The notes below the pieces were generated by a model that saw nothing but the letters and a program-made list of their open reading frames with translations, had not been told where the DNA came from and did not search any database. Shown piece after piece: positions 1-64,000 of a DNA stretch of 64,000 nt. Both the position numbers and the translations under genes were made by a program. Source of the DNA: Mycobacterium sp. EPa45 (GTDB taxonomy: Bacteria > Actinomycetota > Actinomycetes > Mycobacteriales > Mycobacteriaceae); contig NZ_CP011773.1 in NCBI RefSeq assembly GCF_001021385.1, forward strand, positions 496,001 to 560,000, given 5' to 3'. Each line of letters opens with the position of its first letter. Within the stretch, counting starts at the first letter, position 1.

Positions 1-113
1 GCAACGCTGCCGCCCGAAGAGTGTGCGAGGCCGCAGGATGCACGTTCCTCGGTGAGTTCGACATGTCGAATCGGCGGATGGCCCTCTACGCCTTCGACCG
101 CTCTGGGGTCTGA
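1..113 (+). CDS. C-terminal fragment of a probable GNAT-family acetyltransferase (5' end outside window)
   Basis: An open frame runs in from the left edge (codons in phase from base 3) and stops at TGA 111-113. It gives about 36 residues including [12 protein letters not shown] and NRRMALYAF. Family knowledge: the pattern of an alpha helix, a Gly-Glu-Phe strand and an Asn-Arg-Arg-Met-X-Leu-Tyr ending is common at the C-terminus of bacterial GNAT acetyltransferases. Only the tail is visible, so the acetyl-CoA binding loop cannot be checked. It ends 53 bases before the first iron box and appears unrelated in regulation to the gene that follows. Confidence 0.4.
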
Positions 114-165
114 CCACCGCCGCTGGGTTCCGGACGTCGTTGGAGCGGCAGCCGGACCCGGGAAC

Positions 166-184
166 TAAGGTTAGGCGTACCTAT
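166..184. promoter_or_regulatory. IdeR iron box 1 upstream of the GjpA-like gene
   Basis: TAAGGTTAGGCGTACCTAT matches the mycobacterial IdeR consensus TWAGGTTAGSCTWACCTWA at 17 of 19 positions by eye. IdeR with Fe(II) normally represses from such sites, so expression should rise in iron starvation. The box ends on the first base of the putative -35 element at 184-189. Confidence 0.85.
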
Positions 185-212
185 TGAAACTTAGGTAAGA
201 CTTAGCTAATCT
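184..212 (+). promoter_or_regulatory. Putative sigma-A promoter of the GjpA-like gene, overlapped by iron boxes
   Basis: A -35-like TTGAAA lies at 184-189 and a -10-like TAATCT at 207-212, with a 17-base spacer. Both overlap the flanking IdeR boxes, the classical arrangement for repression by occlusion. Transcription would begin near 219, leaving a leader of about 40 bases with a strong GGAGAAGGAG ribosome binding site at 243-252. Confidence 0.55.
191..209. promoter_or_regulatory. IdeR iron box 2 upstream of the GjpA-like gene
   Basis: TTAGGTAAGACTTAGCTAA matches the IdeR consensus at about 16 of 19 positions. It is centred 25 bases from box 1 and covers the spacer and part of the -10 element. 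Tandem boxes are typical of strongly iron-repressed mycobacterial promoters. Confidence 0.75.
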
Positions 213-257
213 CCGTCCGCGATATTAACTCGTCAATAATCTGGAGAAGGAGATTTC

Positions 258-2946
<2,689 letters not shown>

Positions 2947-2951
2947 CCGGC

Positions 2952-4547
2952 TCAGGGTTGTAACCGCGCGACGATCGAGCGTTTGTCGATCTTGCCCACT
3001 GCTGTCGTGGGCAGCACCGCCATCGGTGCGATCATGTCCGGGCGGCAGTGCGCGGCGACGCCGCGCGCATCGAGATGGGCGTTGAGCTCGGCGAGCGTGA
3101 CCGGTGCACCATGAGAAACAACTGCCGCGCAGATCTTTTCGCCCAGATACGGGTCGGGCAGCCCGACCGCGGCCGCAGCGGAGATCCGCGGATGCGCCAC
3201 CAGGTGGCTCTCCAGATCGAGCGCCGACACTGTCTCGCCGGCACGAAGGATGACGTCTTTGACCCTGCCGGTGACCTCCAGATAACCGTTGGGGAGGCGG
3301 CGTACCGTGTCCCCGCTGCGATAGAAACCATCCCGGGTGAACGCGCGCTGGTTCTCCGCCGCTGCCCGGAAATATCCGTTGATGGTGTACGGCCCGCGCA
3401 CCAACAGTTCTCCCGGCTCGCCGACTGGCACCTCGACGCCGGAGTCGTCCACGATGCGTAACTCGTCATCGTCGGCCAGTGGGCGGCCCTGGGTTGTCTC
3501 GAGGAGTTCCGGGGCGTCGTCGAGCCTGGTGTAGTTCAGCAGACCTTCGGCCATCCCGAATACCTGCTGTAGTCCGGGCGTCAGCGCCGACCGAATGTGC
3601 CGGGCATCTTCGGCGGCCAGCTTGGCGCCGCCGACTTGGAGCAACCGCAGGGTGGTCGGCTGCTGCTCCTCCCACTCGCAGGCCTGCGCCCACAGCCGCG
3701 CCAGCGCCGGCACCAGCGCGGTGACGGTGACGCCGTGGCGGGCGATCGCGGCGAACGCCGCCTCCGGGCTGGGGTCTCGGCCGAACACCACCGTGGCTCC
3801 GACGGTCATCGCGCCGAGCAAGCCGGGGCACGCAAGCGGGAAGTTGTGGCCCGCGGGCAGTACGACGAAATAGACGTCATCGCCGGTCATTTGGCACAAC
3901 TGGGCGCTGGCCGTGGCGTTGTAGACGTAGTCGTCGTGGGTGCGGGGGATGAGTTTCGGGGCGCCGGTGGTGCCACCCGACACCAGCAGCACGGCCGGAC
4001 CGCTGGTGTCTGGGTGCAGCTGCGGCGGTCGGGCATCACCGCCGCACAACTGCGACCACGACGTGTGCGACCCTGCAACACCGTCGACGATGATGTGCCG
4101 CAACTGGTTTGAGCGCTCCCGCAGCCGCTCGGCCGTTGCGCCGTAGTCGAAGCCGGCGTCGGTGCCCACGACGATCCCGACCGCGCCACTGACGTCGAGG
4201 AAGTGCGCCAACTCGCTATCGCGGTGGCCGGGCAGGCAGAGCACCGGCAAGGCGCCGGCCCGCAGCAGTCCGAAAAGCGCGATCGGGAACCGGCAAGAGT
4301 TGGGCAGTTGCACGAGAACGCGTTCCCCTGCGCCGATTCCCAGAGCATGGATCCCGGCAGCGGCCGCGTCTGCCCGCTGGTCGAGCTCGATGTAGGTCAA
4401 GCGGGTCGAGTCGTCAATGACCGCCGGGCGGTCCGGCCAACGCTGCGCTGCGGACCGCAAGATCTCATCGAGGGGCCGCCCGGCCCAGTAGCCCGCGTCG
4501 CGGTAGGACTTCGCGCGCTCTGCCGGAAAGGGGATGAAGCCGGTCAT
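2952..4547 (-). CDS. mbtA: Salicyl-AMP ligase MbtA
   Basis: MbtA adenylates salicylate with ATP and loads it onto the aryl carrier domain of MbtB. The 531-residue protein carries VSGGTTGAPKLIPRTHDDY (core A3 for aryl acids), the stretch AGHNFPLACPG, QVFGMAEGLLNYTR (A5 in aryl-acid form), YRSGD, GRVKDVILRAGE and the C-terminal lysine region TAVGKIDKR. These are hallmarks of DhbE/EntE-type ligases rather than amino-acid adenylation domains. ATG 4547 is preferred over ATG 4577. It has AGGAGG three bases upstream, and 4577 lies against the IdeR box and next to a TATGCT -10-like hexamer (4585-4580), so would probably not be transcribed with a leader. It diverges from mbtB across the shared operator. 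Confidence 0.96.
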   Translation of the reverse strand: MTGFIPFPAERAKSYRDAGYWAGRPLDEILRSAAQRWPDRPAVIDDSTRLTYIELDQRADAAAAGIHALGIGAGERVLVQLPNSCRFPIALFGLLRAGALPVLCLPGHRDSELAHFLDVSGAVGIVVGTDAGFDYGATAERLRERSNQLRHIIVDGVAGSHTSWSQLCGGDARPPQLHPDTSGPAVLLVSGGTTGAPKLIPRTHDDYVYNATASAQLCQMTGDDVYFVVLPAGHNFPLACPGLLGAMTVGATVVFGRDPSPEAAFAAIARHGVTVTALVPALARLWAQACEWEEQQPTTLRLLQVGGAKLAAEDARHIRSALTPGLQQVFGMAEGLLNYTRLDDAPELLETTQGRPLADDDELRIVDDSGVEVPVGEPGELLVRGPYTINGYFRAAAENQRAFTRDGFYRSGDTVRRLPNGYLEVTGRVKDVILRAGETVSALDLESHLVAHPRISAAAAVGLPDPYLGEKICAAVVSHGAPVTLAELNAHLDARGVAAHCRPDMIAPMAVLPTTAVGKIDKRSIVARLQP

Positions 4548-4582
4548 TGCCCTCCTGACGTAGGCCTGTGTGCGCATTCAGC

Positions 4583-4601
4583 ATAGGGTAGCCTTCCCAA
4601 A
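4583..4601. promoter_or_regulatory. IdeR iron box between mbtA and mbtB
   Basis: ATAGGGTAGCCTTCCCAAA fits the IdeR consensus at about 15 of 19 positions. It lies in the 89-base gap between the divergent mbtA and mbtB starts, where mycobacteria are known to carry IdeR operators. It overlaps a TATGCT -10-like sequence for mbtA on the minus strand. Confidence 0.75.
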
Positions 4602-4602
4602 G

Positions 4603-4621
4603 TTAGGTGAGGCTGTTCTGG
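4603..4621. promoter_or_regulatory. Weaker second IdeR half-box before mbtB
   Basis: TTAGGTGAGGCTGTTCTGG keeps the left half of the IdeR consensus (TTAGGT.AGGCT) but loses much of the right half, matching about 13 of 19. Its position directly after the first box suggests a tandem operator, with the second site of lower affinity. It ends 15 bases before the mbtB start. Confidence 0.5.
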
Positions 4622-4636
4622 GTTAGGGAGGCGACA

Positions 4637-7600
4637 GTGACCGCGACTGAGGCGGCCATGATCACCGACCGGATCGCCGAGATCCTCGGCGTCGACCACT
4701 CCGATATCGACCCCGACGGCGACTTGATCGCGCAGGGGCTGGATTCGATCCGCATGATGACGCTGGCTGGACGGTGGCGTCGTGCGGGTTTCGACATCGA
4801 CTTCGCCAGGCTCGCGGCGGCACCGTCGGTCCGGGCCTGGGCCGGCTTGCTGGCGACGGCCACCCCCGCTGATCCGCTGTCGGACCACCCCCCGGTGGAG
4901 GGCGAGCCCTTCCCGATGGCGCCGATGCAGCACGCGATGTGGGTGGGCAGGCACGTCGATCAGCAACTCGGCGGCGTGGCCGCCCATCTCTATGTGGAGT
5001 TTGACGGTCCCGCGCTGGACCCCGAGCGGATTCGTGGCGCCGCCACCCAGCTGGTGGGGCGCCATCCGATGCTGCGGGTGCAGTTCTTCCCCGACGGGAC
5101 GCAGCGCATCGGCGCGGCACCGACGTCGTTCCCGGTCGAGGTCGTGGATCTGCGTGCCTGTCCCGACGTCGAGGAGCGGTTGGCCGCAATTCGCTCCGCG
5201 AAATCGCGGCAACAGCTCGACGGGCAGGTCTTCGAGCTCGCCTTGACTCTGCTTCCGGGGCAACGCAGTCGATTGCATGTGGACCTCGACATGCAAGCCG
5301 CGGACGCGATGAGCTACCGAGCGTTGATGGCCGATCTCGCCGCCCTGTACCGCGGGGACGCACTTCCCGACATCGGATACACCTATCAGCAGTACCGCCA
5401 ACACCTTTCGCCTCAGGACCGCTTCGCCGCCGACCGGCGTTGGTGGGCGGGGCGGGTGCCTGAGTTGCCCGACGCACCGGCGTTGCCGGTGGCACCCGTC
5501 ACCGAACAGACCGACCCGCAGCGCCCCGGGCGTCGCTGGCATTGGCTCGATTCCCGCACCCGCGACCAGCTCTTCGAACGGGCCCGCCGCCGCGGCGTGA
5601 CGCCCGCGATGACCCTGGCGGCTTCCTTCGCCGATACGGTCGCCAGCTGGTCGGCCGATCCACGCTTCCTCCTCAACGTCCCGCTGTTCGGGCGAGAACC
5701 GCTGCACCCCGACGTCGAGAAAGTGGTGGGCGACTTCACCTCATCGTTGCTGCTCGATGTCGACCTCGCCGCGGCTCACACCCCGACGCAGCGAGCCAAG
5801 GCGCTCCAGGACACCATGCACGAGGCGGCGGCGCACGCCTCGTACCCCGGTCTGTCGGTGCTGCGGGACCTCAGCAGGCACCACGGCACACAGGTGCTGG
5901 CCCCGGTCGTCTTCACCAGTGCCCTCGGCCTCGGTGAGCTGTTCTCTGCGGACGTGACAACACAATTCGGAACACCGGAGTGGATCATCTCGCAGGGGCC
6001 GCAGGTGCTGCTCGACGCCCAGGTCACCGAGTTCGCCGGCGGCGTGCTGCTCAACTGGGATGTCCGGGAGAGTGCCTTCCGTCCCGGCGTCATCGACGCG
6101 ATGTTCGCCCACCACATCGACGAGGTGCAACGCCTGGCTCGTGCTGACGACGCATGGGACAGTCCCCGGGGACCGCTCTTGCCACCGGCGCAGCGCGCGG
6201 CCCGGGACGCGGCGACGACCACCGTTGCCCGCAGCGGAAAGATGTTGCACGACGGGTTCTTTGATATGGCCGCGCGTCAGTCCGATGCACCTGCGGTCTT
6301 CAGCAGCATGGGCGAGCTGAGCTACGGCGACCTGCACCGGCAGGTGCTGTCGGTGGCCGCCGCCTTACGGGCCGCCGGACTTCCCGACGGGGGAACTGTC
6401 GCGGTGTTGGGACCCAAGACGGCCGAACAGGTGCCGGCGGTTCTGGGCATTCACGCGGCCGGCGGGGTCTACTTGCCGATCGGCGTCGACCAGCCGACCG
6501 AGCGCGCGCAGCGGATTCTCGCCGGCGGAACGGTCGACATCGCGCTGTGCTGTGATCCCGAGCTGCCCGATGTGCCTGTTCGGTGCATGACCGTCGGCGA
6601 CGCGATCACTCGGGGCAGCGCAGCCGAATTCGCTCCTGTCACCGGTGATCCGGACCGGTTGGCATATGTACTGTTCACCTCCGGCTCCACTGGTGAGCCC
6701 AAGGGTGTCGAGGTCAGCCACGACGCCGCGATGAACACCGTCGAGTTCATCGCTGAGCATTTCGGGCTCGGGCCCCAGGACCGGTGCCTGGCGCTGTCGA
6801 CGCTCGAGTGCGACATCTCGGTGCTGGACGTCTTCGCCACCCTGGCCACCGGCGGGGCGATCGTCGTGGTCGACGAGGAACACCGCCGCGACCCCGACCA
6901 CTGGGTGCGGCTCATCGAACGCCATCGGGTCACGGTGCTGCACTTCCTGCCGGGCTGGTTGGCGATGCTGCTCGACGTCGCCGGTCCGCTGCCGACGGTG
7001 CGGGTGGTCCCGACCGGAGGTGACTGGGTCACCCCGGTGATTGCACGCACGCTGCGCGACCGTGCCCCGAACGTGCGGTTCGCCGGGCTGGGCGGCGCCA
7101 CCGAGACCGCAATTCACAACACCATGTGCGAAGTGACCGACGTTCCGGAGCACTGGACCGCGATTCCGTTCGGAAAGCCGTTGCCGAACAACCGGTGCCG
7201 CGTCGTCGGCGCGGGCGGTGCGGACTGTCCGGATTGGGTGGTCGGCGAGCTGTGGATCGGGGGTCGCGGTCTGGCCCGCGGATATCGAGGCAGGCCCGAC
7301 CTGACCGCCGAGCGGTTCGTCGAACACGATGGACTGCGCTGGTATCGCACCGGGGATCTGGCCCGCTTCTGGCCGGACGGGACATGCGAGTTCGTCGGTC
7401 GCGCCGATCACCGGGTCAAGATCAGTGGCTACCGCGTCGAACTCGGCGAGGTGGAAGCGGCACTGAACCGGGTACCCGGCGTGCTCGGCGCCGTCGCGCT
7501 GACGGTACCCGGGCGCACCGGATCCCAGAGCCGGCTGGCGGCCGCTGTTCACCTGACAGCCGATGTCAGCGCGGGCTCGCTTCGGTCAGCACTGACCAAA

Positions 7601-8068
7601 GAGCTTCCTACGCACATGGTTCCGCAGCACTTCGAGGCCGTCGATCGGATCCCGTACACCGTGGGCGGCAAGGTCGACCGCAGCGCGCTCACCCGGCGGC
7701 TGGTGGCGGCCGTCGCCGCCGGAACCGAGCATCGGCCCCCGTCCGGCCCGGTGCAGTCAGCCCTCGCCGCGATCATCACCGACGTCCTCGGCGCGACCCG
7801 GGTCGGTGTCGACGACGACTTCTTCGCCCTCGGTGGCGATTCCGTCCAGGCCACCACCGTCGTGGCACGGATCCGGCAACGCCTGGACGTCGCGGCCGTC
7901 AGTGTCGCCGACATCTTTGCCGGCCGCACCGTCGAAGCCCTGGCCCACCGGCTCAGCGAGCTGGAGCCGGCCGACCGGCTCGAGGCCATCGCCGAGCTGT
8001 ACCTCGAAGTGGCCCTCATGGACACCGCCGAGGTCACCTTGGCGCTCACCCGGAGGTCTCATGACTGA
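4637..8068 (+). CDS. mbtB: Phenyloxazoline synthase MbtB (ArCP-Cy-A-PCP)
   Basis: This NRPS accepts salicylate from MbtA and condenses and cyclises it with Ser or Thr to a hydroxyphenyl-oxazoline. Order in the 1143 residues: aryl carrier (GLDSIR, phosphopantetheine Ser37); a cyclisation domain (about 90-510) with the diagnostic DxxxxDxxS motif at D218-D223-S226 in place of HHxxxDG; an adenylation domain (about 530-1010) with [11 protein letters not shown] near 681; and a peptidyl carrier (LGGDSV, Ser1069). The hand-read A-domain code (D-I-L-H-P-G-L-I-H) is compatible with Ser/Thr. GTG 4637 has AGGGAGG five bases upstream; an earlier in-frame GTG at 4607 would sit inside the iron box. No thioesterase domain follows the last carrier, and M. 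tuberculosis MbtB is longer (about 1414 residues, from memory). It overlaps mbtE by 8 bases. Confidence 0.95.
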
Positions 8069-11000
8069 CACCCTTGCCGATCCGTTCGATCCGCAGCGAC
8101 TGGAGTTGTTGCGCCACAGGCTGACCCAGAACGGCTTGCTGGCGAAGCTGAATGCTCCGGCAGACCCGGCCGTCATGTCCGACGGTCAGCGCCGGATGTG
8201 GTTCGTCCAATCCATCGACGACACCGGCGCGCTGCTGAACGTCTGCGTGTCGTATCGGTTGACCGGTCAGCTCGACTCGACCCGGCTGGAGGCGGCCGTC
8301 AACGCCGTCGCCGCACGGCACCCGATCCTGCGCACCACCTACCAGACCGACGCCGACGGCGAACCGCGCCCGACGGTCCACGACGAGCTCGCCCCGGGCT
8401 GGGCCGAACACGACCTTCGCGACCTCGGCGCGCAAGCCCGCAGCCTGCGTCTGGAAGTTCTGGCACAGCGCGCCTTCACCACCCCCTTCGACCTGAGTGC
8501 GCACGCACCGCTGCGGATCACTCTGGTCCGCATCGGTTCCGATGAACATGTGCTCTTGCTCACGGCACACCACATCGCCTGGGACGACGCATCGTGGCGG
8601 GTGTTCTTCGCCGACCTCAGCCGGGCCTACCAGAGCGGCGCCTTGCCGCCTGCGCCGGCTGCCGAACCCCCGGTCTCGGGCAGTGGCGACGCGGATGTGG
8701 CGTACTGGCGCGCGCTGCTCGTTGAACCGCCCGAACCCCTGGAGCTCCCAGGCCCGGCGGGATCCGCGGTGCCGTCGCAGTGGCGAGCCGAACGGCGCAG
8801 CACCCGACTGGACCCGCGTGTGGTCGACGCCGTCACCTCGTTGGCACACGAGCGCGGCGCAACGCCGTACATGGTGCTGCTCGCGGCGTTCTCGGCGTTG
8901 GTACACCGTTACACCCACGCCGACGATTTCCTCGTCGCCGCACCGGTTCTCAACCGCACCTCCAGCGACGTCATCGGCTACTACGGCAACACGGTCGCAC
9001 TGCGGGTGAGGCCGAACCGCTGGGGCACGTTCGCCGAGCTGGTCGACGCCGCACGCGACATCGCCGTGGGTGCCTTCGCCCATCAACGCGTGAATCTCGA
9101 TCGGGTGGTCCGGGAGCTGAACCCGGACCGGCGCTACGGTGTCGAACGGATGGCGCGGGTCGGCTTCGGCATGCGCCACTCGGACGGGGACGGCTTCAAC
9201 CCGCCCGGTGTCAGCTGCCGGCGGGCCGAATTTCGCGGCCAGTTCGCCCAATTGCCCTTGGGTTTCATGGTCGAGTTCAGCAGCGGCGACGCGGAGGTGG
9301 AGGTGGAGTACCTCCCCGAGGTGCTCGACCGTGGGCTGGCCGAGCAGATGCTGGACAGCTTCGTCGTCCTGCTCGGTGATGCCCTGGCCCAGCCCGACCG
9401 CATGCTGGCCGATCTGGCACTGCTCGACGACGCGGACACCGCATGGTTGTTCCGGACCTCCCGCGGCGAGGACTTCGATTGTCCGGCAATGACACTCGGT
9501 GATCTGATCACCGAGCAGGTGGTGCGGCAACCGGAGGCGACGGCCGTCGTCTATGAGGGCCGCCCCTACAGCTACCGGGAGATCAACGAGGCGGCCAACC
9601 GGCACGCACACTGGCTCGCCGCGCAGGGCGTCGGCGCCGAGGACCGGGTCGCGGTACTGCTGGAGAAGTCACCCGAGCTGGTGATCACCGCGCTGGGCAT
9701 CGCCAAAGCCGGCGCGGTGTACCTGCCCGTCGACCCTGAGTATCCCGCGGACCGCATCGCCTATATCCTGACCGACGCCGACCCCAAGATGGTGGTCCGC
9801 GAGCCGATCGACGTATCTGATCTTCCGGCCCACGATCCCGCCCGGGAGCTGGTGCGGCCGTTCGGTCCCGACAACACCGCCTATCTGATCTACACCTCGG
9901 GGTCGACCGGCCTGCCCAAGGGGGTAGCGGTACCGCACCGGCCGGTGGCCGACTACTTTCGGTGGTTCGCCCGGGAGTATCAGATCGGAACCGGCGACCG
10001 CCTGCTGCAGGTGGCCTCAACGAGTTTCGACGTCTCGATCGGCGAGATCTTCGGAATACTGGCCCAGGGCGCTCGCCTGGTGATCCCGCGCAGTGACGGC
10101 TTGCGCGATATCGGCTACCTCACCGATTTACTTCAGCGCGAAGCGATCACGTCGATGCACTTCGTCCCGTCGCTGCTGGGTTTGTTTCTGTCATTGCCCG
10201 GTGTCGAGCAATGGCGCACCCTGCGCCGAGTGCCGATCGGTGGCGAGGCGCTGCCCGGCGAGCTGGCCGACAAGTTCCATGCCACCTTCGACGCGCTGCT
10301 GCACAACTTCTACGGACCGACCGAGACGGTCATCAACGCCTCCCGCTACAAGGTTCAGGGCCGGCAGGGCACCCGCATCGTGCCGATCGGCACACCCAAG
10401 ATCAACACACAGATCTATCTCCTCGACGATGCGCTGCAGCCGGTTCCGCCCGGCGTGGTCGGCGAAATCTACATCGGTGGAACACAATTGGCCCACGGCT
10501 ATCACAACCGTCCGGCGCTGACGGCCGAACGGTTCGTCGCCGACCCGTTCAACCCCGGCGGGCGTCTCTACCGTTCTGGAGACCTGGCGCGGCGCAGTCG
10601 CGACGGTGACCTCGAGTTCGTCGGACGCGCCGACGAACAGGTCAAGATCCGGGGCTTCCGCATCGAGCTCGGAGAGGTGGCCGCGGCCGTCACCGTCGAC
10701 CCCAGCGTCGGCAACGCGGTCGTGATCGCCGCCGAGCTGCCGCACCTCGGCAAGAGCCTGGTCGCCTACATGGCACCGGCGGCAGGTGAAGTGGTGGACG
10801 TCGAACGGATCCGGATTCGCGTCGCCGCCGCGCTGCCCGACTACATGATCCCCGCCGCCTACGTCGTCGTCGACGAAATCCCGGTCACCGCCAACGGCAA
10901 GCTGGATCGGGCGGCGTTGCCGGCCCCCGAGATCGGGCCGGCGGTCGAATACCGGGTGCCGGTAACCGAAACCGAGCGCGCGGTAGCCGGGCTGTTCGTG

Positions 11001-14000
11001 GGGCTGCTCGGCGCCACCGAAGTGGGGTGCGACGATTCGTTCTTCGCACTCGGCGGGCACTCGCTCCTGGCTACGAAGCTGGTGGGCGCAATTCGCGAGG
11101 CCTGCGGCGTCGAGGTCAGCGTCCGCGATGTCTTCGAAGCCGGGAGCGTCGGCCGGCTCGCCGCGTTGATCGACGACCTCGGCGACGGCCCGACACGTCT
11201 CACCCGGCCGCCATTGGTCGCCGCCGCCGGCGACCCGGAGCGTTCCCCGCTGTCGGCCGCCCAGTTACGCAGCTGGTTCCAGTACCGTGTCGACGGTCCA
11301 AGCCCGGTGAACAACATCCCGTTCGCGGCCCGGTTGACCGGTCCGTGCGATGTCGACGCACTGGTCGCTGCGATCGACGATGTGATCGGCCGCCACGAGA
11401 TCCTGCGGACCGTCTACCGCGAGATCGACGGTGTGCCCCATCAGGTGGTCGAGACCGGTCAAGCCGCGCAGGAGCGGCGTCTCGACGGGCCCGACAGCGG
11501 TTGGCTGACAACGCAACTCGACGCCGAGCGCGCGCACCGGTTCGAGCTCGAAACGGAGCTGCCAATTCGCATCGCCGTGCTGCGCACACCTGAAGAATGT
11601 GTGCTGTCGATGGTCGTGCACCACATCGCCGCCGACCACTGGTCGGCGGGTGTGCTGTTCACCGACGTGCTCACCGCCTACCGCGCGCGGAGAGAGGGCA
11701 GTGCGCCGTCCTGGCCGCCGTTGCCCCTCCAATATCGCGATTACGCGGCCTGGCAGGTCCAGTTGTTGTCCGACACCCAGCGGATGGACGCGCAGCGGCA
11801 GTTCTGGATGCGCCAGCTCGACGGCCTTCCGGAGGACACCGGCCTGCGGCCGGATCTGCCGCGCCCGCCGATCGCCGGCGGTGCCGGCGCGGCCCTACCG
11901 CTGTACTTCGACAGCGGGGTGCGGGAACGGCTCACCGCACTCTGCCGTGAGCTCGGCATCACCGAGTTCATGTTGCTGCAGACCGCCGTGGCGGTCGTGC
12001 TGAGTAAGGCTGGCGGCGGCCACGACATCCCGTTGGGCACCCCGGTGGCAGGGCGCACAGACCCCGAATTGGACCGGCTGGTCGGCTTTTTCGTCAACAT
12101 CCTGGTACTGCGCAACGACCTGACGGGCAACCCCACCCTGCGCGAGACGCTGCTGCGGGCCCGGGAGATGGCCCTGGCGGCGTATGCCCACCAGGATCTT
12201 CCGTTCGACCGGGTGGTCGACGCGGTCAACCCGGTGCGGTCGTTATCCCGCAACCCGCTGTTCCAGGTCGTCGTCCACGTCCGCGAGGAACTCCCCGAAG
12301 ACCAGTTGATCGAAGCCGGACCTGAGGGCGACACCCGGTTCAGCGCACTGGAGCCGACGTTCGATGTGGCGCACGCCGACTTGAGCGTGAACTTCTTCGT
12401 CGGCGACAACGGCTATCGCGGCCATGTCATCTACCGAACCGAGCTCTATCACCGGTCGACGATGGAGCGCTTCGCGGGCTGGCTCGAGCAGGTCGTCGAG
12501 GCGTTCGCCGCCGATCCCGACACCAGACTGCGCGATGTGAACCTGCTCGGTGCCGACGAGCTACCCCGGGTGCTCGGCCAGAGCCGGGGCATCGCGTCAC
12601 CGCCCGACCGGCCGCGCACGGTGCCGGGTCTGCTCGAAGCGAGCCGGTCCTGGGGACATGACCGGGTAGCACTGCGAAGCGGAGACGACGAGCTCGATTA
12701 CGCTGCTTTGCACGCTCGTTCGGATCGGCTCGCGCATCTGCTGGTAGGTCATGGGGCCGGACCCGGTTCTCTGGTCGGGATGTCGATGCGCCGTGGAATC
12801 GATCTGGTGGTCGCGCTGGTGGCGATCATGAAGGCCGGGGCTGGTTTCTTCCCGCTCGATCCGACCTATCCCATGGCGCGCAAGCAGTTCATGCTCGATG
12901 ACGTCGAGCCCCCCGTCGTGGTCGTCACCGCTGAGGCCGGCGCCTCGCTGCCGGCCGCTGAGGGCGTCACGGTGATCTCCATGGATGACGCGGCGATCCG
13001 CGCCGAGCTGGAATCCACGGATCCCGTTGCCGCGCTGACCCTGCCGCACCCCGATGACCCGATGTACCTGATGTTCACCTCCGGATCCACCGGAAAGCCG
13101 AAGGGCGTCGTGGGCACCCACCGGGCGATGAGCACCAGACTGACCTGGCAGCTCAAGCATTACCCGGTGCCGGGCAATGACATCCGGCTCGCGCAGGCGC
13201 CGATGACCTTCCTGGAGGGGTGCATCGAAACCCTGGCCGGCCTGGCCGCCGGTGCCACGCTCATCGTTGCCGACGACGCCGAGCACCGCGACGCCGAGGC
13301 GATAGCGGGGCTGATCGAGCGGCACTCCGTGGTTCAGGTCACGGGTGTGGCCAGCCTGGTGTCGGCGCTCGTCGACAGCGCACCGAACGCGGTGCGCGCG
13401 CTGCGCCGGCTGGTGACCTGCGGTGAGCCGGTGAACGTCTCGCTGTTGCAGCGGTTGGTCGCCTGCGTGGGTGAGGGTTCGGCGCGAACCGTCGAGCTGC
13501 TCAATGCCATCGGTGCCACCGAGACCTCCGGCGCGTTGATCCGGGGTCCCCTGGATCTGCCCATCCCCAAGATCGGCAAACCGATGGAGGGTTCGCAGGT
13601 GTACCTGCTCGATGAGGCGCTGCAACCGGTCCCGGTCGGTGTCGTCGGCGAGCTGTATTACGCCGGTGAACAGATCGCGCGCGGGTATTGGAAGCAACCG
13701 GTGCTGACCGCGTCCCGGTTCATAGCGAATCCCTATGCTGCCGAGCCCGGTTCGCGCTTCTATCGCAGCGGCGATCGGGGCCGGTGGACCGAGGACGGGC
13801 GGCTCGAGTTCGTCGGCCGCACCGACCACCAGGTGAAGATCCGCGGATTCCGGGTCGAACTCGCCGAGGTCGAAGCGGCCCTGAAAGCCGCGGACGGAGT
13901 TGCCGTCGCGGCCGCGCGGACCTGGGACGGCCCCAGCGGCGCCGCGTTGGCCGGTTATGTCGTTCCGCGCGACCCGGTGGACGACCCGGCGGCATTCGCC

Positions 14001-14495
14001 GCCGCGGTGCGTGCGGCAGTGGCCGCGTCGCTGCCCGGCTACATGACACCGGCGACGATCTCGGTGCTCGACGTGATGCCCGCTACCGAGTCCGGAAAGC
14101 TGAACCGGCCCGCCCTGCCCCGGCAGGAGGTGCACACCACCGGTGCAAGGGAGCCGGCCCGCACCGACGCCGAGCGGACCGTCGCAACAGCGATGGAGCA
14201 GTTGCTCGACGTCGCCGAGATCGGCAGAGACGACGACTTCTTCGCACTCGGTGGGGACAGCATCCTGTCGGTCCAGCTCGCTGCGCGGATACGTGCGGCG
14301 GGTTTGACGGTCGAACCCCGGATGATCTTCTCGCATCCCACCGTGGCATCGCTGGCTGCCGCGATCGGCGACGGGTCCTCGGGTCAGCGTGAGAACCGCA
14401 CCGACACCCGGCACGAGGCCATGAGCGTGTCGGGACTGACAGCGGGAGATCTGGCCGCCCTGAAGTCGTCGTGGTCGAAGGTCCGCCCGTCGTGA
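8061..14495 (+). CDS. mbtE: Two-module NRPS, MbtE-like with an extra module (C-A-PCP-C-A-PCP)
   Basis: The 2144-residue NRPS starts at ATG 8061 (GGAGG at 8052-8056), overlapping mbtB by 8 bases. Module 1: condensation domain with HHIAWD at 170-175; adenylation domain with [11 protein letters not shown] near 611 and SFDVSIG (Asp657); carrier LGGHSL, Ser1001. Module 2: condensation domain with HHIAAD at 1187-1192; adenylation domain with [11 protein letters not shown] near 1672; carrier LGGDSI, Ser2067. In the second A domain the alpha-amine-binding Asp is Leu (TFLEGCIE, Leu1718) and A5 reads NAIGATET. Classical mycobactin assembly uses MbtE for the acylated hydroxylysine and the MbtC/MbtD polyketide synthases for the next unit. 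Here no PKS gene is present, and module 2 occupies that place between the MbtE and MbtF steps. All catalytic motifs of both modules are intact, so this is not a decayed fusion. It is coupled to mbtF by a GTGA overlap. Confidence 0.85.
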
Positions 14496-17400
14496 CCACA
14501 GCTGCGACCGACATCGAGGACGTCCTCGCACTATCGCCACTTCAATTGGGGCTGTATTCGCACGCCACGCTGATCGGACCCGACGCCGACGACCCGTACG
14601 TCATCGCAATGACGGCCGATGTGACGGGTCCTCTCGACGTCGCTCTGTTGCGCGACTGTGCGGCGGCGATGTTGGTCCGCCACCCCAACCTTCGGGCCAG
14701 CTTCTGGCACCAGGACCTGCCGCGACCCGTGCAGATCGTGCCGGCCGCGGTAGGACTGCCGTGGCAGCACGTCTGCGCTTCGGATGACCGCCAGGCCGCC
14801 GAGATCGAAAAACGGCAGTGCAAAGAACGTTTCATCCTGCAGGACGGACCACTGATCCGGTTCCTGCTCATCGAGCTGCCGGGCCGGCGCTGGCGCCTGG
14901 TGGTTACTGCGCACCACATCGTGATCGACGGCTGGTCGCTACCGGTATTCATCGGTGAAATGCTCACGCTGTACCGCGCCGACGGAGACTGCGACGCACT
15001 GCCCGTGCCGCGGCTCTACCGCGACTACATCGGCTGGCTCGCCGAGCGTGATCCACAAGCCGGCGAACTCCGTTGGCGCAGACACCTCGCCGGGCTGTCC
15101 GGACCGACCATGCTGTCGCCGGCTCTGGGTGGCGACGGCTCGGGGCTACCCAAACGAACCGAGCTCTCGCTACCGGCCGCCGACACCGATCGCCTGGCCG
15201 CCGCTGCGCGCGTCCGAGGCGTCACCCTCAACACGGTGTTGCAGATGGGCTGGGCGCTGATCGTGTCCCGACTCACCGACCGTGACGACGTCGTCTTCGG
15301 AGTGACCGTGTCCGGCCGCCCACCCGAACTCGCCGGTGTGGAGACCATGGTCGGCCTGTTCATCAACACTCTCCCGTTGCGCGTGCGCCTGGACCCCAGC
15401 AAGACTGTCGGCCAACAGTGTTCGGCGCTGCAGCGCGAGGCCGCCGAACTGCGCGACCACAGCTATCTGACCCATTCCCAGCTGCGCTCCCTGGCCGGCG
15501 TCGGCGAGATGTTCGACACCCTGCTGGTCTACGAGAACTTCCCGCCCGGCGACGTGGTCGGCGGCCACGAGTTCGCAGCCGACGACGTCCGCTTCCGGCC
15601 CGCAGCGATGGAGAGCCTGACGCATTTCCCGGTGACCGTCGCCGCATACCGCAATACCGCGGAGCTGACCCTGCTGGTCGAGGTCACCGACAACGCGCTC
15701 GGCGCGATGTCCCCCGATAGCCTTGGCCGGCGGGTGCTGCAGACGATGCGCCGCCTGATCGACAGGTGGGACCGGCCGCTCGGCGGAATCGACATTCTGC
15801 TCGATGATGAGGTGCCCCCCGCCGAGTTGTCCGCACCCACCGCTGACGGCATCGGGGTGGCGCAGCGATTCTCTGAATCTGTTGTCAAACACCAGGATTC
15901 GATCGCGTTGTGCTGGGACGACGGCCAGCTGAGTTACGCGGAGCTCGATGAGCGGTCAGATCGTCTGGCCGGCTTTCTCGCCGAGTCCGGTGTCCACGCC
16001 GAAACGCCGGTCGCAATCCAGCTGCCTCGCGGCGCCGGCTATGTGGTCGCGATGCTCGGTGTGCTCAAAGCCGGCGGCATGTACGTCCCGATCGAACCGG
16101 CGATGCCGGCCGGCCGGGTCAATTCGATTCTCACTCAGAGCGGCGCCACCATCGTCGTCGACGAGGCCATCATTACGGCGGCCCGCGCCGCGCGGCGATT
16201 CTCCACGCGGACCTGTCCGGGCCAGGCGGCCTACACGGTGTTCACCTCCGGTACCACCGGAGAACCCAAGGGCGTCATCGGGACTCACGCGGCGTTGCTG
16301 GCCTACATCGATGACCACGCCGGGCGGATGCTGAAGCCTGCCGCCGAACGGCTGGGTCGCCCGCTACGCATCGGCCACGCCTGGTCGTTCGCGTTCGACG
16401 CCGCCTGGCAGCCCCTGGCCGGGCTGCTGTTCGGCCACACCGTCCACCTCATCTCCGAAACCGACCGCAGGGACGCCGACGCGCTCGTCGGGATCATCGA
16501 CCGGTACGGGATCGACATGCTCGACGTCACCCCGTCGCTGTTCACTGGCCTGCGCCAGGCGGGTGTACTGGACTCGGGGCGGCTGTCGGTGCTCGCGCTC
16601 GGTGGCGAGGCTGTGGGCTCGGGGGAGTGGTCCGACATCCGAAAGTGCTGTGCCGAAACGCTGTTGGCGGCCCACAACTGTTATGGCCCAACCGAGGCGA
16701 CGGTCGAAGCGGTGGTCGCCGCGATCGCCGACCACGAGGCGCCGGTGATCGGCTACCCGACCCGGTGGACCACCGCCGTCGTGCTCGATTCCTGGCTGCA
16801 CCCCGTGCCCGACGGGGTGGTCGGCGAACTGTACTTGGCGGGTGAGCAGGTGACCCGGGGTTACCTCGGCCGACCCGCCGAGACCGCGGCCCGGTTCGTC
16901 GCCGCGGCGGGTGGTGGCCGGATGTACCGGACCGGGGACCTGGTACGCCGGAATCGCGACGGCGCACTGGCCTTCGTCGGCCGGGCCGACTCCCAGATAC
17001 AGGTCCGCGGACATCGCGTCGAGCCGGCCGAGATCGAGGCGGTATTGGAGGACATCCCGGGTGTTCGGCACGTTCACGTCGCGGTCCAGCGGCATGCGAC
17101 CGGCTCGCGGTTGGCCGCGTACATTGCCGGTGACGTCGCGGTGCCCGAGTTACGCAGACTGCTGCGAAACAGACTGCCGCGCTATATGACTCCGCACCGA
17201 TTGATCGTCGTCGACGCCATTCCGCTGACCGCGAACGGCAAGGTCGACGAGTCAGCGTTGGCTGCGACCGCGGCACCCGCCGACAGCCCCGAGCCGCCGA
17301 CCACCCCGACGGAGTTGGCGCTCGGCCACGCCGTCACCGAGTTGCTGGGCCTCTCCGCGGTCGACGTCGACGCCGACCTGCTCGAGCTGGGCCTGGACAG

Positions 17401-18766
17401 TATCGCCGCACTCTCGTTGGTGCAGCTCGCGCGCAGCAGCGGGCTGTCGCTACGCGCCCGGCTGGTCCTCGAGTGTGGCACCCTGCGTGAACTTGCCGCC
17501 GCCGTCGATCGGGACGCCGCCGAGGACCTCGTCGTCGGGACCGAACCGGAAGGCCCGATCCCGGCACTGCCCGCCGTGCACTGGCTTTACGAGCACGGTG
17601 ATCCGCGCCGCCTGTCACAGGTGGAGGCGATCCGGTTGCCTTCCGATGCCACCGCGGAGCGACTGCGCCTGCTGCTCGACGGCATCGCCGCCGGGCACGA
17701 GATGTTCCGCAGCCGCCTCGACCGCTCGACGATGACGTTCGTCCCGGCCGGGCGCGACACCATTCCGCTTGCCGAGGTGGTGGTGTCCGGTGAGCTCGCC
17801 GACGCCGTCGCCGAACACGCTGCCGCCGCGATCGAACGACTGGATCCCGAAGGCGGGCAGCTCACCGAAGCGCTGTGGCTGCACCAGGCCGGCGATGCCG
17901 GCGTCCTCGTTCTGGTGGCCCACGTGTTGGTGATGGACCCCGGATCGTGGCGCATCGTGCTGGGCGAGTTGATGGCCAACTGGTCGACTGCCGGTTGCGA
18001 GTCCGTCCCCGTCAGCGGTGAGCGGATCAGCTACCGCCGGTGGGCCCATATTCTCGCCGGCCGAGCGGCAGAGCTCGACACCGCCGACTTCTGGCTCGCG
18101 CAGGTCGACGGCGAGGATCCGGTTCTGGGAGGCAGGCGAATTCGCCCCGGAGTCGATCAGTTCGGTGACCTCGCGATCACCGTCACGGTTGCCGAAACCG
18201 ATGTCACCGCCGCCCTGCTCCGCGCTGAGGTGCCGATCCAGGACGTGCTGGCGCAGGCGTGTGCCCGCCTCATCGTCCGCTGGCGCGAGCAGCGGGGGCA
18301 GGTCAGTCCGGTTCCGCTGCTGGCACTGGAAGCGCACGGGCGCAATGACGCCGACGACACGGTCGGACTGCTCAGTGCGATCTATCCGCTTCGCATCCGG
18401 CCCGGTTACCCGCTACCCGAAATACCAGGGCAATCCACCGATTACGCGCTGCTGCGCTATCTACGACCGGATACCGCCGAACGGCTACGCGGCTTACGCG
18501 GACCCCAGGTGCTGCTGAACTATCTCGGCAGGCTCGACATGGACGCCGGTTCGCTGCTGGATCGGGGCCTCCTCGCCCACCTGTCGGTCATGACCGAACC
18601 GAACGTCGCGGTGCGCCACGAGCTGACCCTCGTCGCCGCCGTCGCCGGCGGCAAGCTGGTCACTCAGTGGCGGACGTTGCCGGATGTCTTCAGCGACACC
18701 GATATCGCTGTGCTGCAGCAGATGTGGAGTGACACCTTGCATGAGTTGGCAGAGGTGTCCGCGTGA
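14492..18766 (+). CDS. mbtF: Terminal mycobactin NRPS MbtF (C-A-PCP plus degenerate E/C-like domain)
   Basis: This NRPS of 1424 residues should add the last lysine, which in mycobactins closes to a hydroxy-caprolactam. The N-terminus ([25 protein letters not shown]) closely resembles M. tuberculosis MbtF. Domains: condensation with HHIVID at 141-146; adenylation with [11 protein letters not shown] near 584 and AFDAAW (Asp636); carrier GLDSIA, Ser970; a C-terminal epimerase/condensation-like domain of about 400 residues. The hand-read A code (D-A-Q-D-A-G-C-V-E) contains two extra acids, suiting a basic substrate. In the last domain HHxxxDG is HVLVMDP (His1144, Val1145, Asp1149), so the usual second His is missing; it probably releases or cyclises rather than epimerises. 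GTG 14492 overlaps the mbtE stop (GTGA). An in-frame GTG at 14471 is the alternative start. Confidence 0.95.
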
Positions 18767-20052
18767 CCACGCGGCTGGCGATAATCGGCGCCGGAGCCAA
18801 GGCCGTCGCGGTGGCCGCCAAGGCGGCGACATTACGCGACATGGGTGTCGCCACACCGGAGATCGTGGCGGTCGAGCGCACGGAGGTCGCGGCGAACTGG
18901 CGGGCGGGCGGCGGTTGGACTGACGGTCAGCACCGGCTGGGTACAAGTCCGGAAAAAGATGTCGGTTTCCCGTACCGGTCGACGATCCTGCCCGGCCGCA
19001 ACGGCGAACTCGACCAACGGATGATGCGGTTGAGCTGGCAGTCATACCTGGTGGCCACGGGTCGTTTCGCGGAATGGGTTGACCGCGGCAAGCCCGCTCC
19101 GACGCATGACATGTGGGCCAGCTACCTGCGCTGGGTGGCCGGCGCAGCCGGACTGAAAGTTGTTGACGGCGAAGTCATCCGGCTGTCACTCGATGGAGCG
19201 TCCTGGCTACTGCACACCGACACCAGCACCGTCGGGGCCGACGCGGTGATGATTACCGGGCCCGGCCAGCCGAGTCGATCGGTGCTGCCGGGGCATCCGC
19301 AGGTGCTGTCCATCGCACAGTTCTGGCAGCTGGCTTCCGAACGGGGCGCAATCGATGCCGAGCGCGTCGCGGTAATCGGCGGCGGCGAGACAGCGGCGTC
19401 GATGCTCAACGAGCTGTTCCGGCATCGGGTTTCCACGATCACCGTGATCTCGCCACAGGCCACGCTGTTCACCCGGGGTGAGAGCTTCTTCGAGAACCGG
19501 ATGTTCAGCGATCCGACCGATTGGGCCGGCCTGACACTCGCCGAACGGCGCGATGTGATGGCTCGCACCGACCGCGGGGTGTTCTCGGCACGAGTTCAGG
19601 ACTCGTTGCTGGCCGACGACCGGATCCGGCACCTGCGTGGCCGGGTCGCGCATGGCGTGGCGGCCGGCGACCGGATCCGCATCACCATGCACACCGACCG
19701 CCACGGTGAGCGGCTGGAGACGGTGCACGGATTCGACCTCGTCATCGACGGTTCGGGTGCCGACTCGCTGTGGTTCTTGCCGCTGCTGGGGCCGGACGTC
19801 TCCGACCTGCTCGAGGTCCGGCTGAACGGACCGCTGACCGGTGATCGTCTGCAACACGCGATCGGTGATGACCTGGCGCTGGCAGGCGTGGCGCCGAAGT
19901 TGTTTCTGCCCAACCTGTCCGGACTCAATCAGGGTCCGGGATTTCCCAACCTGAGCTGCCTGGGACTGCTCTCCGATCGCATTCTCGGAGCCAGGCCCGG
20001 CGCCCAGCCAAACCGATCCAACGGGAGGCACGTTGAGTACCAACCCATTTGA
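18763..20052 (+). CDS. mbtG: L-lysine N6-hydroxylase MbtG
   Basis: MbtG is an FAD- and NADPH-dependent monooxygenase that hydroxylates the epsilon-nitrogen of lysine, creating the hydroxamates that bind Fe(III). In the 429 residues (M. tuberculosis about 431) are the N-terminal dinucleotide motif LAIIGAGAKA, the mycobacterial variant of GxGxxG, at residues 4-13; a second, NADPH-type motif VAVIGGGETA near residue 202; and the C-terminal LFLPNLSGLNQGPGFPNL found in MbtG. GTG 18763 overlaps the mbtF stop in a GTGA junction. The presence of mbtG means that the product of this cluster is still expected to contain hydroxamates even though mbtC/D are missing. Confidence 0.95.
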   Translation: MTTRLAIIGAGAKAVAVAAKAATLRDMGVATPEIVAVERTEVAANWRAGGGWTDGQHRLGTSPEKDVGFPYRSTILPGRNGELDQRMMRLSWQSYLVATGRFAEWVDRGKPAPTHDMWASYLRWVAGAAGLKVVDGEVIRLSLDGASWLLHTDTSTVGADAVMITGPGQPSRSVLPGHPQVLSIAQFWQLASERGAIDAERVAVIGGGETAASMLNELFRHRVSTITVISPQATLFTRGESFFENRMFSDPTDWAGLTLAERRDVMARTDRGVFSARVQDSLLADDRIRHLRGRVAHGVAAGDRIRITMHTDRHGERLETVHGFDLVIDGSGADSLWFLPLLGPDVSDLLEVRLNGPLTGDRLQHAIGDDLALAGVAPKLFLPNLSGLNQGPGFPNLSCLGLLSDRILGARPGAQPNRSNGRHVEYQPI

Positions 20053-20245
20053 TGCCGAGGACGGCCGCTTCTACGTCCTGGTCAACGACGAGGAACAGCA
20101 CAGCCTGTGGCCGGCGTTCGCCGAGATCCCGGCCGGCTGGCAGGTCGCGTTCGGCGAGGCCGGCCGTGCGGAGTGTGTGGAGTTCGTCGAGCGAAGCTGG
20201 TCGGACATGCGGCCCAGGAGTCTGCGGTCAGCGACTCGACAGTGA
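20033..20245 (+). CDS. mbtH: MbtH-like protein MbtH
   Basis: MbtH-like proteins are small partners that bind NRPS adenylation domains and are often needed for their folding or activity. The 70-residue protein has the family signature NDEEQHSLWPAFAEIPAGW and the conserved ending CVEFVERSWSDMRP. The start is TTG 20033, with GGGAGG four bases upstream at 20023-20028; no ATG or GTG gives a full-length MbtH. It overlaps the end of mbtG by 20 bases in another frame and is the last gene of the mbt operon. The ESX-3 iron box begins 28 bases after its stop. Confidence 0.95.
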   Translation: MSTNPFDAEDGRFYVLVNDEEQHSLWPAFAEIPAGWQVAFGEAGRAECVEFVERSWSDMRPRSLRSATRQ

Positions 20246-20272
20246 AGTCACGCGATGCTAACTTCTCCGAAC

Positions 20273-20291
20273 ATTGGTTAGGCAAACCTAA
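20273..20291. promoter_or_regulatory. IdeR iron box upstream of the ESX-3 operon
   Basis: ATTGGTTAGGCAAACCTAA matches the IdeR consensus at about 16 of 19 positions, with an intact core GGTTAGGC.AACCTAA. It lies 36 bases before the eccA3 start. IdeR (and Zur) control of ESX-3 is established in M. tuberculosis; I did not recognise a separate Zur box here. Confidence 0.85.
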
Positions 20292-20327
20292 GGAGCTGGG
20301 GCCGCGCTCGACCGTCGCCCCTGTACG

Positions 20328-22160
20328 ATGCGCATGAACAACGGTGTAGTGACTTCGGGGCGTGGGGCGCGCCTGGACGCAGACCTGGTGAGCCGATTCG
20401 CCGCCTCCTGCAAAGCCCTCGGCCTGCCGGTGTACGACCGGCGCAGGCCCGCCGACATGCCGGCCGCACGCCGGGCGTTCACCGAGCTGACGCGCGTGGC
20501 CTACGACCAGTGTGATGCCTGGACGGGGCTGGCCGCCGCCGGTTCGGCGTCCAAGGACGTGCTGGCTGCGGTGGTCCGTACCGCCGACACCAGTGGTGTG
20601 CTGCAGAGGCGCATCGAATTGCCCTCGGGTGCATTGGGTTTCGACTACGACACCGGGCTGTATCTGCGGTTCCGCGCGACCACCACGGACGAGTTCCGGC
20701 TCGCCTACGCCGCCACGCTGGCGATCGACGGCGCGTTCCGGGCCGCCGAGGAGATCGTCAGCGAAATCCGTGTGCGACGGCCGGAATGGCGCGAGGCGCG
20801 CTGGGTTGACGTCGCCCTGCGGACCCGCGCGCACCGCTGGTCGGACGTCGTCAAGCTGCTGACCCCGGTGGTCAACGACGCGGGCCTCGACCCGTTCCTC
20901 GCCCATGCCGCCAAGGTTGCCCTCGGTGTGGCACTGGCCCGGCTCGGCATGTTCGCGCCCGCGCTGTCGTACCTGGAGGAACCCGACGGCCCGGTCGCGG
21001 TGGCCGTGGTCGACGGTGCACTCGTCAAGGCGCTGTCGCTGCGTGCATACGGCGACGAGGACACCGCCGCCGAGGTCCTGCAGGACCTGTATGCCGCCAA
21101 CCCGGACAACGACCAGGTCGAGCATGCGCTCTCGGATCCGACTTTCGGCATCGTCACCACCACCACCGCCCGCATCGATGCCCGCACCGACCCGTGGGAC
21201 GTCGGAACCGAGCCCACCGCAGACGACTTCGTCGACCCCGAGGCCCGGGAACGAAAAGCGGCGCTGCTCGAGGAAGCCGAACGCGAGCTCGACGAATTCA
21301 TCGGCCTCGACGAGGTGAAAAACCAGGTGGCGCGCCTGAAGAGCTCGGTGGCGATGGCATTGCGGCGTGAGGAGCGCGGTCTGACCGTCGCCCAACGCAC
21401 CCATCACCTGGTGTTCGCCGGTCCGCCCGGCACCGGTAAAACGACGATCGCGCGCGTGGTGGCCAAGATCTATTGCGGCCTCGGACTGCTGAAGCGGGAG
21501 AACGTCCGCGAGGTGCACCGTGCCGACCTGATCGGTCAGCACATCGGGGAGACCGAGGCGAAGACCAACGCGCTGATCGACAGCGCGCTTGACGGTGTGC
21601 TGTTCCTCGACGAGGCGTACGCATTGGTCGCGACGGGAGCCAAGAACGACTTCGGCCTGGTGGCCATCGACACCCTGTTGGCTCGGATGGAGAACGACCG
21701 TGACCGCCTGGTGGTCATCATCGCCGGTTATCGAGCCGACCTCGATCGCTTCCTCGACACCAACGAAGGCCTCCGATCGCGGTTCACCCGCAGCATCGTC
21801 TTCCCGTCCTACTCGCCTTCCGAACTGGTCGACATCGCCGTCGCGATGGCAGCCAACCGGGACAGCATCTTCGAACCCGCGGCGCTGCACGATCTCGAGG
21901 AGCTGTTCGGCCAGTTGGCGAATTCGTCGACCCCCGACTCGACCGGGGTGCCGCGCCGTAGCCTCGACATCGCCGGTAACGGCCGATTCGTCCGCAACGT
22001 GGTCGAAAGGTCGGAAGAGGAACGGGAATTCAGGCTGGACCACACGGACCTGGCCGGTGCCGACTTCACCGACGAGCAGCTGATGACGATCACGGGGGCC
22101 GATGTGCGTGCCTCGGTCGTGCCGCTGTTGCGGGGCCTGGGCTTGACGGTGCCCGCATGA
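20328..22160 (+). CDS. eccA3: ESX-3 AAA+ ATPase EccA3
   Basis: EccA3 is the cytosolic ATPase of ESX-3. EccA proteins interact with PE/PPE substrates and EspG and probably recycle the chaperone. The 610-residue protein has a TPR-like helical N-terminal half (about 1-280) and a CbxX-type AAA+ domain with FAGPPGTGKTT (Lys371), LFLDEAY (Walker B) and the sensor/arginine region GLRSRFTRS. M. tuberculosis EccA3 is slightly longer (about 631). ATG 20328 was taken as start; ATG 20334 and GTG 20346 are alternatives and no clear Shine-Dalgarno precedes any of them. First gene of the ESX-3 operon, behind the IdeR box; its stop overlaps eccB3 (ATGA). Confidence 0.95.
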   Translation: MRMNNGVVTSGRGARLDADLVSRFAASCKALGLPVYDRRRPADMPAARRAFTELTRVAYDQCDAWTGLAAAGSASKDVLAAVVRTADTSGVLQRRIELPSGALGFDYDTGLYLRFRATTTDEFRLAYAATLAIDGAFRAAEEIVSEIRVRRPEWREARWVDVALRTRAHRWSDVVKLLTPVVNDAGLDPFLAHAAKVALGVALARLGMFAPALSYLEEPDGPVAVAVVDGALVKALSLRAYGDEDTAAEVLQDLYAANPDNDQVEHALSDPTFGIVTTTTARIDARTDPWDVGTEPTADDFVDPEARERKAALLEEAERELDEFIGLDEVKNQVARLKSSVAMALRREERGLTVAQRTHHLVFAGPPGTGKTTIARVVAKIYCGLGLLKRENVREVHRADLIGQHIGETEAKTNALIDSALDGVLFLDEAYALVATGAKNDFGLVAIDTLLARMENDRDRLVVIIAGYRADLDRFLDTNEGLRSRFTRSIVFPSYSPSELVDIAVAMAANRDSIFEPAALHDLEELFGQLANSSTPDSTGVPRRSLDIAGNGRFVRNVVERSEEEREFRLDHTDLAGADFTDEQLMTITGADVRASVVPLLRGLGLTVPA

Positions 22161-23701
22161 GCGGCACCAGCGGCGGTGACGACCGGCGGTCTTTCTCGTC
22201 CCGCACACCCGCGAATGACAACCCGGAGCGGGTGACGTACCGGCGCGGATTCATCACCCGCCACCAGGTGACGGGCTGGCGATTCGTCATGCGCCGCATA
22301 GCATCCGGATTGGCCCTGCACGACACCCGGATGCTTGTCGACCCGCTGCGTAGCCAGTCGCGCGCGGTCTTCATGGGCGTGCTGCTGGTCGTGACCGCAG
22401 TTCTCGGCTGCTTTGTGTTCTCGGTATTGCGTCCCGGTGGAGTTCCGGGCAGCGACCCGGTACTGGCCGACCGTTCGACCGCCGCGCTCTACGTTCGCCT
22501 CGACGACCGGCTGCACCCGGTGCTGAACCTGACGTCCGCGCGTTTGGCCGTGGGACGGCCGGTGGATCCCACCACCGTCAGCGGCGAGCAGCTGGACAAG
22601 TTCGCCCGCGGTAGTTTGATCGGCATCCCGGGAGCACCGGAACGCATGGTGCAGAACACATCTCGTGATGCCGACTGGGCGGTGTGTGATGGGGCCGGCG
22701 GGTCTGTGGACACCGCGGGGGTCACTGTGGTGGCCGGCCGGATCGAACGCGGCGGCGCCCGCGCCGACGAGCTGGGCGCCGGGCGTGCCATGCTGGTTGG
22801 CGACGCCGGCGGGACCTGGCTGTTGTGGGACGGCCGACGCAGCCCGATCGACCTCGCCGACCGGCCGGTCACCGACGCGTTGGGGTTGCCCGCCGCGGCG
22901 CCCGCGGCCCGATCGATCTCGCCGGGGCTGTTCAACGCGATACCGGAAGCTCCGGCATTGCGCATCCCCCCGATCCCAGACGCAGGTCTGCCCGTCGGCT
23001 ATCCGCTGCCCGCTGCGGCCCCGGTCGGTTCCGTCGTGATCGCCTACCGCAACGACGGCACTGCGATCAACTACGCGGTGCTGCCCGACGGGCTTCAGCC
23101 GATCAGCACCGTGCTGGCCGCGGTGCTGCGTAACGCGAACTCCTATGGGCTGGCACAACCGCCGCAACTCGGGGCCGACGACATCGCCCGACTGCCGGTC
23201 TCGTCGCTGCTCGATGTGGCGTCGTTCCCCGCCGCGCCGGTCAAGCTGGTGGACGCGTCGTCCGCACCGGTGACGTGCGCGCAGTGGGCCAAGATCGACG
23301 GCGCCGCAACCAGTTCGATGACCTTGCTCTCGGGTTCGATGCTCCCGCTGCCCGGCGGAACACATCCGGTCGAGCTCGTCGGCGGCGCCAATCCGGGTAC
23401 GGCGAGCCGAGTCGTCCTGCCACCGGGGCGCGGCTACTTCGTCCAGACCGTCGGCCAGCAGCCGACGTCGCCGTCCGCGGGGTCGCTGTTCTGGGTGTCC
23501 GACACCGGCGTTCGGTACGGCATCGGCGGCGACCACACGACAACCGAAAAAACGGTGGCCGCATTGGGTCTGACCCAGTCACCGCTGCCGATTCCGTGGT
23601 CGGTGCTGACCTTGTTCGCCCCTGGCCCGGCCCTGTCCCAAACCGACGCCCTTGTCGCGTACGACGCCGTCCGGCCCGTAGTCCAGCAGGAGACCCGATG
23701 A
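22157..23701 (+). CDS. eccB3: ESX-3 core membrane protein EccB3
   Basis: EccB3 is one of the four core subunits (EccB, C, D, E) of the ESX-3 inner-membrane complex. The 514 residues comprise a cytosolic N-terminal segment with the family stretch [31 protein letters not shown], split here by a conserved Gly-Trp, one membrane helix at about residues 70-92 ([20 protein letters not shown]) and a large periplasmic domain. The Cys pair flanking the periplasmic core (VCDGAGG near 175 and VTCAQW near 373) fits the conserved EccB disulfide. It begins inside the eccA3 stop (ATGA) and ends in the eccC3 start. Confidence 0.96.
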
Positions 23702-26700
23702 GCCGGCTGATCTTCGAGGCGGGGCGGCGGTTGCCGGCCCCCAAAACCGATAACGGCACGATCGTCATCGAGCCGCCACCCGAGCTGCCACGGGTGGTGC
23801 CGGCGTCACTCCTGCGCCGCGCGTTGCCGTTCCTGATCGTCATCCTGATCGTCGGCATGGTCGTCGCGATGGTGGCCACCGGGATGAAACTCATTTCGGC
23901 GCAGACCCTGTTCTTTCCGTTCGTGCTCCTGCTCGCCGCCACCGCGCTCTACCGCGGCACCGACAACAAGATGCGCACCGAGGAGGTCGACGCCGAACGC
24001 GCCGACTATCTGCGCTACCTGTCGGTGATCCGGGACAACGTGCGCGCCGAGGCCGCCGCCCAGCGCGATGCGCTGGTGTGGTCGCATCCCGACCCGGCTG
24101 CGCTGACCGCTATCCCCGGAACGCGCAGGCAGTGGGAGCGTGACCCACACGACGGTGACTTTCTGGTCTTGCGCGCCGGCCTGCATGACGTACCACTGGC
24201 GACCACGCTGCGGGTCAAGGACACGGCGGACGAGGTAGACCTCGAGCCGGTGTCGCACAGCGCATTACGTGCCCTGCTCAACACCCAGCGCACCGTCCGT
24301 GGTGCCCCGCGGGGCATTGACCTGAAGTCGGTGTCGCGAATCACTGTCGTCGGTGACGCCGATGAGGTCAGGGCCGCGTTGCGCGCCTGGCTGGCTCAGG
24401 CCGTCACCTGGCACGACGCCGCCTCCCTCGGAATCGCACTGGCCAGCCCTGACCTCGAATCTCCGGCGTGGAACTGGCTGAAATGGCTGCCGCACAGCGA
24501 CATCCCCGGACAGCTCGACGGTTGCGGACCAGCCCGCTACCTGGCGGCGAACACCGACGACCTCATCGCCTCGATCGGTCCGGCGCTGGCCGACCGCCCG
24601 CTGTTCGGTATCGACTCGGGCGATCCGGTGCGTCACTTGCTGGTCGTCATCGATGACCCGCGCCACGCCCCGGAGGACTCCGTTCTGGCCACCGGTCTTT
24701 CCGGGGTCACGGTGATCTACTCCGCGGCAGCGCAATCCGCTCCGCGACCGGGACAGTACGCCGATCCGGAGCGGCCGGTACTGCGGGTCGCCGACGGGGA
24801 AATCCAACGCTGGGAGAGCGACGGCTGGCAGACCTATGTCAACCACGCCGACCGGATGCCCACCGCCGACGCCGCGCACCTGGCGCGTGGCTTGGCGCGA
24901 TGGGACTCCAACCCGACCCACGCCGGACTGCGCTCACCGGCCACCAGGGGGGCGAGCTTCACCACGCTGATGGGCATCCCGGACGCATCGGCGCTCGACA
25001 TCGCCGACGTGTGGGCGCCACGGCCACGCGACGAGGAGTTGCGGGTGCCGATCGGTGTCACCGCGACCGGTGTGCCGCTGTACTTCGACCTCAAGGACGA
25101 AGCCGAGGGCGGTATGGGACCGCACGGCCTGATGATCGGCATGACGGGCTCCGGAAAGTCCCAGACACTCATGTCGATCCTGTTGTCGCTGTTGACAACC
25201 CACTCGGCCGAACGGCTTATCGTGATCTACGTCGACTTCAAAGGTGAGGCCGGCGCCGACGTCTTCCGCAACTTCCCGCAGGTAGTTGCCGTCATCTCCA
25301 ATATGGCGGAGAAGAAGTCGCTGGCCGACCGGTTCGCCGACACGCTGCGGGGTGAAGTGGCCCGCCGGGAGAGCCTGCTGCGTGATGCCGGACGCCGAGT
25401 GCAGGGCAGTGCCTTCGGTTCCGTCACCGAGTACGAGGCCGCGCGACCCGCCGCCGAAGCAGTAGGGATCGAATTGCCGCCACTGCCGACATTGTTCGTG
25501 GTTGCCGACGAATTCACTCTGATGCTTGCCGCGCATCCGGAATACGCCGAGCTGTTCGACTACGTCGCCCGCAAGGGCCGCTCGTTCAGGATCCACATCC
25601 TGTTCGCGTCGCAGACCCTTGACATCGGTCGCATCCGCGACATCGACAAGAACACCTCTTACCGGATAGGCCTCAAGGTGGCCAGCCCCGCGACATCACG
25701 GCAGATCCTCGGCGTCGAGGACGCCTATCACATCGAATCAGGCAGGGAACACAAGGGAGTCGGCTTCCTGGTGCCCGCGCCGGGTGCTGCGCCCGTAAAG
25801 TTCCGCAGCACCTACGTCGACGGGATCTACGACCCGCCACGCCCGGTCACGTCGTATGTCGTGCCGTCGGCGCCCGAACCGGTGAAGTTCACCGCCGGGC
25901 CTTCCGCGCTCGGCGAAGACGTCGTGGTGTTATCCGATCACGAGAACGAACCGGCGGTGCCGCGGAAGCTCATCACCACGATCGGCGAACAACTGGCCCA
26001 GTACGGTCCGAAGGCACCGGCGCTGTGGCTGCCCCCACTTGACGAGCCGATCGCGCTCGGCGAGGTGCTCGCCGGTGCCGGCGTGCCGGCGCGGCAGTGG
26101 CGCTGGCCGCTGGGTGAGATCGACCTGCCGTTCGAGATGCGGCGTGACCCGCTGGTGTTCGACGCCACGTCCTCGGCGGGCAACGTGGTGATCCACGGCG
26201 GCGCCAAGTCGGGGAAATCGACGGCGCTGCAGACATTCGTGCTGTCGGCGGCACAGCTGCACTCGCCGCGCGACGTCACGTTCTACGTCCTGGATTACGG
26301 GGGCGGGCGCCTGCGTGGTCTGGAAGACCTGGCGCATGTGGGTGGTGTCGCCTCGCCGCTGGAACCGGAGCGGATCCGGCGCACCTTCGGCGAGCTGGAG
26401 CAGCTGCTGTGCTCGCGGCAACGCACTGCGGGACTCCAGGGCCCCTACACCGACGAGTACGGCGAAGTTTTCCTCGTCATCGACAATCTGTATGCGTTCG
26501 GTCGCGACAACACCGACGCGTTCAGCACCCGTAACCCGCTCCTGGCCGTCGTCACAGAGCTGGCCAATACCGGTCTGGCGCACGGCATCCACGTCGTGGT
26601 CACCACGCCGAATTGGCTGGAGGTGCCGCTGGCGATGCGTGACGGTCTCGGGTTGCGGTTGGAGCTGCGACTGCCCGATCCGCGAGACAGCAACGTCCGG

Positions 26701-27690
26701 GTCGCCGACAGCCTGCGCAGGCCCGCCGAATCGGTGCCACACGACCAGCCCGGCCGCGGCCTGACCATGGCGGGGGAGCACTTCCTGTTCGCCGAACCGG
26801 ATCTGACCCGGATACCGGCGATCAATGCCGCCTACCCGGGAGTGCAGGCCCCGGCGGTGCGGTTGCTGCCCGCCATCCTTGACCCCGCCACGGTCGCCCC
26901 GCTGCATCGCGGTGGCGAACGAGTGGTGTTGGGGCAGCGAGAGTTCGATCTCGCGGCGGTCGTTCACGACTTCGCCGAGCATCCGCTGGTGATGGTGTTC
27001 GGTGACAGCAAGTCGGGCAAGACCACCCTGCTGCGGCACGTCATTCGCACCGTCCGCGACAACTCCAACGCCGCGGACGTCGCGTTCACAGTGTTCGACC
27101 GTCGCCTGCACCTCGTCGACGAGCCCCTGTTCCCCGAGAACGAATACAGCGCCAATATCGAGCGCGTCACCCCGGCGGTGCTGGGACTGTCGGCACTGCT
27201 CGAGCAGCGGCGTCCGCCGGCGGGTTTGACCGCGAGTGAACTGTCGGCCTGGGATTACCGCGCTCGCATCGGCTCGGCGCACGCCCACTACCTGATCATC
27301 GACGACGTCGACCAGATTCCCGACGGCCCGGCGCTGAGCGGTCCGTACGCCGGGCACCGCCCGTGGACGCCGTTGCTCGGCCTACTCTCCGCGGCAGGTG
27401 ATCTCGGCCTGCGCGTCATCGTCACCGGCCGGGCCGGCGGGTCGGCGCACGCCCTGATGACGAATCCCCTGCTGCGCCGCATGAGCGACCTGCAGGCAGC
27501 AGTGCTGATGTTGTCCGGCAATCCCGCCGACGGCGCCAAGATCCGTGGGCATCGGTTCACCAGGTTGCCCGCCGGACGCGCAATGCTGCTGAACGACAGC
27601 GACGGCCTCGCCCACGTCCAGCTCGTCAATCCGTTTACCCACGCGCACAGCGCCTCTCATGTCCGATATACAGAGGAGAACCCGTCATGA
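23698..27690 (+). CDS. eccC3: ESX-3 FtsK/SpoIIIE motor ATPase EccC3
   Basis: EccC3 is the motor that recognises Esx-type signals and drives export. The 1330 residues match my memory of M. tuberculosis EccC3 exactly. Two N-terminal membrane helices (about 42-62 and 66-85) and a DUF stalk are followed by three ATPase domains with P-loops GMTGSGKS (Lys487), GGAKSGKS (Lys840) and GDSKSGKT (Lys1108). The first domain has its Walker B FVVADEF; the second has VFLVIDN and the third YLIIDDVD, with weaker acidic residues, as is usual for EccC domains 2 and 3. The start ATG 23698 overlaps the eccB3 stop (ATGA). Confidence 0.97.
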
Positions 27691-27998
27691 CCCTGCGCGT
27701 CGTCCCGGAGGGGTTGGCCGCCGCCAGCGCTCAGGTAGCGGTGCTCACTGCGCGCCTGGCCGCGGCCAACGCGGCTGCCGCGCCGATGATCACCGCGGTG
27801 CTGCCCCCCGGCTCGGACCCCGTCTCGTTGCAGACCGCCGCCGGTTTCAGCGCCCAAGGCCTCGACCACACCACGACCACCACTCTTGGGGTGACCGAAC
27901 TCGGTCGCTCGGGTGCCGCGGTCGCCGAGTCGGGTTCCGGCTACGCCGCCACCGATGCCGCCGCGGCGGCGTCCTACGTGATCGCGCGGGGAAGCTGA
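27687..27998 (+). CDS. pe5: PE-family protein PE5 (ESX-3 associated)
   Basis: A minimal PE protein of 103 residues with no PGRS extension. The Pro-Glu signature is at residues 7-8 ([12 protein letters not shown]) and the C-terminal helix ends in [14 protein letters not shown], which contains the YxxxD secretion motif (YAATD). It is exported as a heterodimer with PPE4. PE5-PPE4 has been implicated in mycobactin-dependent iron use in M. tuberculosis. ATG 27687 overlaps the eccC3 stop (ATGA) and is preceded by GAGGAG at 27673-27678; its stop overlaps the ppe4 start (TGATG). Confidence 0.95.
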
Positions 27999-29536
27999 TG
28001 AGCGCGCCAATCTGGTTTGCGTCCCCACCCGAGGTCCACTCGGCGCTGCTGAGTGCCGGCCCCGGTGCTGGCACGATGCTGGCCGCCGCATCGGCGTGGG
28101 AGGCGCTGAGCGCGGAATATACAAGCGCAGCAGCTGAACTCACTCAGATCCTGACCGCGGCTCAGGCCGGTTCGTGGCAAGGGACGAGTGCCGAGAAGTA
28201 CGTCGCGAGCCACGCCCCCTATCTGGCGTGGCTCGAGCAGGCCAGCGCCGACAGTGCCGGCGCCGCCGCCGCGCAACAGACGGCGGCCGCCGCGTACACC
28301 GCTGCCCTGGCAGCGATGCCGACACTGCCCGAACTGGCCGCCAACCACACCGTGCACGGGGTGCTGATGGCCACCAACTTCTTCGGCATCAACACGATCC
28401 CGATCGCCCTCAATGAGGCGGACTACGTCCGGATGTGGATCCAGGCGGCCACCACGATGAGCGTGTACCAAACCGTCGCGGGCACGGCGCTGGCGGCGAC
28501 GCCACGCAGTGCCCCGGCCCCCACGATCGTGCTGCCCGGCGGTGAGGCGGCATCGTCGGCCGCGGCGCTGTCGACCGCCGCGCAACCGCAGGCCGACGAA
28601 TCCGGCTCGGCGCTGACCAATTCCAACAGCATCCTCGATCTGCTGGAGACCTACATCAAGTCGCTCCCGGACGGCGATCTCATCTGGGACTTCCTCACCC
28701 ATCCGGTGGAGAGCATTCAGCAGATGATCGCCGATTTCCTCACCAACCCGGTCCAGGCGTGGCAGACCTGGGGGCCGCTGCTGTCGGCGCTGGCGTACCA
28801 GGCGATCTTCCAGCCGGTCGGGTGGACAACCTGGGGCCTGGTCTTGAGCTCACCGCTGTGGGCCCCGATGCTCCTCGTCGCCGGACTGCCGCTGCTGGGA
28901 CTGCTGACGCTGGTTCCGGATCCACCCGCCCCGGCGGTCACCCCGGAGCAGGCCCCCGCACCGGGCCCGGCGCGGCAACCGAGCCTGTGGCCGGTCTCGT
29001 CGGCGGCACCGACCGTCCCCGCCACAGCACCCGCGGCGCCCACCGCCGCCGGCGCGCCGACCGCCGCCCCGGCACCGGCGACGCCGGCACCCGCGGCCCA
29101 GGCCATGTTCTATGCCGTCGGCAGCGCCGACCCCGACGACGGACCCGGCCCGACGTTGATCGAGGGCAGTGGAGCCAAAGCCCCTGTCTTCGAGCCTGCC
29201 CCGGCAGTGGCCGCGCTGTCTTCGACGCAGGCCAGAGAACGCGCGAAGCGGCGCCGGGCGCAACGGCTCAAGGACCGCGGCCACCGCGACGAATACATGA
29301 ACCTCGACTCCGACGCCGGCCCGCCATCGGAACCGGCACCGCAAGCCACCACGTCGCAGTCCGACCGGGGAGCGGGAACCATCGGATTCACCGGCACCGC
29401 AACCACATCGCGCGATGTCGCCGCGGCCGGACTGACCGAGCTCGCCGGTACCTCGCCCGACGAACGGCCCACCCTGCCAATGCTTCCGGCTACCTGGGAG
29501 ACCGATCTACCCGAAACCGACAACCATCGAGAATGA
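27998..29536 (+). CDS. ppe4: PPE-family protein PPE4 (ESX-3 substrate)
   Basis: A 512-residue PPE protein (M. tuberculosis PPE4 about 513). The N-terminal PPE domain (about 1-175) has [14 protein letters not shown], the WxG-like turn [11 protein letters not shown] and the PPE stretch [23 protein letters not shown], here split for brevity at N. After a Ser/Ala-rich linker comes a conserved hydrophobic block (about 265-305) containing [14 protein letters not shown] and a Pro/Ala-rich region, then a polar tail with [15 protein letters not shown]. It pairs with PE5 and is chaperoned by EspG3. It is joined to pe5 by a one-base TGATG overlap. Confidence 0.95.
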
Positions 29537-29549
29537 TTGGAGAATCACC

Positions 29550-29843
29550 GTGAGCATGCTGGACGCCCACATACCGCAGCTCCTCGCCGCCGAGGCCGCG
29601 TTCGGTGCCAAGACTGCGCTGATGCGCAGCACTATCGCCCACGCCGAACAGGCTGCCATGGCTTCGCAAGCCTTCCACATGGGTGAGTCGTCGGCAGCCT
29701 TCCAGGCCGCTCATGCGCGGTTCGTCGAGGTCGCCGCAAAGGTCAATTCGCTGCTCGATATCGCGCAGATCAACCTCGGCGAGGCCGGGGCTACCTACGT
29801 CGCCGAAGACGCGGCCGCGGCAACGACATACGGAGGATTCTGA
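29550..29843 (+). CDS. esxG: ESAT-6-like protein EsxG
   Basis: EsxG forms a secreted heterodimer with EsxH that is needed for siderophore-mediated iron uptake. The 97 residues match the EsxG length and pattern ([38 protein letters not shown]). Instead of the WXG turn it has HMGESS, as EsxG proteins do (HQGESS in M. tuberculosis). The GTG start at 29550 has TTGGAGA six bases upstream. Its stop overlaps the esxH start by one base (TGATG), which favours equal synthesis of the two partners. Confidence 0.96.
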
Positions 29844-30130
29844 TGTCCCAGATCATGTACAACTACCCGGCCATGCTGGCGCACGCCGGCGACATGGCCG
29901 GCTACGCCGGCACGCTGCAGGCGGTCGGCGCGGATATCGCCACCGAACAGTCCGCGCTGCAGGGGGCCTGGCAAGGCGAGACCGGCATGACATACCAGGC
30001 CTGGCAGGCGCAGTGGAACCTTGCGATGGAGGAGCTGGTGCGGGCCTACCGGGCGATGGCAGGCACACACGAGACCAATACCCTGTCGATGCATGCGCGT
30101 GATCAAGCCGAGGGCGCCAAGTGGGGCTGA
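29843..30130 (+). CDS. esxH: ESAT-6-like protein EsxH (TB10.4)
   Basis: EsxH is the partner of EsxG. The 95 residues contain the WXG turn (AWQGETG, 43-48) and the conserved IMYNYPAML start. In M. tuberculosis EsxH the zinc site is His14, His70, His76 and Glu77 (from memory). Here His14, His76 and Glu77 are kept but residue 70 is Arg (LVRAYRAM), so zinc binding may be weaker or differ. The C-terminus lacks the final Gly of the 96-residue homologue. It starts at ATG 29843, overlapping the esxG stop. Confidence 0.96.
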
Positions 30131-30133
30131 CAC

Positions 30134-30967
30134 TTGGCCGCACCTAACGCCGTCGAGCTGACCGCCGACGCCGCGTGGTTCGTCGCCGAAAGCATTGGCG
30201 CCGGGTCCTTTCCGTGGGTGCTGGCGATCACGCCCGCCGTGACGGACCACCGCGAGGCACCGGCGATCATGGTCGGCTTGCGGTCCGAACTGACTCGTGC
30301 AGAGGTGATGTCAGAGGCCGGGACGGTGGCTCCTGCCGTGGTCCGGTGGACGCGCACCGTATGCGCAGCTGACCGTTGGCTTGAGCTCCGCTATGTGCGC
30401 GGCAGTGGGCTGTTGCGCGGTTTGGTGGCCCGCCGTGGCGACCACACCGTCGTGGCGCTGCGCAGCGGTGGGCTCATCACCTTGACCGAACTCGACCTCA
30501 GCGATCCGCTCTCGCTTGCCCGGGTCGTTTCGGCGGCCCTGGCGGCCCGCGCACCCGCGCGATTCACCGAATTCACCCTCCCGACAAGGGCCGGGGTACG
30601 GGCCGACGAGAAGTTGCGGGCCGGAGCAGATCTCAACGGTGTCTTGGAGCACTTGGGCATCCCGGCTTCTGCGGTTCCGGTGGTGCGGTCGGTGTTCAGC
30701 GGAGCGCGCAGCTATGTCGAAATTCGCGCCGGCTGCGCCCGCGACGGAGTCCACGAGCTCAGCGAGGTCGGTGTGGGCATCGTCGACGCCGCGGCCGGGC
30801 GCGTGCTGGTCAACCCGGAGCAGGCAGCCGACGGGGAGTGGCTGTCGACGTTCTCGCCGGGCACGCCGTTCGCGATCGCGCTGGCTCTCGATCGGCTCAC
30901 CGGCACTCTGGCGGGAGGTCGCTGGTTTCCCGCGGTGACGCTGGCCCGCGACTTCTCCAGCAATTGA
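30134..30967 (+). CDS. espG3: ESX-3 PE/PPE chaperone EspG3
   Basis: EspG3 is a cytosolic chaperone that binds the tip of PPE partners and keeps PE-PPE pairs soluble and ESX-3 specific. The 277-residue protein shows the EspG pattern: NAVELTADAAWFVAESIGAG at the N-terminus, LLRGLVARRGDHTVVALRS, and the C-terminal DGEWLSTFSPGTPFAIALAL. The start is TTG 30134, three bases after the esxH stop, with TGGGG about 8 bases upstream; no ATG or GTG gives the conserved N-terminus. About 17 residues shorter than the M. tuberculosis protein (about 295, from memory), mostly at the C-terminus. Confidence 0.94.
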   Translation: MAAPNAVELTADAAWFVAESIGAGSFPWVLAITPAVTDHREAPAIMVGLRSELTRAEVMSEAGTVAPAVVRWTRTVCAADRWLELRYVRGSGLLRGLVARRGDHTVVALRSGGLITLTELDLSDPLSLARVVSAALAARAPARFTEFTLPTRAGVRADEKLRAGADLNGVLEHLGIPASAVPVVRSVFSGARSYVEIRAGCARDGVHELSEVGVGIVDAAAGRVLVNPEQAADGEWLSTFSPGTPFAIALALDRLTGTLAGGRWFPAVTLARDFSSN

Positions 30968-30984
30968 CAAGAGAGAGAACAACA

Positions 30985-32379
30985 ATGACTGAAACTCCGG
31001 TGCTGCCGATCGTGCGGGTCGCCGTTCTGGCCTATGGCCGGATCACCGATGTGGCGCTGCCCGTGGACTTGCCGTTGCGCGAGATCCTGCCCGCCGTGAA
31101 GCGGCTGGTGCCGCCGCCGGACTCCCACGAGGAAGCGGCGAGCCCCATCCCGATGACCCTGGCTCCCATCGGCGGCGCGCCGTTCAGCGTCGACGCGACC
31201 CTGGACACCGTCGGCGTCGTCGATGGTGATCTGCTTGCGCTGCAACCGGTTCCGCCGGGGCCGACTGCGCCCGGCGTTGTGGAGGACATCGCCGACGCAG
31301 CCGTCATCTTCTCCGCCGCACGCCAGCGGCCCTGGGGGCCGCACTGCCTGCAGCTGGGTGCCCGGCTGGCCGTCGCTGTCTTCGTGGTGGCGCTGTCCGC
31401 AGTGGCCATCATCCACCGTTCGGTGACCGCCTCGACCATCGGCCTCTACGCCGACGCCGCGCTCGCGGTCCTCACCGCGGTCACCGGGCTGGTACTACGG
31501 GCACGGTCGGCCCGACTCGCCACGCAGGTCTCGGCGGTGGCACTGCTGCCGATCGCGGCGGCGTTCTGGCTGGCCGTGCCGGGAGTGTGGGCAGCGCCGC
31601 ACGTGATGTTGGCCGCGGCTGGGGTGGCCGCGTGGTCGTTGATAATGCTGACCCAGACCGAGGACGGTGTCGGGTTATTCACTGCCACAGCGGTTGTCGG
31701 TGTCAGTTCTCTGCTCGTCGCAGGCGCCTCGGCGCTGTGGGAACTACCGGCCCGGACCGTTGGCTGTGCCCTCATTCTGGCGGCCCTGCTGCTCACCGTG
31801 TCGGCTCCGGCGCTGGCGGCGATGTGGGCCCGGTTCCCGCTGCCGGTCATCCCGGCTCCCGGTGATCCGACACCGTCGAGCCCGGCGGCCCGGTTGCTCG
31901 CCGACCTCCCACGCCGAGTGCGAATCGGCGAAGCCCATCAGACCGGACTGATCGCCGGCAGCGTTCTGCTGTCGGCAGCCGGGTCGCTACTCGTGGCCGG
32001 ATGGACCGAAGGCCCCGGAGTGTGGGGCTGGTATCTGGTGGCGGCCGCCGCGGCCGCCACCGTGCTGCGCGCCCGAGTGTGGGACACCGCCGTGTGCAAA
32101 GGTTGGCTGCTCGCCCAGCCGTTCCTGGTCATCGGCGGGTTGCTGGTCGCCTTCACCGTCGACCACCGGTTCGTTCCCGCGCTGTGGGCGCTCGGGGTGC
32201 TCGGGGTGCTCACCGCGGTCTGGGTGTTCGTGGCCGTCAACCCGGACATCGCTGCTGCGGAGCGTTATTCGCTGCCGGTGCGGCGGATGGTCGGCTTCCT
32301 GGCCGCTGGACTCGACGCGACGCTGATCCCGATGATGGCCTATCTGGTGGGCATCTTCGCCTGGGTCCTCGATCGATGA
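30985..32379 (+). CDS. eccD3: ESX-3 membrane channel subunit EccD3
   Basis: EccD3 is the polytopic subunit lining the ESX-3 membrane complex. The 464 residues consist of a ubiquitin-like cytosolic domain (about 1-95, VRVAVLAYGRITDVALPVDL) followed by a run of hydrophobic helices consistent with the 11 membrane segments of the family. ATG 30985 was chosen over upstream in-frame codons because it follows the espG3 stop by 17 bases with GAGAGA just upstream and matches the family N-terminus. Its stop overlaps the mycP3 start (ATGATG). Confidence 0.95.
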   Translation: MTETPVLPIVRVAVLAYGRITDVALPVDLPLREILPAVKRLVPPPDSHEEAASPIPMTLAPIGGAPFSVDATLDTVGVVDGDLLALQPVPPGPTAPGVVEDIADAAVIFSAARQRPWGPHCLQLGARLAVAVFVVALSAVAIIHRSVTASTIGLYADAALAVLTAVTGLVLRARSARLATQVSAVALLPIAAAFWLAVPGVWAAPHVMLAAAGVAAWSLIMLTQTEDGVGLFTATAVVGVSSLLVAGASALWELPARTVGCALILAALLLTVSAPALAAMWARFPLPVIPAPGDPTPSSPAARLLADLPRRVRIGEAHQTGLIAGSVLLSAAGSLLVAGWTEGPGVWGWYLVAAAAAATVLRARVWDTAVCKGWLLAQPFLVIGGLLVAFTVDHRFVPALWALGVLGVLTAVWVFVAVNPDIAAAERYSLPVRRMVGFLAAGLDATLIPMMAYLVGIFAWVLDR

Positions 32380-33743
32380 TGCGGACTGCCGCGGTGGTCG
32401 CGGTGGTGCTGGTGGTCACCGCTCCGGTGGCCGTTGCCGTGAACCCGCCCGTCGCCGACCCGGGGGCGCAGCCTCCGGCGGGGACGGCCGGACCGACCGC
32501 CGGGACGAGCCAACGCTCCGACTGCGTGACGACCGGGGTGCGCCCGGGCAGCGATCCCGGCGCGCTGACCGCCAACCAGGCGATGCTCAATCTGGCCGGA
32601 GTAGAACAATATTCGCGGGGTGAGGGTCAGACCGTCGCCGTCATCGACACCGGCGTGCGCCCGGGCCCTCGCCTGCCGAACGTCATCGGTGGTGGTGACT
32701 ACCTTGCGTCCGGCGACGGGCTGACCGACTGCGACGGTCACGGAACTTTGGTGGCCGGGATCATCGGCGGTCAGCCCGGGGCCGACGGATTCAGCGGGGT
32801 TGCACCGGGAGCGCGGCTGCTGTCGATCCGGCAGGCTTCACCGAGATTCACACCCAACGCCGGCGGCAAGGACCCGGCGTCGGTTCAGGCAAGTGTGGAG
32901 ATCGACACACTGGCCCGCGCGGTGGTTCACGCTGCCGATCTCGGCGCCACCGTCATCAACATCTCGACCGCCATCTGCCTGACCCCCGACAAACTCGGCG
33001 ATCAGCAGACTCTGGGCGCTGCCCTGCGATACGCGGCGATCGACAAAGACGCCGTCATCGTCGCCGCCGCAGGTAATTCCGGCGCCGCCATGGACGGTGT
33101 GCGGGGTACGCAATGCGCAATGAATCCGCTGAGCGACCCGGCACGACCAGCCGATCCACGCAACTGGGCTGCGGTCAGTTCGGTATCGGTGCCGTCCTGG
33201 TGGCAGCCCTACGTCCTGTCCGTCGCGGCGCTGACGGCCGACGGACAACCCACCGACTTCACGATGGCAGGGCCGTGGGTCGGCATCGCCGCACCAGGGG
33301 AGAACGTCGTATCGCTGAGCAACGATGCCGCGGGCGGGTTGGCCAACGGGATGCCCGACGGGCGCGGCGACATGAAACCGCTGAACGGCACCAGTTTCGC
33401 GGCGGCCTACGTCGCCGGGGCGGCCGCTCTGGTCCGCAGCCGTAACCCGGGCATGCACGCCGACGAGGTGGTCCGGCGGCTCACGGCGACCGCGCACAAC
33501 GGCGCGCAGGCCCCCTCCAACCTGGTCGGTGCCGGTGCGCTGGATCCGGTCGGTGCCCTCACCTGGAGAGTGAATTCCATCAGTGACACGGAGACGGCGA
33601 CCAAAAGCGTGGCGGCGCCGGCACTGCCACCGCCGGCTGATCACACCCCGCGCACCGTGGCTTTCATTGGGACGGCGGTGCTCGCGGCCATTGTCGTCGT
33701 GGTGGCGGTCGCCACCCGCAGACGCAAGGAAGAATTGGAATGA
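32376..33743 (+). CDS. mycP3: ESX-3 mycosin protease MycP3
   Basis: MycP3 is a membrane-anchored subtilisin-like serine protease that stabilises the ESX complex and cleaves substrates in the periplasm. The 455 residues have a signal peptide (about 1-24), the catalytic triad Asp91 (AVIDTGV), His122 (DGHGTLVAG) and Ser340 (NGTSFAAAYVAG), the oxyanion Asn in AAAGNSG, and a C-terminal helix (about 423-447) followed by RRRKEE as cytosolic anchor. All active-site residues are intact. It starts at ATG 32376 within the eccD3 stop (a second ATG follows at once) and ends in the eccE3 start (ATGA). Confidence 0.96.
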   Translation: MMRTAAVVAVVLVVTAPVAVAVNPPVADPGAQPPAGTAGPTAGTSQRSDCVTTGVRPGSDPGALTANQAMLNLAGVEQYSRGEGQTVAVIDTGVRPGPRLPNVIGGGDYLASGDGLTDCDGHGTLVAGIIGGQPGADGFSGVAPGARLLSIRQASPRFTPNAGGKDPASVQASVEIDTLARAVVHAADLGATVINISTAICLTPDKLGDQQTLGAALRYAAIDKDAVIVAAAGNSGAAMDGVRGTQCAMNPLSDPARPADPRNWAAVSSVSVPSWWQPYVLSVAALTADGQPTDFTMAGPWVGIAAPGENVVSLSNDAAGGLANGMPDGRGDMKPLNGTSFAAAYVAGAAALVRSRNPGMHADEVVRRLTATAHNGAQAPSNLVGAGALDPVGALTWRVNSISDTETATKSVAAPALPPPADHTPRTVAFIGTAVLAAIVVVVAVATRRRKEELE

Positions 33744-34618
33744 CTGATCTCCCTGGACCGGGCGCCGGTCGGCTCACCGTTGTCGTCCTCGCGGTCGTCT
33801 CGGCCGTGCTGACCTACCCGTGGCAATCGGTCACCGATCAGTGGGCGCCGGGCGTCGCGATCGCCGTAGTGCTGGTGGCGTTGATCTGGTGGCGAGGTCG
33901 CTTCCTGACCACCATCGTCTTGCAGCTCCTGCGAGTCACGTTGAGCCGCAGAACAACCCAGGGACCGTCCGCCGATGTGCGTTGGACGGACACCGATGCG
34001 GTGGCCACTGCATTGCTGCGGGTGGACCGCCGCGACGGCGATCTGCCGCTTCAACTGCTGACCGGTTACCTCAATCGCTATGGGCTGGTGTGTGACGCGG
34101 TGCGCGTCACCACTCGCACGGCCGGGGATGCCACCACGACGTGGATCGGCCTGACGCTCAGCGGTGCCCGGAATCTGGCTGCTCTGCAAGCCCGGTCTAC
34201 CCAGATACCGCTGCGTCAGACCGCCGAGAACGCAGCTCGTCGGCTGGCCCACCATCTGCATGAAAGAGGCTGGACCGCAACATTAATCGACGGTGACGAA
34301 GTTCCGCTTCTCGCCGCGGCCGACGCCCGCGAGCGGTGGCGGACAGTCACCGACGCGCGTGGATATCTGACCACCTACGCCGTCGCCGACCCGGAGGTCG
34401 CCCTGGCCGCGGTGAGTGCCACCGACGCCCAGGAGGTGTGGACGGTGCTTGAAATCGCCGGACCGTCGTCGCCGGCGAAGCTGCGGTCCGGGGCGGTGAT
34501 CCGCACCGAACACCGACCGGCCGGATCGGCGCCGGTGAAGGGACTGACATTGCTCTCCGGGCGGCAGGCCCCCGCTTTGGCTGCGCTACACCCGTTGTCG
34601 GGTGTACGCCTCGCCTGA
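33740..34618 (+). CDS. eccE3: ESX-3 membrane protein EccE3
   Basis: EccE3 is the peripheral membrane subunit of the ESX-3 complex. The 292 residues have two N-terminal helices (about 10-27 and 35-55) followed by a cytosolic domain with LGARNLAALQARS-like EccE features (SGARNLAALQARSTQIPLRQ). M. tuberculosis EccE3 is about 331 residues, so this one is shorter at the C-terminus; no frameshift was seen and the stop is followed directly by a convergent gene. Last gene of the ESX-3 operon, starting in the mycP3 stop (ATGA). Confidence 0.92.
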   Translation: MTDLPGPGAGRLTVVVLAVVSAVLTYPWQSVTDQWAPGVAIAVVLVALIWWRGRFLTTIVLQLLRVTLSRRTTQGPSADVRWTDTDAVATALLRVDRRDGDLPLQLLTGYLNRYGLVCDAVRVTTRTAGDATTTWIGLTLSGARNLAALQARSTQIPLRQTAENAARRLAHHLHERGWTATLIDGDEVPLLAAADARERWRTVTDARGYLTTYAVADPEVALAAVSATDAQEVWTVLEIAGPSSPAKLRSGAVIRTEHRPAGSAPVKGLTLLSGRQAPALAALHPLSGVRLA

Positions 34619-34680
34619 ACCACACGGCCGCAGGGCAGCAACGACGAACGACCCGGCACGGCACCACGAGCATCGCCGTC

Positions 34681-35703
34681 TTAAGGCGTGAGGGCGCTGG
34701 GCTGAAGGGGTCTTAAGGAGCGGCGGGAACCCGCCCACATCGCAACGGCAACGATAGCGATCAGTACGACGCCGATACCGAAGGTGCTCAGATCGAACGG
34801 CGCCGCGTTCGGGCCGCCGGCTTGTGCACGCGCGGAGCCGCGCAGGAACGGGACGATAATCAGAACGCCGACCGCCACCAGGGCTTCGCCCAGAATCACC
34901 GTTGGAAAGTGTTGGGCGGCAATTTGAAAGACGCTACGGTGGTCACCGTCGCGCTGCAGCGCGCGAATTCTGGGCAGTAGCACGCGCACGTTGTAGGTTC
35001 CGGCGCACAGCAGCGCGACCACCAGCGCGAGCTTGATAGCGAGGGCACGCCCATACGCGGTGGTGAGAAGCTGGCCCGGCGTTCCGACGTGGCTCCACGC
35101 CAGCCAGGAGCCGCTGACGATCAGAGCCCCAACGGCGATCATTGCCACCAGGCTGAACCGTTCCCACACCCGGGCCCAGTCCGCCGCTATCCGTTCTTCG
35201 TCTTGATCACAGGTCATGTTCCGGCGCATGGCGATTGCGGTTGCCGCAAGCACCACGAGGCCGCCCACCCAGACCATCGCACCCAACACGTGCACTGCCG
35301 TCAGCACATCGGTGGCGACTCGACTCAGATTGGAATACTGCAACGGGATTTCGGGAACGACCGCCGCGAGGAGCGCGAGGGCGGTGACGCCGCCGGCCAA
35401 TGCCCGAGACTTCGTCCGGCGCATTGATACCAATCCGCAGGCGGCCAACGCCAGCGCGAGCAACTGGACGAGCGTGAGGCCGGTGACATGAGCGGCGGCA
35501 CGAACTTGCAGTACAAGACCAAGCGTCACGAACAGCGCCGCAGGTACGGCCAGACTTCGGACCCGTCGCGAGACCGGACCGTCTGGTTCGGCCAACGTGC
35601 GGACGGTCAGACCGATTCCGAGCGGAACGGACAAGCTCAGGTAGTAGACGACCTGGGTGACAACGTCGATGGCTGCCGGGATGGGTGGAGCGGTGCCGGG
35701 CAC
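34681..35703 (-). CDS. CopD-family integral membrane protein
   Basis: A 340-residue protein with eight or nine hydrophobic helices. The central part (about 135-245: DVLTAVHVLGAMVWVGGL, then LALVVALLCAGTYN) fits the CopD copper-resistance domain, whose conserved His in HVLGAMVWVGGL is a proposed copper ligand. The C-terminal part (HFPTVILGEALVAVGVLII) is also typical. Role inferred: copper import or handling at the cytoplasmic membrane; no CopC domain is fused or adjacent. The start is GTG 35703 with AAGGTAAGGA seven bases upstream. It converges on eccE3 with a 62-base gap in which I see nothing specific. Confidence 0.75.
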   Translation of the reverse strand: MPGTAPPIPAAIDVVTQVVYYLSLSVPLGIGLTVRTLAEPDGPVSRRVRSLAVPAALFVTLGLVLQVRAAAHVTGLTLVQLLALALAACGLVSMRRTKSRALAGGVTALALLAAVVPEIPLQYSNLSRVATDVLTAVHVLGAMVWVGGLVVLAATAIAMRRNMTCDQDEERIAADWARVWERFSLVAMIAVGALIVSGSWLAWSHVGTPGQLLTTAYGRALAIKLALVVALLCAGTYNVRVLLPRIRALQRDGDHRSVFQIAAQHFPTVILGEALVAVGVLIIVPFLRGSARAQAGGPNAAPFDLSTFGIGVVLIAIVAVAMWAGSRRSLRPLQPSALTP

Positions 35704-35797
35704 GGTGACATCCTTACCTTCGAAGTGTTACTGACCTGCACGCTAGAGCTCCCGGCTTGGTTCACCCTATGTGCGGACTGTGCGTGGGGTGTGGTGC

Positions 35798-36991
35798 TCA
35801 GGGCCTGCCCTGGCGGCCCGAATACCCCTCCCACGGACTGTAATCCGCGATCAGCTCCTCCTGCGCCGGTCGGTGCGGCTCGGGAACGTGCTCGAGGTTG
35901 ATCCGGATGCGATACCAGATCGAACTCGGCCCGCGCATCCCGTCGACCAGGATGTCGGTGGGCTGCAATGCGTTTGCGGCCTCGGGGTGACGATCACGCC
36001 AGACGTCCAACGCTGCCAAAGCCTCGTCGCGGGTCTTGGTCCGAGCTACCTCGATCAGCGGTTTGTTGCCTTTCGGCGGTTTCTCGGCCGGGCCGAGTTC
36101 CTCGGCGAGCTGCAGCAGCGCATCGAGGGAACCGACGGCGTCGTCCATCGACTCCCACGGGTCGCCGCGTTCGGCGAAACGGGCCGGAACAGTCCGGATC
36201 GTAAAATCCTCCGCCCGGCAGGCCGGGACCTCGTCCCACGTCAGCGGGGTCGACACCCGCGCGTCCGGGAGGGCCCGCACCGAGTAGGCCGACGCGACAG
36301 TGCGGTCCTTGGCGTTCTGATTGAAGTCGACGAACACACCCTGGCGTTCCTCTTTCCACCACTGACTGGTGGCCAGGTCGGGCGCGCGGCGTTGCACTTC
36401 CCGAGCGACGGTCTCCGCGGCCAGCCGCACTTGCTTGAACGGCCACTGCGGCGCGATCCGGGCATAGATGTGAAAGCCGCGCGAACCCGACGTCTTGGGC
36501 CAGGCCGTCAGCCCGTGATCCTCGAGCACCTCTCGCGCCACCTGGGCGACCTCCAGGATCTGCGGCCATTCGACGCCGGGCATCGGATCGAGGTCGATAC
36601 GAAGCTCGTCGGGATGATCGAGGTCGGCGGAGCGGACGGGATGCGGATTCAGATCGACGCAACCGAGGTTGATCGCCCACGCGAGCCCGGCAGGTTCGTG
36701 AATCACCGCCTCCTTGGCGGTCGTACCGCGGGCGTACCGCAGTTCGGCGACCTCGATCCACTCTGGACGCTTTTCGGGCGCGCGCTTCTGGAAGATCGCT
36801 TCCTCGGTGATGCCCTTGACGAACCGTTTGAGGATCATCGGCCGGTCGGCGACACCGCGCAGTGCGCCGTCGGCCACCGCAAGGTAGTAGCTGACAAGGT
36901 CGGCCTTGGTGACCGGAGCACGCCCGTCGGCTGCCGGGAAGACAACTTTGTCGGGATGGCTGATGGTGACCTGGCGACCGTCCACGTCCAT
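35798..36991 (-). CDS. Stand-alone LigD-type polymerase/primase (PolDom) protein
   Basis: A 397-residue protein of the LigD polymerase-domain family (archaeo-eukaryotic primase fold), which adds ribonucleotides or deoxynucleotides at broken ends in non-homologous end joining or base-excision gap repair. Visible motifs: VTISHPDKVVFP at the N-terminus, the metal-binding DxD in RIDLDPMPG, SGSRGFHIYARI, and VFVDFNQNAKDRT with a third acidic residue. No ligase or nuclease domain is fused. Length and neighbours agree with M. tuberculosis Rv0269c beside fadD2. ATG 36991; divergent from fadD2 across 66 bases. Confidence 0.85.
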   Translation of the reverse strand: MDVDGRQVTISHPDKVVFPAADGRAPVTKADLVSYYLAVADGALRGVADRPMILKRFVKGITEEAIFQKRAPEKRPEWIEVAELRYARGTTAKEAVIHEPAGLAWAINLGCVDLNPHPVRSADLDHPDELRIDLDPMPGVEWPQILEVAQVAREVLEDHGLTAWPKTSGSRGFHIYARIAPQWPFKQVRLAAETVAREVQRRAPDLATSQWWKEERQGVFVDFNQNAKDRTVASAYSVRALPDARVSTPLTWDEVPACRAEDFTIRTVPARFAERGDPWESMDDAVGSLDALLQLAEELGPAEKPPKGNKPLIEVARTKTRDEALAALDVWRDRHPEAANALQPTDILVDGMRGPSSIWYRIRINLEHVPEPHRPAQEELIADYSPWEGYSGRQGRP

Positions 36992-37057
36992 GAAGCCATG
37001 GTAATTAGGCAGCTCGTTCCGTCTTGGCTGCGACCTGAGTCACCTAGGGTTGGAACC

Positions 37058-38737
37058 ATGCCTAGTCTTTTCGATCTCCCCGTGCAGGCACTGGCCAAGG
37101 CTCGACAATTGGCCGACCGCGGCTCCGCTGAGCTGCACTACCTGTTCAAAATGATCGAGTCCGGCGCGTTCCGCCTCGAGCCCCCACAGAATCTCGTCGC
37201 GATGGTGGCCGACATCCGTCGCTGGGGCGAGATCGGGATGGTGCCGGCTCTCAACGCACGCCGCACGCCCGACAAGCTCGCGATCGTCGACGACGAAGGG
37301 TCGATGACGTACAAGGAACTCGACGACGCCGCCCACGCAGTCGCCAACGCATTGCTGGCCAAAGGTGTCAAGGGCGGCGACGGCGTCGCGATCCTGGCCC
37401 GCAATCATCGCTGGTTCGTGATCGCCAACTACGGGGCTGCGCGGGTCGGCGCCCGCACGATCATGTTGAACACCGAGTTCTCCGGACCGCAGATCAGGGA
37501 CGTCTCCGAGCGCGAGGGCGCCAAGCTGATCATCTACGACGACGAGTACTCCGAGGCCGTCAAGCTCGCAGAGCCCCCGTTGGGCATGCTGCGCGCACTG
37601 GGCACCAACCCAGACAAAGACCAGCCCTCGGGGAGCACCGACGAAACTTTGGCCGAGGTCATCGCCCGCAGCAGCACTGCGCCGGCGCCGAAGGCAACCA
37701 AACGGTCGTCGATCATCATCCTCACCAGCGGCACCACCGGCACTCCCAAGGGTGCCACGCGGAACACCCCGCCGACCCTTGCGCCGATCGGCGGGATTCT
37801 GTCCGCCGTGCCGTTCCGCGCCGGCGAGGTCACCTCGCTGCCGTCGCCGATGTTCCATGCGCTGGGTTATCTGCATGCCACCATCGCGCTGACGATGGGC
37901 TCGACGCTGGTGCTGCATCGAAAGTTCAAGCCGGACATCGTGTTGACCGACGTCCCGAAGCACGGGGTGACGGCCATCGTGGTGGTGCCGGTCATGCTTT
38001 CGCGCATGCTCGACGCGCTGGAGAAGATGGACGCCAAGCCGGACCTGTCGTCACTGCGGATCGTGTTCGTCTCCGGGTCGCAGCTCGGCGCGGAACTCGC
38101 CACCCGCGCGCTGAAGGACCTCGGCCCGGTCGTCTACAACATGTACGGCTCAACGGAAGTCGCGTTCGCGACCATCGCCGGGCCGAAGGATCTGCAGATG
38201 AACCCGGCTACCGTCGGTCCCGTCGTCACGGGTGTCAAGGTCAAGATCCTCGACGACAACGGCAATGAGCTGCCGCAGGGCGAGGTCGGGCGGATCTTCG
38301 TCGGCAACAGCTTCCCGTTCGAGGGCTACACTGGCGGCGGCCACAAGCAGATCATCGACGGGCTGATGTCATCCGGTGACGTCGGCTATTTCGACCACAA
38401 TGGCCTGTTGTTCGTCAGCGGCCGCGACGACGAGATGATCGTCTCCGGTGGCGAGAACGTCTTCCCCGCCGAGGTCGAGGACCTCATCAGCGGCCACCCC
38501 GACGTTGTGGAGGCGACTGCGCTGGGTGTCGACGATCCCGACTGGGGTGCCCGGCTGCGGGCCTTCGTGGTGCTGAAGGAAGAAGCCGAGCTCACCGAAG
38601 AAGCCGTCAAGAACTATGTGCGCGAACACCTTGCGCGCTACAAGGTTCCGCGTGAGGTGGTGTTCCTGGCCGAGCTGCCGCGCAACCCCACCGGCAAGAT
38701 CCTCAAGCGCGAACTGCGCGAGATCGAGGTCCAGTAG
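37058..38737 (+). CDS. fadD2: Fatty-acid-CoA/AMP ligase FadD2
   Basis: A 559-residue ANL-superfamily ligase that activates a fatty or other carboxylic acid to acyl-AMP and then acyl-CoA. Motifs: IIILTSGTTGTPKGA (AMP binding, near residue 222), YNMYGSTEVA, the hinge VSGRDDEMIVSGGENVFP, and the C-terminal lysine region NPTGKILKRELRE. The length agrees with M. tuberculosis FadD2 (about 560), which also lies next to a PolDom gene and fadE6. ATG 37058 is preferred to a long upstream in-frame extension, which overlaps the PolDom gene antisense and lacks family similarity. Confidence 0.9.
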   Translation: MPSLFDLPVQALAKARQLADRGSAELHYLFKMIESGAFRLEPPQNLVAMVADIRRWGEIGMVPALNARRTPDKLAIVDDEGSMTYKELDDAAHAVANALLAKGVKGGDGVAILARNHRWFVIANYGAARVGARTIMLNTEFSGPQIRDVSEREGAKLIIYDDEYSEAVKLAEPPLGMLRALGTNPDKDQPSGSTDETLAEVIARSSTAPAPKATKRSSIIILTSGTTGTPKGATRNTPPTLAPIGGILSAVPFRAGEVTSLPSPMFHALGYLHATIALTMGSTLVLHRKFKPDIVLTDVPKHGVTAIVVVPVMLSRMLDALEKMDAKPDLSSLRIVFVSGSQLGAELATRALKDLGPVVYNMYGSTEVAFATIAGPKDLQMNPATVGPVVTGVKVKILDDNGNELPQGEVGRIFVGNSFPFEGYTGGGHKQIIDGLMSSGDVGYFDHNGLLFVSGRDDEMIVSGGENVFPAEVEDLISGHPDVVEATALGVDDPDWGARLRAFVVLKEEAELTEEAVKNYVREHLARYKVPREVVFLAELPRNPTGKILKRELREIEVQ

Positions 38738-38776
38738 CGCGCTTTCCCCGCCCAAACCGACGAACCGCCGCGAAAG

Positions 38777-38813
38777 TGCGAGTAGATCGGGACATTTCGT
38801 CGATCTCGGCGCA
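38777..38813. terminator. Imperfect hairpin between convergent fadD2 and fadE6
   Basis: TGCGAGTAGATCG (38777-38789) pairs with CGATCTCGGCGCA (38801-38813) at 10 of 13 positions around an 11-base loop. It sits in the 78-base gap between two convergent genes, a likely place for a bidirectional terminator, though no T-run follows. Confidence 0.4.
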
Positions 38814-38815
38814 GG

Positions 38816-41014
38816 CTACGGGTCGCGCGGCAAGCCCAGCAGCCGCTCGGCGATGATGTTCAGCTGCACCTCTGAGGTGCCGCCGTAGATCGTCGTCGAC
38901 CGACTGCCCAGCAGGTACTCCGCCCACTTGCCTTGCAGCTCATCGGGATCGCCGATCGCGCCGTCGATGCCGAACGATGACACCGCGAACTCCGCGTAAC
39001 CCTGCCCGGTGCGCATCGACAGCAGCTTCGAGATCGCGGCCGACGGCATCGCGTCGCCACCGGCGAGCGTCAGCAGGGTGCTCCGCAGATTGAGCAGCTT
39101 GGCCGCGTGCCCCTCGGCGATCAGTTCACCCGCCCGGTGATGACCGATTTGGTCGAAGTGACCCTTGCTGACGAAGTCGACGAAACCGTCAAGGTTCGCC
39201 AAGAAACCGGGTTCGCTGCTGCCGATCGAAACCCGCTCGGCCGTCAAGGTATTGCGGCTGACCTCCCAGCCGCGGTCCACCTCACCGAGGACCAGCTCGT
39301 CGGGCACGAACACGTCATCGATGAAGACCGTGTTGAACATCGCGTGGCCGGTGAGCTCACGCAGCGGCTTGACCTCGACGCCCTCGGCCTTCATGTCCAG
39401 CAGGAAGTAGGTGATGCCATTGTGTTTCGGCGCGCTCGGGTTGGTCCGCGCCAGCAGCGCGCCCCACTGCGCGTACTGGGCGCCGGTGGTCCAGATCTTC
39501 TGACCGGTGATCCGCCAACCGCCGTCGACCTTGGTGGCCTTGGTGGTCAGGCTGGCCAGATCCGACCCGGCACCGGGCTCGGAAAACAGCTGGCACCAGA
39601 TCATCTCGCCGCGGAACGTCGGCGGCAGGAAGCGCTGTTTCTGCTCCTCGTTGCCGAAGGCCACTATCGACGGGATCAGCCAGGCGGCAATGCCCATCTG
39701 CGGGCGCTTGACCTGTCCGGCGGTGAACTCCTGGGCGATGATGATCTGCTCGATCGGCTTGGCGCCCCGGCCCCACGGCGTGGGCAGATGCGGCTGCACC
39801 CAGCCCGCCTCGGCGATCGCGGCCTTGCGCTCTTCCCGCGGAATCGCCTTCAGCGCTGCGACTTCGGCGCGGATCTCCTCGCGCAGCTGCTCGGTCTCGG
39901 GGTCGAGGTCGATGTTGATCGCTCGCATGCCGGTGCCCGTCGCAGTGTCGAAGACTTTCTGCTGATACTCGCTCGCGCGCCCGAACGCGGCGACCAGACC
40001 CAGCGTGCGGCGGTAGTAGACGTTGGTGTCGTGTTCCCAGGTGAAGCCGATGCCACCGTGCACCTGGATGCATTCCTGGGCGGTGTGCTGGGCGGCCGCC
40101 GGCGCCAGGCTGGCCGCCACGGCGGCGGCGAACTCGTACGCCGTTTCATCGTTGTTCCAACCCTTTTCGGCGGCCTCGTCCAATGCACGGGCGGCATCCC
40201 ACACCGCCGCGGTGGCGCGCTCGGTATCGGCGATCATCTCGGCGCACTTGTGCTTGATCGCTTGGAACTGGCCGATCGGCCGGCCGAATTGCTCGCGGAT
40301 CTTCGCGTACGCCGCAGCGGTATCGGTGGCCCAGCGGGCGATGCCGACGGCCTCGGCGGACAGCAGCGTGGTGAAGATCGCCCGTCCCGCCGGCTGCGCG
40401 AGGCGGGACAACACGCGGTCGGCGGTGACCTCGACGGCATTGGCGCGCACATGCGCCACCGGACGCAACAGGTCCACCGATTTGACGGGTTCGATCTCCA
40501 GTTGGTCGGCGTCGAGGATCACCCACTCCACGCGGCTCTCAACAGCGACCGGCAGCACCAGCAGCGAGGCCTGCGCGGCGGCGGGCACCGAGCGGGCTTC
40601 ACCGCGGATGACCAGGGAGTCGTCCTGCCGGGTGGCCGTCAGGCCCGACTCCAGCGCGCAGGTGGCGATGAGCTCGCCGGAAGCCAGCTTGCTCAGCAGC
40701 TCCGCGGCGGGATCGTGGGCGGAGATCAGCGCGCTGGCGATCGCCGACGGCACGAAAGGTCCCGGCACCGCGCCGTAACCGAATTCGGCGATCACGATCG
40801 CCAGCTCCAGCAGACCGAAGCCCTGGCCGTCCACCGACTCGGCGAGGTGCAAACCGTGCAGGCCCTGTTCGGCGGCCGCTTTCCAGTACGGCGGCGGGGA
40901 GGGCACCGGAGTTTCCAGGGCCTCGTGCAGGACCTCTGACGGTGCGACGCGTGCGACGAGGGACTTCACCGAGTCCGCGAGGTCGTTGTGCTCAGGTGTG
41001 ATCGCGATGGGCAT
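38816..41014 (-). CDS. fadE6: Double-module acyl-CoA dehydrogenase FadE6
   Basis: A 732-residue protein made of two tandem acyl-CoA dehydrogenase units. The first (about 1-350) ends with RPIGQFQAIKHKCAEM and CIQVHGGIGFTWEHD. The second (about 365-732) has the FAD/substrate motif FSEPGAGSDLASL and the C-terminal YGGTSEVQLNIIAERLLG. Such fusions are known in mycobacteria, and FadE6 of M. tuberculosis (about 731) is one. It would oxidise an acyl-CoA (fatty acid or sterol-derived) at C2-C3 with FAD. Start ATG 41014 with GGAGG seven bases upstream; a palindrome just upstream may be its operator. Confidence 0.9.
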   Translation of the reverse strand: MPIAITPEHNDLADSVKSLVARVAPSEVLHEALETPVPSPPPYWKAAAEQGLHGLHLAESVDGQGFGLLELAIVIAEFGYGAVPGPFVPSAIASALISAHDPAAELLSKLASGELIATCALESGLTATRQDDSLVIRGEARSVPAAAQASLLVLPVAVESRVEWVILDADQLEIEPVKSVDLLRPVAHVRANAVEVTADRVLSRLAQPAGRAIFTTLLSAEAVGIARWATDTAAAYAKIREQFGRPIGQFQAIKHKCAEMIADTERATAAVWDAARALDEAAEKGWNNDETAYEFAAAVAASLAPAAAQHTAQECIQVHGGIGFTWEHDTNVYYRRTLGLVAAFGRASEYQQKVFDTATGTGMRAINIDLDPETEQLREEIRAEVAALKAIPREERKAAIAEAGWVQPHLPTPWGRGAKPIEQIIIAQEFTAGQVKRPQMGIAAWLIPSIVAFGNEEQKQRFLPPTFRGEMIWCQLFSEPGAGSDLASLTTKATKVDGGWRITGQKIWTTGAQYAQWGALLARTNPSAPKHNGITYFLLDMKAEGVEVKPLRELTGHAMFNTVFIDDVFVPDELVLGEVDRGWEVSRNTLTAERVSIGSSEPGFLANLDGFVDFVSKGHFDQIGHHRAGELIAEGHAAKLLNLRSTLLTLAGGDAMPSAAISKLLSMRTGQGYAEFAVSSFGIDGAIGDPDELQGKWAEYLLGSRSTTIYGGTSEVQLNIIAERLLGLPRDP

Positions 41015-41031
41015 GTGCGTGCCTCCCTATT

Positions 41032-41043
41032 AACCGGTCGGTT
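41032..41043. promoter_or_regulatory. Palindromic operator candidate upstream of fadE6
   Basis: AACCGGTCGGTT is a perfect inverted repeat (AACCG, 2-base centre, CGGTT) 18 bases upstream of the fadE6 start, overlapping the leader region. Its form resembles TetR-family operators that control acyl-CoA genes. The cognate regulator is unknown; a TetR gene lies at 45228-45848. Confidence 0.4.
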
Positions 41044-41130
41044 GGGAGTCAGGTTACCTGCCCGGTTGGATGTGGCCGCCAGGCGGCGCGTACCCCCGAA
41101 TGTGCGTACCGATCGCTCTGCAGCTGAAAA

Positions 41131-42471
41131 TCACGATCTGCGCGCACGCTCGACGCCGTTGTCCCGATCAGGGGTCGCGCGCAGGACCACCACCACAACC
41201 GCGGAGATGATCATGAAGACGCCCACGGCCCACATACCTGCCTTGTCGCTGCCGGTGAACTGGTTCAGCGCACCGGTGGCATACGGGGCCGCGAAGCCGC
41301 CGAGATTGCCGATCGAGTTGATCAGCCCGATCCCGCCCGCGGCTGCCGCGCCGGTGAGGAACTGCGCGGGCAGCGCCCAGAAGCTGGGAATCGCACTGAA
41401 CACCCCCATCGCCGCGATGCACACCGGGATCATCACCAGCAGCGGAGAGTGCAGGTAGAGCGCGACCGGAATCGCCAAGCCGCCCAGCCCCATTGGGATC
41501 GCGACATGCCAGACGTGTTCGCCCTTGCGGTCGGCGTGGCGCGACCACAGGTACATCGCGATCGCGGCCAGGGTGTAGGGCACTGCGGTGATCAGGCCGA
41601 CCTGCACGATCGACAGGTGCACGTCGAACGTCTTCTTGAAATCCGCGATGATCGACGGCAGGAAGAACGCCAGCGCGTACAGGCCGTAGGCGACACCGAA
41701 GTACACCAGGGACAGCAGCCAGATGCGCGGGCTGGTCAGCGCTCGGCGCAGCGGGAAGTCGAAACTGCCGGAGACCTCGCGTTCCTCGGCAGCCAGCACG
41801 TCGATCAGCCATTGCCGTTCGTTGGGCTCCAACCAGTGCGCCTCGGCCGGTCGGTCGGTCAGATAGAACCAGCAGATGACGCCGAGGATGATCGCGGGCA
41901 GGCCGACCCCGATCATCATGAACTGCCAGCCGGCCAGTCCGAGTACGCCCTCGCCGGCCTGGATCATCCACGCCGCCACAGGAGTTCCGATCGCCGCAGC
42001 GACGGGGCTGGCCATCATGAACATCGCCACGATCCGCGCACGGTAGGCGGCCGGGAACCAGCGGGTCAGATAGAAGATCACCCCGGGGAACAGGCCGGCT
42101 TCGGCGACGCCGAGCAGAAACCGCAACGCCAGCAGGGTGGGTGCATTTGGTGCGAATCCGATTGCGACGGCGACGATTCCCCACGACACGGCGATGCGGG
42201 CCAGCCAGCGCCGGGCGCCGAACCTCTCCAGGGCCAGGTTGGACGGCACTTCGACCAGAACGTAGCCGATGAAGAAGATGCCCGACGCCAGGCCGAACAT
42301 GCTTGCGGTGAGTTGGAGGTGCTCGCTGATGTCGGCTTTGGCGATACCGAGATTGGTGCGGTCGAGGTAGTTGACGAAGTACAGCGCCATCAGAAACGGC
42401 ACCGTCCGGACGATCACCTTGCGCAATGCGCGCGTTTCCAGTGACTTCTCACCGGTCGATGAGACGGACAT
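41131..42471 (-). CDS. MFS transporter, anion:cation symporter (ACS)-like
   Basis: A 446-residue membrane protein with 12 predicted helices. NYLDRTNLGIAKADISEHL in the first loop, LLGVAEAGLFPGVIFYLTRWFPAAYRARIV after helix 4 (split by Gly-Leu) and the long polar centre (TDRPAEAHWLEPNERQWL) are typical of the ACS subfamily, which imports organic anions such as tartrate, phthalate or hydroxyphenylacetate. Substrate here is not known. Its start (ATG 42471, GGGAGG upstream) lies inside the end of the dehydrogenase gene (23-base overlap), so the two are co-expressed. Confidence 0.85.
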   Translation of the reverse strand: MSVSSTGEKSLETRALRKVIVRTVPFLMALYFVNYLDRTNLGIAKADISEHLQLTASMFGLASGIFFIGYVLVEVPSNLALERFGARRWLARIAVSWGIVAVAIGFAPNAPTLLALRFLLGVAEAGLFPGVIFYLTRWFPAAYRARIVAMFMMASPVAAAIGTPVAAWMIQAGEGVLGLAGWQFMMIGVGLPAIILGVICWFYLTDRPAEAHWLEPNERQWLIDVLAAEEREVSGSFDFPLRRALTSPRIWLLSLVYFGVAYGLYALAFFLPSIIADFKKTFDVHLSIVQVGLITAVPYTLAAIAMYLWSRHADRKGEHVWHVAIPMGLGGLAIPVALYLHSPLLVMIPVCIAAMGVFSAIPSFWALPAQFLTGAAAAGGIGLINSIGNLGGFAAPYATGALNQFTGSDKAGMWAVGVFMIISAVVVVVLRATPDRDNGVERARRS

Positions 42472-43420
42472 CCTGCCTCCCGTTGACGACGTTGGCCAGG
42501 GCGCGGCCGTCGTACAGACGGCGGCAGTTGTCGACAGCCTCGCTCAGGTAGCGGCGCATGGTGTCGACGGTGAACCAGGTGACATGCGGAGTCACCACGA
42601 CGTTGTCGAGCTGCAGCAGCGGGCTGTCCGCGTCGACGGGTTCTTCGGTGAACACATCAAGGCCCGCGGCGGCCAGCCTGCCGTCACGCAACGCATCGAT
42701 CAGGGCCGGCTCGTCGATGACACCGCCACGAGATGTGTTGACCAGCACGGCATGTGGCTTCATCGCATCCAGCGCCGCCCGGCTGATCAGCTGGTTCGTC
42801 GCAGGTGTCAGCGGCAGGTGCAGGCTGACAATGTCGCTTTCGGCGAGCAGGTCGGGCAGCGAACGCCAAGCGCCGGTGCCGTCGTCGGCGGTGTTGGTGT
42901 GCAGGACGGTGCCACCCATCGCGAGCACGATCTGCTCGACACGCTTGGCGATGTTGCCGTAGCCCACCAGCCCCACGGTGCAGCTGCCGATGTCGCGAAC
43001 GGTCTCGCCGAGGCTGGGATCCGTCGGCCAGCCATGGCCTTGCCGGGTCAGCTGATCCAGCGCGGGGAGCCGGCGCAACGCGGCCAACATCAGCAGCACC
43101 GCGCCCTCGGCGACCGAGGGTGCGTTGGCGCCGGGCATGTTGGCCACGGCGATTCCCAGCGCGCTGGCGGTCTCCACATCGATGGTGTTCACCCCGGCGC
43201 CCAGCTTGTGCACCAGCCGCAATCGTGGTCCGCGGCGCAGGTCGTCACCCGACAGTGGGCGCAGAACATGCCAGATCACGTCGGCGTCGGGCAGTTCCCG
43301 CTGCAGCGTCGCGTCGTCGTCTTCGTGGCACCAACGGACGTCGAGCCAATCTGATTCCGGGGCAACGATATTCAGCACGTTATTGCCGGGCAGGAAATGC
43401 GCCAGGACCCTTACCGCCAC
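42449..43420 (-). CDS. D-2-hydroxyacid dehydrogenase family protein
   Basis: About 323 residues of the NAD(P)-dependent D-isomer 2-hydroxyacid dehydrogenase family. The Rossmann motif GLVGYGNIAKRVE, substrate Arg in NTSRGGVIDEPAL, Glu in LDVFTEEPVD and catalytic His in VVTPHVTWFT are present. The family interconverts 2-keto acids and D-2-hydroxyacids. The start is uncertain: GTG 43420 (used here) overlaps the hydrolase stop by 10 bases, and GTG 43435 is an alternative. The same frame stays open for a further kilobase upstream but there it is the antisense of the hydrolase gene. Middle gene of a hydrolase-dehydrogenase-transporter operon. Confidence 0.85.
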   Translation of the reverse strand: MAVRVLAHFLPGNNVLNIVAPESDWLDVRWCHEDDDATLQRELPDADVIWHVLRPLSGDDLRRGPRLRLVHKLGAGVNTIDVETASALGIAVANMPGANAPSVAEGAVLLMLAALRRLPALDQLTRQGHGWPTDPSLGETVRDIGSCTVGLVGYGNIAKRVEQIVLAMGGTVLHTNTADDGTGAWRSLPDLLAESDIVSLHLPLTPATNQLISRAALDAMKPHAVLVNTSRGGVIDEPALIDALRDGRLAAAGLDVFTEEPVDADSPLLQLDNVVVTPHVTWFTVDTMRRYLSEAVDNCRRLYDGRALANVVNGRQDVRLIDR

Positions 43421-44532
43421 CGTTTGGCGATCCACTTCGTGATGATGTCCGCCTGCTCGCTGCGCGCTCCCGGCGTGGTGAAGTAGTGGTCGGTGTCGAC
43501 GGAACACATCGTCTTGTCGGTGCTGGCCAACGCGTCGAAGATGCGCTGGGCGTCCGACGGGAACACGCCGGTGTCCTGTTCGGCGTTGATCACCAGCGCC
43601 GGGACGCTGACCCGGGCCAGATGCGGCTCGGCGCGGGTCTGCGCTGTCTTGAGGCTCCACATGCCCAGCCAACTGCGCAGCGTGCACGCTGCAGCGATGC
43701 CGTGGGCGGAGCGGTTGGCCTTGGCTGGAATACCCGCGTAGCAGAGATTGGGCTGACGTTTGGTGGGTTCGATGGCCGGGTCCACCATGCGAGGGTCGGC
43801 CCAGGTTCGCATCACGGTGAACGGCCGGTCGGAGAAGCCGGCCGCTTGCACCCGCTTGAGTTCGGTTTCCGCCCAATCGGTGATCGCGTGGTTGCGGGCG
43901 ATCTGGGCGGACCGGTAGGAGGCCAGGAAGTCCGCGGAGAACGGCGGACCATTGTGTTCGTCGAACAGGTCGAGCGTGGGATCGGTTGCCACCGGATCGT
44001 TTTCGTCGATGACGGCGCCGTCCATCCAGGCGGTCAGTACGTCGGGACGCCCGGGATGTGCGGCACTGGCGATGTAACCGTCGGCGGGTGGCAGTTCGGT
44101 CACCCCCGCGGCGGCCCGCATCCCTGCGAGCGGCGTGACGTTGGGGTCGACAGCCTGCGATTGATAGGCCGCCATCAACGAGCCACCACCTGAGTTCCCG
44201 AGCAGAACAACCGTTTCCACACCCTGCACATCGCGCAGCCAGTGCACACCGACACCGATGTCGACCAGTGCGTGGTCGAGCATGAAGCTGCTCTCGAATC
44301 CCCGGAACCGGGTGTTCCAGCCGAGGAAGCCGACGCCGCGGGTGGCCAGGTAGTCGGCGAGGTAGTGCTCGGAGAAGTCGATCTGATAGTGGGTCGCGAT
44401 GACGGCGACCTTGGGCTTGCGGCCCACGCCTCGGTGGTAGAGGCCCTGGCATGGGTGTCCTCCGGCTCCCGCCCGGCGCGCGGTGGGTGACGGAACCCCG
44501 ATGAACTCACGCACGACTCCGGGGGTGGGCAT
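43411..44532 (-). CDS. Alpha/beta-hydrolase-fold protein (Rv0272c-like)
   Basis: A 373-residue predicted alpha/beta hydrolase. The nucleophile elbow is GNSGGGSL; strands VAVIATHYQIDF and PALVINAEQDTGVFP (acid region) and a late His (DTDHYFTTPG) complete a plausible Ser-Asp-His triad. Length and position agree with M. tuberculosis Rv0272c next to fadE6. Substrate unknown. ATG 44532 has GGAGG eight bases upstream. It overlaps the following dehydrogenase gene; the trio may degrade and import an ester or lactone-type compound (inference). Confidence 0.75.
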   Translation of the reverse strand: MPTPGVVREFIGVPSPTARRAGAGGHPCQGLYHRGVGRKPKVAVIATHYQIDFSEHYLADYLATRGVGFLGWNTRFRGFESSFMLDHALVDIGVGVHWLRDVQGVETVVLLGNSGGGSLMAAYQSQAVDPNVTPLAGMRAAAGVTELPPADGYIASAAHPGRPDVLTAWMDGAVIDENDPVATDPTLDLFDEHNGPPFSADFLASYRSAQIARNHAITDWAETELKRVQAAGFSDRPFTVMRTWADPRMVDPAIEPTKRQPNLCYAGIPAKANRSAHGIAAACTLRSWLGMWSLKTAQTRAEPHLARVSVPALVINAEQDTGVFPSDAQRIFDALASTDKTMCSVDTDHYFTTPGARSEQADIITKWIAKRWR

Positions 44533-44652
44533 GTCGGTGGCCTCCTCGGGGGTAGATCGCTCATAGACGATATTCGCCAGCGTCGATGTGCACGGCTGAA
44601 TCCGGTGTTAGTTTCGGTTGGGAGAGTCGACCAGTTTCTGTGGGGGCACGCC

Positions 44653-45231
44653 ATGATCAAGCCGCACAACACCAACCCGGAATTCGAGCTCGGGGGCATC
44701 AACCACATCGCGCTGGTGTGCTCCGACATGGAGCGCACGGTCGATTTCTACTCGAATGTGCTGGGTATGCCGCTGATCAAGTCGCTGGATCTGCCCGACG
44801 GCATGGGACAGCACTTCTTCTTCGACGCCGGCAACGGCGACTGCGTGGCGTTCTTCTGGTTCGCCGAGGCCCCGGACGGCACCGCGGGCAATACACTGCC
44901 TGCCGCGTTGCCCGGCCTGGGCTCGATCGTCAGCGCGGTCGGCTCGATGAATCATCTGGCCTTCCACGTGCCGGAGGAGAAATTCGACGAGTACCGCAAG
45001 CGGCTGAAGGAGAAGGGTGTGCGAGTCGGGCCGGTGCTCAACCACGACGACAGCCCCCAGGGCGCTACCCGCGAGCTGCACCCGGGGGTGTACGTACGGT
45101 CCTTCTACTTCAACGACCCTGACGGAATTGTTCTCGAGTTCGCCTGTTGGACAAGGGAATTCAGCGAGAACGAGGCGGTAACCGCCCCCAAGACCGCGGC
45201 TGACCGCAAGCAGCCGATCGGCACGGGTTAG
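44653..45231 (+). CDS. VOC-superfamily (glyoxalase/dioxygenase-like) protein (Rv0274-like)
   Basis: A 192-residue vicinal-oxygen-chelate protein. Metal ligands are suggested by GGINHIALVC, MNHLAFHVPEE and PDGIVLEFACWTREF, the usual His-His-Glu pattern of extradiol dioxygenase/glyoxalase folds. Substrate unknown. ATG 44653 follows GGGGGC by six bases. It is convergent with, and overlaps by four bases, the TetR gene. M. tuberculosis Rv0274 (about 193) is its apparent counterpart. Confidence 0.85.
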   Translation: MIKPHNTNPEFELGGINHIALVCSDMERTVDFYSNVLGMPLIKSLDLPDGMGQHFFFDAGNGDCVAFFWFAEAPDGTAGNTLPAALPGLGSIVSAVGSMNHLAFHVPEEKFDEYRKRLKEKGVRVGPVLNHDDSPQGATRELHPGVYVRSFYFNDPDGIVLEFACWTREFSENEAVTAPKTAADRKQPIGTG

Positions 45232-45848
45232 TCCCGGAACAGCCGCGGGTCACCGAGCTCGTCGATGATCGCGGTGAGCTGATCGGCGAGTTCGGTGGGG
45301 GTCAGCGCGATCGCGCCGCCCAACCAGGCGCTGATGGTCTGCCCCACGCCGCCGACGACGAAGTGCGCGAACGCCTTGATCCGGTCGTTGGCGGGCCGGT
45401 GCAGCAGCGCCTCGACATGCTGGCCCGAGAGCATCGCGAATAGCGCGCCGGATTCCTGCCGCTTGCGCACCACGGTGGTGTTGGACAGCTGCGAGCTGAA
45501 CATCAGCCGGCCCACCCGCGGATCCAATTCGATCGTCCGCACGATGTTGGCCATGGCCTCCCGGTTCTGCGCCTCGACCGGGGCCGTTGCCACCGCTGCC
45601 TGCGTAGTGGCTGCCAGGTCGGCGACCACCCAGTCGAAGACCGCGGCGACGAACTCGTCTTTATCGGCGAAGCTCTCGTAGAAGTATCGGGTGGCCACGC
45701 CGGCCTCGCGGCAGATGCCCCGAACCGTGAGCTCAGCGGGGTCAACGTCACTGCCCAATAGTTCGAGCCCAGCCTCCAGCAGACTCGCCCGGCGCCGGGC
45801 CAGCCGATCGGCGGCATCGACGCCGCCGTAGGGGCGTGCCTGCGTCAT
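45228..45848 (-). CDS. TetR-family transcriptional regulator (Rv0275c-like)
   Basis: A 206-residue one-component repressor. The N-terminal helix-turn-helix (about 17-65) includes LTVRGICREAGVATRYFYESFADKDEF, split here by family-conserved Gly-Val. The C-terminal ligand domain is Ala-rich and helical. It is divergent from the MpaB-like gene; the 79-base gap holds a promoter and inverted repeats that may be its operator. Effector unknown. Confidence 0.9.
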   Translation of the reverse strand: MTQARPYGGVDAADRLARRRASLLEAGLELLGSDVDPAELTVRGICREAGVATRYFYESFADKDEFVAAVFDWVVADLAATTQAAVATAPVEAQNREAMANIVRTIELDPRVGRLMFSSQLSNTTVVRKRQESGALFAMLSGQHVEALLHRPANDRIKAFAHFVVGGVGQTISAWLGGAIALTPTELADQLTAIIDELGDPRLFRD

Positions 45849-45857
45849 TAGCCCATC

Positions 45858-45904
45858 TTGACATTGCTACGGCCGGGGCGGCAATATTCGGAAACAATCG
45901 TTGT
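45858..45904 (+). promoter_or_regulatory. Promoter and candidate TetR operator before the MpaB-like gene
   Basis: TTGACA (45858-45863) and CAATAT (45882-45887) are separated by 18 bases, a good sigma-A promoter with a start near 45894. ATTGC...GCAAT flank the spacer and ACAATCGTTGT (45894-45904) is a perfect inverted repeat just past the -10. A repressor bound here would block the gene and could autoregulate the divergent TetR gene. Confidence 0.45.
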
Positions 45905-45927
45905 CAGATTTTGATAGGTGGCGCGCC

Positions 45928-46827
45928 GTGGTGATCCGTGAACCCGTCATCAGTCACGTCGATCGCCCGGTCAGTGAGCCGCCGAGGCCGTCGCGGCGCC
46001 GCCGCAAGTGGGGACCGGGTTTCGACGATGGCCTGATGGGTGTGGCGCTGTTGGCCGGCCCGGCGAACGTGATCATGGAGTTGGCCTTGCCGGGTGTCGG
46101 CTACGGCGTGATGGAGAGCCGGGTCGAGAGCGGGCGGGCCGACCGGCACCCGGTGAAACGGGCTCGAACGACCTTCACCTACCTCGCGGTGGCCACCCGC
46201 GGCACCGATGAGCAGAAGAAGGCGTATCGACGCGCGGTCAACAAGTCGCACGCCCAGGTGTACTCGACGCCCGACAGCCCGGTGGAGTACAACGCGTTCG
46301 ACAAGGACCTCCAGCTCTGGGTGGCGGCCTGCCTCTACAAGGGCGGGGTCGACGTGGCCCGGATCTTCATCGGCGAGGCTGATGACGAGACCGCCGACCG
46401 CCAATATCAGGAAGCCATGGCGCTGGCCACCACGCTTCAGGTGCCCGCCGAGATGTGGCCTGCCGACCGCGCGGCGTTCGACAAGTACTGGCAGGAGTCA
46501 CTGGACAAACTGCACATCGACGACACCATTCGCGAGTACCTGTATCCCTTTGCGGTGTCGCGGATCCGGGGGGTGCGACTGCCGAAGCGGCTGCAGGAGA
46601 CCCTCGAACAGTTCAATCTGCTCATCACCACGGGGTTCCTGCCTCAGCGCTTCCGCGATGAGATGCAACTCGAGTGGAACGTGGACAAGCAGCGCAAGTT
46701 CGACCGTTTGATGGCACGCATCCGGTTCGTCAACAACCTGACCCCGCGAGTCATCCGCGAATTTCCGTTCAATCTCCTTCTGCGCGACGTGGATCGGCGC
46801 ATCCGCACCGGCCGGCCGCTGGTCTGA
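45928..46827 (+). CDS. Oxygenase MpaB-family (DUF2236) protein (Rv0276-like)
   Basis: About 299 residues of the MpaB/DUF2236 family, related to Lcp rubber oxygenase and probably haem-binding. Visible features: WGPGFDDGLMGVALLAGPANVIMELA, RARTTFTYLAVATRGTDEQK and FDKDLQLWVAACLYKGG, each split in the family by variable loops. Start choice: GTG 45928 has ATAGGTGG six bases upstream and lies 34 bases after the predicted transcription start. TTG 45901 (308 residues) is open but its first codons have AT-rich third positions and would leave almost no leader. Substrate unknown; oxidation of a lipid-like compound is plausible. Confidence 0.8.
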   Translation: MVIREPVISHVDRPVSEPPRPSRRRRKWGPGFDDGLMGVALLAGPANVIMELALPGVGYGVMESRVESGRADRHPVKRARTTFTYLAVATRGTDEQKKAYRRAVNKSHAQVYSTPDSPVEYNAFDKDLQLWVAACLYKGGVDVARIFIGEADDETADRQYQEAMALATTLQVPAEMWPADRAAFDKYWQESLDKLHIDDTIREYLYPFAVSRIRGVRLPKRLQETLEQFNLLITTGFLPQRFRDEMQLEWNVDKQRKFDRLMARIRFVNNLTPRVIREFPFNLLLRDVDRRIRTGRPLV

Positions 46828-46908
46828 GCGCTGCCGGGCCGCCCGGGTATCGCTACGGCGGCTGACCGGTGATACTGAGCTGGCACGCCAAACCTCAGAG
46901 GAGATCAG

Positions 46909-47229
46909 GTGCCGGAAACGAAGATCACGGTCATCTACGACAACCCCACCGATTCGGACGCCTTCGAGGCGGCCTATCAGGCCGAGCAGCTCGAAGCCGC
47001 CCGAAGGATTCCCGGGCACATTCGATTCGAGACCTCGAAGGTATGGCCGAAGGAGGACGGCTCACCCACGCCGGCCTACCGGATGATCGACCTGTACTAC
47101 CCGGACTACGCTGCCGCCAGCGCGGCGGTGACCACCCCGGAGGCGGGCGCATTCTTCGAGGCGATGGCGCGACTGTCAACCGGTGGTGTTCGAGTCCTGT
47201 TCTCCGACATTCAGATTCCCTCACACTGA
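46909..47229 (+). CDS. EthD-family small protein
   Basis: A 106-residue ferredoxin-fold protein with the EthD pattern: ITVIYDNPTDSDAFEAAY, ARRIPGHIRFE, and PAYRMIDLYYPDYAAASAA. EthD is needed for ether (ETBE) degradation in Rhodococcus, but most family members have no known role. The GTG start at 46909 has AGAGGAGA about five bases upstream. It lies between the MpaB-like protein and a methyltransferase on the same strand. Confidence 0.8.
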   Translation: MPETKITVIYDNPTDSDAFEAAYQAEQLEAARRIPGHIRFETSKVWPKEDGSPTPAYRMIDLYYPDYAAASAAVTTPEAGAFFEAMARLSTGGVRVLFSDIQIPSH

Positions 47230-47262
47230 CCATTGCCAGGCTCCGCGGGTACCCTCGCGGCA

Positions 47263-48162
47263 GTGCGAACTGACAACGACACCTGGGACATCACCACCAG
47301 CGTCGGCTCGACGGCATTGTTCGTCGCGGCCGCCCGAGCGCTCGAGGCCCAGAAACCCGATCCGCTGGCCGTCGACCCGTTCGCGGAAGTGTTCTGCCGA
47401 GCAGTCGGTGGTCCGTGGGCCGCGGTGCTGGATGGCGAAGCGCCCGACCATCCGCTGAAAACGGCGGAGTTCGGACAGCACTTCGTCACATTCCAAGCCG
47501 CGCGGACCCGTTACTTCGACACGTACTTCCGCGCCGCCGCGCAGGCCGGCGTGCGCCAGATCGTTCTACTGGCCGCCGGCCTCGATTCCCGCGCCTACCG
47601 GCTGGACTGGGCGCCCGGCACGACCGTCTACGAACTTGACCAGCCGCAGGTTCTGGACTTCAAACGCGAGGCTCTGGCCGCGCACGGTGCCACCGCGACG
47701 GCCGAGCGTCGGGAGATCGCGGTCGACCTTCGCGACGACTGGCCACAAGCCCTGCGTGACAGCGGCTTCCGAGCCGACCAGCCGTCGGCGTGGATAGCCG
47801 AAGGCCTGCTGATCTATCTACCCGCCAGCGCGCAAGAGCAACTGTTCACCGGCATTGACGCGCTCGCTGGTCCGGGCAGCCACGTGGCCGTCGAGGAGGG
47901 CAGGCCGATGGATCGCAACGTATTTCGCGAGAAGGTTCACGAGGCGAAGTCCGTCGACGACGAGCGTGGCCAGTGGTGGCAGTTGGTCTACAACGAGCAG
48001 CACGCGCCAGCGGCGCAGTGGTTCGGCGAGCGCGGGTGGACGGCCGAAGACATGACGCTGATCGACTACCTCGAGAGCGTCGGGCGTTCGGTCGAGTCCG
48101 CGGATGGCGAGGCGGCCAACATGCTGGCCGGCGTCACCTTGGTGAGTGCCGTCAAACGCTAG
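47263..48162 (+). CDS. SAM-dependent methyltransferase of the mycobacterial TIGR00027/LCMT-like family (Rv0281-like)
   Basis: A 299-residue member of the large mycobacterial family of putative S-adenosylmethionine methyltransferases. Diagnostic stretches: [20 protein letters not shown] at the N-terminus, [10 protein letters not shown], the SAM-binding [25 protein letters not shown] and the catalytic-region [14 protein letters not shown] 47263 gives the family N-terminus; TTG 47233 would add ten non-conserved residues. Target unknown. Its stop overlaps the convergent hydrolase gene by four bases. Confidence 0.88.
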
Positions 48163-49352
48163 TCCCACATCACCGGGCGCAGGAACCGGTTGATGCGGCG
48201 CAGGTACTCCGGTTGGCTGACGTGCAAGATGTGGTTGCCCGGAAACCAGTGCAGCGCGCAACGATCCCAATGTTCCCAGAGCGCCTCGGCCTGCTCGGGC
48301 GGCGCCAGCCGATCGCCGAGACCGGTGATGATCAGCCGTCGGTCCTTCGGCACCAGCGGTTCGTAGTTCAGCGCGCAGTGGTAGGCCGACGCGGCCGCCG
48401 ACTCATCGCGACCGATGGTGCCGAACTTGCGGCCCAATTCGATCAGTTTGTTGGCCGGCCACCACTCGTCGAACGTCGATTCCGGGGTCACCACCGGAAC
48501 ATTGGGGATCACCGCCTCCAGCCTGTCGTCGGCCGAAGCGACCAGTGCCGAGGTGTAGCCGCCCAACGACATTCCGGTGAGCGCGATGCGCTCGACGCCG
48601 TTGTCGCGCAACCAGTTCAAGACCGACCGGAAGTCGTGCACGGCCTGGGCCATCGTCTCGGCGAAGCCGGCCATGCCCTGCGAGAAGAAGCCGTATCCGC
48701 TGAAGGGCGAGCCCTTTTCGGCGCGTCGACCATGGAATGGCAGCGTGTAAAGCAGCACGTCGTATCCGGTTCTGTAGAACCACGGCAGCGAGAAGAACAG
48801 TCCGTTGAACAGATAGGGCGAACCCATGAAGCCGTGGATCACGCACAACGTCGGCCGCGGACCGTCGTCGTGCCGCCAGTGCTGCGCCCACACAACATTG
48901 TTGCGCTCCAGCCGTTTCCACTGCTTACGCATGTCCGGGTTGACCGGTTCGAAGCTGCTCTCGAACCGCATGTTCTCGACGTTGCCGCGGGCGATGTACT
49001 GGGCGATCGGGTTCGCGGGGCGGGTCGTGATGGTGGGAACGTCGGTGGGCGCCGGAAACGACGCCGTTGGGTCGTGCCGGGCCGCCAATTCGGCGTAGAA
49101 CCCCAGATTGCGGCGCTCGCGGTGCAGGTCTGACCGTCGGACGATGCTCTTCGCAACGGTCGGGAGCATGGACGCTCCGACAAGTGAGGCGATCGCAGTG
49201 CGTAGGCCGATGTCGGCGAACGCCGAGGCGTCGGTGGTGAGCCGCTGCAGCGCGGTCAGATCGGAGCGGTTGGGCAATCCCTCGTAACCGGCGTCGGCAC
49301 CCGGCACATCGGGTACCGGCACCGAGATCGGGAGGTCGACGTTCGACGTCAT
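48159..49352 (-). CDS. Alpha/beta-hydrolase family protein
   Basis: A 397-residue predicted hydrolase. After an N-terminal extension of about 165 residues comes [15 protein letters not shown] (oxyanion region), the nucleophile elbow [14 protein letters not shown], the acidic residue in [12 protein letters not shown] and the late His in [12 protein letters not shown]. The triad Ser-Asp-His is therefore plausible. A lipase or esterase acting on cell-envelope or storage lipid is possible, but the sequence does not decide. ATG 49352 with AAAGG eight bases upstream. It is 53 bases downstream of the glycosyltransferase gene on the same strand. Confidence 0.75.
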
Positions 49353-49405
49353 CGTCGCGGCCTTTCGGTCAGCTTCTGTCTTCGGATGCTAACCGGGCGG
49401 GCGGC

Positions 49406-51253
49406 TCACACGAGGCGATATACCGTCGCGCCGCCGACCTTCATCGGCGGGTAATGCTGCTGCACCCAGTCAGCGATCTGCCCGCCGTTGCGATCGTGGT
49501 TGCGCATCCGGCCACTTGCGACGTAGTAGCTGATCTTCTGAGCGTGCACATCGTCGATGAACTGCGCCAGGGTGGGCACCGGGTCATTGCTCCACCCGCC
49601 AATCGCCATGACCGCGCTGTTGGACGCCACTTCCAGCGATGCGGCCGCCTCGGAGCCGGATGTGGCCGCCGACCACATGGTGTGCGCGGATGCCAGCATT
49701 TGGGCCAACTGCGGGTCGACACGGCTGGAACCGGCGCCCATCATGATCGTTTCCGCGAAGCGGGATCCGACCGTCGGCCACACGTCGGCGGTATGGGCGG
49801 CATTGGGGATCGATCCATTGTGCGGGGTGGCAGCGGTGGCGACGGAGAACATCGTGGTGCCGCAGAGGCCCGCGACCAACGATGCGGCCAGCGCGACGGG
49901 GGTGAGCCGCGGCCATCTCGTCCGCGCCGCGGCGAACAGCAGGACCGCCGCCAGCGCTGCACTGCCGATGAGCCAGCGGGTCCACGACGGCCCCAACTGC
50001 GCGCGGTGCAGCAGGACGATGGCCCAAGCGGCGGCCGCCAGAACCATCAACACGGCCGCCGATCGGCTTCGGACGGCTGCGAGCCCGATCAACGCACCGG
50101 CGGCCGGCACCAAAGCGAGGGTGTAGTACGGGTGCACCATGCCGCTCATGTAGCTGAACACCGTCAGGCACACGACAAACCACACCGTCCACATCGTGAA
50201 CCCGGCGGCTTCAATGCGGTTCAGCTTGCGGCGCAACGCAAGACATGCACCGGCCGCGATCGCGACGACGACCGCAGGCACCAACCAGGACGCCTCATAG
50301 CCCATTTCGCCGGAGAGAATTCGAAGTACTCCGGCGTGAGTGGTCCATCCGCTGGGATGTCCGTGCGACACCGCGTTGCCGCCTCCGACGATGCGGTCGA
50401 CGCCGTTGTATCCCAACGCGAGATCGAGAACCGTGTTGTTCGTCGATCCACCGATGTAGGGACGCGAGTCCGCGGGCCGCACCTGGACGACGGCGACCCA
50501 CCACCCGGCCGAAATCACCAGTGCCGCCGTGCAGCCCAGCAGATGGAGCAGCCGTCGCCACCAATTCGCCGGCGCGAACAGCAGATACGCAGCAGCGAAG
50601 GCGGGCAGCACCATCAGGCCTTCGAGCATTTTGGTGAGGAACGCCAGTCCCAACGCGACGCCGACGAGCATCAGCCAGCGCCATGACGCTCCGGGGAGGG
50701 CGCGCACCAGAAAGTAGGCGGCCGCGATCATGAGCAGGACCATGAGCGCGTCGGGGTTGTTGTAGCGGAACATCAACGTGGCCGCCGGGGTCAGGGCCAG
50801 CACGCTGCCGGCGATCAACCCCGCGATCACACCGCGTGTGGGTTCGGCGATGACGCGGCGCATGGTGGCGTACAGCAGGGCAACGGCCGCCACGCCCATC
50901 AGGGCTTGCGGCACGAGCACAGTCCAGCTGTTCATCCCGAACAACCGCACCGACAGACCCGTCGCCCACAGCGCGGCCGGCGGCTTGTCGACGGTGATGA
51001 AGTTGTTGGGATCCAGCGCTCCGAAGAACCACGCGCCCCAGCTCTTGGCGCCGGACTGGGCGGCCGCCGCATAGAACGTATTGCCGTAGCCGTTGATCGG
51101 CAGGTTCCAGAGGTACAGCGCAGCGGTGCCGATCAGCATCGCGGTCAGGGTGACGGCCGGCCACCGGCGCCTGTCACGTGCCGAACCCTCAGACGCTGGA
51201 GCGTCCAGCACGTCGGCGCGGTCGGCGGTGGCGGTCACCGCACCACGGTGCAT
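49406..51253 (-). CDS. GT39/ArnT-like integral membrane glycosyltransferase (YkcA/B type)
   Basis: A 615-residue GT-C type transferase that would use a polyprenyl-phosphate sugar on the outer face of the membrane. It has about 12 hydrophobic helices. The first loop after helix 1 contains NGYGNTFYAAAAQSGAKSW and DPNNFITVDKPPAALW, matching the mannosyltransferase family with the acidic catalytic position in the loop. The C-terminal 150 residues are a soluble extracytoplasmic domain (NSAVMAIGGWSND, KISYYVASGRM). ATG 51253 lacks a clear ribosome binding site; GTG 51238 is an alternative. Substrate unknown; sugar addition to a glycolipid or secreted protein. Confidence 0.8.
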   Translation of the reverse strand: MHRGAVTATADRADVLDAPASEGSARDRRRWPAVTLTAMLIGTAALYLWNLPINGYGNTFYAAAAQSGAKSWGAWFFGALDPNNFITVDKPPAALWATGLSVRLFGMNSWTVLVPQALMGVAAVALLYATMRRVIAEPTRGVIAGLIAGSVLALTPAATLMFRYNNPDALMVLLMIAAAYFLVRALPGASWRWLMLVGVALGLAFLTKMLEGLMVLPAFAAAYLLFAPANWWRRLLHLLGCTAALVISAGWWVAVVQVRPADSRPYIGGSTNNTVLDLALGYNGVDRIVGGGNAVSHGHPSGWTTHAGVLRILSGEMGYEASWLVPAVVVAIAAGACLALRRKLNRIEAAGFTMWTVWFVVCLTVFSYMSGMVHPYYTLALVPAAGALIGLAAVRSRSAAVLMVLAAAAWAIVLLHRAQLGPSWTRWLIGSAALAAVLLFAAARTRWPRLTPVALAASLVAGLCGTTMFSVATAATPHNGSIPNAAHTADVWPTVGSRFAETIMMGAGSSRVDPQLAQMLASAHTMWSAATSGSEAAASLEVASNSAVMAIGGWSNDPVPTLAQFIDDVHAQKISYYVASGRMRNHDRNGGQIADWVQQHYPPMKVGGATVYRLV

Positions 51254-51342
51254 GAAGCTGCTGGCGGGCGAGGCTTCGCGCAGCTGGGAAAGCGCTGTGT
51301 ATGTGGTGGTCGGTGTGCGGCGAGGTGGCGTCGAGTCGTTGC

Positions 51343-53220
51343 TCAGGTGCGAGGCTGACGTTTCTCGTCGAGCAACGCCAGCACCTGTTTGACCAGATCG
51401 TCGATGTCGGCGCCGGTGGTGTCGACCACCAGGTCGGCGTCCTCGGGTGGCTCATAGGGGCCATCCACGCCGGTCAGCCCCTTCAGCTCACCGGCACGTG
51501 CCCGCTTGTACAGCCCTTTGGGGTCACGCTTTTCGCATTCGCTCACCGGTGTGGACACCCACACTTCGATGAAGGGCAGCTTGGCCGCGTCGTTGAGGGC
51601 GCGCGCGATGTCACGGTCCGACTTCAACGGCGACACCAACGACGCGAGCGCGACGACTCCCGAGTCGGCGAACAACCGGGTGAGATGACCAACCCTGCGG
51701 ATGTTTTCGGCACGGTCACCGGCTGAGAAACCGAGGTCGTCGGACAGGCCGTGACGGATGTTGTCGCCGTCGAGCAGGTAGGCCACCTGACCCGACTCGA
51801 CGAGTGCGCGTTCGACGGCGACGGCCAGGGTCGATTTGCCCGATGCGGGCAGGCCCGTGAACCAGATCGTTGCGCCGCGTTGTTGCGTTGCATTCCAGCG
51901 GAATTCACGATCCAGTGAGGATGGGTGCCATTTGATGTCATTGCGGGTCTGCTCACCCGGCTTGACTTCACGAGCCTCGAGGATCGTGCCGGCGCCGACG
52001 GTGTCGTTCGAGCGCTCGTCGATCAGGATGAAGGCGCCGTTGTCGCGGTCCTCGACGTAAGGGTCGGCCACCACGATCGAGCTGGTGCGCAGCGTGATCG
52101 AACCGATGTCGTTGATGGCCAGCTCAACTGGGCCGTCGAGCTCGTCGAGGGTCTCGGGGTCCAGGCGGCTGTGCAACGACTGGACGGTGGCCCGCACCGT
52201 CCGCGTGCCCTGCTTGAGTGCCACCCGGTCGCCGGCCCGCAGCGGCGTGTCGGTGAACCAGCACACGGTGGCGTCCAGTTCGCGCGCCAGGGTCGGCAGG
52301 TTCGCGTCATCGAGTCCGCTGACCAGAACATCGCCGCGTCCGACGTCGATGTCATCGGCGAGTTCTACCGAAACCGACAGTGGGGCAACGGCAGTCGTTC
52401 GCGCATCATCGAGGGTATCGACGGCGGTCACTACCGAACGAGTGCCGGATGGAAGCGAAATGACCGGATCGCCGACTGTCAGCGTGCCGGCGGAGAGCCG
52501 CCCGGTGTATCGGCGGCGTTGCTCGGCAGTCGGTCGCGACACCCACTGAATGGGCAGCCGGAGCCGGCGCTGCTCGGCCTGTGGCGCCGACAACTCCACC
52601 TGCTCCAGGTACTCCAGCAGCGTCGGCCCGTCATACCAGGGCGTCTGCGTCGACCGGTGCACGACATTGTCGCCATGCTTGGCCGCAATCGGAATGACCG
52701 TCAGATCGAGGCCACCCAGACGAGCCGACAACTGCCGCAACTGATCTTCGACCTCACTGAACCGCGCCTGGTCGAAGCCGACGAGGTCAATCTTGTTGAT
52801 TGTGGCCACGAAGTGCTTGATGCCCACGAGCTTGGCGATTCGGGCATGCCGCCGGGTCTGCCGGAGGACACCCGCGCGAGCGTCGACGAGCAGGATCGCG
52901 ACATGGGCATTGGATGCGCCGGTGAACATGTTGCGGGTGTAGCGCTCATGGCCGGGGGTGTCGGCGAGGATGTAGCTGCGGGTGTCTGTCGAAAAGAACC
53001 GGTAGGCAACATCAATCGTGATGCCCTGCTCGCGTTCGGCACGCAGACCGTCGGACAACGCGGCCAGGTCGGCCACGCCCTCCTCGTCGGTGACCGCCTC
53101 GAGGTGGTCGAGCGGCAGGCTGTCGGTGTCGTGCAGCAGCCTGCCGATCAGGGTGCTCTTACCGTCGTCGACTGAGCCTGCGGTCGCGATTCTCAGCAGC
53201 TGACGTGTCGCCGATGTCAT
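51343..53220 (-). CDS. cysNC: Bifunctional sulfate adenylyltransferase subunit 1 / APS kinase CysNC
   Basis: A 625-residue fusion. The N-terminal GTPase (about 1-430; GSVDDGKSTL, DTPGHERYTRNM, INKIDL) drives sulfate adenylation by CysD, and the C-terminal APS kinase (about 440-625; FTGLPASGKSTL, DGDNIRHGL, FIEVWVSTP) phosphorylates APS to PAPS. All P-loop residues are present in both halves. PAPS serves sulfotransferases and, after reduction, cysteine synthesis. The start codon overlaps the cysD stop by one base (TGATG). It is followed on the same strand, after 89 bases, by a membrane glycosyltransferase gene. Confidence 0.97.
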   Translation of the reverse strand: MTSATRQLLRIATAGSVDDGKSTLIGRLLHDTDSLPLDHLEAVTDEEGVADLAALSDGLRAEREQGITIDVAYRFFSTDTRSYILADTPGHERYTRNMFTGASNAHVAILLVDARAGVLRQTRRHARIAKLVGIKHFVATINKIDLVGFDQARFSEVEDQLRQLSARLGGLDLTVIPIAAKHGDNVVHRSTQTPWYDGPTLLEYLEQVELSAPQAEQRRLRLPIQWVSRPTAEQRRRYTGRLSAGTLTVGDPVISLPSGTRSVVTAVDTLDDARTTAVAPLSVSVELADDIDVGRGDVLVSGLDDANLPTLARELDATVCWFTDTPLRAGDRVALKQGTRTVRATVQSLHSRLDPETLDELDGPVELAINDIGSITLRTSSIVVADPYVEDRDNGAFILIDERSNDTVGAGTILEAREVKPGEQTRNDIKWHPSSLDREFRWNATQQRGATIWFTGLPASGKSTLAVAVERALVESGQVAYLLDGDNIRHGLSDDLGFSAGDRAENIRRVGHLTRLFADSGVVALASLVSPLKSDRDIARALNDAAKLPFIEVWVSTPVSECEKRDPKGLYKRARAGELKGLTGVDGPYEPPEDADLVVDTTGADIDDLVKQVLALLDEKRQPRT

Positions 53221-54146
53221 CAGAAATAACCTTCGCGTTTGCGGTCTTCCATGGCGGCGACCGACGTGCGGTCGTCGGCGCGGGTCTCGCCGCGCTCTGA
53301 GACCGTCGCGGCTGAGATTTCAGCAATGACGCCGTCGATACCGGTGGCTTCGGAGCGCACCGCTCCGGTGATGGTCAGATCGCCGACAGTGCGGTAACGG
53401 ACCCATTCGACCCGGGAGCGTTCGTCACCCTGCGGCTGGGCGTATTCGGACACCGCCAGCAGGATGCCGTCGCGTTCGAAAACTTCACGCTCGTGGGCGA
53501 AGTAGATCGACGGTAGCTCGAGGTCCTCGAGCTCGATGTAGCGCCAGATGTCCAGCTCGGTCCAGTTGCTCAGCGGGAAGACCCGAACCTGCTCGCCCTT
53601 CTTGATGCGCCCGTTGTAGAGCGACCAGGGCTCGGGGCGTTGGGCGCGTGGATCCCACTGACCGAACTCGTCGCGGAAGCTCAGGATCCGCTCCTTGGCC
53701 CGGGCTCGCTCCTCGTCGCGACGTGCGCCGCCGAATGCGGCGTCGAATTCGCCGGCCTCCAGGGCGTCGAGCAAGGTGCGGGTCTGCTGACGGTTCCGGG
53801 ACGCACCGGGTCCCGGGTCGGCGACCCGGCCGGTGTCGATCGACTCCTGCACCGAAGCGACGATCAATTTGTGGCCCTCACCGGTGACCCGGCGATCCCG
53901 GAACTCGATGACCTCGTCGAAGTTGTGCCCAGTGTCGACGTGTAGCACCGGAAAGGGCAGGGGAGAGGGACGAAATGCCTTCTCCGCCAACCGCAACAGG
54001 ACAATCGAGTCCTTACCGGCAGAGAACAGCAGCACCGGGCGCTGAAGCTCGGCGACGACTTCCCGGATGATGTGCACGGATTCGGCTTCCAGCAGCCGCA
54101 ATTCGTCGACGTGGGTGGTGTCCACGGTGGTGGCTTCCGCGGTCAT
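53220..54146 (-). CDS. cysD: Sulfate adenylyltransferase subunit 2 CysD
   Basis: A 308-residue ATP-pyrophosphatase of the PAPS-reductase-like fold that makes APS from ATP and sulfate with Cys[20 protein letters not shown] (PP-loop SGGKDS variant), [16 protein letters not shown] and [17 protein letters not shown] are characteristic. ATG 54146 was chosen (GAGGG eight bases upstream), overlapping the stf0 stop as ATGA; a start further upstream would add 16 residues read inside stf0. Translational coupling to a sulfotransferase is unusual and ties sulfate activation to its use. Confidence 0.96.
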
Positions 54147-54946
54147 GTCGGCAGGCCCTCTCTTTCTGCATCGGCACGGTAGCGGTCTACCCATTCGTCG
54201 GAGCGCTGATCCGCCTGGCGCTCCAGGACGGGTGCGGGCGCGAGTCTGCGGTCCAGTCCGAGCGCTTCGAGGATCTGGCCGACGACGTCAGTCAGGTTGC
54301 GCCACAACACCGGATAGGGAACGTCGATGGGATGGACGTCCTCCTCGGCGAACCAGTTGCGCCAGCCTTCCTCCTGCTCGCGGAGCATCTGCACCACGTA
54401 GGCGATCGCCCTGGCGTGGTATTCGGCTCTGGCGTCACGCACCGGATCGGGTCGGCCCCGCCAGACTCGGGTCTGGACCGCTCGCCAGAACGACACCGCT
54501 TGGGAGATCACGTCCGGGCGGTAGACGTGGATCAGTACCGGATCGCTGCCGACGACGTCGCGGATGGCCGACAGCAGACCCGACCCTGACCGCGCCGGCA
54601 GGTCCTTGGCGCGGCTGAGCAACAGCGGGGTTTGGTTCCACATCAGTTTGCCGCCCCAGATGCCGTTGGGAGTGCGGCCGACAGTGCGGATGTAGTCCCG
54701 CCAGATTTCCGCCGGGGCCAGGTCCGGCTTGCCTTCGACGATCGGATCGAGCAATCGCAGAATCGATTCGTCATCGGTGTCGGCAAACCACTCCCTGGGC
54801 TGCGGCGACATGCTGGTGGTCGGCAGGTACTGGAAGAACTCCTGGGGTTCTCCGGCGACGCCGGTGGCTCGCAACGACTCGACCAGCAGCGTGCTGCCGC
54901 TTCGCTGGGAGGCGAGTACGAGGTAGGCGGTCGGATGATCGGGCAT
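54143..54946 (-). CDS. stf0: Trehalose 2-sulfotransferase Stf0
   Basis: A 267-residue PAPS-dependent sulfotransferase, the same length as M. tuberculosis Stf0, which sulfates trehalose as the first step to sulfolipid-1. [13 protein letters not shown] is the 5'-phosphosulfate loop; [21 protein letters not shown] and [17 protein letters not shown] (3'-phosphate region) are family features, including the Glu implicated in catalysis in the GEPQEFF loop. It is followed by cysD (4-base overlap) and cysNC, which make its cofactor. No Pks2, PapA or Mmpl8 homologue is in the window, so the final product need not be sulfolipid-1. Confidence 0.93.
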
Positions 54947-55013
54947 GAGCTGAAGCCTAATAGCACTGATACGTCGACGCCGACGTCAGAATTTAAACTC
55001 CCACTGACGAAAA

Positions 55014-56390
55014 CTATTGCGGGAAGCCGATTTCATCTTCTAAACCTCGTTCCGAGGCGACAGCCGATCTGCTCGTCAGGGTAAAGCCGTGGATCTCGAA
55101 ATAAGTTTCGGTGTAGCGGGCTGCGATACGGGTGCCGGCGAACTCAGACGGAATGGCGTCGCCGGTCTTCTGGCGCCAATCGTTCAGGCGGACCGCGAGC
55201 TCCTCGGCGATGGTCTCGACTTCCTCACTCGCGCCGGCCGTCAGCAGATTGATCGACTCGGCCGGGTCGGCCTCGAGGTCGTAGAGCTCGCGGGCCGGGC
55301 GAGGGCCGTTGATGAATGGTTCTACTGCGTGCCCTGATGGGCTTTCCTCGATATCCAGCGGCAGGTCCAGCAGTGGTCGTTGCGCGTAATTTTCGATGTA
55401 GCTGTACTTCTTGGTGCGGATCGCGCGGATGGGGTCGTAGGAGTCGTGATACGTCTTCTCGGTGTATACGTGATCGCGGACGGTATTATGCTGCCCGGCA
55501 AGCAGATTGGCGGCGTGCGACAGTCCTTCGACATCCTCGCCGGGGCCGATGCCGACCAGGTCCAGCAGGGTCGGCATCAGGTCGACGCCACTGAACAGCT
55601 CGTCGTAAACCAGTGGTGCGTTCTGGAGCCGCCGTGGCGGCCGGATGATCGTCGCGATCCCCGTCCCGGCGTCGTAGAGGGTGGACTTCGCGCGCGGGAA
55701 CGCCGGCCCGTGGTCGGTCAGGAACACCACCCAGGTGTTGGCAGCCAGTCCCGTGTCGTCGAGAGTGTCCAGCAAGCGGCCGACCGCGGCGTCGGCGACG
55801 GCAATCGAGCCGTAGAAGTCCGCGAGGTCACCCCGTACCTCAGGGGTGTCGGGGAGGAAATCGGGAACGTCGACGTCGGCGGTATCAGCCGGCTCGTAGC
55901 GATCATGTGGATACGGCCGGTGGGTTTCGAAGAACCCGGCGGTCAGCAGGAAGGGGTTGACCTGCGCCAGTGGCGCGCTCTCGGTCAGCCACTCCTGAGC
56001 GCGTTCGACGACATATTCGCAGTAGGAGTTGGACACGTCGAACTCGTCGTACCCCAGTCGCGCCGGGAACGATGTTTCGTGTTGCATGCCGAAAAGTGCT
56101 GAGTACCAACCATTCTCATGGAGAATATGGGGCAGGGTACGCACCCCGGCGCGGTATTCGAAACCGTGATGCGCCAAGCCGACCAGTCCGTTGCTGTGCG
56201 GATAGCGGCCGGTGAAGAGGGATCCGCGCGCCGGGGAACACAACGGAGCGGTGGCGTGCGCGCGGGTGAACAGAATGCCCTCGGAGGCGAGCTGGTCCAG
56301 GCGCGGGCTCGACACCCCCGGATATCCGTAGACACCCAGGCAACGGCCCAGATCATGCCAGTGGACGATCAGCAGGTTGTCCCGGCTCAC
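55014..56390 (-). CDS. Sulfatase (alkaline-phosphatase superfamily, Rv0296c-like)
   Basis: A 458-residue type I sulfatase. CSPARGS (Cys51-x-Pro-x-Arg55) is the site converted to formylglycine; DH in FLTDHGPAF and the N-terminal HWHDLGRCLG supply metal ligands, though the first Asp pair of classic sulfatases is replaced by His-Asp. No signal peptide, so it acts in the cytosol or leaves by another route. The GTG start at 56390 has GGAGG five bases upstream. The AT-rich 67-base gap to stf0 contains no clear terminator, so sulfatase and sulfotransferase may be one transcript: one removes sulfate esters, the next adds them. Confidence 0.9.
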   Translation of the reverse strand: MSRDNLLIVHWHDLGRCLGVYGYPGVSSPRLDQLASEGILFTRAHATAPLCSPARGSLFTGRYPHSNGLVGLAHHGFEYRAGVRTLPHILHENGWYSALFGMQHETSFPARLGYDEFDVSNSYCEYVVERAQEWLTESAPLAQVNPFLLTAGFFETHRPYPHDRYEPADTADVDVPDFLPDTPEVRGDLADFYGSIAVADAAVGRLLDTLDDTGLAANTWVVFLTDHGPAFPRAKSTLYDAGTGIATIIRPPRRLQNAPLVYDELFSGVDLMPTLLDLVGIGPGEDVEGLSHAANLLAGQHNTVRDHVYTEKTYHDSYDPIRAIRTKKYSYIENYAQRPLLDLPLDIEESPSGHAVEPFINGPRPARELYDLEADPAESINLLTAGASEEVETIAEELAVRLNDWRQKTGDAIPSEFAGTRIAARYTETYFEIHGFTLTSRSAVASERGLEDEIGFPQ

Positions 56391-56503
56391 GAATGCCTCC
56401 GTTCAGCTCTCACGGGTCTAGCTTGCCCCGCCGGGTGACGGTGCCCGCATCCGGCGTCGGGCGCAAGGGTTTTCCACAGCCGGAATCCAGGTCAGGGTGC
56501 ACG

Positions 56504-56986
56504 TCACGGGTTGTGTGGCACTCCGACCGCGCGGTAGACGTATTCCGGCGGCACATCGAATGACAACTGTCGAGCTGGCAGTCGACTCAGCACGTCGTCG
56601 GGGATGGCCACCTTGTACGACAATGACAAGTGACCGCTGAACTGTGGATCGACATCGGCGACATCGAGGTCCAAAGTGACTCCACTGCCTGATATTTCGA
56701 CCCTGACGGCGCCCTCTCGGTGATCACTCCAGGGGAGGTCCATCGTGCGCCCGGCCACTTTGGGAAAACTCGACAACGTCGCGACGGCACGCTGCGAGGT
56801 GAACACCACTGATCCGACATAGCTTGCGAATGCTCCACTGGCTCGCAGGCCCGGTACCTTGCCGCTGAACCGGCGGCTCACCGCGACATATTCGGCGAGA
56901 TAGATGATGCCCTCGCGCTCGAACTCCTCGCGCATCGCGCGTGGAAGCGCACCGATGCCGAACAATCGTCGTAGGAAGACGGCCAC
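56504..56986 (-). CDS. Conserved hypothetical protein (Rv0307c-like)
   Basis: A 160-residue protein of unknown function, equal in length to M. tuberculosis Rv0307c (from memory), which also sits beside a PAP2 phosphatase gene. No membrane segment or signal peptide is seen. The C-terminal half is beta-rich (VRVEISGSGVTLDLDVADV, LSLSYKVAIPDDVL) and may be a lipid-binding or immunoglobulin-like sandwich, but no catalytic motif is visible. The start GTG 56986 has no clear ribosome binding site. It diverges from the PAP2 gene across 40 bases. Confidence 0.75.
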   Translation of the reverse strand: MAVFLRRLFGIGALPRAMREEFEREGIIYLAEYVAVSRRFSGKVPGLRASGAFASYVGSVVFTSQRAVATLSSFPKVAGRTMDLPWSDHREGAVRVEISGSGVTLDLDVADVDPQFSGHLSLSYKVAIPDDVLSRLPARQLSFDVPPEYVYRAVGVPHNP

Positions 56987-57026
56987 GCCGACGATCGTGC
57001 CAGACTCCCGTGGTACTCAAGAAGAG

Positions 57027-57695
57027 ATGGCATCGAAAAAAACATGGCTGATCGCGTCGCTCGTCGTCGCTGTGGCCGTCTACGCGACGATGTGGGTCGG
57101 GTACGCCCTGAGCTGGGCGTGGCTGGATGCCGTCGACACCGACCTGCTGCAGGCGTTCCACAATATCGGTGCCTCGCGCCCGAGCTGGGTGTCGTTCTGG
57201 GTGGTGTTCTGCGCGGTGTTCGGGCCGAATGGCTTTCGGGTGGTCGCGCTGGTGTTGGTCATCGTCGCGTTGGTGCGCCGCAAAGTGGCCACCGCGCTGT
57301 TCTTGGTGATCAGCATCGGACTGATGGGCGCCGTCACCGAAGGTGCGAAGTACCTTGCCGGCCGGCCGCGGCCGGCGACGGCGCTGGCCCACGGATCGTC
57401 GACGTCGTTTCCGTCCGGGCACGCACTGGGTGTGATGGTCGGCGTGCTCGCCCTGCTCACGGTGCTGTGGCCGCACCTGAGCCAGCGGCTCAGGCTGGTG
57501 CTGGCCGTCGTAGGGGGCGCGTTGGTCCTCGTCGTCGGAGTGGCGCGGGTGGTGCTCAACGTCCATCACCCGTCTGACGTGCTGGCCGGCTGGGCCCTCG
57601 GCTACGTCTACTTCCTGCTCTGTGTACGGCTGGTGCCGCCGCGTGGGCTCAGTTCAGCGGCCGAAACACGGGAAGCACTCGATACTTCGCGCTGA
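57027..57695 (+). CDS. PAP2-family membrane phosphatase (Rv0308-like)
   Basis: A 222-residue integral membrane phosphatase with six helices. The three PAP2 motifs are complete: KYLAGRPRP, SFPSGHA and RVVLNVHHPSDV (catalytic His and Asp). Members remove phosphate from undecaprenyl-diphosphate, phosphatidic acid or related lipids. ATG 57027 was chosen over upstream codons in the same frame, which overlap the divergent gene. Its 3' end overlaps the convergent PAP2/kinase gene by 47 bases. Confidence 0.88.
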   Translation: MASKKTWLIASLVVAVAVYATMWVGYALSWAWLDAVDTDLLQAFHNIGASRPSWVSFWVVFCAVFGPNGFRVVALVLVIVALVRRKVATALFLVISIGLMGAVTEGAKYLAGRPRPATALAHGSSTSFPSGHALGVMVGVLALLTVLWPHLSQRLRLVLAVVGGALVLVVGVARVVLNVHHPSDVLAGWALGYVYFLLCVRLVPPRGLSSAAETREALDTSR

Positions 57696-59139
57696 ACGAC
57701 GCCTTTTCGTAGTCGTCGCCGACCTCGCCGTCGCGGGCCATTGGCGTCGGGCCGTCAACAGCCTCGAACGAGAACTCCGGTGCTTGGATCTCGTGGTACA
57801 GCGGGCTGCGTTCCAGGCGCCCGAGCGTCACCGCGGCGAGGATGCGCAGGCGGCTCAGTCGCTTGCCGGTTTCCAGGATGCGGACGTCGATCAGGCCGTC
57901 GTCCATGCGGGTCCGCCGAGCCGGAGCGAAACCCGACGGCAGATAGACGGAGTTGCCCAGGAAGAACAACGACGTCTGAATAGTCTTGTTGTCGTACCGG
58001 ATTCGGACCGGTGTGCCCTTACGCAGCGCGTGCAACATCGCGTACATGCCCGCCAACGGCTTGCCGATCTTGTGCTCGAGCTTCTCCCGGGTCTGAACGA
58101 ACAACGGGTAGGCGCCGATGCTGGCAGTGTTGATCACCATCTGGTCCTCGTTGAGGCAGACCAGATCCACACAGGACACGCTGCCGGAACGGATCGCCGT
58201 GACCGTCCGCTCGACGGTGTCGCAGCCGATGTCCTTGGCGAAGTGGTTGAAGGTCCCGGCGGGAAAGACCGCCAGGGGTAGCCCTTCTGCTATCGCCACC
58301 CCCGCGGCGCACGCGACCGTCCCGTCACCGCCGCCCACTCCGAGCACCTCGGCGCGTTGGGCGGCCTCACGCAAGACTTCGTCCGGGTTGTCGTCCTCGC
58401 CGAGTTCGACGATCTCCGCCTTCGGCAGCTTTTCGCGGACCTCGTCGATGACCCGGGTCCCGTTGCCGCTGCCCGAGGCCGGATTGATGACGAGCACGAC
58501 GCCGTCGCCCTCGGGACGCTCCGGGGTATCGATCACCAGCGGTTCGGTCGAGGGCAGCTTGGCCGGCACGATCGGCGGAACCAGCCGGCCGCCCAGTACG
58601 GCGATCCCAGCGCCGATGCCGAATCCGGCGAACACGTCGCCGGGGTAGTGAGCTCCGGTGGCCACCCGGGATAGACCGACCAACCCGGCCAGCAGAGCCA
58701 GGCCCAGGCCCAGCGGGGGATTCTCCAGGCCGACGGCGACGGCGAAGGCGGCTGCGCTGGCCGAATGCCCGGAGGGCAGCGAGTTCGAGGTAGGTACTCG
58801 GCGTGACCGTCGGACCAGCGGCACCAGCGTGCGGTTGGGACGCGCGCGCTTCCACACCCGCTTGGCGCCCTGATTGGTCACCAGGCTGGTGATGCCCAGC
58901 GTGATCACCCCCCGGCCTGCGCCCCGGCGGGCTGACGGTGAACCCGTCGCGGCCAGGACCGCCGCGATCGCGAACCACAGCTTGGAGCGGTCTGCTGCGC
59001 GGGTGAGGATGGGCATGGCCTTGTCCAGCAGCAGGCTCGGCGACTCAGCAACGGCCTCGAAGACCTCGCGGTCCAGCGTGCCGAGGCCGCCCGTGATCTG
59101 ACGGATGCCCTGACCTTCTAGCAAGCTTCGCGATGTCAT
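57649..59139 (-). CDS. Bifunctional PAP2 phosphatase / diacylglycerol-kinase-like protein
   Basis: A 496-residue fusion. Residues 1-205 form a PAP2 domain with KRVWKRARP, NSLPSGHSAS and RVATGAHYPGDVFAG. Residues 215-496 form a DAGK/LCB5 lipid-kinase domain with VLVINPASGSGNG, the nucleotide loop GGGDGTVACAAGVA and PAGTFNHFAKDIG. One enzyme may therefore both dephosphorylate and phosphorylate lipids, or recycle polyprenol. It lies 18 bases downstream of the small secreted-protein trio on the same strand and may be their last cistron. Confidence 0.9.
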   Translation of the reverse strand: MTSRSLLEGQGIRQITGGLGTLDREVFEAVAESPSLLLDKAMPILTRAADRSKLWFAIAAVLAATGSPSARRGAGRGVITLGITSLVTNQGAKRVWKRARPNRTLVPLVRRSRRVPTSNSLPSGHSASAAAFAVAVGLENPPLGLGLALLAGLVGLSRVATGAHYPGDVFAGFGIGAGIAVLGGRLVPPIVPAKLPSTEPLVIDTPERPEGDGVVLVINPASGSGNGTRVIDEVREKLPKAEIVELGEDDNPDEVLREAAQRAEVLGVGGGDGTVACAAGVAIAEGLPLAVFPAGTFNHFAKDIGCDTVERTVTAIRSGSVSCVDLVCLNEDQMVINTASIGAYPLFVQTREKLEHKIGKPLAGMYAMLHALRKGTPVRIRYDNKTIQTSLFFLGNSVYLPSGFAPARRTRMDDGLIDVRILETGKRLSRLRILAAVTLGRLERSPLYHEIQAPEFSFEAVDGPTPMARDGEVGDDYEKASFSAKYRVLPVFRPLN

Positions 59140-59157
59140 CGCTCCACGGTATCGGGG

Positions 59158-60126
59158 TCAGGACTTCGGCTCGCCGGATGCCTCGTCTGTGGGCTTGCTG
59201 TCGGGCAGGATGATGCGCCTCGTGGCGACGGGTTTGCCGTCGACCTTCTTGGTGACTTGAGGGTTGGCGGGCGGCGGGGTGGTGATGCGGCCCTGAACCG
59301 GTGCGCCGTTCTTCACGGTCGGGACGGACACCCGCTTGGTGTCGGCCTTGGCGTCCTTCTCTGCGCCACCGGCGCCGTGCATCGCGCCGGGCGGAATCAT
59401 CGGCATGCCGCCCATTCCGCCGGCGGGCGCCGAAGTGGGCGTGGCCATTCGCGGTGCCGGCACCTGGGTATTGGCTGCGGACGGCGACGTACCGGCGGCC
59501 GGGACCGGCGGCGGGCCGAGCATTGCGGTCGGCGAGGTCCCGCCGATGCCACCTCCGCCCCCACCGGATCCGCCACCGCCAGAACCCATTTCGCCTGGCG
59601 TCTCGCCGAAGTCACCGAGTGCCGGATCGGTGAGGCTGGCTTTGTCGAGCTCGGCGGCTTGTCCTCCCGCTTGCTGCATCATGCCCATGCCGGCCTGCAT
59701 CATCTGTTGGGCGCCTTGCGCGACCTGCTGGGGAATCTGGGCCAGGGGCTGCAGAGCGCCGCCCATCGCTCCGGCCAGCGCACCGGCAAGCTGGGAGGCC
59801 ATCTGCGGGAGTTGCTGGGCCATCTGATCGGCTTGGCCTTGGCCGGCGACGCCCTTCATCTCGGCGCTGGCCTGCTCGTCCTGGGCGGGGAACTTCGCTG
59901 CCGCGTCCGCGGTCTTGGAGTCGCGCTTGGCGTGTTCCTCGATGCTCTCGCTGTTGTCCTTCGGGTCACCGAGGTTGGCGGCGAGGCCGAGAACGCGGAG
60001 CAGTTGCTCGATCGGGGTCGCACCGGCGACGAGGGGGTCGGAGGTGATGGGTGGTGGGGGCATGTTCCCAGCGTTGGCCGCGACCCAGCCACCCTGATTC
60101 GAGTTCAGCTGTCCGCCGCCACTCAT
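59158..60126 (-). CDS. Hypothetical Gln/Gly/Pro-rich protein, third gene of an ESX-substrate-like trio
   Basis: A 322-residue protein of unknown function. It begins MSGGGQLNSNQGGW, has a short hydrophobic helix (PIEQLLRVLGLAANLGD), then a Gln/Met/Ala-rich amphipathic stretch (about 95-160: QLPQMASQLAGALAG, QQMMQAGMGMMQQAGG), a Gly-rich linker and a Pro/Lys-rich tail. No signal peptide or membrane helix. ATG 60126 overlaps the upstream stop (ATGA) with GGAGAAG about eight bases before. Its size and position resemble M. tuberculosis Rv2083 (about 314) beside Rv2082, from memory only. The build suggests a secreted or surface-attached protein. Confidence 0.7.
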   Translation of the reverse strand: MSGGGQLNSNQGGWVAANAGNMPPPPITSDPLVAGATPIEQLLRVLGLAANLGDPKDNSESIEEHAKRDSKTADAAAKFPAQDEQASAEMKGVAGQGQADQMAQQLPQMASQLAGALAGAMGGALQPLAQIPQQVAQGAQQMMQAGMGMMQQAGGQAAELDKASLTDPALGDFGETPGEMGSGGGGSGGGGGGIGGTSPTAMLGPPPVPAAGTSPSAANTQVPAPRMATPTSAPAGGMGGMPMIPPGAMHGAGGAEKDAKADTKRVSVPTVKNGAPVQGRITTPPPANPQVTKKVDGKPVATRRIILPDSKPTDEASGEPKS

Positions 60127-62390
60127 CGGTGCACTTCTCCCTTCAGCGCCAGGTTCAGGGCCTGGAACCACGCGAAGTGGTAGTTGGCAGCGGTCCTTTC
60201 GCCCTTGATCAGTGCATCGATGGTCGCCAAGAGCTGCCAGTTGCCGACATTAGCGGGGTCGACATGCTCGGGGTAGTCACCCAGAACTTGCCGGGAAACC
60301 GCCGCGAGGTGCTCGCGGAGGAGCTCAACTTCGGAGTCGAGGTAGCCGGTGCCGGTCGATGCGGCTTTGGCCAGGGTGTGGGCCAGTCGCGGTAGGCCGT
60401 CGCGCCACTTGGTGGCTTGGGAGAGTTCCCAGCCGAGGTCTTCGACCTCTTCGGTGTCGCGGGCGCGGATGGACATCTGGGTGGGTTCGGCGTCCTCGGC
60501 TGGTGTCAGGTATTGGCCGGGGGAGTAGGCGGCGGTGACGGTGGTCTCGCCGAGGAGGGCGTCGAGTGTCTTGCTGCGGTTGCCGGGTTTCAAAAGCTTG
60601 ATGCCGGTGGGGATTTCGACGTGCGGCGGGATCCACCCGCTGGCAAGGTCGGTGGCCAGGACGGTGTTGCTGTCGTCGCGATCACCGATGGCCCAGCGCA
60701 GCTTGGGTTCTTGACGGGCGACGGCGTCGAGGAGTCGGTTGAGGCGCTGCTGGGCTTGGGTCTGGACGGCGCTGGCACCGGCCAACGCACCGGTTGTGGT
60801 TGCGGCGACGGCGTTTTCGGTGAGACCCGCGGGTGCCGGGGCTGCAGTTGTGGCACCTTGTGGAGCTTGGCGGACCACGGCGGGCTGGTTGAGCTGGGTG
60901 CCTGCCGACGGGTGCACTGGGGCGCTACCCGGTGCTGCGGCGGTCGGCATGGCTGGGGCAGCGGGCGCGGTGGCTGTCGGCGGGCGAAGGTCGGCGCCGT
61001 AGGCGGGCAGCGGACCTTGAGGAGCGACGGGAGCAGCAGTCGACGGCATGACAGGCGCTTGGGCGGCAGGGGCGGCGACGTAGGCCTGCGGCGCCTCGGC
61101 TGGCGGCGCGGCAGGTGCCTGGGCGGCGTCGTAAGTCGGTGCGGCGTGGGCGCTTTCGAAGAGCGGCGCTGCGGTCGGCGCTGTCGGCGCCATCGGCGGT
61201 GCGGCCATGCTCTCCGGATGGATCGGGGCCTGCGGCTGCATTGCGTGAGATGCAGTGTTGGACAGCGCTTCGGTGCCGGCCGACACCGGGTTGCCGGCTT
61301 GGGAGCCTGCGTTGAAGTTCTGCGCGAAGCCTTCGGGGGTGAGGGCGTTCGTGGGGGCGGAGGGGGAGAGGGCTGAAAGGTTTTGGGGCGAATTGACGGC
61401 GGGCGGGCCCCCACTGACGCTGCCAGTCAGACCGCTTGTTGCGCCACCTGAAGCTGAGGATGTCAATGCAGGCTGCGCCGTGCCCGCACTCGTTCGGGGA
61501 GGGCCACCTAGGACAGTCGGCGGTGTGTTACCCCCGCTAGAAGCCGATTCCAATCCGTGGCCGGTGGTCGTACCGCCCGACCCTCCCTGCACCAACGTTG
61601 AGCTACCAGTTGCCATAGCTGGAGAAGGAGTACCGGCCGCAGGGGTTGGTGTTCGGCCGCCCGGTGCAGGGAGGTCGGCCGTTGAAGTATTTCCAGTGTT
61701 GAGCAACGTGGACATGCCGGTGCCATTGGTTGCACCTGCACCGCTCATGGGGTTCGTCGAACCCTGTCCCGTCTTATCAAGCAGAGCGCTAACCTGGCCG
61801 CGGACCGACGCCTCGTTTGGAGAGCGAAACGCTTGGTCCAGGTCGACGCCATTGTGCTTGGCGAATTGCCTTGCTGATAAGTCCGATCCTTGACCGTCGA
61901 GGACCTTCTGAACCGCGCCAAAGACAGTGTCGCAATGACTTGCTGCGCTAGCGTTGGCTTGTGACTGCGCGTCCATTACCGCATTAACTATTTGGCTTAA
62001 CTTGATGGGCGCGGGTGCTTTCGACTGTTGAATCTCATCAATGGCCGCGTTGCCGCGTGCAGCAATTTCACTTAGCTGAGTGCGGAGGTTCTGTGCTGAG
62101 CGATGCGTTTGCTCGTATGCCTGCTGATTTATGGCATTTTTTTCGGAGACTGCGCGAGCGCTGGTTTCGCCCGTCTTGAAGGCACCGCGCGCATCATCGG
62201 CGGTCATTCCCTCTTGCTCGCCCAGTGGACCGTTCTGAATTGATTGCAATAGGTCTGCATAGCTGTCGAATGAGGTACTAATTGCCCCCCGATTGGCCGC
62301 GGCTGTTGTTAGAGTTGTCAGCGACGTGACTCCAGGCCACTGGTGCCCTACAAGCAGTGAAGACCATTCTCCCGGAGGTAGATCACTCAT
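60123..62390 (-). CDS. Large Pro/Ala-rich protein with helical N-terminus and DUF5631/5632-like C-terminus
   Basis: A 755-residue protein from ATG 62390 (overlapping the upstream stop as ATGA; GTG 62396 would add two residues). Residues 1-200 are helical and polar and include a WPGV turn near the start, as in WXG/EspB-like T7SS substrates. Residues 200-520 are a Pro/Ala/Ser/Thr linker. Residues 525-755 are globular (LRWAIGDRDDSNTVLATDLA, GWIPPHVEIPTGIKLL, NYHFAWFQALNLAL) and recall the DUF5632/DUF5631 pair of M. tuberculosis Rv2082-type proteins. Function unknown. The 5' half has clearly lower G+C than the rest of the window. Confidence 0.75.
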   Translation of the reverse strand: MSDLPPGEWSSLLVGHQWPGVTSLTTLTTAAANRGAISTSFDSYADLLQSIQNGPLGEQEGMTADDARGAFKTGETSARAVSEKNAINQQAYEQTHRSAQNLRTQLSEIAARGNAAIDEIQQSKAPAPIKLSQIVNAVMDAQSQANASAASHCDTVFGAVQKVLDGQGSDLSARQFAKHNGVDLDQAFRSPNEASVRGQVSALLDKTGQGSTNPMSGAGATNGTGMSTLLNTGNTSTADLPAPGGRTPTPAAGTPSPAMATGSSTLVQGGSGGTTTGHGLESASSGGNTPPTVLGGPPRTSAGTAQPALTSSASGGATSGLTGSVSGGPPAVNSPQNLSALSPSAPTNALTPEGFAQNFNAGSQAGNPVSAGTEALSNTASHAMQPQAPIHPESMAAPPMAPTAPTAAPLFESAHAAPTYDAAQAPAAPPAEAPQAYVAAPAAQAPVMPSTAAPVAPQGPLPAYGADLRPPTATAPAAPAMPTAAAPGSAPVHPSAGTQLNQPAVVRQAPQGATTAAPAPAGLTENAVAATTTGALAGASAVQTQAQQRLNRLLDAVARQEPKLRWAIGDRDDSNTVLATDLASGWIPPHVEIPTGIKLLKPGNRSKTLDALLGETTVTAAYSPGQYLTPAEDAEPTQMSIRARDTEEVEDLGWELSQATKWRDGLPRLAHTLAKAASTGTGYLDSEVELLREHLAAVSRQVLGDYPEHVDPANVGNWQLLATIDALIKGERTAANYHFAWFQALNLALKGEVHR

Positions 62391-62926
62391 TTGCACGCCT
62401 GTTTTATCGCGGCGTCAGCAGAGTCGGCTTGCTTAAAGAAGGGATCAAGTTCCGATTGTGGTGCCTCGCCGAGTTGGTCGATCGCTACGTTCTGGAATGC
62501 GCCAGCAGCCGCGCGCACGTGCTCCTGTAGATCACTAGGAGTAGCTGGATACTCTTCGAGAGTTCGCAAGAGAAAGCTGCTGCTTTCGCTTAAGGCCAAA
62601 CGCACGTTCACAGCGACCGCAACGATCGCTGTCGGATCCTCGCCCCCGTTCTTCCTCCCCGTCGCGTTGATAGCGCGGTCGGCCTTGCCATAGGCGTCAC
62701 ACACAGCCTTCTTCGCGTCAGCAATCTCCTGATCGCTATACGTCTTGGCGGCAGGCGCCTCAGGCTTGGGGATAGGCCGGAACCATGCACCAATGGCAAC
62801 CGCGACCGCGATCACCGCAATGACGATGGCAATAATCGTCGGCAACCGCGACGGGCCACCCGAAGACGGAGTCCCCTGCCACCCTGCTGGTCCTGCTGGC
62901 CCGGGTCCGTACGGCGCTTGTGACAT
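62387..62926 (-). CDS. Small membrane-anchored protein heading the trio
   Basis: A 179-residue protein: Pro/Gly-rich cytosolic N-terminus (QAPYGPGPAGPAGW), a single strong membrane helix at about 29-48 (PTIIAIVIAVIAVAVAIGAW), then a helical extracytoplasmic domain with two Cys (in KAVCDAYG and at the C-terminal ACK) that could form a disulfide. This layout is common for mycobacterial proteins paired with secreted partners. Function unknown. ATG 62926; its stop overlaps the next gene (ATGA), so the three genes are translationally coupled. Confidence 0.75.
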   Translation of the reverse strand: MSQAPYGPGPAGPAGWQGTPSSGGPSRLPTIIAIVIAVIAVAVAIGAWFRPIPKPEAPAAKTYSDQEIADAKKAVCDAYGKADRAINATGRKNGGEDPTAIVAVAVNVRLALSESSSFLLRTLEEYPATPSDLQEHVRAAAGAFQNVAIDQLGEAPQSELDPFFKQADSADAAIKQACK

Positions 62927-63132
62927 GTCGGAATCGTATCCCCTGCGTTTGCCGGTCCGCTATTCACCAGCAATGGCAATACCCGCTCCCACCAGCCAGT
63001 ACACGCAGTTCAGGTGCTTCTGGAAGCGATGCCAGATGATCCGAGGGGTCCTCACATCGTTAGCTGGCCCAGACGCAACCGTCACCGAACCTTGACTTGA
63101 CCCATCAGGAACTTCACAGGGACCATGAACCG

Positions 63133-63795
63133 ATGCGCCAAGTCGTCGTCTCGATCTGTGCTGCCTTCAGCGCGGCACTGCTGGCGCTGTCCTCGGCCCC
63201 GCCCAGCCATGCCGAAACCCCGTGGTTCCAAGCCAACGTCGGCAATGCCAGCCAGGTGCTCTCCGTCGTCAGCACCGGCGGATCCACCGCCAAGATGGAC
63301 GTTTGGCAGCGCGGTGCCAACGGCTGGCAGCCCGTCCTGGTTGGCGTCCCCACCCACGTCGGCGCCAACGGAATGGTTCCGCAGTCCCATGACGGCGAAT
63401 CGAAAACTCCCATGGGCATCTTCACCCTCGACTTCGCCTTCGGCACTCAGCCCAACCCCGGCGGTGGCCTCGAGTACGTCCAGGTCACCCGCGACCATTG
63501 GTGGGACGGCGATATGAAGAGCCCGACCTACAACACCATGCAGGTCTGCAAGAAGGCCGACTGCCCGTTCGACACCAACCCGGCCAGCGGTACCGAGAAC
63601 CTCTACATTCCGCAGTACGCCCACGCAATCGTGATGGGCGTCAACAAAGCTCGCGTCCCCGGCAACGGCGGCGCCTTCTTCGTCCACACCACCGACGGCG
63701 GCCCCACCGCGGGATGCGTTTCGCTCGACGACGACACCCTCGTCAAGATCATGCGCTGGCTGCAGCCCGGCGCGCTGATCGCCGTCGCCAAGTAG
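63133..63795 (+). CDS. Exported L,D-transpeptidase-like (YkuD-fold) protein, Rv0309-like
   Basis: A 220-residue exported protein. Signal peptide at 1-26 (VVVSICAAFSAALLALSSAPPSHA, cut after Ala; here given in family form), then a YkuD-type domain. The catalytic region reads VHTTDGGPTAGCVSLDD with His185 and Cys195; canonical L,D-transpeptidases have SHGC, so this divergent TAGC form may have another acyl acceptor or role. ATG 63133 has AGGGA about ten bases upstream; an in-frame TTG at 63097 would precede the signal peptide without reason. M. tuberculosis Rv0309 (about 218) looks orthologous. Confidence 0.85.
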   Translation: MRQVVVSICAAFSAALLALSSAPPSHAETPWFQANVGNASQVLSVVSTGGSTAKMDVWQRGANGWQPVLVGVPTHVGANGMVPQSHDGESKTPMGIFTLDFAFGTQPNPGGGLEYVQVTRDHWWDGDMKSPTYNTMQVCKKADCPFDTNPASGTENLYIPQYAHAIVMGVNKARVPGNGGAFFVHTTDGGPTAGCVSLDDDTLVKIMRWLQPGALIAVAK

Positions 63796-63802
63796 CGCTC
63801 GT

Positions 63803-63861
63803 CGAGCGTGCGGGTTGTCGGTGGAATCGTCGTTGATCCTCACCGACAAGCCACACGCTCG
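63803..63861. repeat. Long inverted repeat between convergent genes, possible bidirectional terminator
   Basis: The arms 63803-63823 (CGAGCGTG...TTGTCGGTG) and 63841-63861 pair at 19 of 21 positions around a 17-base loop. It begins 8 bases after the stop of the L,D-transpeptidase-like gene and ends 23 bases before the stop of the convergent gene. There is no T-run, so it could be a mycobacterial L-shaped/I-shaped hairpin terminator or a dispersed palindromic element. Confidence 0.65.
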
Positions 63862-63883
63862 GCGGTCGGGCCGCGGAAGAGAG

Positions 63884-64000
63884 CTAGGGATTTTTGTTGA
63901 TCGCTTCGCCCGGGGTCGCCTTGAAGTTCAATGCCTCGGTCGACATGGTGATTTCGTAAGTGCGGTCGTATCCGGTCTTGGAAATCTTCCAGCCGTCAGG
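63884..64000 (-). CDS. C-terminal fragment of an unidentified protein (5' end outside window)
   Basis: Reading leftwards from the right edge, codons in phase at 64000 give 38 residues ending NKNP and TAG at 63886-63884 (PDGWKISKTGYDRTYEI and TEALNFKATPGEAI are visible). No motif is recognised. The alternating polar/hydrophobic pattern suggests beta strands of a secreted or envelope protein. It is convergent with the preceding gene across the long inverted repeat. Confidence 0.5.
   Translation of the reverse strand, partial: PDGWKISKTGYDRTYEITMSTEALNFKATPGEAINKNP

What the first reader, a model, noticed from the sequence alone, without database searches (positions are those of the whole stretch)
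8061..14495. Mycobactin cluster without polyketide synthases: an extra NRPS module stands where MbtC/MbtD should act
Seen: mbtI, mbtA, mbtB, mbtF, mbtG and mbtH are all present, but no ketosynthase or acyltransferase gene lies anywhere in the window. Between MbtB and MbtF there is a single 2144-residue protein, C-A-PCP-C-A-PCP. Known: in M. tuberculosis MbtE adds the acylated hydroxylysine and MbtC/MbtD supply the beta-hydroxybutyrate that bridges to the MbtF lysine. Inference: module 1 is the MbtE function and module 2 replaces the PKS unit, so the product would be a mycobactin-like siderophore whose linker is loaded by an adenylation domain. I do not know this arrangement from the literature.
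Basis: partly seen in the sequence, partly recalled or inferred. Interest (0 to 1): 0.9.

Follow-up and report, generated by a model that had tools for sequence, protein, structure and literature searches.

The report
Mycobactin cluster that lost its PKS
One branch of mycobacteria has lost the two polyketide genes normally needed to make the iron-scavenging molecule mycobactin, and an inherited loading domain, whose pocket has changed in that branch, probably supplies the missing link instead.

Summary
Window 8061-14495 encodes a 2144-residue C-A-PCP-C-A-PCP protein in a complete mbtI-A-B-E-F-G-H locus beside ESX-3. mbtC and mbtD orthologues are absent from the whole 6.18-Mb genome.

The reading is half right. 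Module 2 is not extra: the same module, adenylation domain (A2) included, stands beside MbtC/MbtD in many relatives (66 of 170 MbtC-bearing genomes). It is an old MbtE module; another lineage has lost A2 and keeps fragments. What is new is the absence of mbtC/mbtD in one well-supported clade (M. rhodesiae and relatives) that kept A2.

There A2 keeps its core motifs, is as constrained as A1, and differs from other A2s at 3 of 9 pocket positions. Where most A domains have the alpha-amino-binding Asp, all 88 A2 rows have Leu followed by Glu. So A2 most likely loads a short acid without an alpha-amino group (beta-amino or beta-hydroxy) as the linker. The substrate is not shown.

Against a simple swap: PKS genes were lost twice more in A2-less lineages, so another way round exists. 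My searches found no account of the PKS-less clade. This is a new variant of a known kind.

The parts
1..113 (+). 3' end of an mbtK-like hydroxylysine N-acyltransferase ORF (starts about 790 bases upstream of the window)
   Evidence: PF13523 at G000:C1:495634-496065; ORF L095:15215-16114
166..209 (.). two IdeR-like iron boxes (166-184, 191-209), 4 mismatches each, upstream of the mbtI operon
   Evidence: the pair recurs in L033 and L035 at 4-5 mismatches; 3 sites at <=4 mismatches in the window against 0 in 40 simulated windows; consensus recalled
258..1538 (+). ORF of unknown function in front of mbtI
   Evidence: no Pfam hit; 78% identical ORF in G024
1543..2946 (+). mbtI, salicylate synthase
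2952..4577 (-). mbtA, aryl-AMP ligase
4607..8068 (+). mbtB, PCP-Cy-A-PCP; overlaps mbtE by 8 bases
   Evidence: junction printed
8061..14495 (+). mbtE, C1-A1-PCP1-C2-A2-PCP2
   Evidence: orthologues
11244..12557 (+). MbtE C2 condensation domain (HHxxxD kept); 5 columns set the PKS-less clade apart
12603..14120 (+). MbtE A2 adenylation domain, pocket LEITVCAGA-K
14178..14366 (+). MbtE PCP2 (GGDSI attachment site kept)
14471..18766 (+). mbtF, terminal lysine NRPS (C-A-PCP-C)
18763..20052 (+). mbtG, lysine N-hydroxylase
20033..20245 (+). mbtH
20273..20291 (+). IdeR-like box in front of ESX-3 eccA3 (20328-22160)
   Evidence: 3 mismatches, expected 0.00 in 100 shuffles

Best explanation
This is a mycobactin-type assembly line that lost mbtC and mbtD once, in the ancestor of the M. 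rhodesiae clade, and now runs on MbtE's own second module. Shown by sequence: mbtC/mbtD orthologues are gone from the genome; A2 is not an insertion but an old MbtE domain; A2 is intact and constrained; its pocket differs from that of PKS-bearing relatives. Inferred: A2 activates a short free acid that lacks an alpha-amino group and loads it on PCP2; C2 joins it to the hydroxylysine chain coming from module 1; MbtF adds and cyclises the last hydroxylysine. The linker would be a beta-amino acid (beta-alanine type, giving an amide) or a beta-hydroxy acid (giving the usual ester). I cannot tell which, and lean slightly to the beta-amino acid.
For: MbtC/MbtD orthologues absent genome-wide in 4 of 4 clade genomes tested and present in 6 of 6 other relatives tested by the same searches. 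Over 248 genomes, the 12 unbroken A2-plus/MbtC-minus genomes are exactly those whose A2 is at least 79% identical to the window's; the next is 71%. The clade is one side of a branch with full support (16 rows, SH-aLRT 100, quick tree). A2 is open, without stops, in the 12 genomes, with the A3, A5, A7, A8 and A10 motifs where aligned (motif names recalled; sequences). Pocket: LEITVCAGAK in 16 of 16 clade rows (14 distinct genomes); LEMTV[GS]NGAK in 65 of the other 72 rows, and of the remaining 7 five only miss the last position and two vary at 322 or 331. 3 of 9 pocket positions are among 18 non-overlapping columns of 496, hypergeometric P 0.003; control Mycolicibacter against other non-clade rows: 28 such columns, none in the pocket. 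dN/dS of A2 equals that of A1 in the clade (0.116, 0.113) but not in two other groups (0.212 against 0.129; 0.157 against 0.112). Asp235 is Leu and 236 is Glu in all 88 rows; an acid at 236 after a non-Asp 235 recalls beta-alanine codes (recalled). PMC12003420 (passages) states that mbtD deletion prevents mycobactin in M. smegmatis, so the usual route cannot run without it. PMC12305651 (abstract and passages): kasichelins, phenolate-oxazoline siderophores with beta-alanine or beta-aminoisobutyrate linkers, are a precedent.
Against: PKS genes were also lost in two A2-less lineages (G053/G092 and G075), so a route that needs no A2 may exist and could serve here too. L235/E236 are shared with PKS-bearing relatives whose linkers are, from memory, hydroxy acids, so E236 need not mean a beta-amino acid. 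The pocket enrichment depends on the contrast: clade against Mycolicibacter alone gives 3 of 9 among 86 columns, P 0.20. The dN/dS contrast is modest: against C2 as yardstick the A2 ratio is 0.83 in the clade and 0.94 and 0.85 in the other groups, and the Mycolicibacter bootstrap overlaps (7% of draws). All clade members are one evolutionary event. Pocket positions were placed by motif anchors recalled from GrsA, not by a structure; structure prediction never ran. No product is known.
Confidence: 0.63

Rival explanations
1. Another PKS or the fatty-acid machinery makes the beta-hydroxyacyl unit in trans and passes it to PCP2; A2 is only carried along.
For: Independent PKS losses in A2-less lineages (G053/G092, G075) keep C2 and PCP2, which implies some supply in trans. 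The window's genome has other ketosynthases and a free-standing acyltransferase-like protein at 1611148.
Against: A2 is unbroken in the 12 clade genomes, is as constrained as A1, and its pocket changed on the clade's branch. The best other ketosynthase is only 44% like MbtC and sits in a 3738-residue frame whose like occurs in 7 of the 9 other genomes.
Confidence: 0.17
2. No linker is added: module 2 is skipped or the cluster makes a truncated or altered chelator.
For: No product is known; A2-less PKS-less MbtE genes also exist.
Against: C2, A2 and PCP2 keep their motifs, C2 and A2 have low dN/dS over 13 sequences, and the MbtE C-terminal tail is conserved with PKS-bearing relatives.
Confidence: 0.1
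3. Sub-case of the best explanation, not additional to it: A2 is a long-standing loader of free beta-hydroxy acids in all A2-bearing mycobacteria (PKS-made where the PKS exists, from primary metabolism here), so the product is an ordinary ester-linked mycobactin by another supply route.
For: A2 is under purifying selection in groups with the PKS too (dN/dS 0.16-0.21) with a nearly fixed pocket.
Against: The pocket differs at 239, 301 and 322 in the PKS-less clade; Glu236 suits an amine better than a hydroxyl (inference).
Confidence: 0.28

Closest known systems
Mycobactin (mbt-1) cluster of M. tuberculosis and M. smegmatis
   Same: mbtI, A, B, E, F, G, H families present, iron boxes, product presumably salicyl-oxazoline plus two hydroxylysines
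   Different: no mbtC and mbtD; MbtE keeps a complete second A domain; locus adjoins ESX-3 and mbtK
MbtE of slow growers and Mycolicibacter (C-A-PCP-C-A-PCP with MbtC/MbtD)
   Same: same module order, 57-66% identity over module 2 in the four read first, same Leu-Glu at 235-236
   Different: those clusters have MbtC and MbtD; A2 pocket has Met239, Gly/Ser301 and Asn322
Nocobactin NA cluster of Nocardia (PMC7413640, section 9 read)
   Same: NRPS line with a second C-T unit after the lysine module of NbtD (C-A-T-C-T)
   Different: NbtD has no second A domain; NbtB/NbtC PKS supplies the hydroxy acid
Mycobactin Ab of M. abscessus (PMC9505556; abstract, section 2.7 and passages read)
   Same: an unusual mycobactin whose use is tied to ESX-3
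   Different: long alkyl hydroxy acid predicted to be made by MbtC/MbtD, which this clade lacks
Kasichelins (PMC12305651, abstract and passages read)
   Same: phenolate-oxazoline siderophore with a beta-amino-acid linker added by an NRPS module
   Different: Streptomyces, one hydroxyornithine, epimerisation domains, other gene order

Membership tests
mycobactin biosynthesis cluster | salicylate synthase MbtI and salicyl-AMP ligase MbtA | tested here: met
   MbtI TIGR03494 above cut-off; MbtA 65-83% over full length to 8 relatives' loci; for MbtA no NCBIfam model passed its cut-off among the 25 of 104 shown
mycobactin biosynthesis cluster | MbtB, MbtE, MbtF, MbtG, MbtH orthologues | tested here: met
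mycobactin biosynthesis cluster | PKS pair MbtC (KS) and MbtD (AT-KR-ACP) | tested here: not met
   no orthologue genome-wide; none in the window
mycobactin biosynthesis cluster | mbt-2 genes mbtK, mbtM, mbtN (mbtL not tested) | tested here: inconclusive
   mbtK-like gene next to the locus; no MbtN at E<=1e-60; best MbtM match 37%; G001, which has MbtC/D, gives the same negative result for both
mycobactin biosynthesis cluster | product is a mycobactin with a hydroxy-acid ester linker | not testable with these tools
   needs isolation and MS/MS
nocobactin cluster | NbtD C-A-T-C-T with NbtB/NbtC PKS | tested here: not met
   second A domain present, no MbtC/D-like PKS pair; Nocardia sequences themselves were not compared
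alpha-amino-acid adenylation domain (A2) | Asp235 in the pocket | tested here: not met
   Leu in all 88 rows; position placed by recalled motif anchors
beta-amino-acid adenylation domain (A2) | acid at 236 instead of 235, activates a beta-amino acid | tested here: inconclusive
   Glu236 present; the rest of the recalled beta-alanine code does not match; activity not testable here

The most novel reading that the evidence does not exclude
The M. rhodesiae clade makes an amide-linked mycobactin: A2 of MbtE loads a beta-amino acid (beta-alanine, 3-aminobutyrate or beta-aminoisobutyrate) where the mycobactins I know of have a PKS-made beta-hydroxy acid ester, so the molecule is purely nonribosomal. 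A2 is an ancestral second loading route in mycobacterial MbtE, still under selection beside the PKS in slow growers.
Probability: 0.33. Interest if true: 0.75.

Novelty: new variant of a known kind. Interest (0 to 1): 0.6.

Why it matters
mbtC and mbtD are usually counted as part of the mycobactin pathway, and deletion of mbtD prevents mycobactin in M. smegmatis (PMC12003420, passages). A clade that lives without them, with a complete and probably iron-controlled cluster, is a natural experiment on how the central unit reaches MbtE. It also raises a question that I did not meet in the papers seen: why many slow growers and Mycolicibacter keep a constrained A domain in MbtE beside the PKS. An amide link would resist esterases that could open the usual ester, which bears on siderophore stability and recycling (inference).

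Tried and rejected
The idea that A2 and the PKS are strictly alternative (never both lost) was tested over 248 genomes and failed. Of 186 genomes with an MbtE C2 orthologue (E<=1e-110), 66 have A2 and MbtC, 103 MbtC only, 13 A2 only (12 unbroken plus G087, a decayed cluster), and 4 neither (G053, G075, G092, G201). For three of those four I read the locus and found no PKS genes there; G201 was not read. One MbtC-bearing genome (G107) had no C2 match at that level.

That A2 is vestigial in PKS-bearing species was rejected on dN/dS 0.16-0.21 and intact motifs. A search of the viral collection for A2 confirmed no relative among 48 pattern matches. Among the best 120 of 6631 proteins listed by A2, the two from outside the mycobacteria by their given names were 38-40% identical and carried no substrate name. 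A solved-structure search gave only general NRPS relatives in the 60 of 242 shown. Paper searches: (no paper); none of their listings, nor the passages I opened, described a PKS-less mycobactin clade. The 2011 phylogenetic study of the mbt cluster (cited in PMC9505556) is not held under the DOI that I recalled for it and was not seen. M. talmoniae (L182) has an A2 with the PKS-type pocket letters, but its contig shows neither MbtB nor PKS genes upstream, so its state is open.
Full report
Observation. The window is bases 496001-560000 of a 6.18-Mb single-contig mycobacterial genome. Domain scans confirm mbtI, mbtA, mbtB, mbtF and mbtG, and a 2144-aa protein at 8061-14495 with two C-A-PCP modules; mbtH lies at 20033-20245. 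ESX-3 genes follow from 20328. mbtB and mbtE overlap by 8 bases, so nothing of a PKS remains between them.

Are mbtC and mbtD elsewhere? Not as orthologues. With MbtC and MbtD of relative G001 as queries over 10 genomes, orthologues appear in all 6 genomes that have them at the locus (MbtC 67-73%, MbtD 47-53%, leaving out the self-match of G001). In G000, G004, G018 and G024 the best MbtC match is 44-45%, inside open frames of 3690-3738 residues whose like is listed in 4 of the other 6 genomes too, and the best MbtD match is at most 34%. All 13 MbtC matches of G000 were listed and lie outside the window; for MbtD 10 of 13 were listed, so I also searched the window directly with two MbtC and two MbtD proteins: nothing better than E 0.37.

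Is module 2 an extra module? No. In stretches of up to 20 kb by mbtG from relatives, tblastn finds three states among the loci that hold mbtE: MbtC plus an MbtE whose second module has C and PCP but no A (7 loci); MbtC plus an MbtE with a full second module (G001, G006, G016, G022); and no MbtC with a full second module (G004, G018, G024, like the window). The alignment of MbtE shows A-domain-like remnants between C2 and PCP2 in A2-less proteins, so A2 was once there. A scan of named genomes with an alignment of 8 A2 domains found 92 relatives, of which the best 80 loci were kept. Twelve of them (M. rhodesiae JS60 and DSM 44223, M. vinylchloridicum, M. pinniadriaticum, Mycobacterium sp. ENV421, P1-5, shizuoka-1, BK086, M26 and three metagenome-derived or uncultured ones) have mbtB before mbtE and no PKS. 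Of the other 68, 61 have MbtC and MbtD, 2 have MbtD only and 5 could not be judged (L128, L149, L168, L182, L185: short contigs, an open case, and a decayed M. genavense locus).

Distribution over 248 genomes drawn evenly from the genus (at least 95% complete): A2 in 79 (E<=1e-120), MbtC in 170 (E<=1e-150), an MbtE C2 orthologue at E<=1e-110 in 186. Cross-table of the 186: A2 and MbtC 66; MbtC only 103; A2 only 13 (12 unbroken, plus G087 with stops); neither 4. For G053, G075 and G092 of the last group the locus was read, and mbtC/mbtD are missing between mbtB and mbtE; G201 was not read. This goes against the neat idea that one of the two supplies is always kept. MbtC homologues much below 60% identity would not pass the cut, so a distant replacement elsewhere is not excluded in these four.

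Tree. C1+A1+C2 of 54 MbtE sequences (quick method): all 16 A2-plus/PKS-minus rows form one side of a branch with full support; A2 state needs one change; PKS state needs three (this clade, G053/G092, G075). The root is not inferred, so the direction (loss rather than gain) rests on the A-domain remnants and on the spread of MbtC/D.

Pocket of A2. Five more read LEMTVGNGA with the last position missing, and two are variants (L128 LEMTVSDGGK; L182 LEMTVSNGG, last position missing). Leu235 and Glu236 are common to all 88. Clade against slow growers alone: 20 columns, 3 in the pocket, P 0.004. The control contrast (Mycolicibacter against the other non-clade rows) has 28 such columns and none in the pocket. 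Clade against Mycolicibacter alone has 86 such columns and 3 in the pocket, P 0.20, so the enrichment depends on the comparison. A few of the 67 are from contigs too short to show the PKS state.

Constraint. Nei-Gojobori dN/dS within groups: PKS-less clade A1 0.113, A2 0.116, C1 0.192, C2 0.139, MbtF-A 0.178 (13 sequences); slow growers 0.129, 0.212, 0.244, 0.226, 0.246 (36); Mycolicibacter 0.112, 0.157, 0.232, 0.184, 0.187 (12). Of the 73 sequences (the window included) with complete A1 and A2, nine were in no group because I cut the slow growers by locus number, and three more lacked a control domain. The A2/A1 ratio is 1.05 in the clade against 1.68 and 1.44 (bootstrap means); the order is reversed in 0.7% and 7% of draws. 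Measured against C2 the contrast nearly vanishes (0.83, 0.94, 0.85). So A2 is under selection in all groups, and is somewhat tighter, relative to A1, in the PKS-less clade.

Regulation. One IdeR-like box with 3 mismatches stands before eccA3, and two with 4 mismatches stand before the ORF that precedes mbtI. Three sites at up to 4 mismatches against none in 40 simulated windows. The pair recurs in L033 and L035 at 4 and 5 mismatches; in L036 overlapping sites (4 and 5 mismatches) lie at the start of mbtI instead. Weaker sites (5-6 mismatches) lie between mbtA and mbtB. The cluster thus looks iron-controlled and in use.

Lipid tail. PMC9505556 (section 2.7 and passages) describes two places for the tail of mycobactins: hydroxylysine through mbt-2, or the PKS unit. 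In this genome an mbtK-like gene adjoins the locus, but MbtN gives no match at E<=1e-60 and MbtM only 37% paralogues; MbtL was not tested. G001, which has MbtC/D, gives the same negative results, so this is a hint only.

Mechanism. Steps shown: gene content, order, intact domains, pocket change. Steps inferred: A2 activates a short acid without an alpha-amino group, loads PCP2, and C2 links it to the hydroxylysine chain before MbtF finishes. Glu236 after Leu235 recalls beta-alanine codes, and kasichelins show that such linkers occur in phenolate-oxazoline siderophores (PMC12305651, abstract and passages), but the same Leu-Glu stands in relatives whose linkers are, from memory, hydroxy acids. 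I put beta-amino and beta-hydroxy acid near even, with a slight lean to the first. C2 also differs at 5 columns between the clade (16 rows) and 78 others, one of them 3 residues before the HHxxxD motif.

Known or new. NbtD of Nocardia is C-A-T-C-T with PKS partners (PMC7413640, section 9 read). Searches of the paper library listed nothing that describes this clade's cluster; the library lacks most subscription papers, and the 2011 study of the mbt cluster was not seen.

Noticed in passing
MbtE between C2 and PCP2 in the loci of G012, G013, G014, G017, G020, G021 (L038, L042, L041, L050-L052): A2-less MbtE proteins carry A-domain remnants (such as VYVLDE...GVVGEIY...RTGERGRW) between C2 and PCP2, molecular fossils of a lost A2 domain.
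   Followed up: partly
L205 (G053), L207 (G092), L206 (G075): Two further independent losses of mbtC/mbtD, in A2-less MbtE lineages. In L207 a luciferase-like monooxygenase gene (PF00296, 11505-12365, opposite strand) stands between mbtB and mbtE; L205 has a similar gap of about 1.1 kb.
   Followed up: partly
L044, L045, L047, L048: A second kind of locus: mbtG and mbtA side by side, mbtI about 3-13 kb further on, and no MbtB/E/F orthologue within the 20 kb read; G006 has both kinds, with an MbtC-like protein of 51% near the second.
   Followed up: no
L098:12246-16000 (G018): mbtL-like and mbtM-like genes stand beside mbtK at the mbt locus, with only about 72 residues matching mbtN, as if mbtN were a remnant.
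   Followed up: partly
window 258-1538: ORF of 426 aa with no Pfam hit, under iron boxes, just before mbtI; 78% identical ORF in G024.
   Followed up: no
G000:C1:1611148-1612305: Acyltransferase-like protein in a 539-residue frame (34% to the MbtD acyltransferase region), also in G004; not among the listed matches of G018 or G024.
   Followed up: no
L208 (G087) and L185: The M. genavense mbt locus is decayed: MbtE and MbtF appear in pieces, with stops in A2.
   Followed up: no
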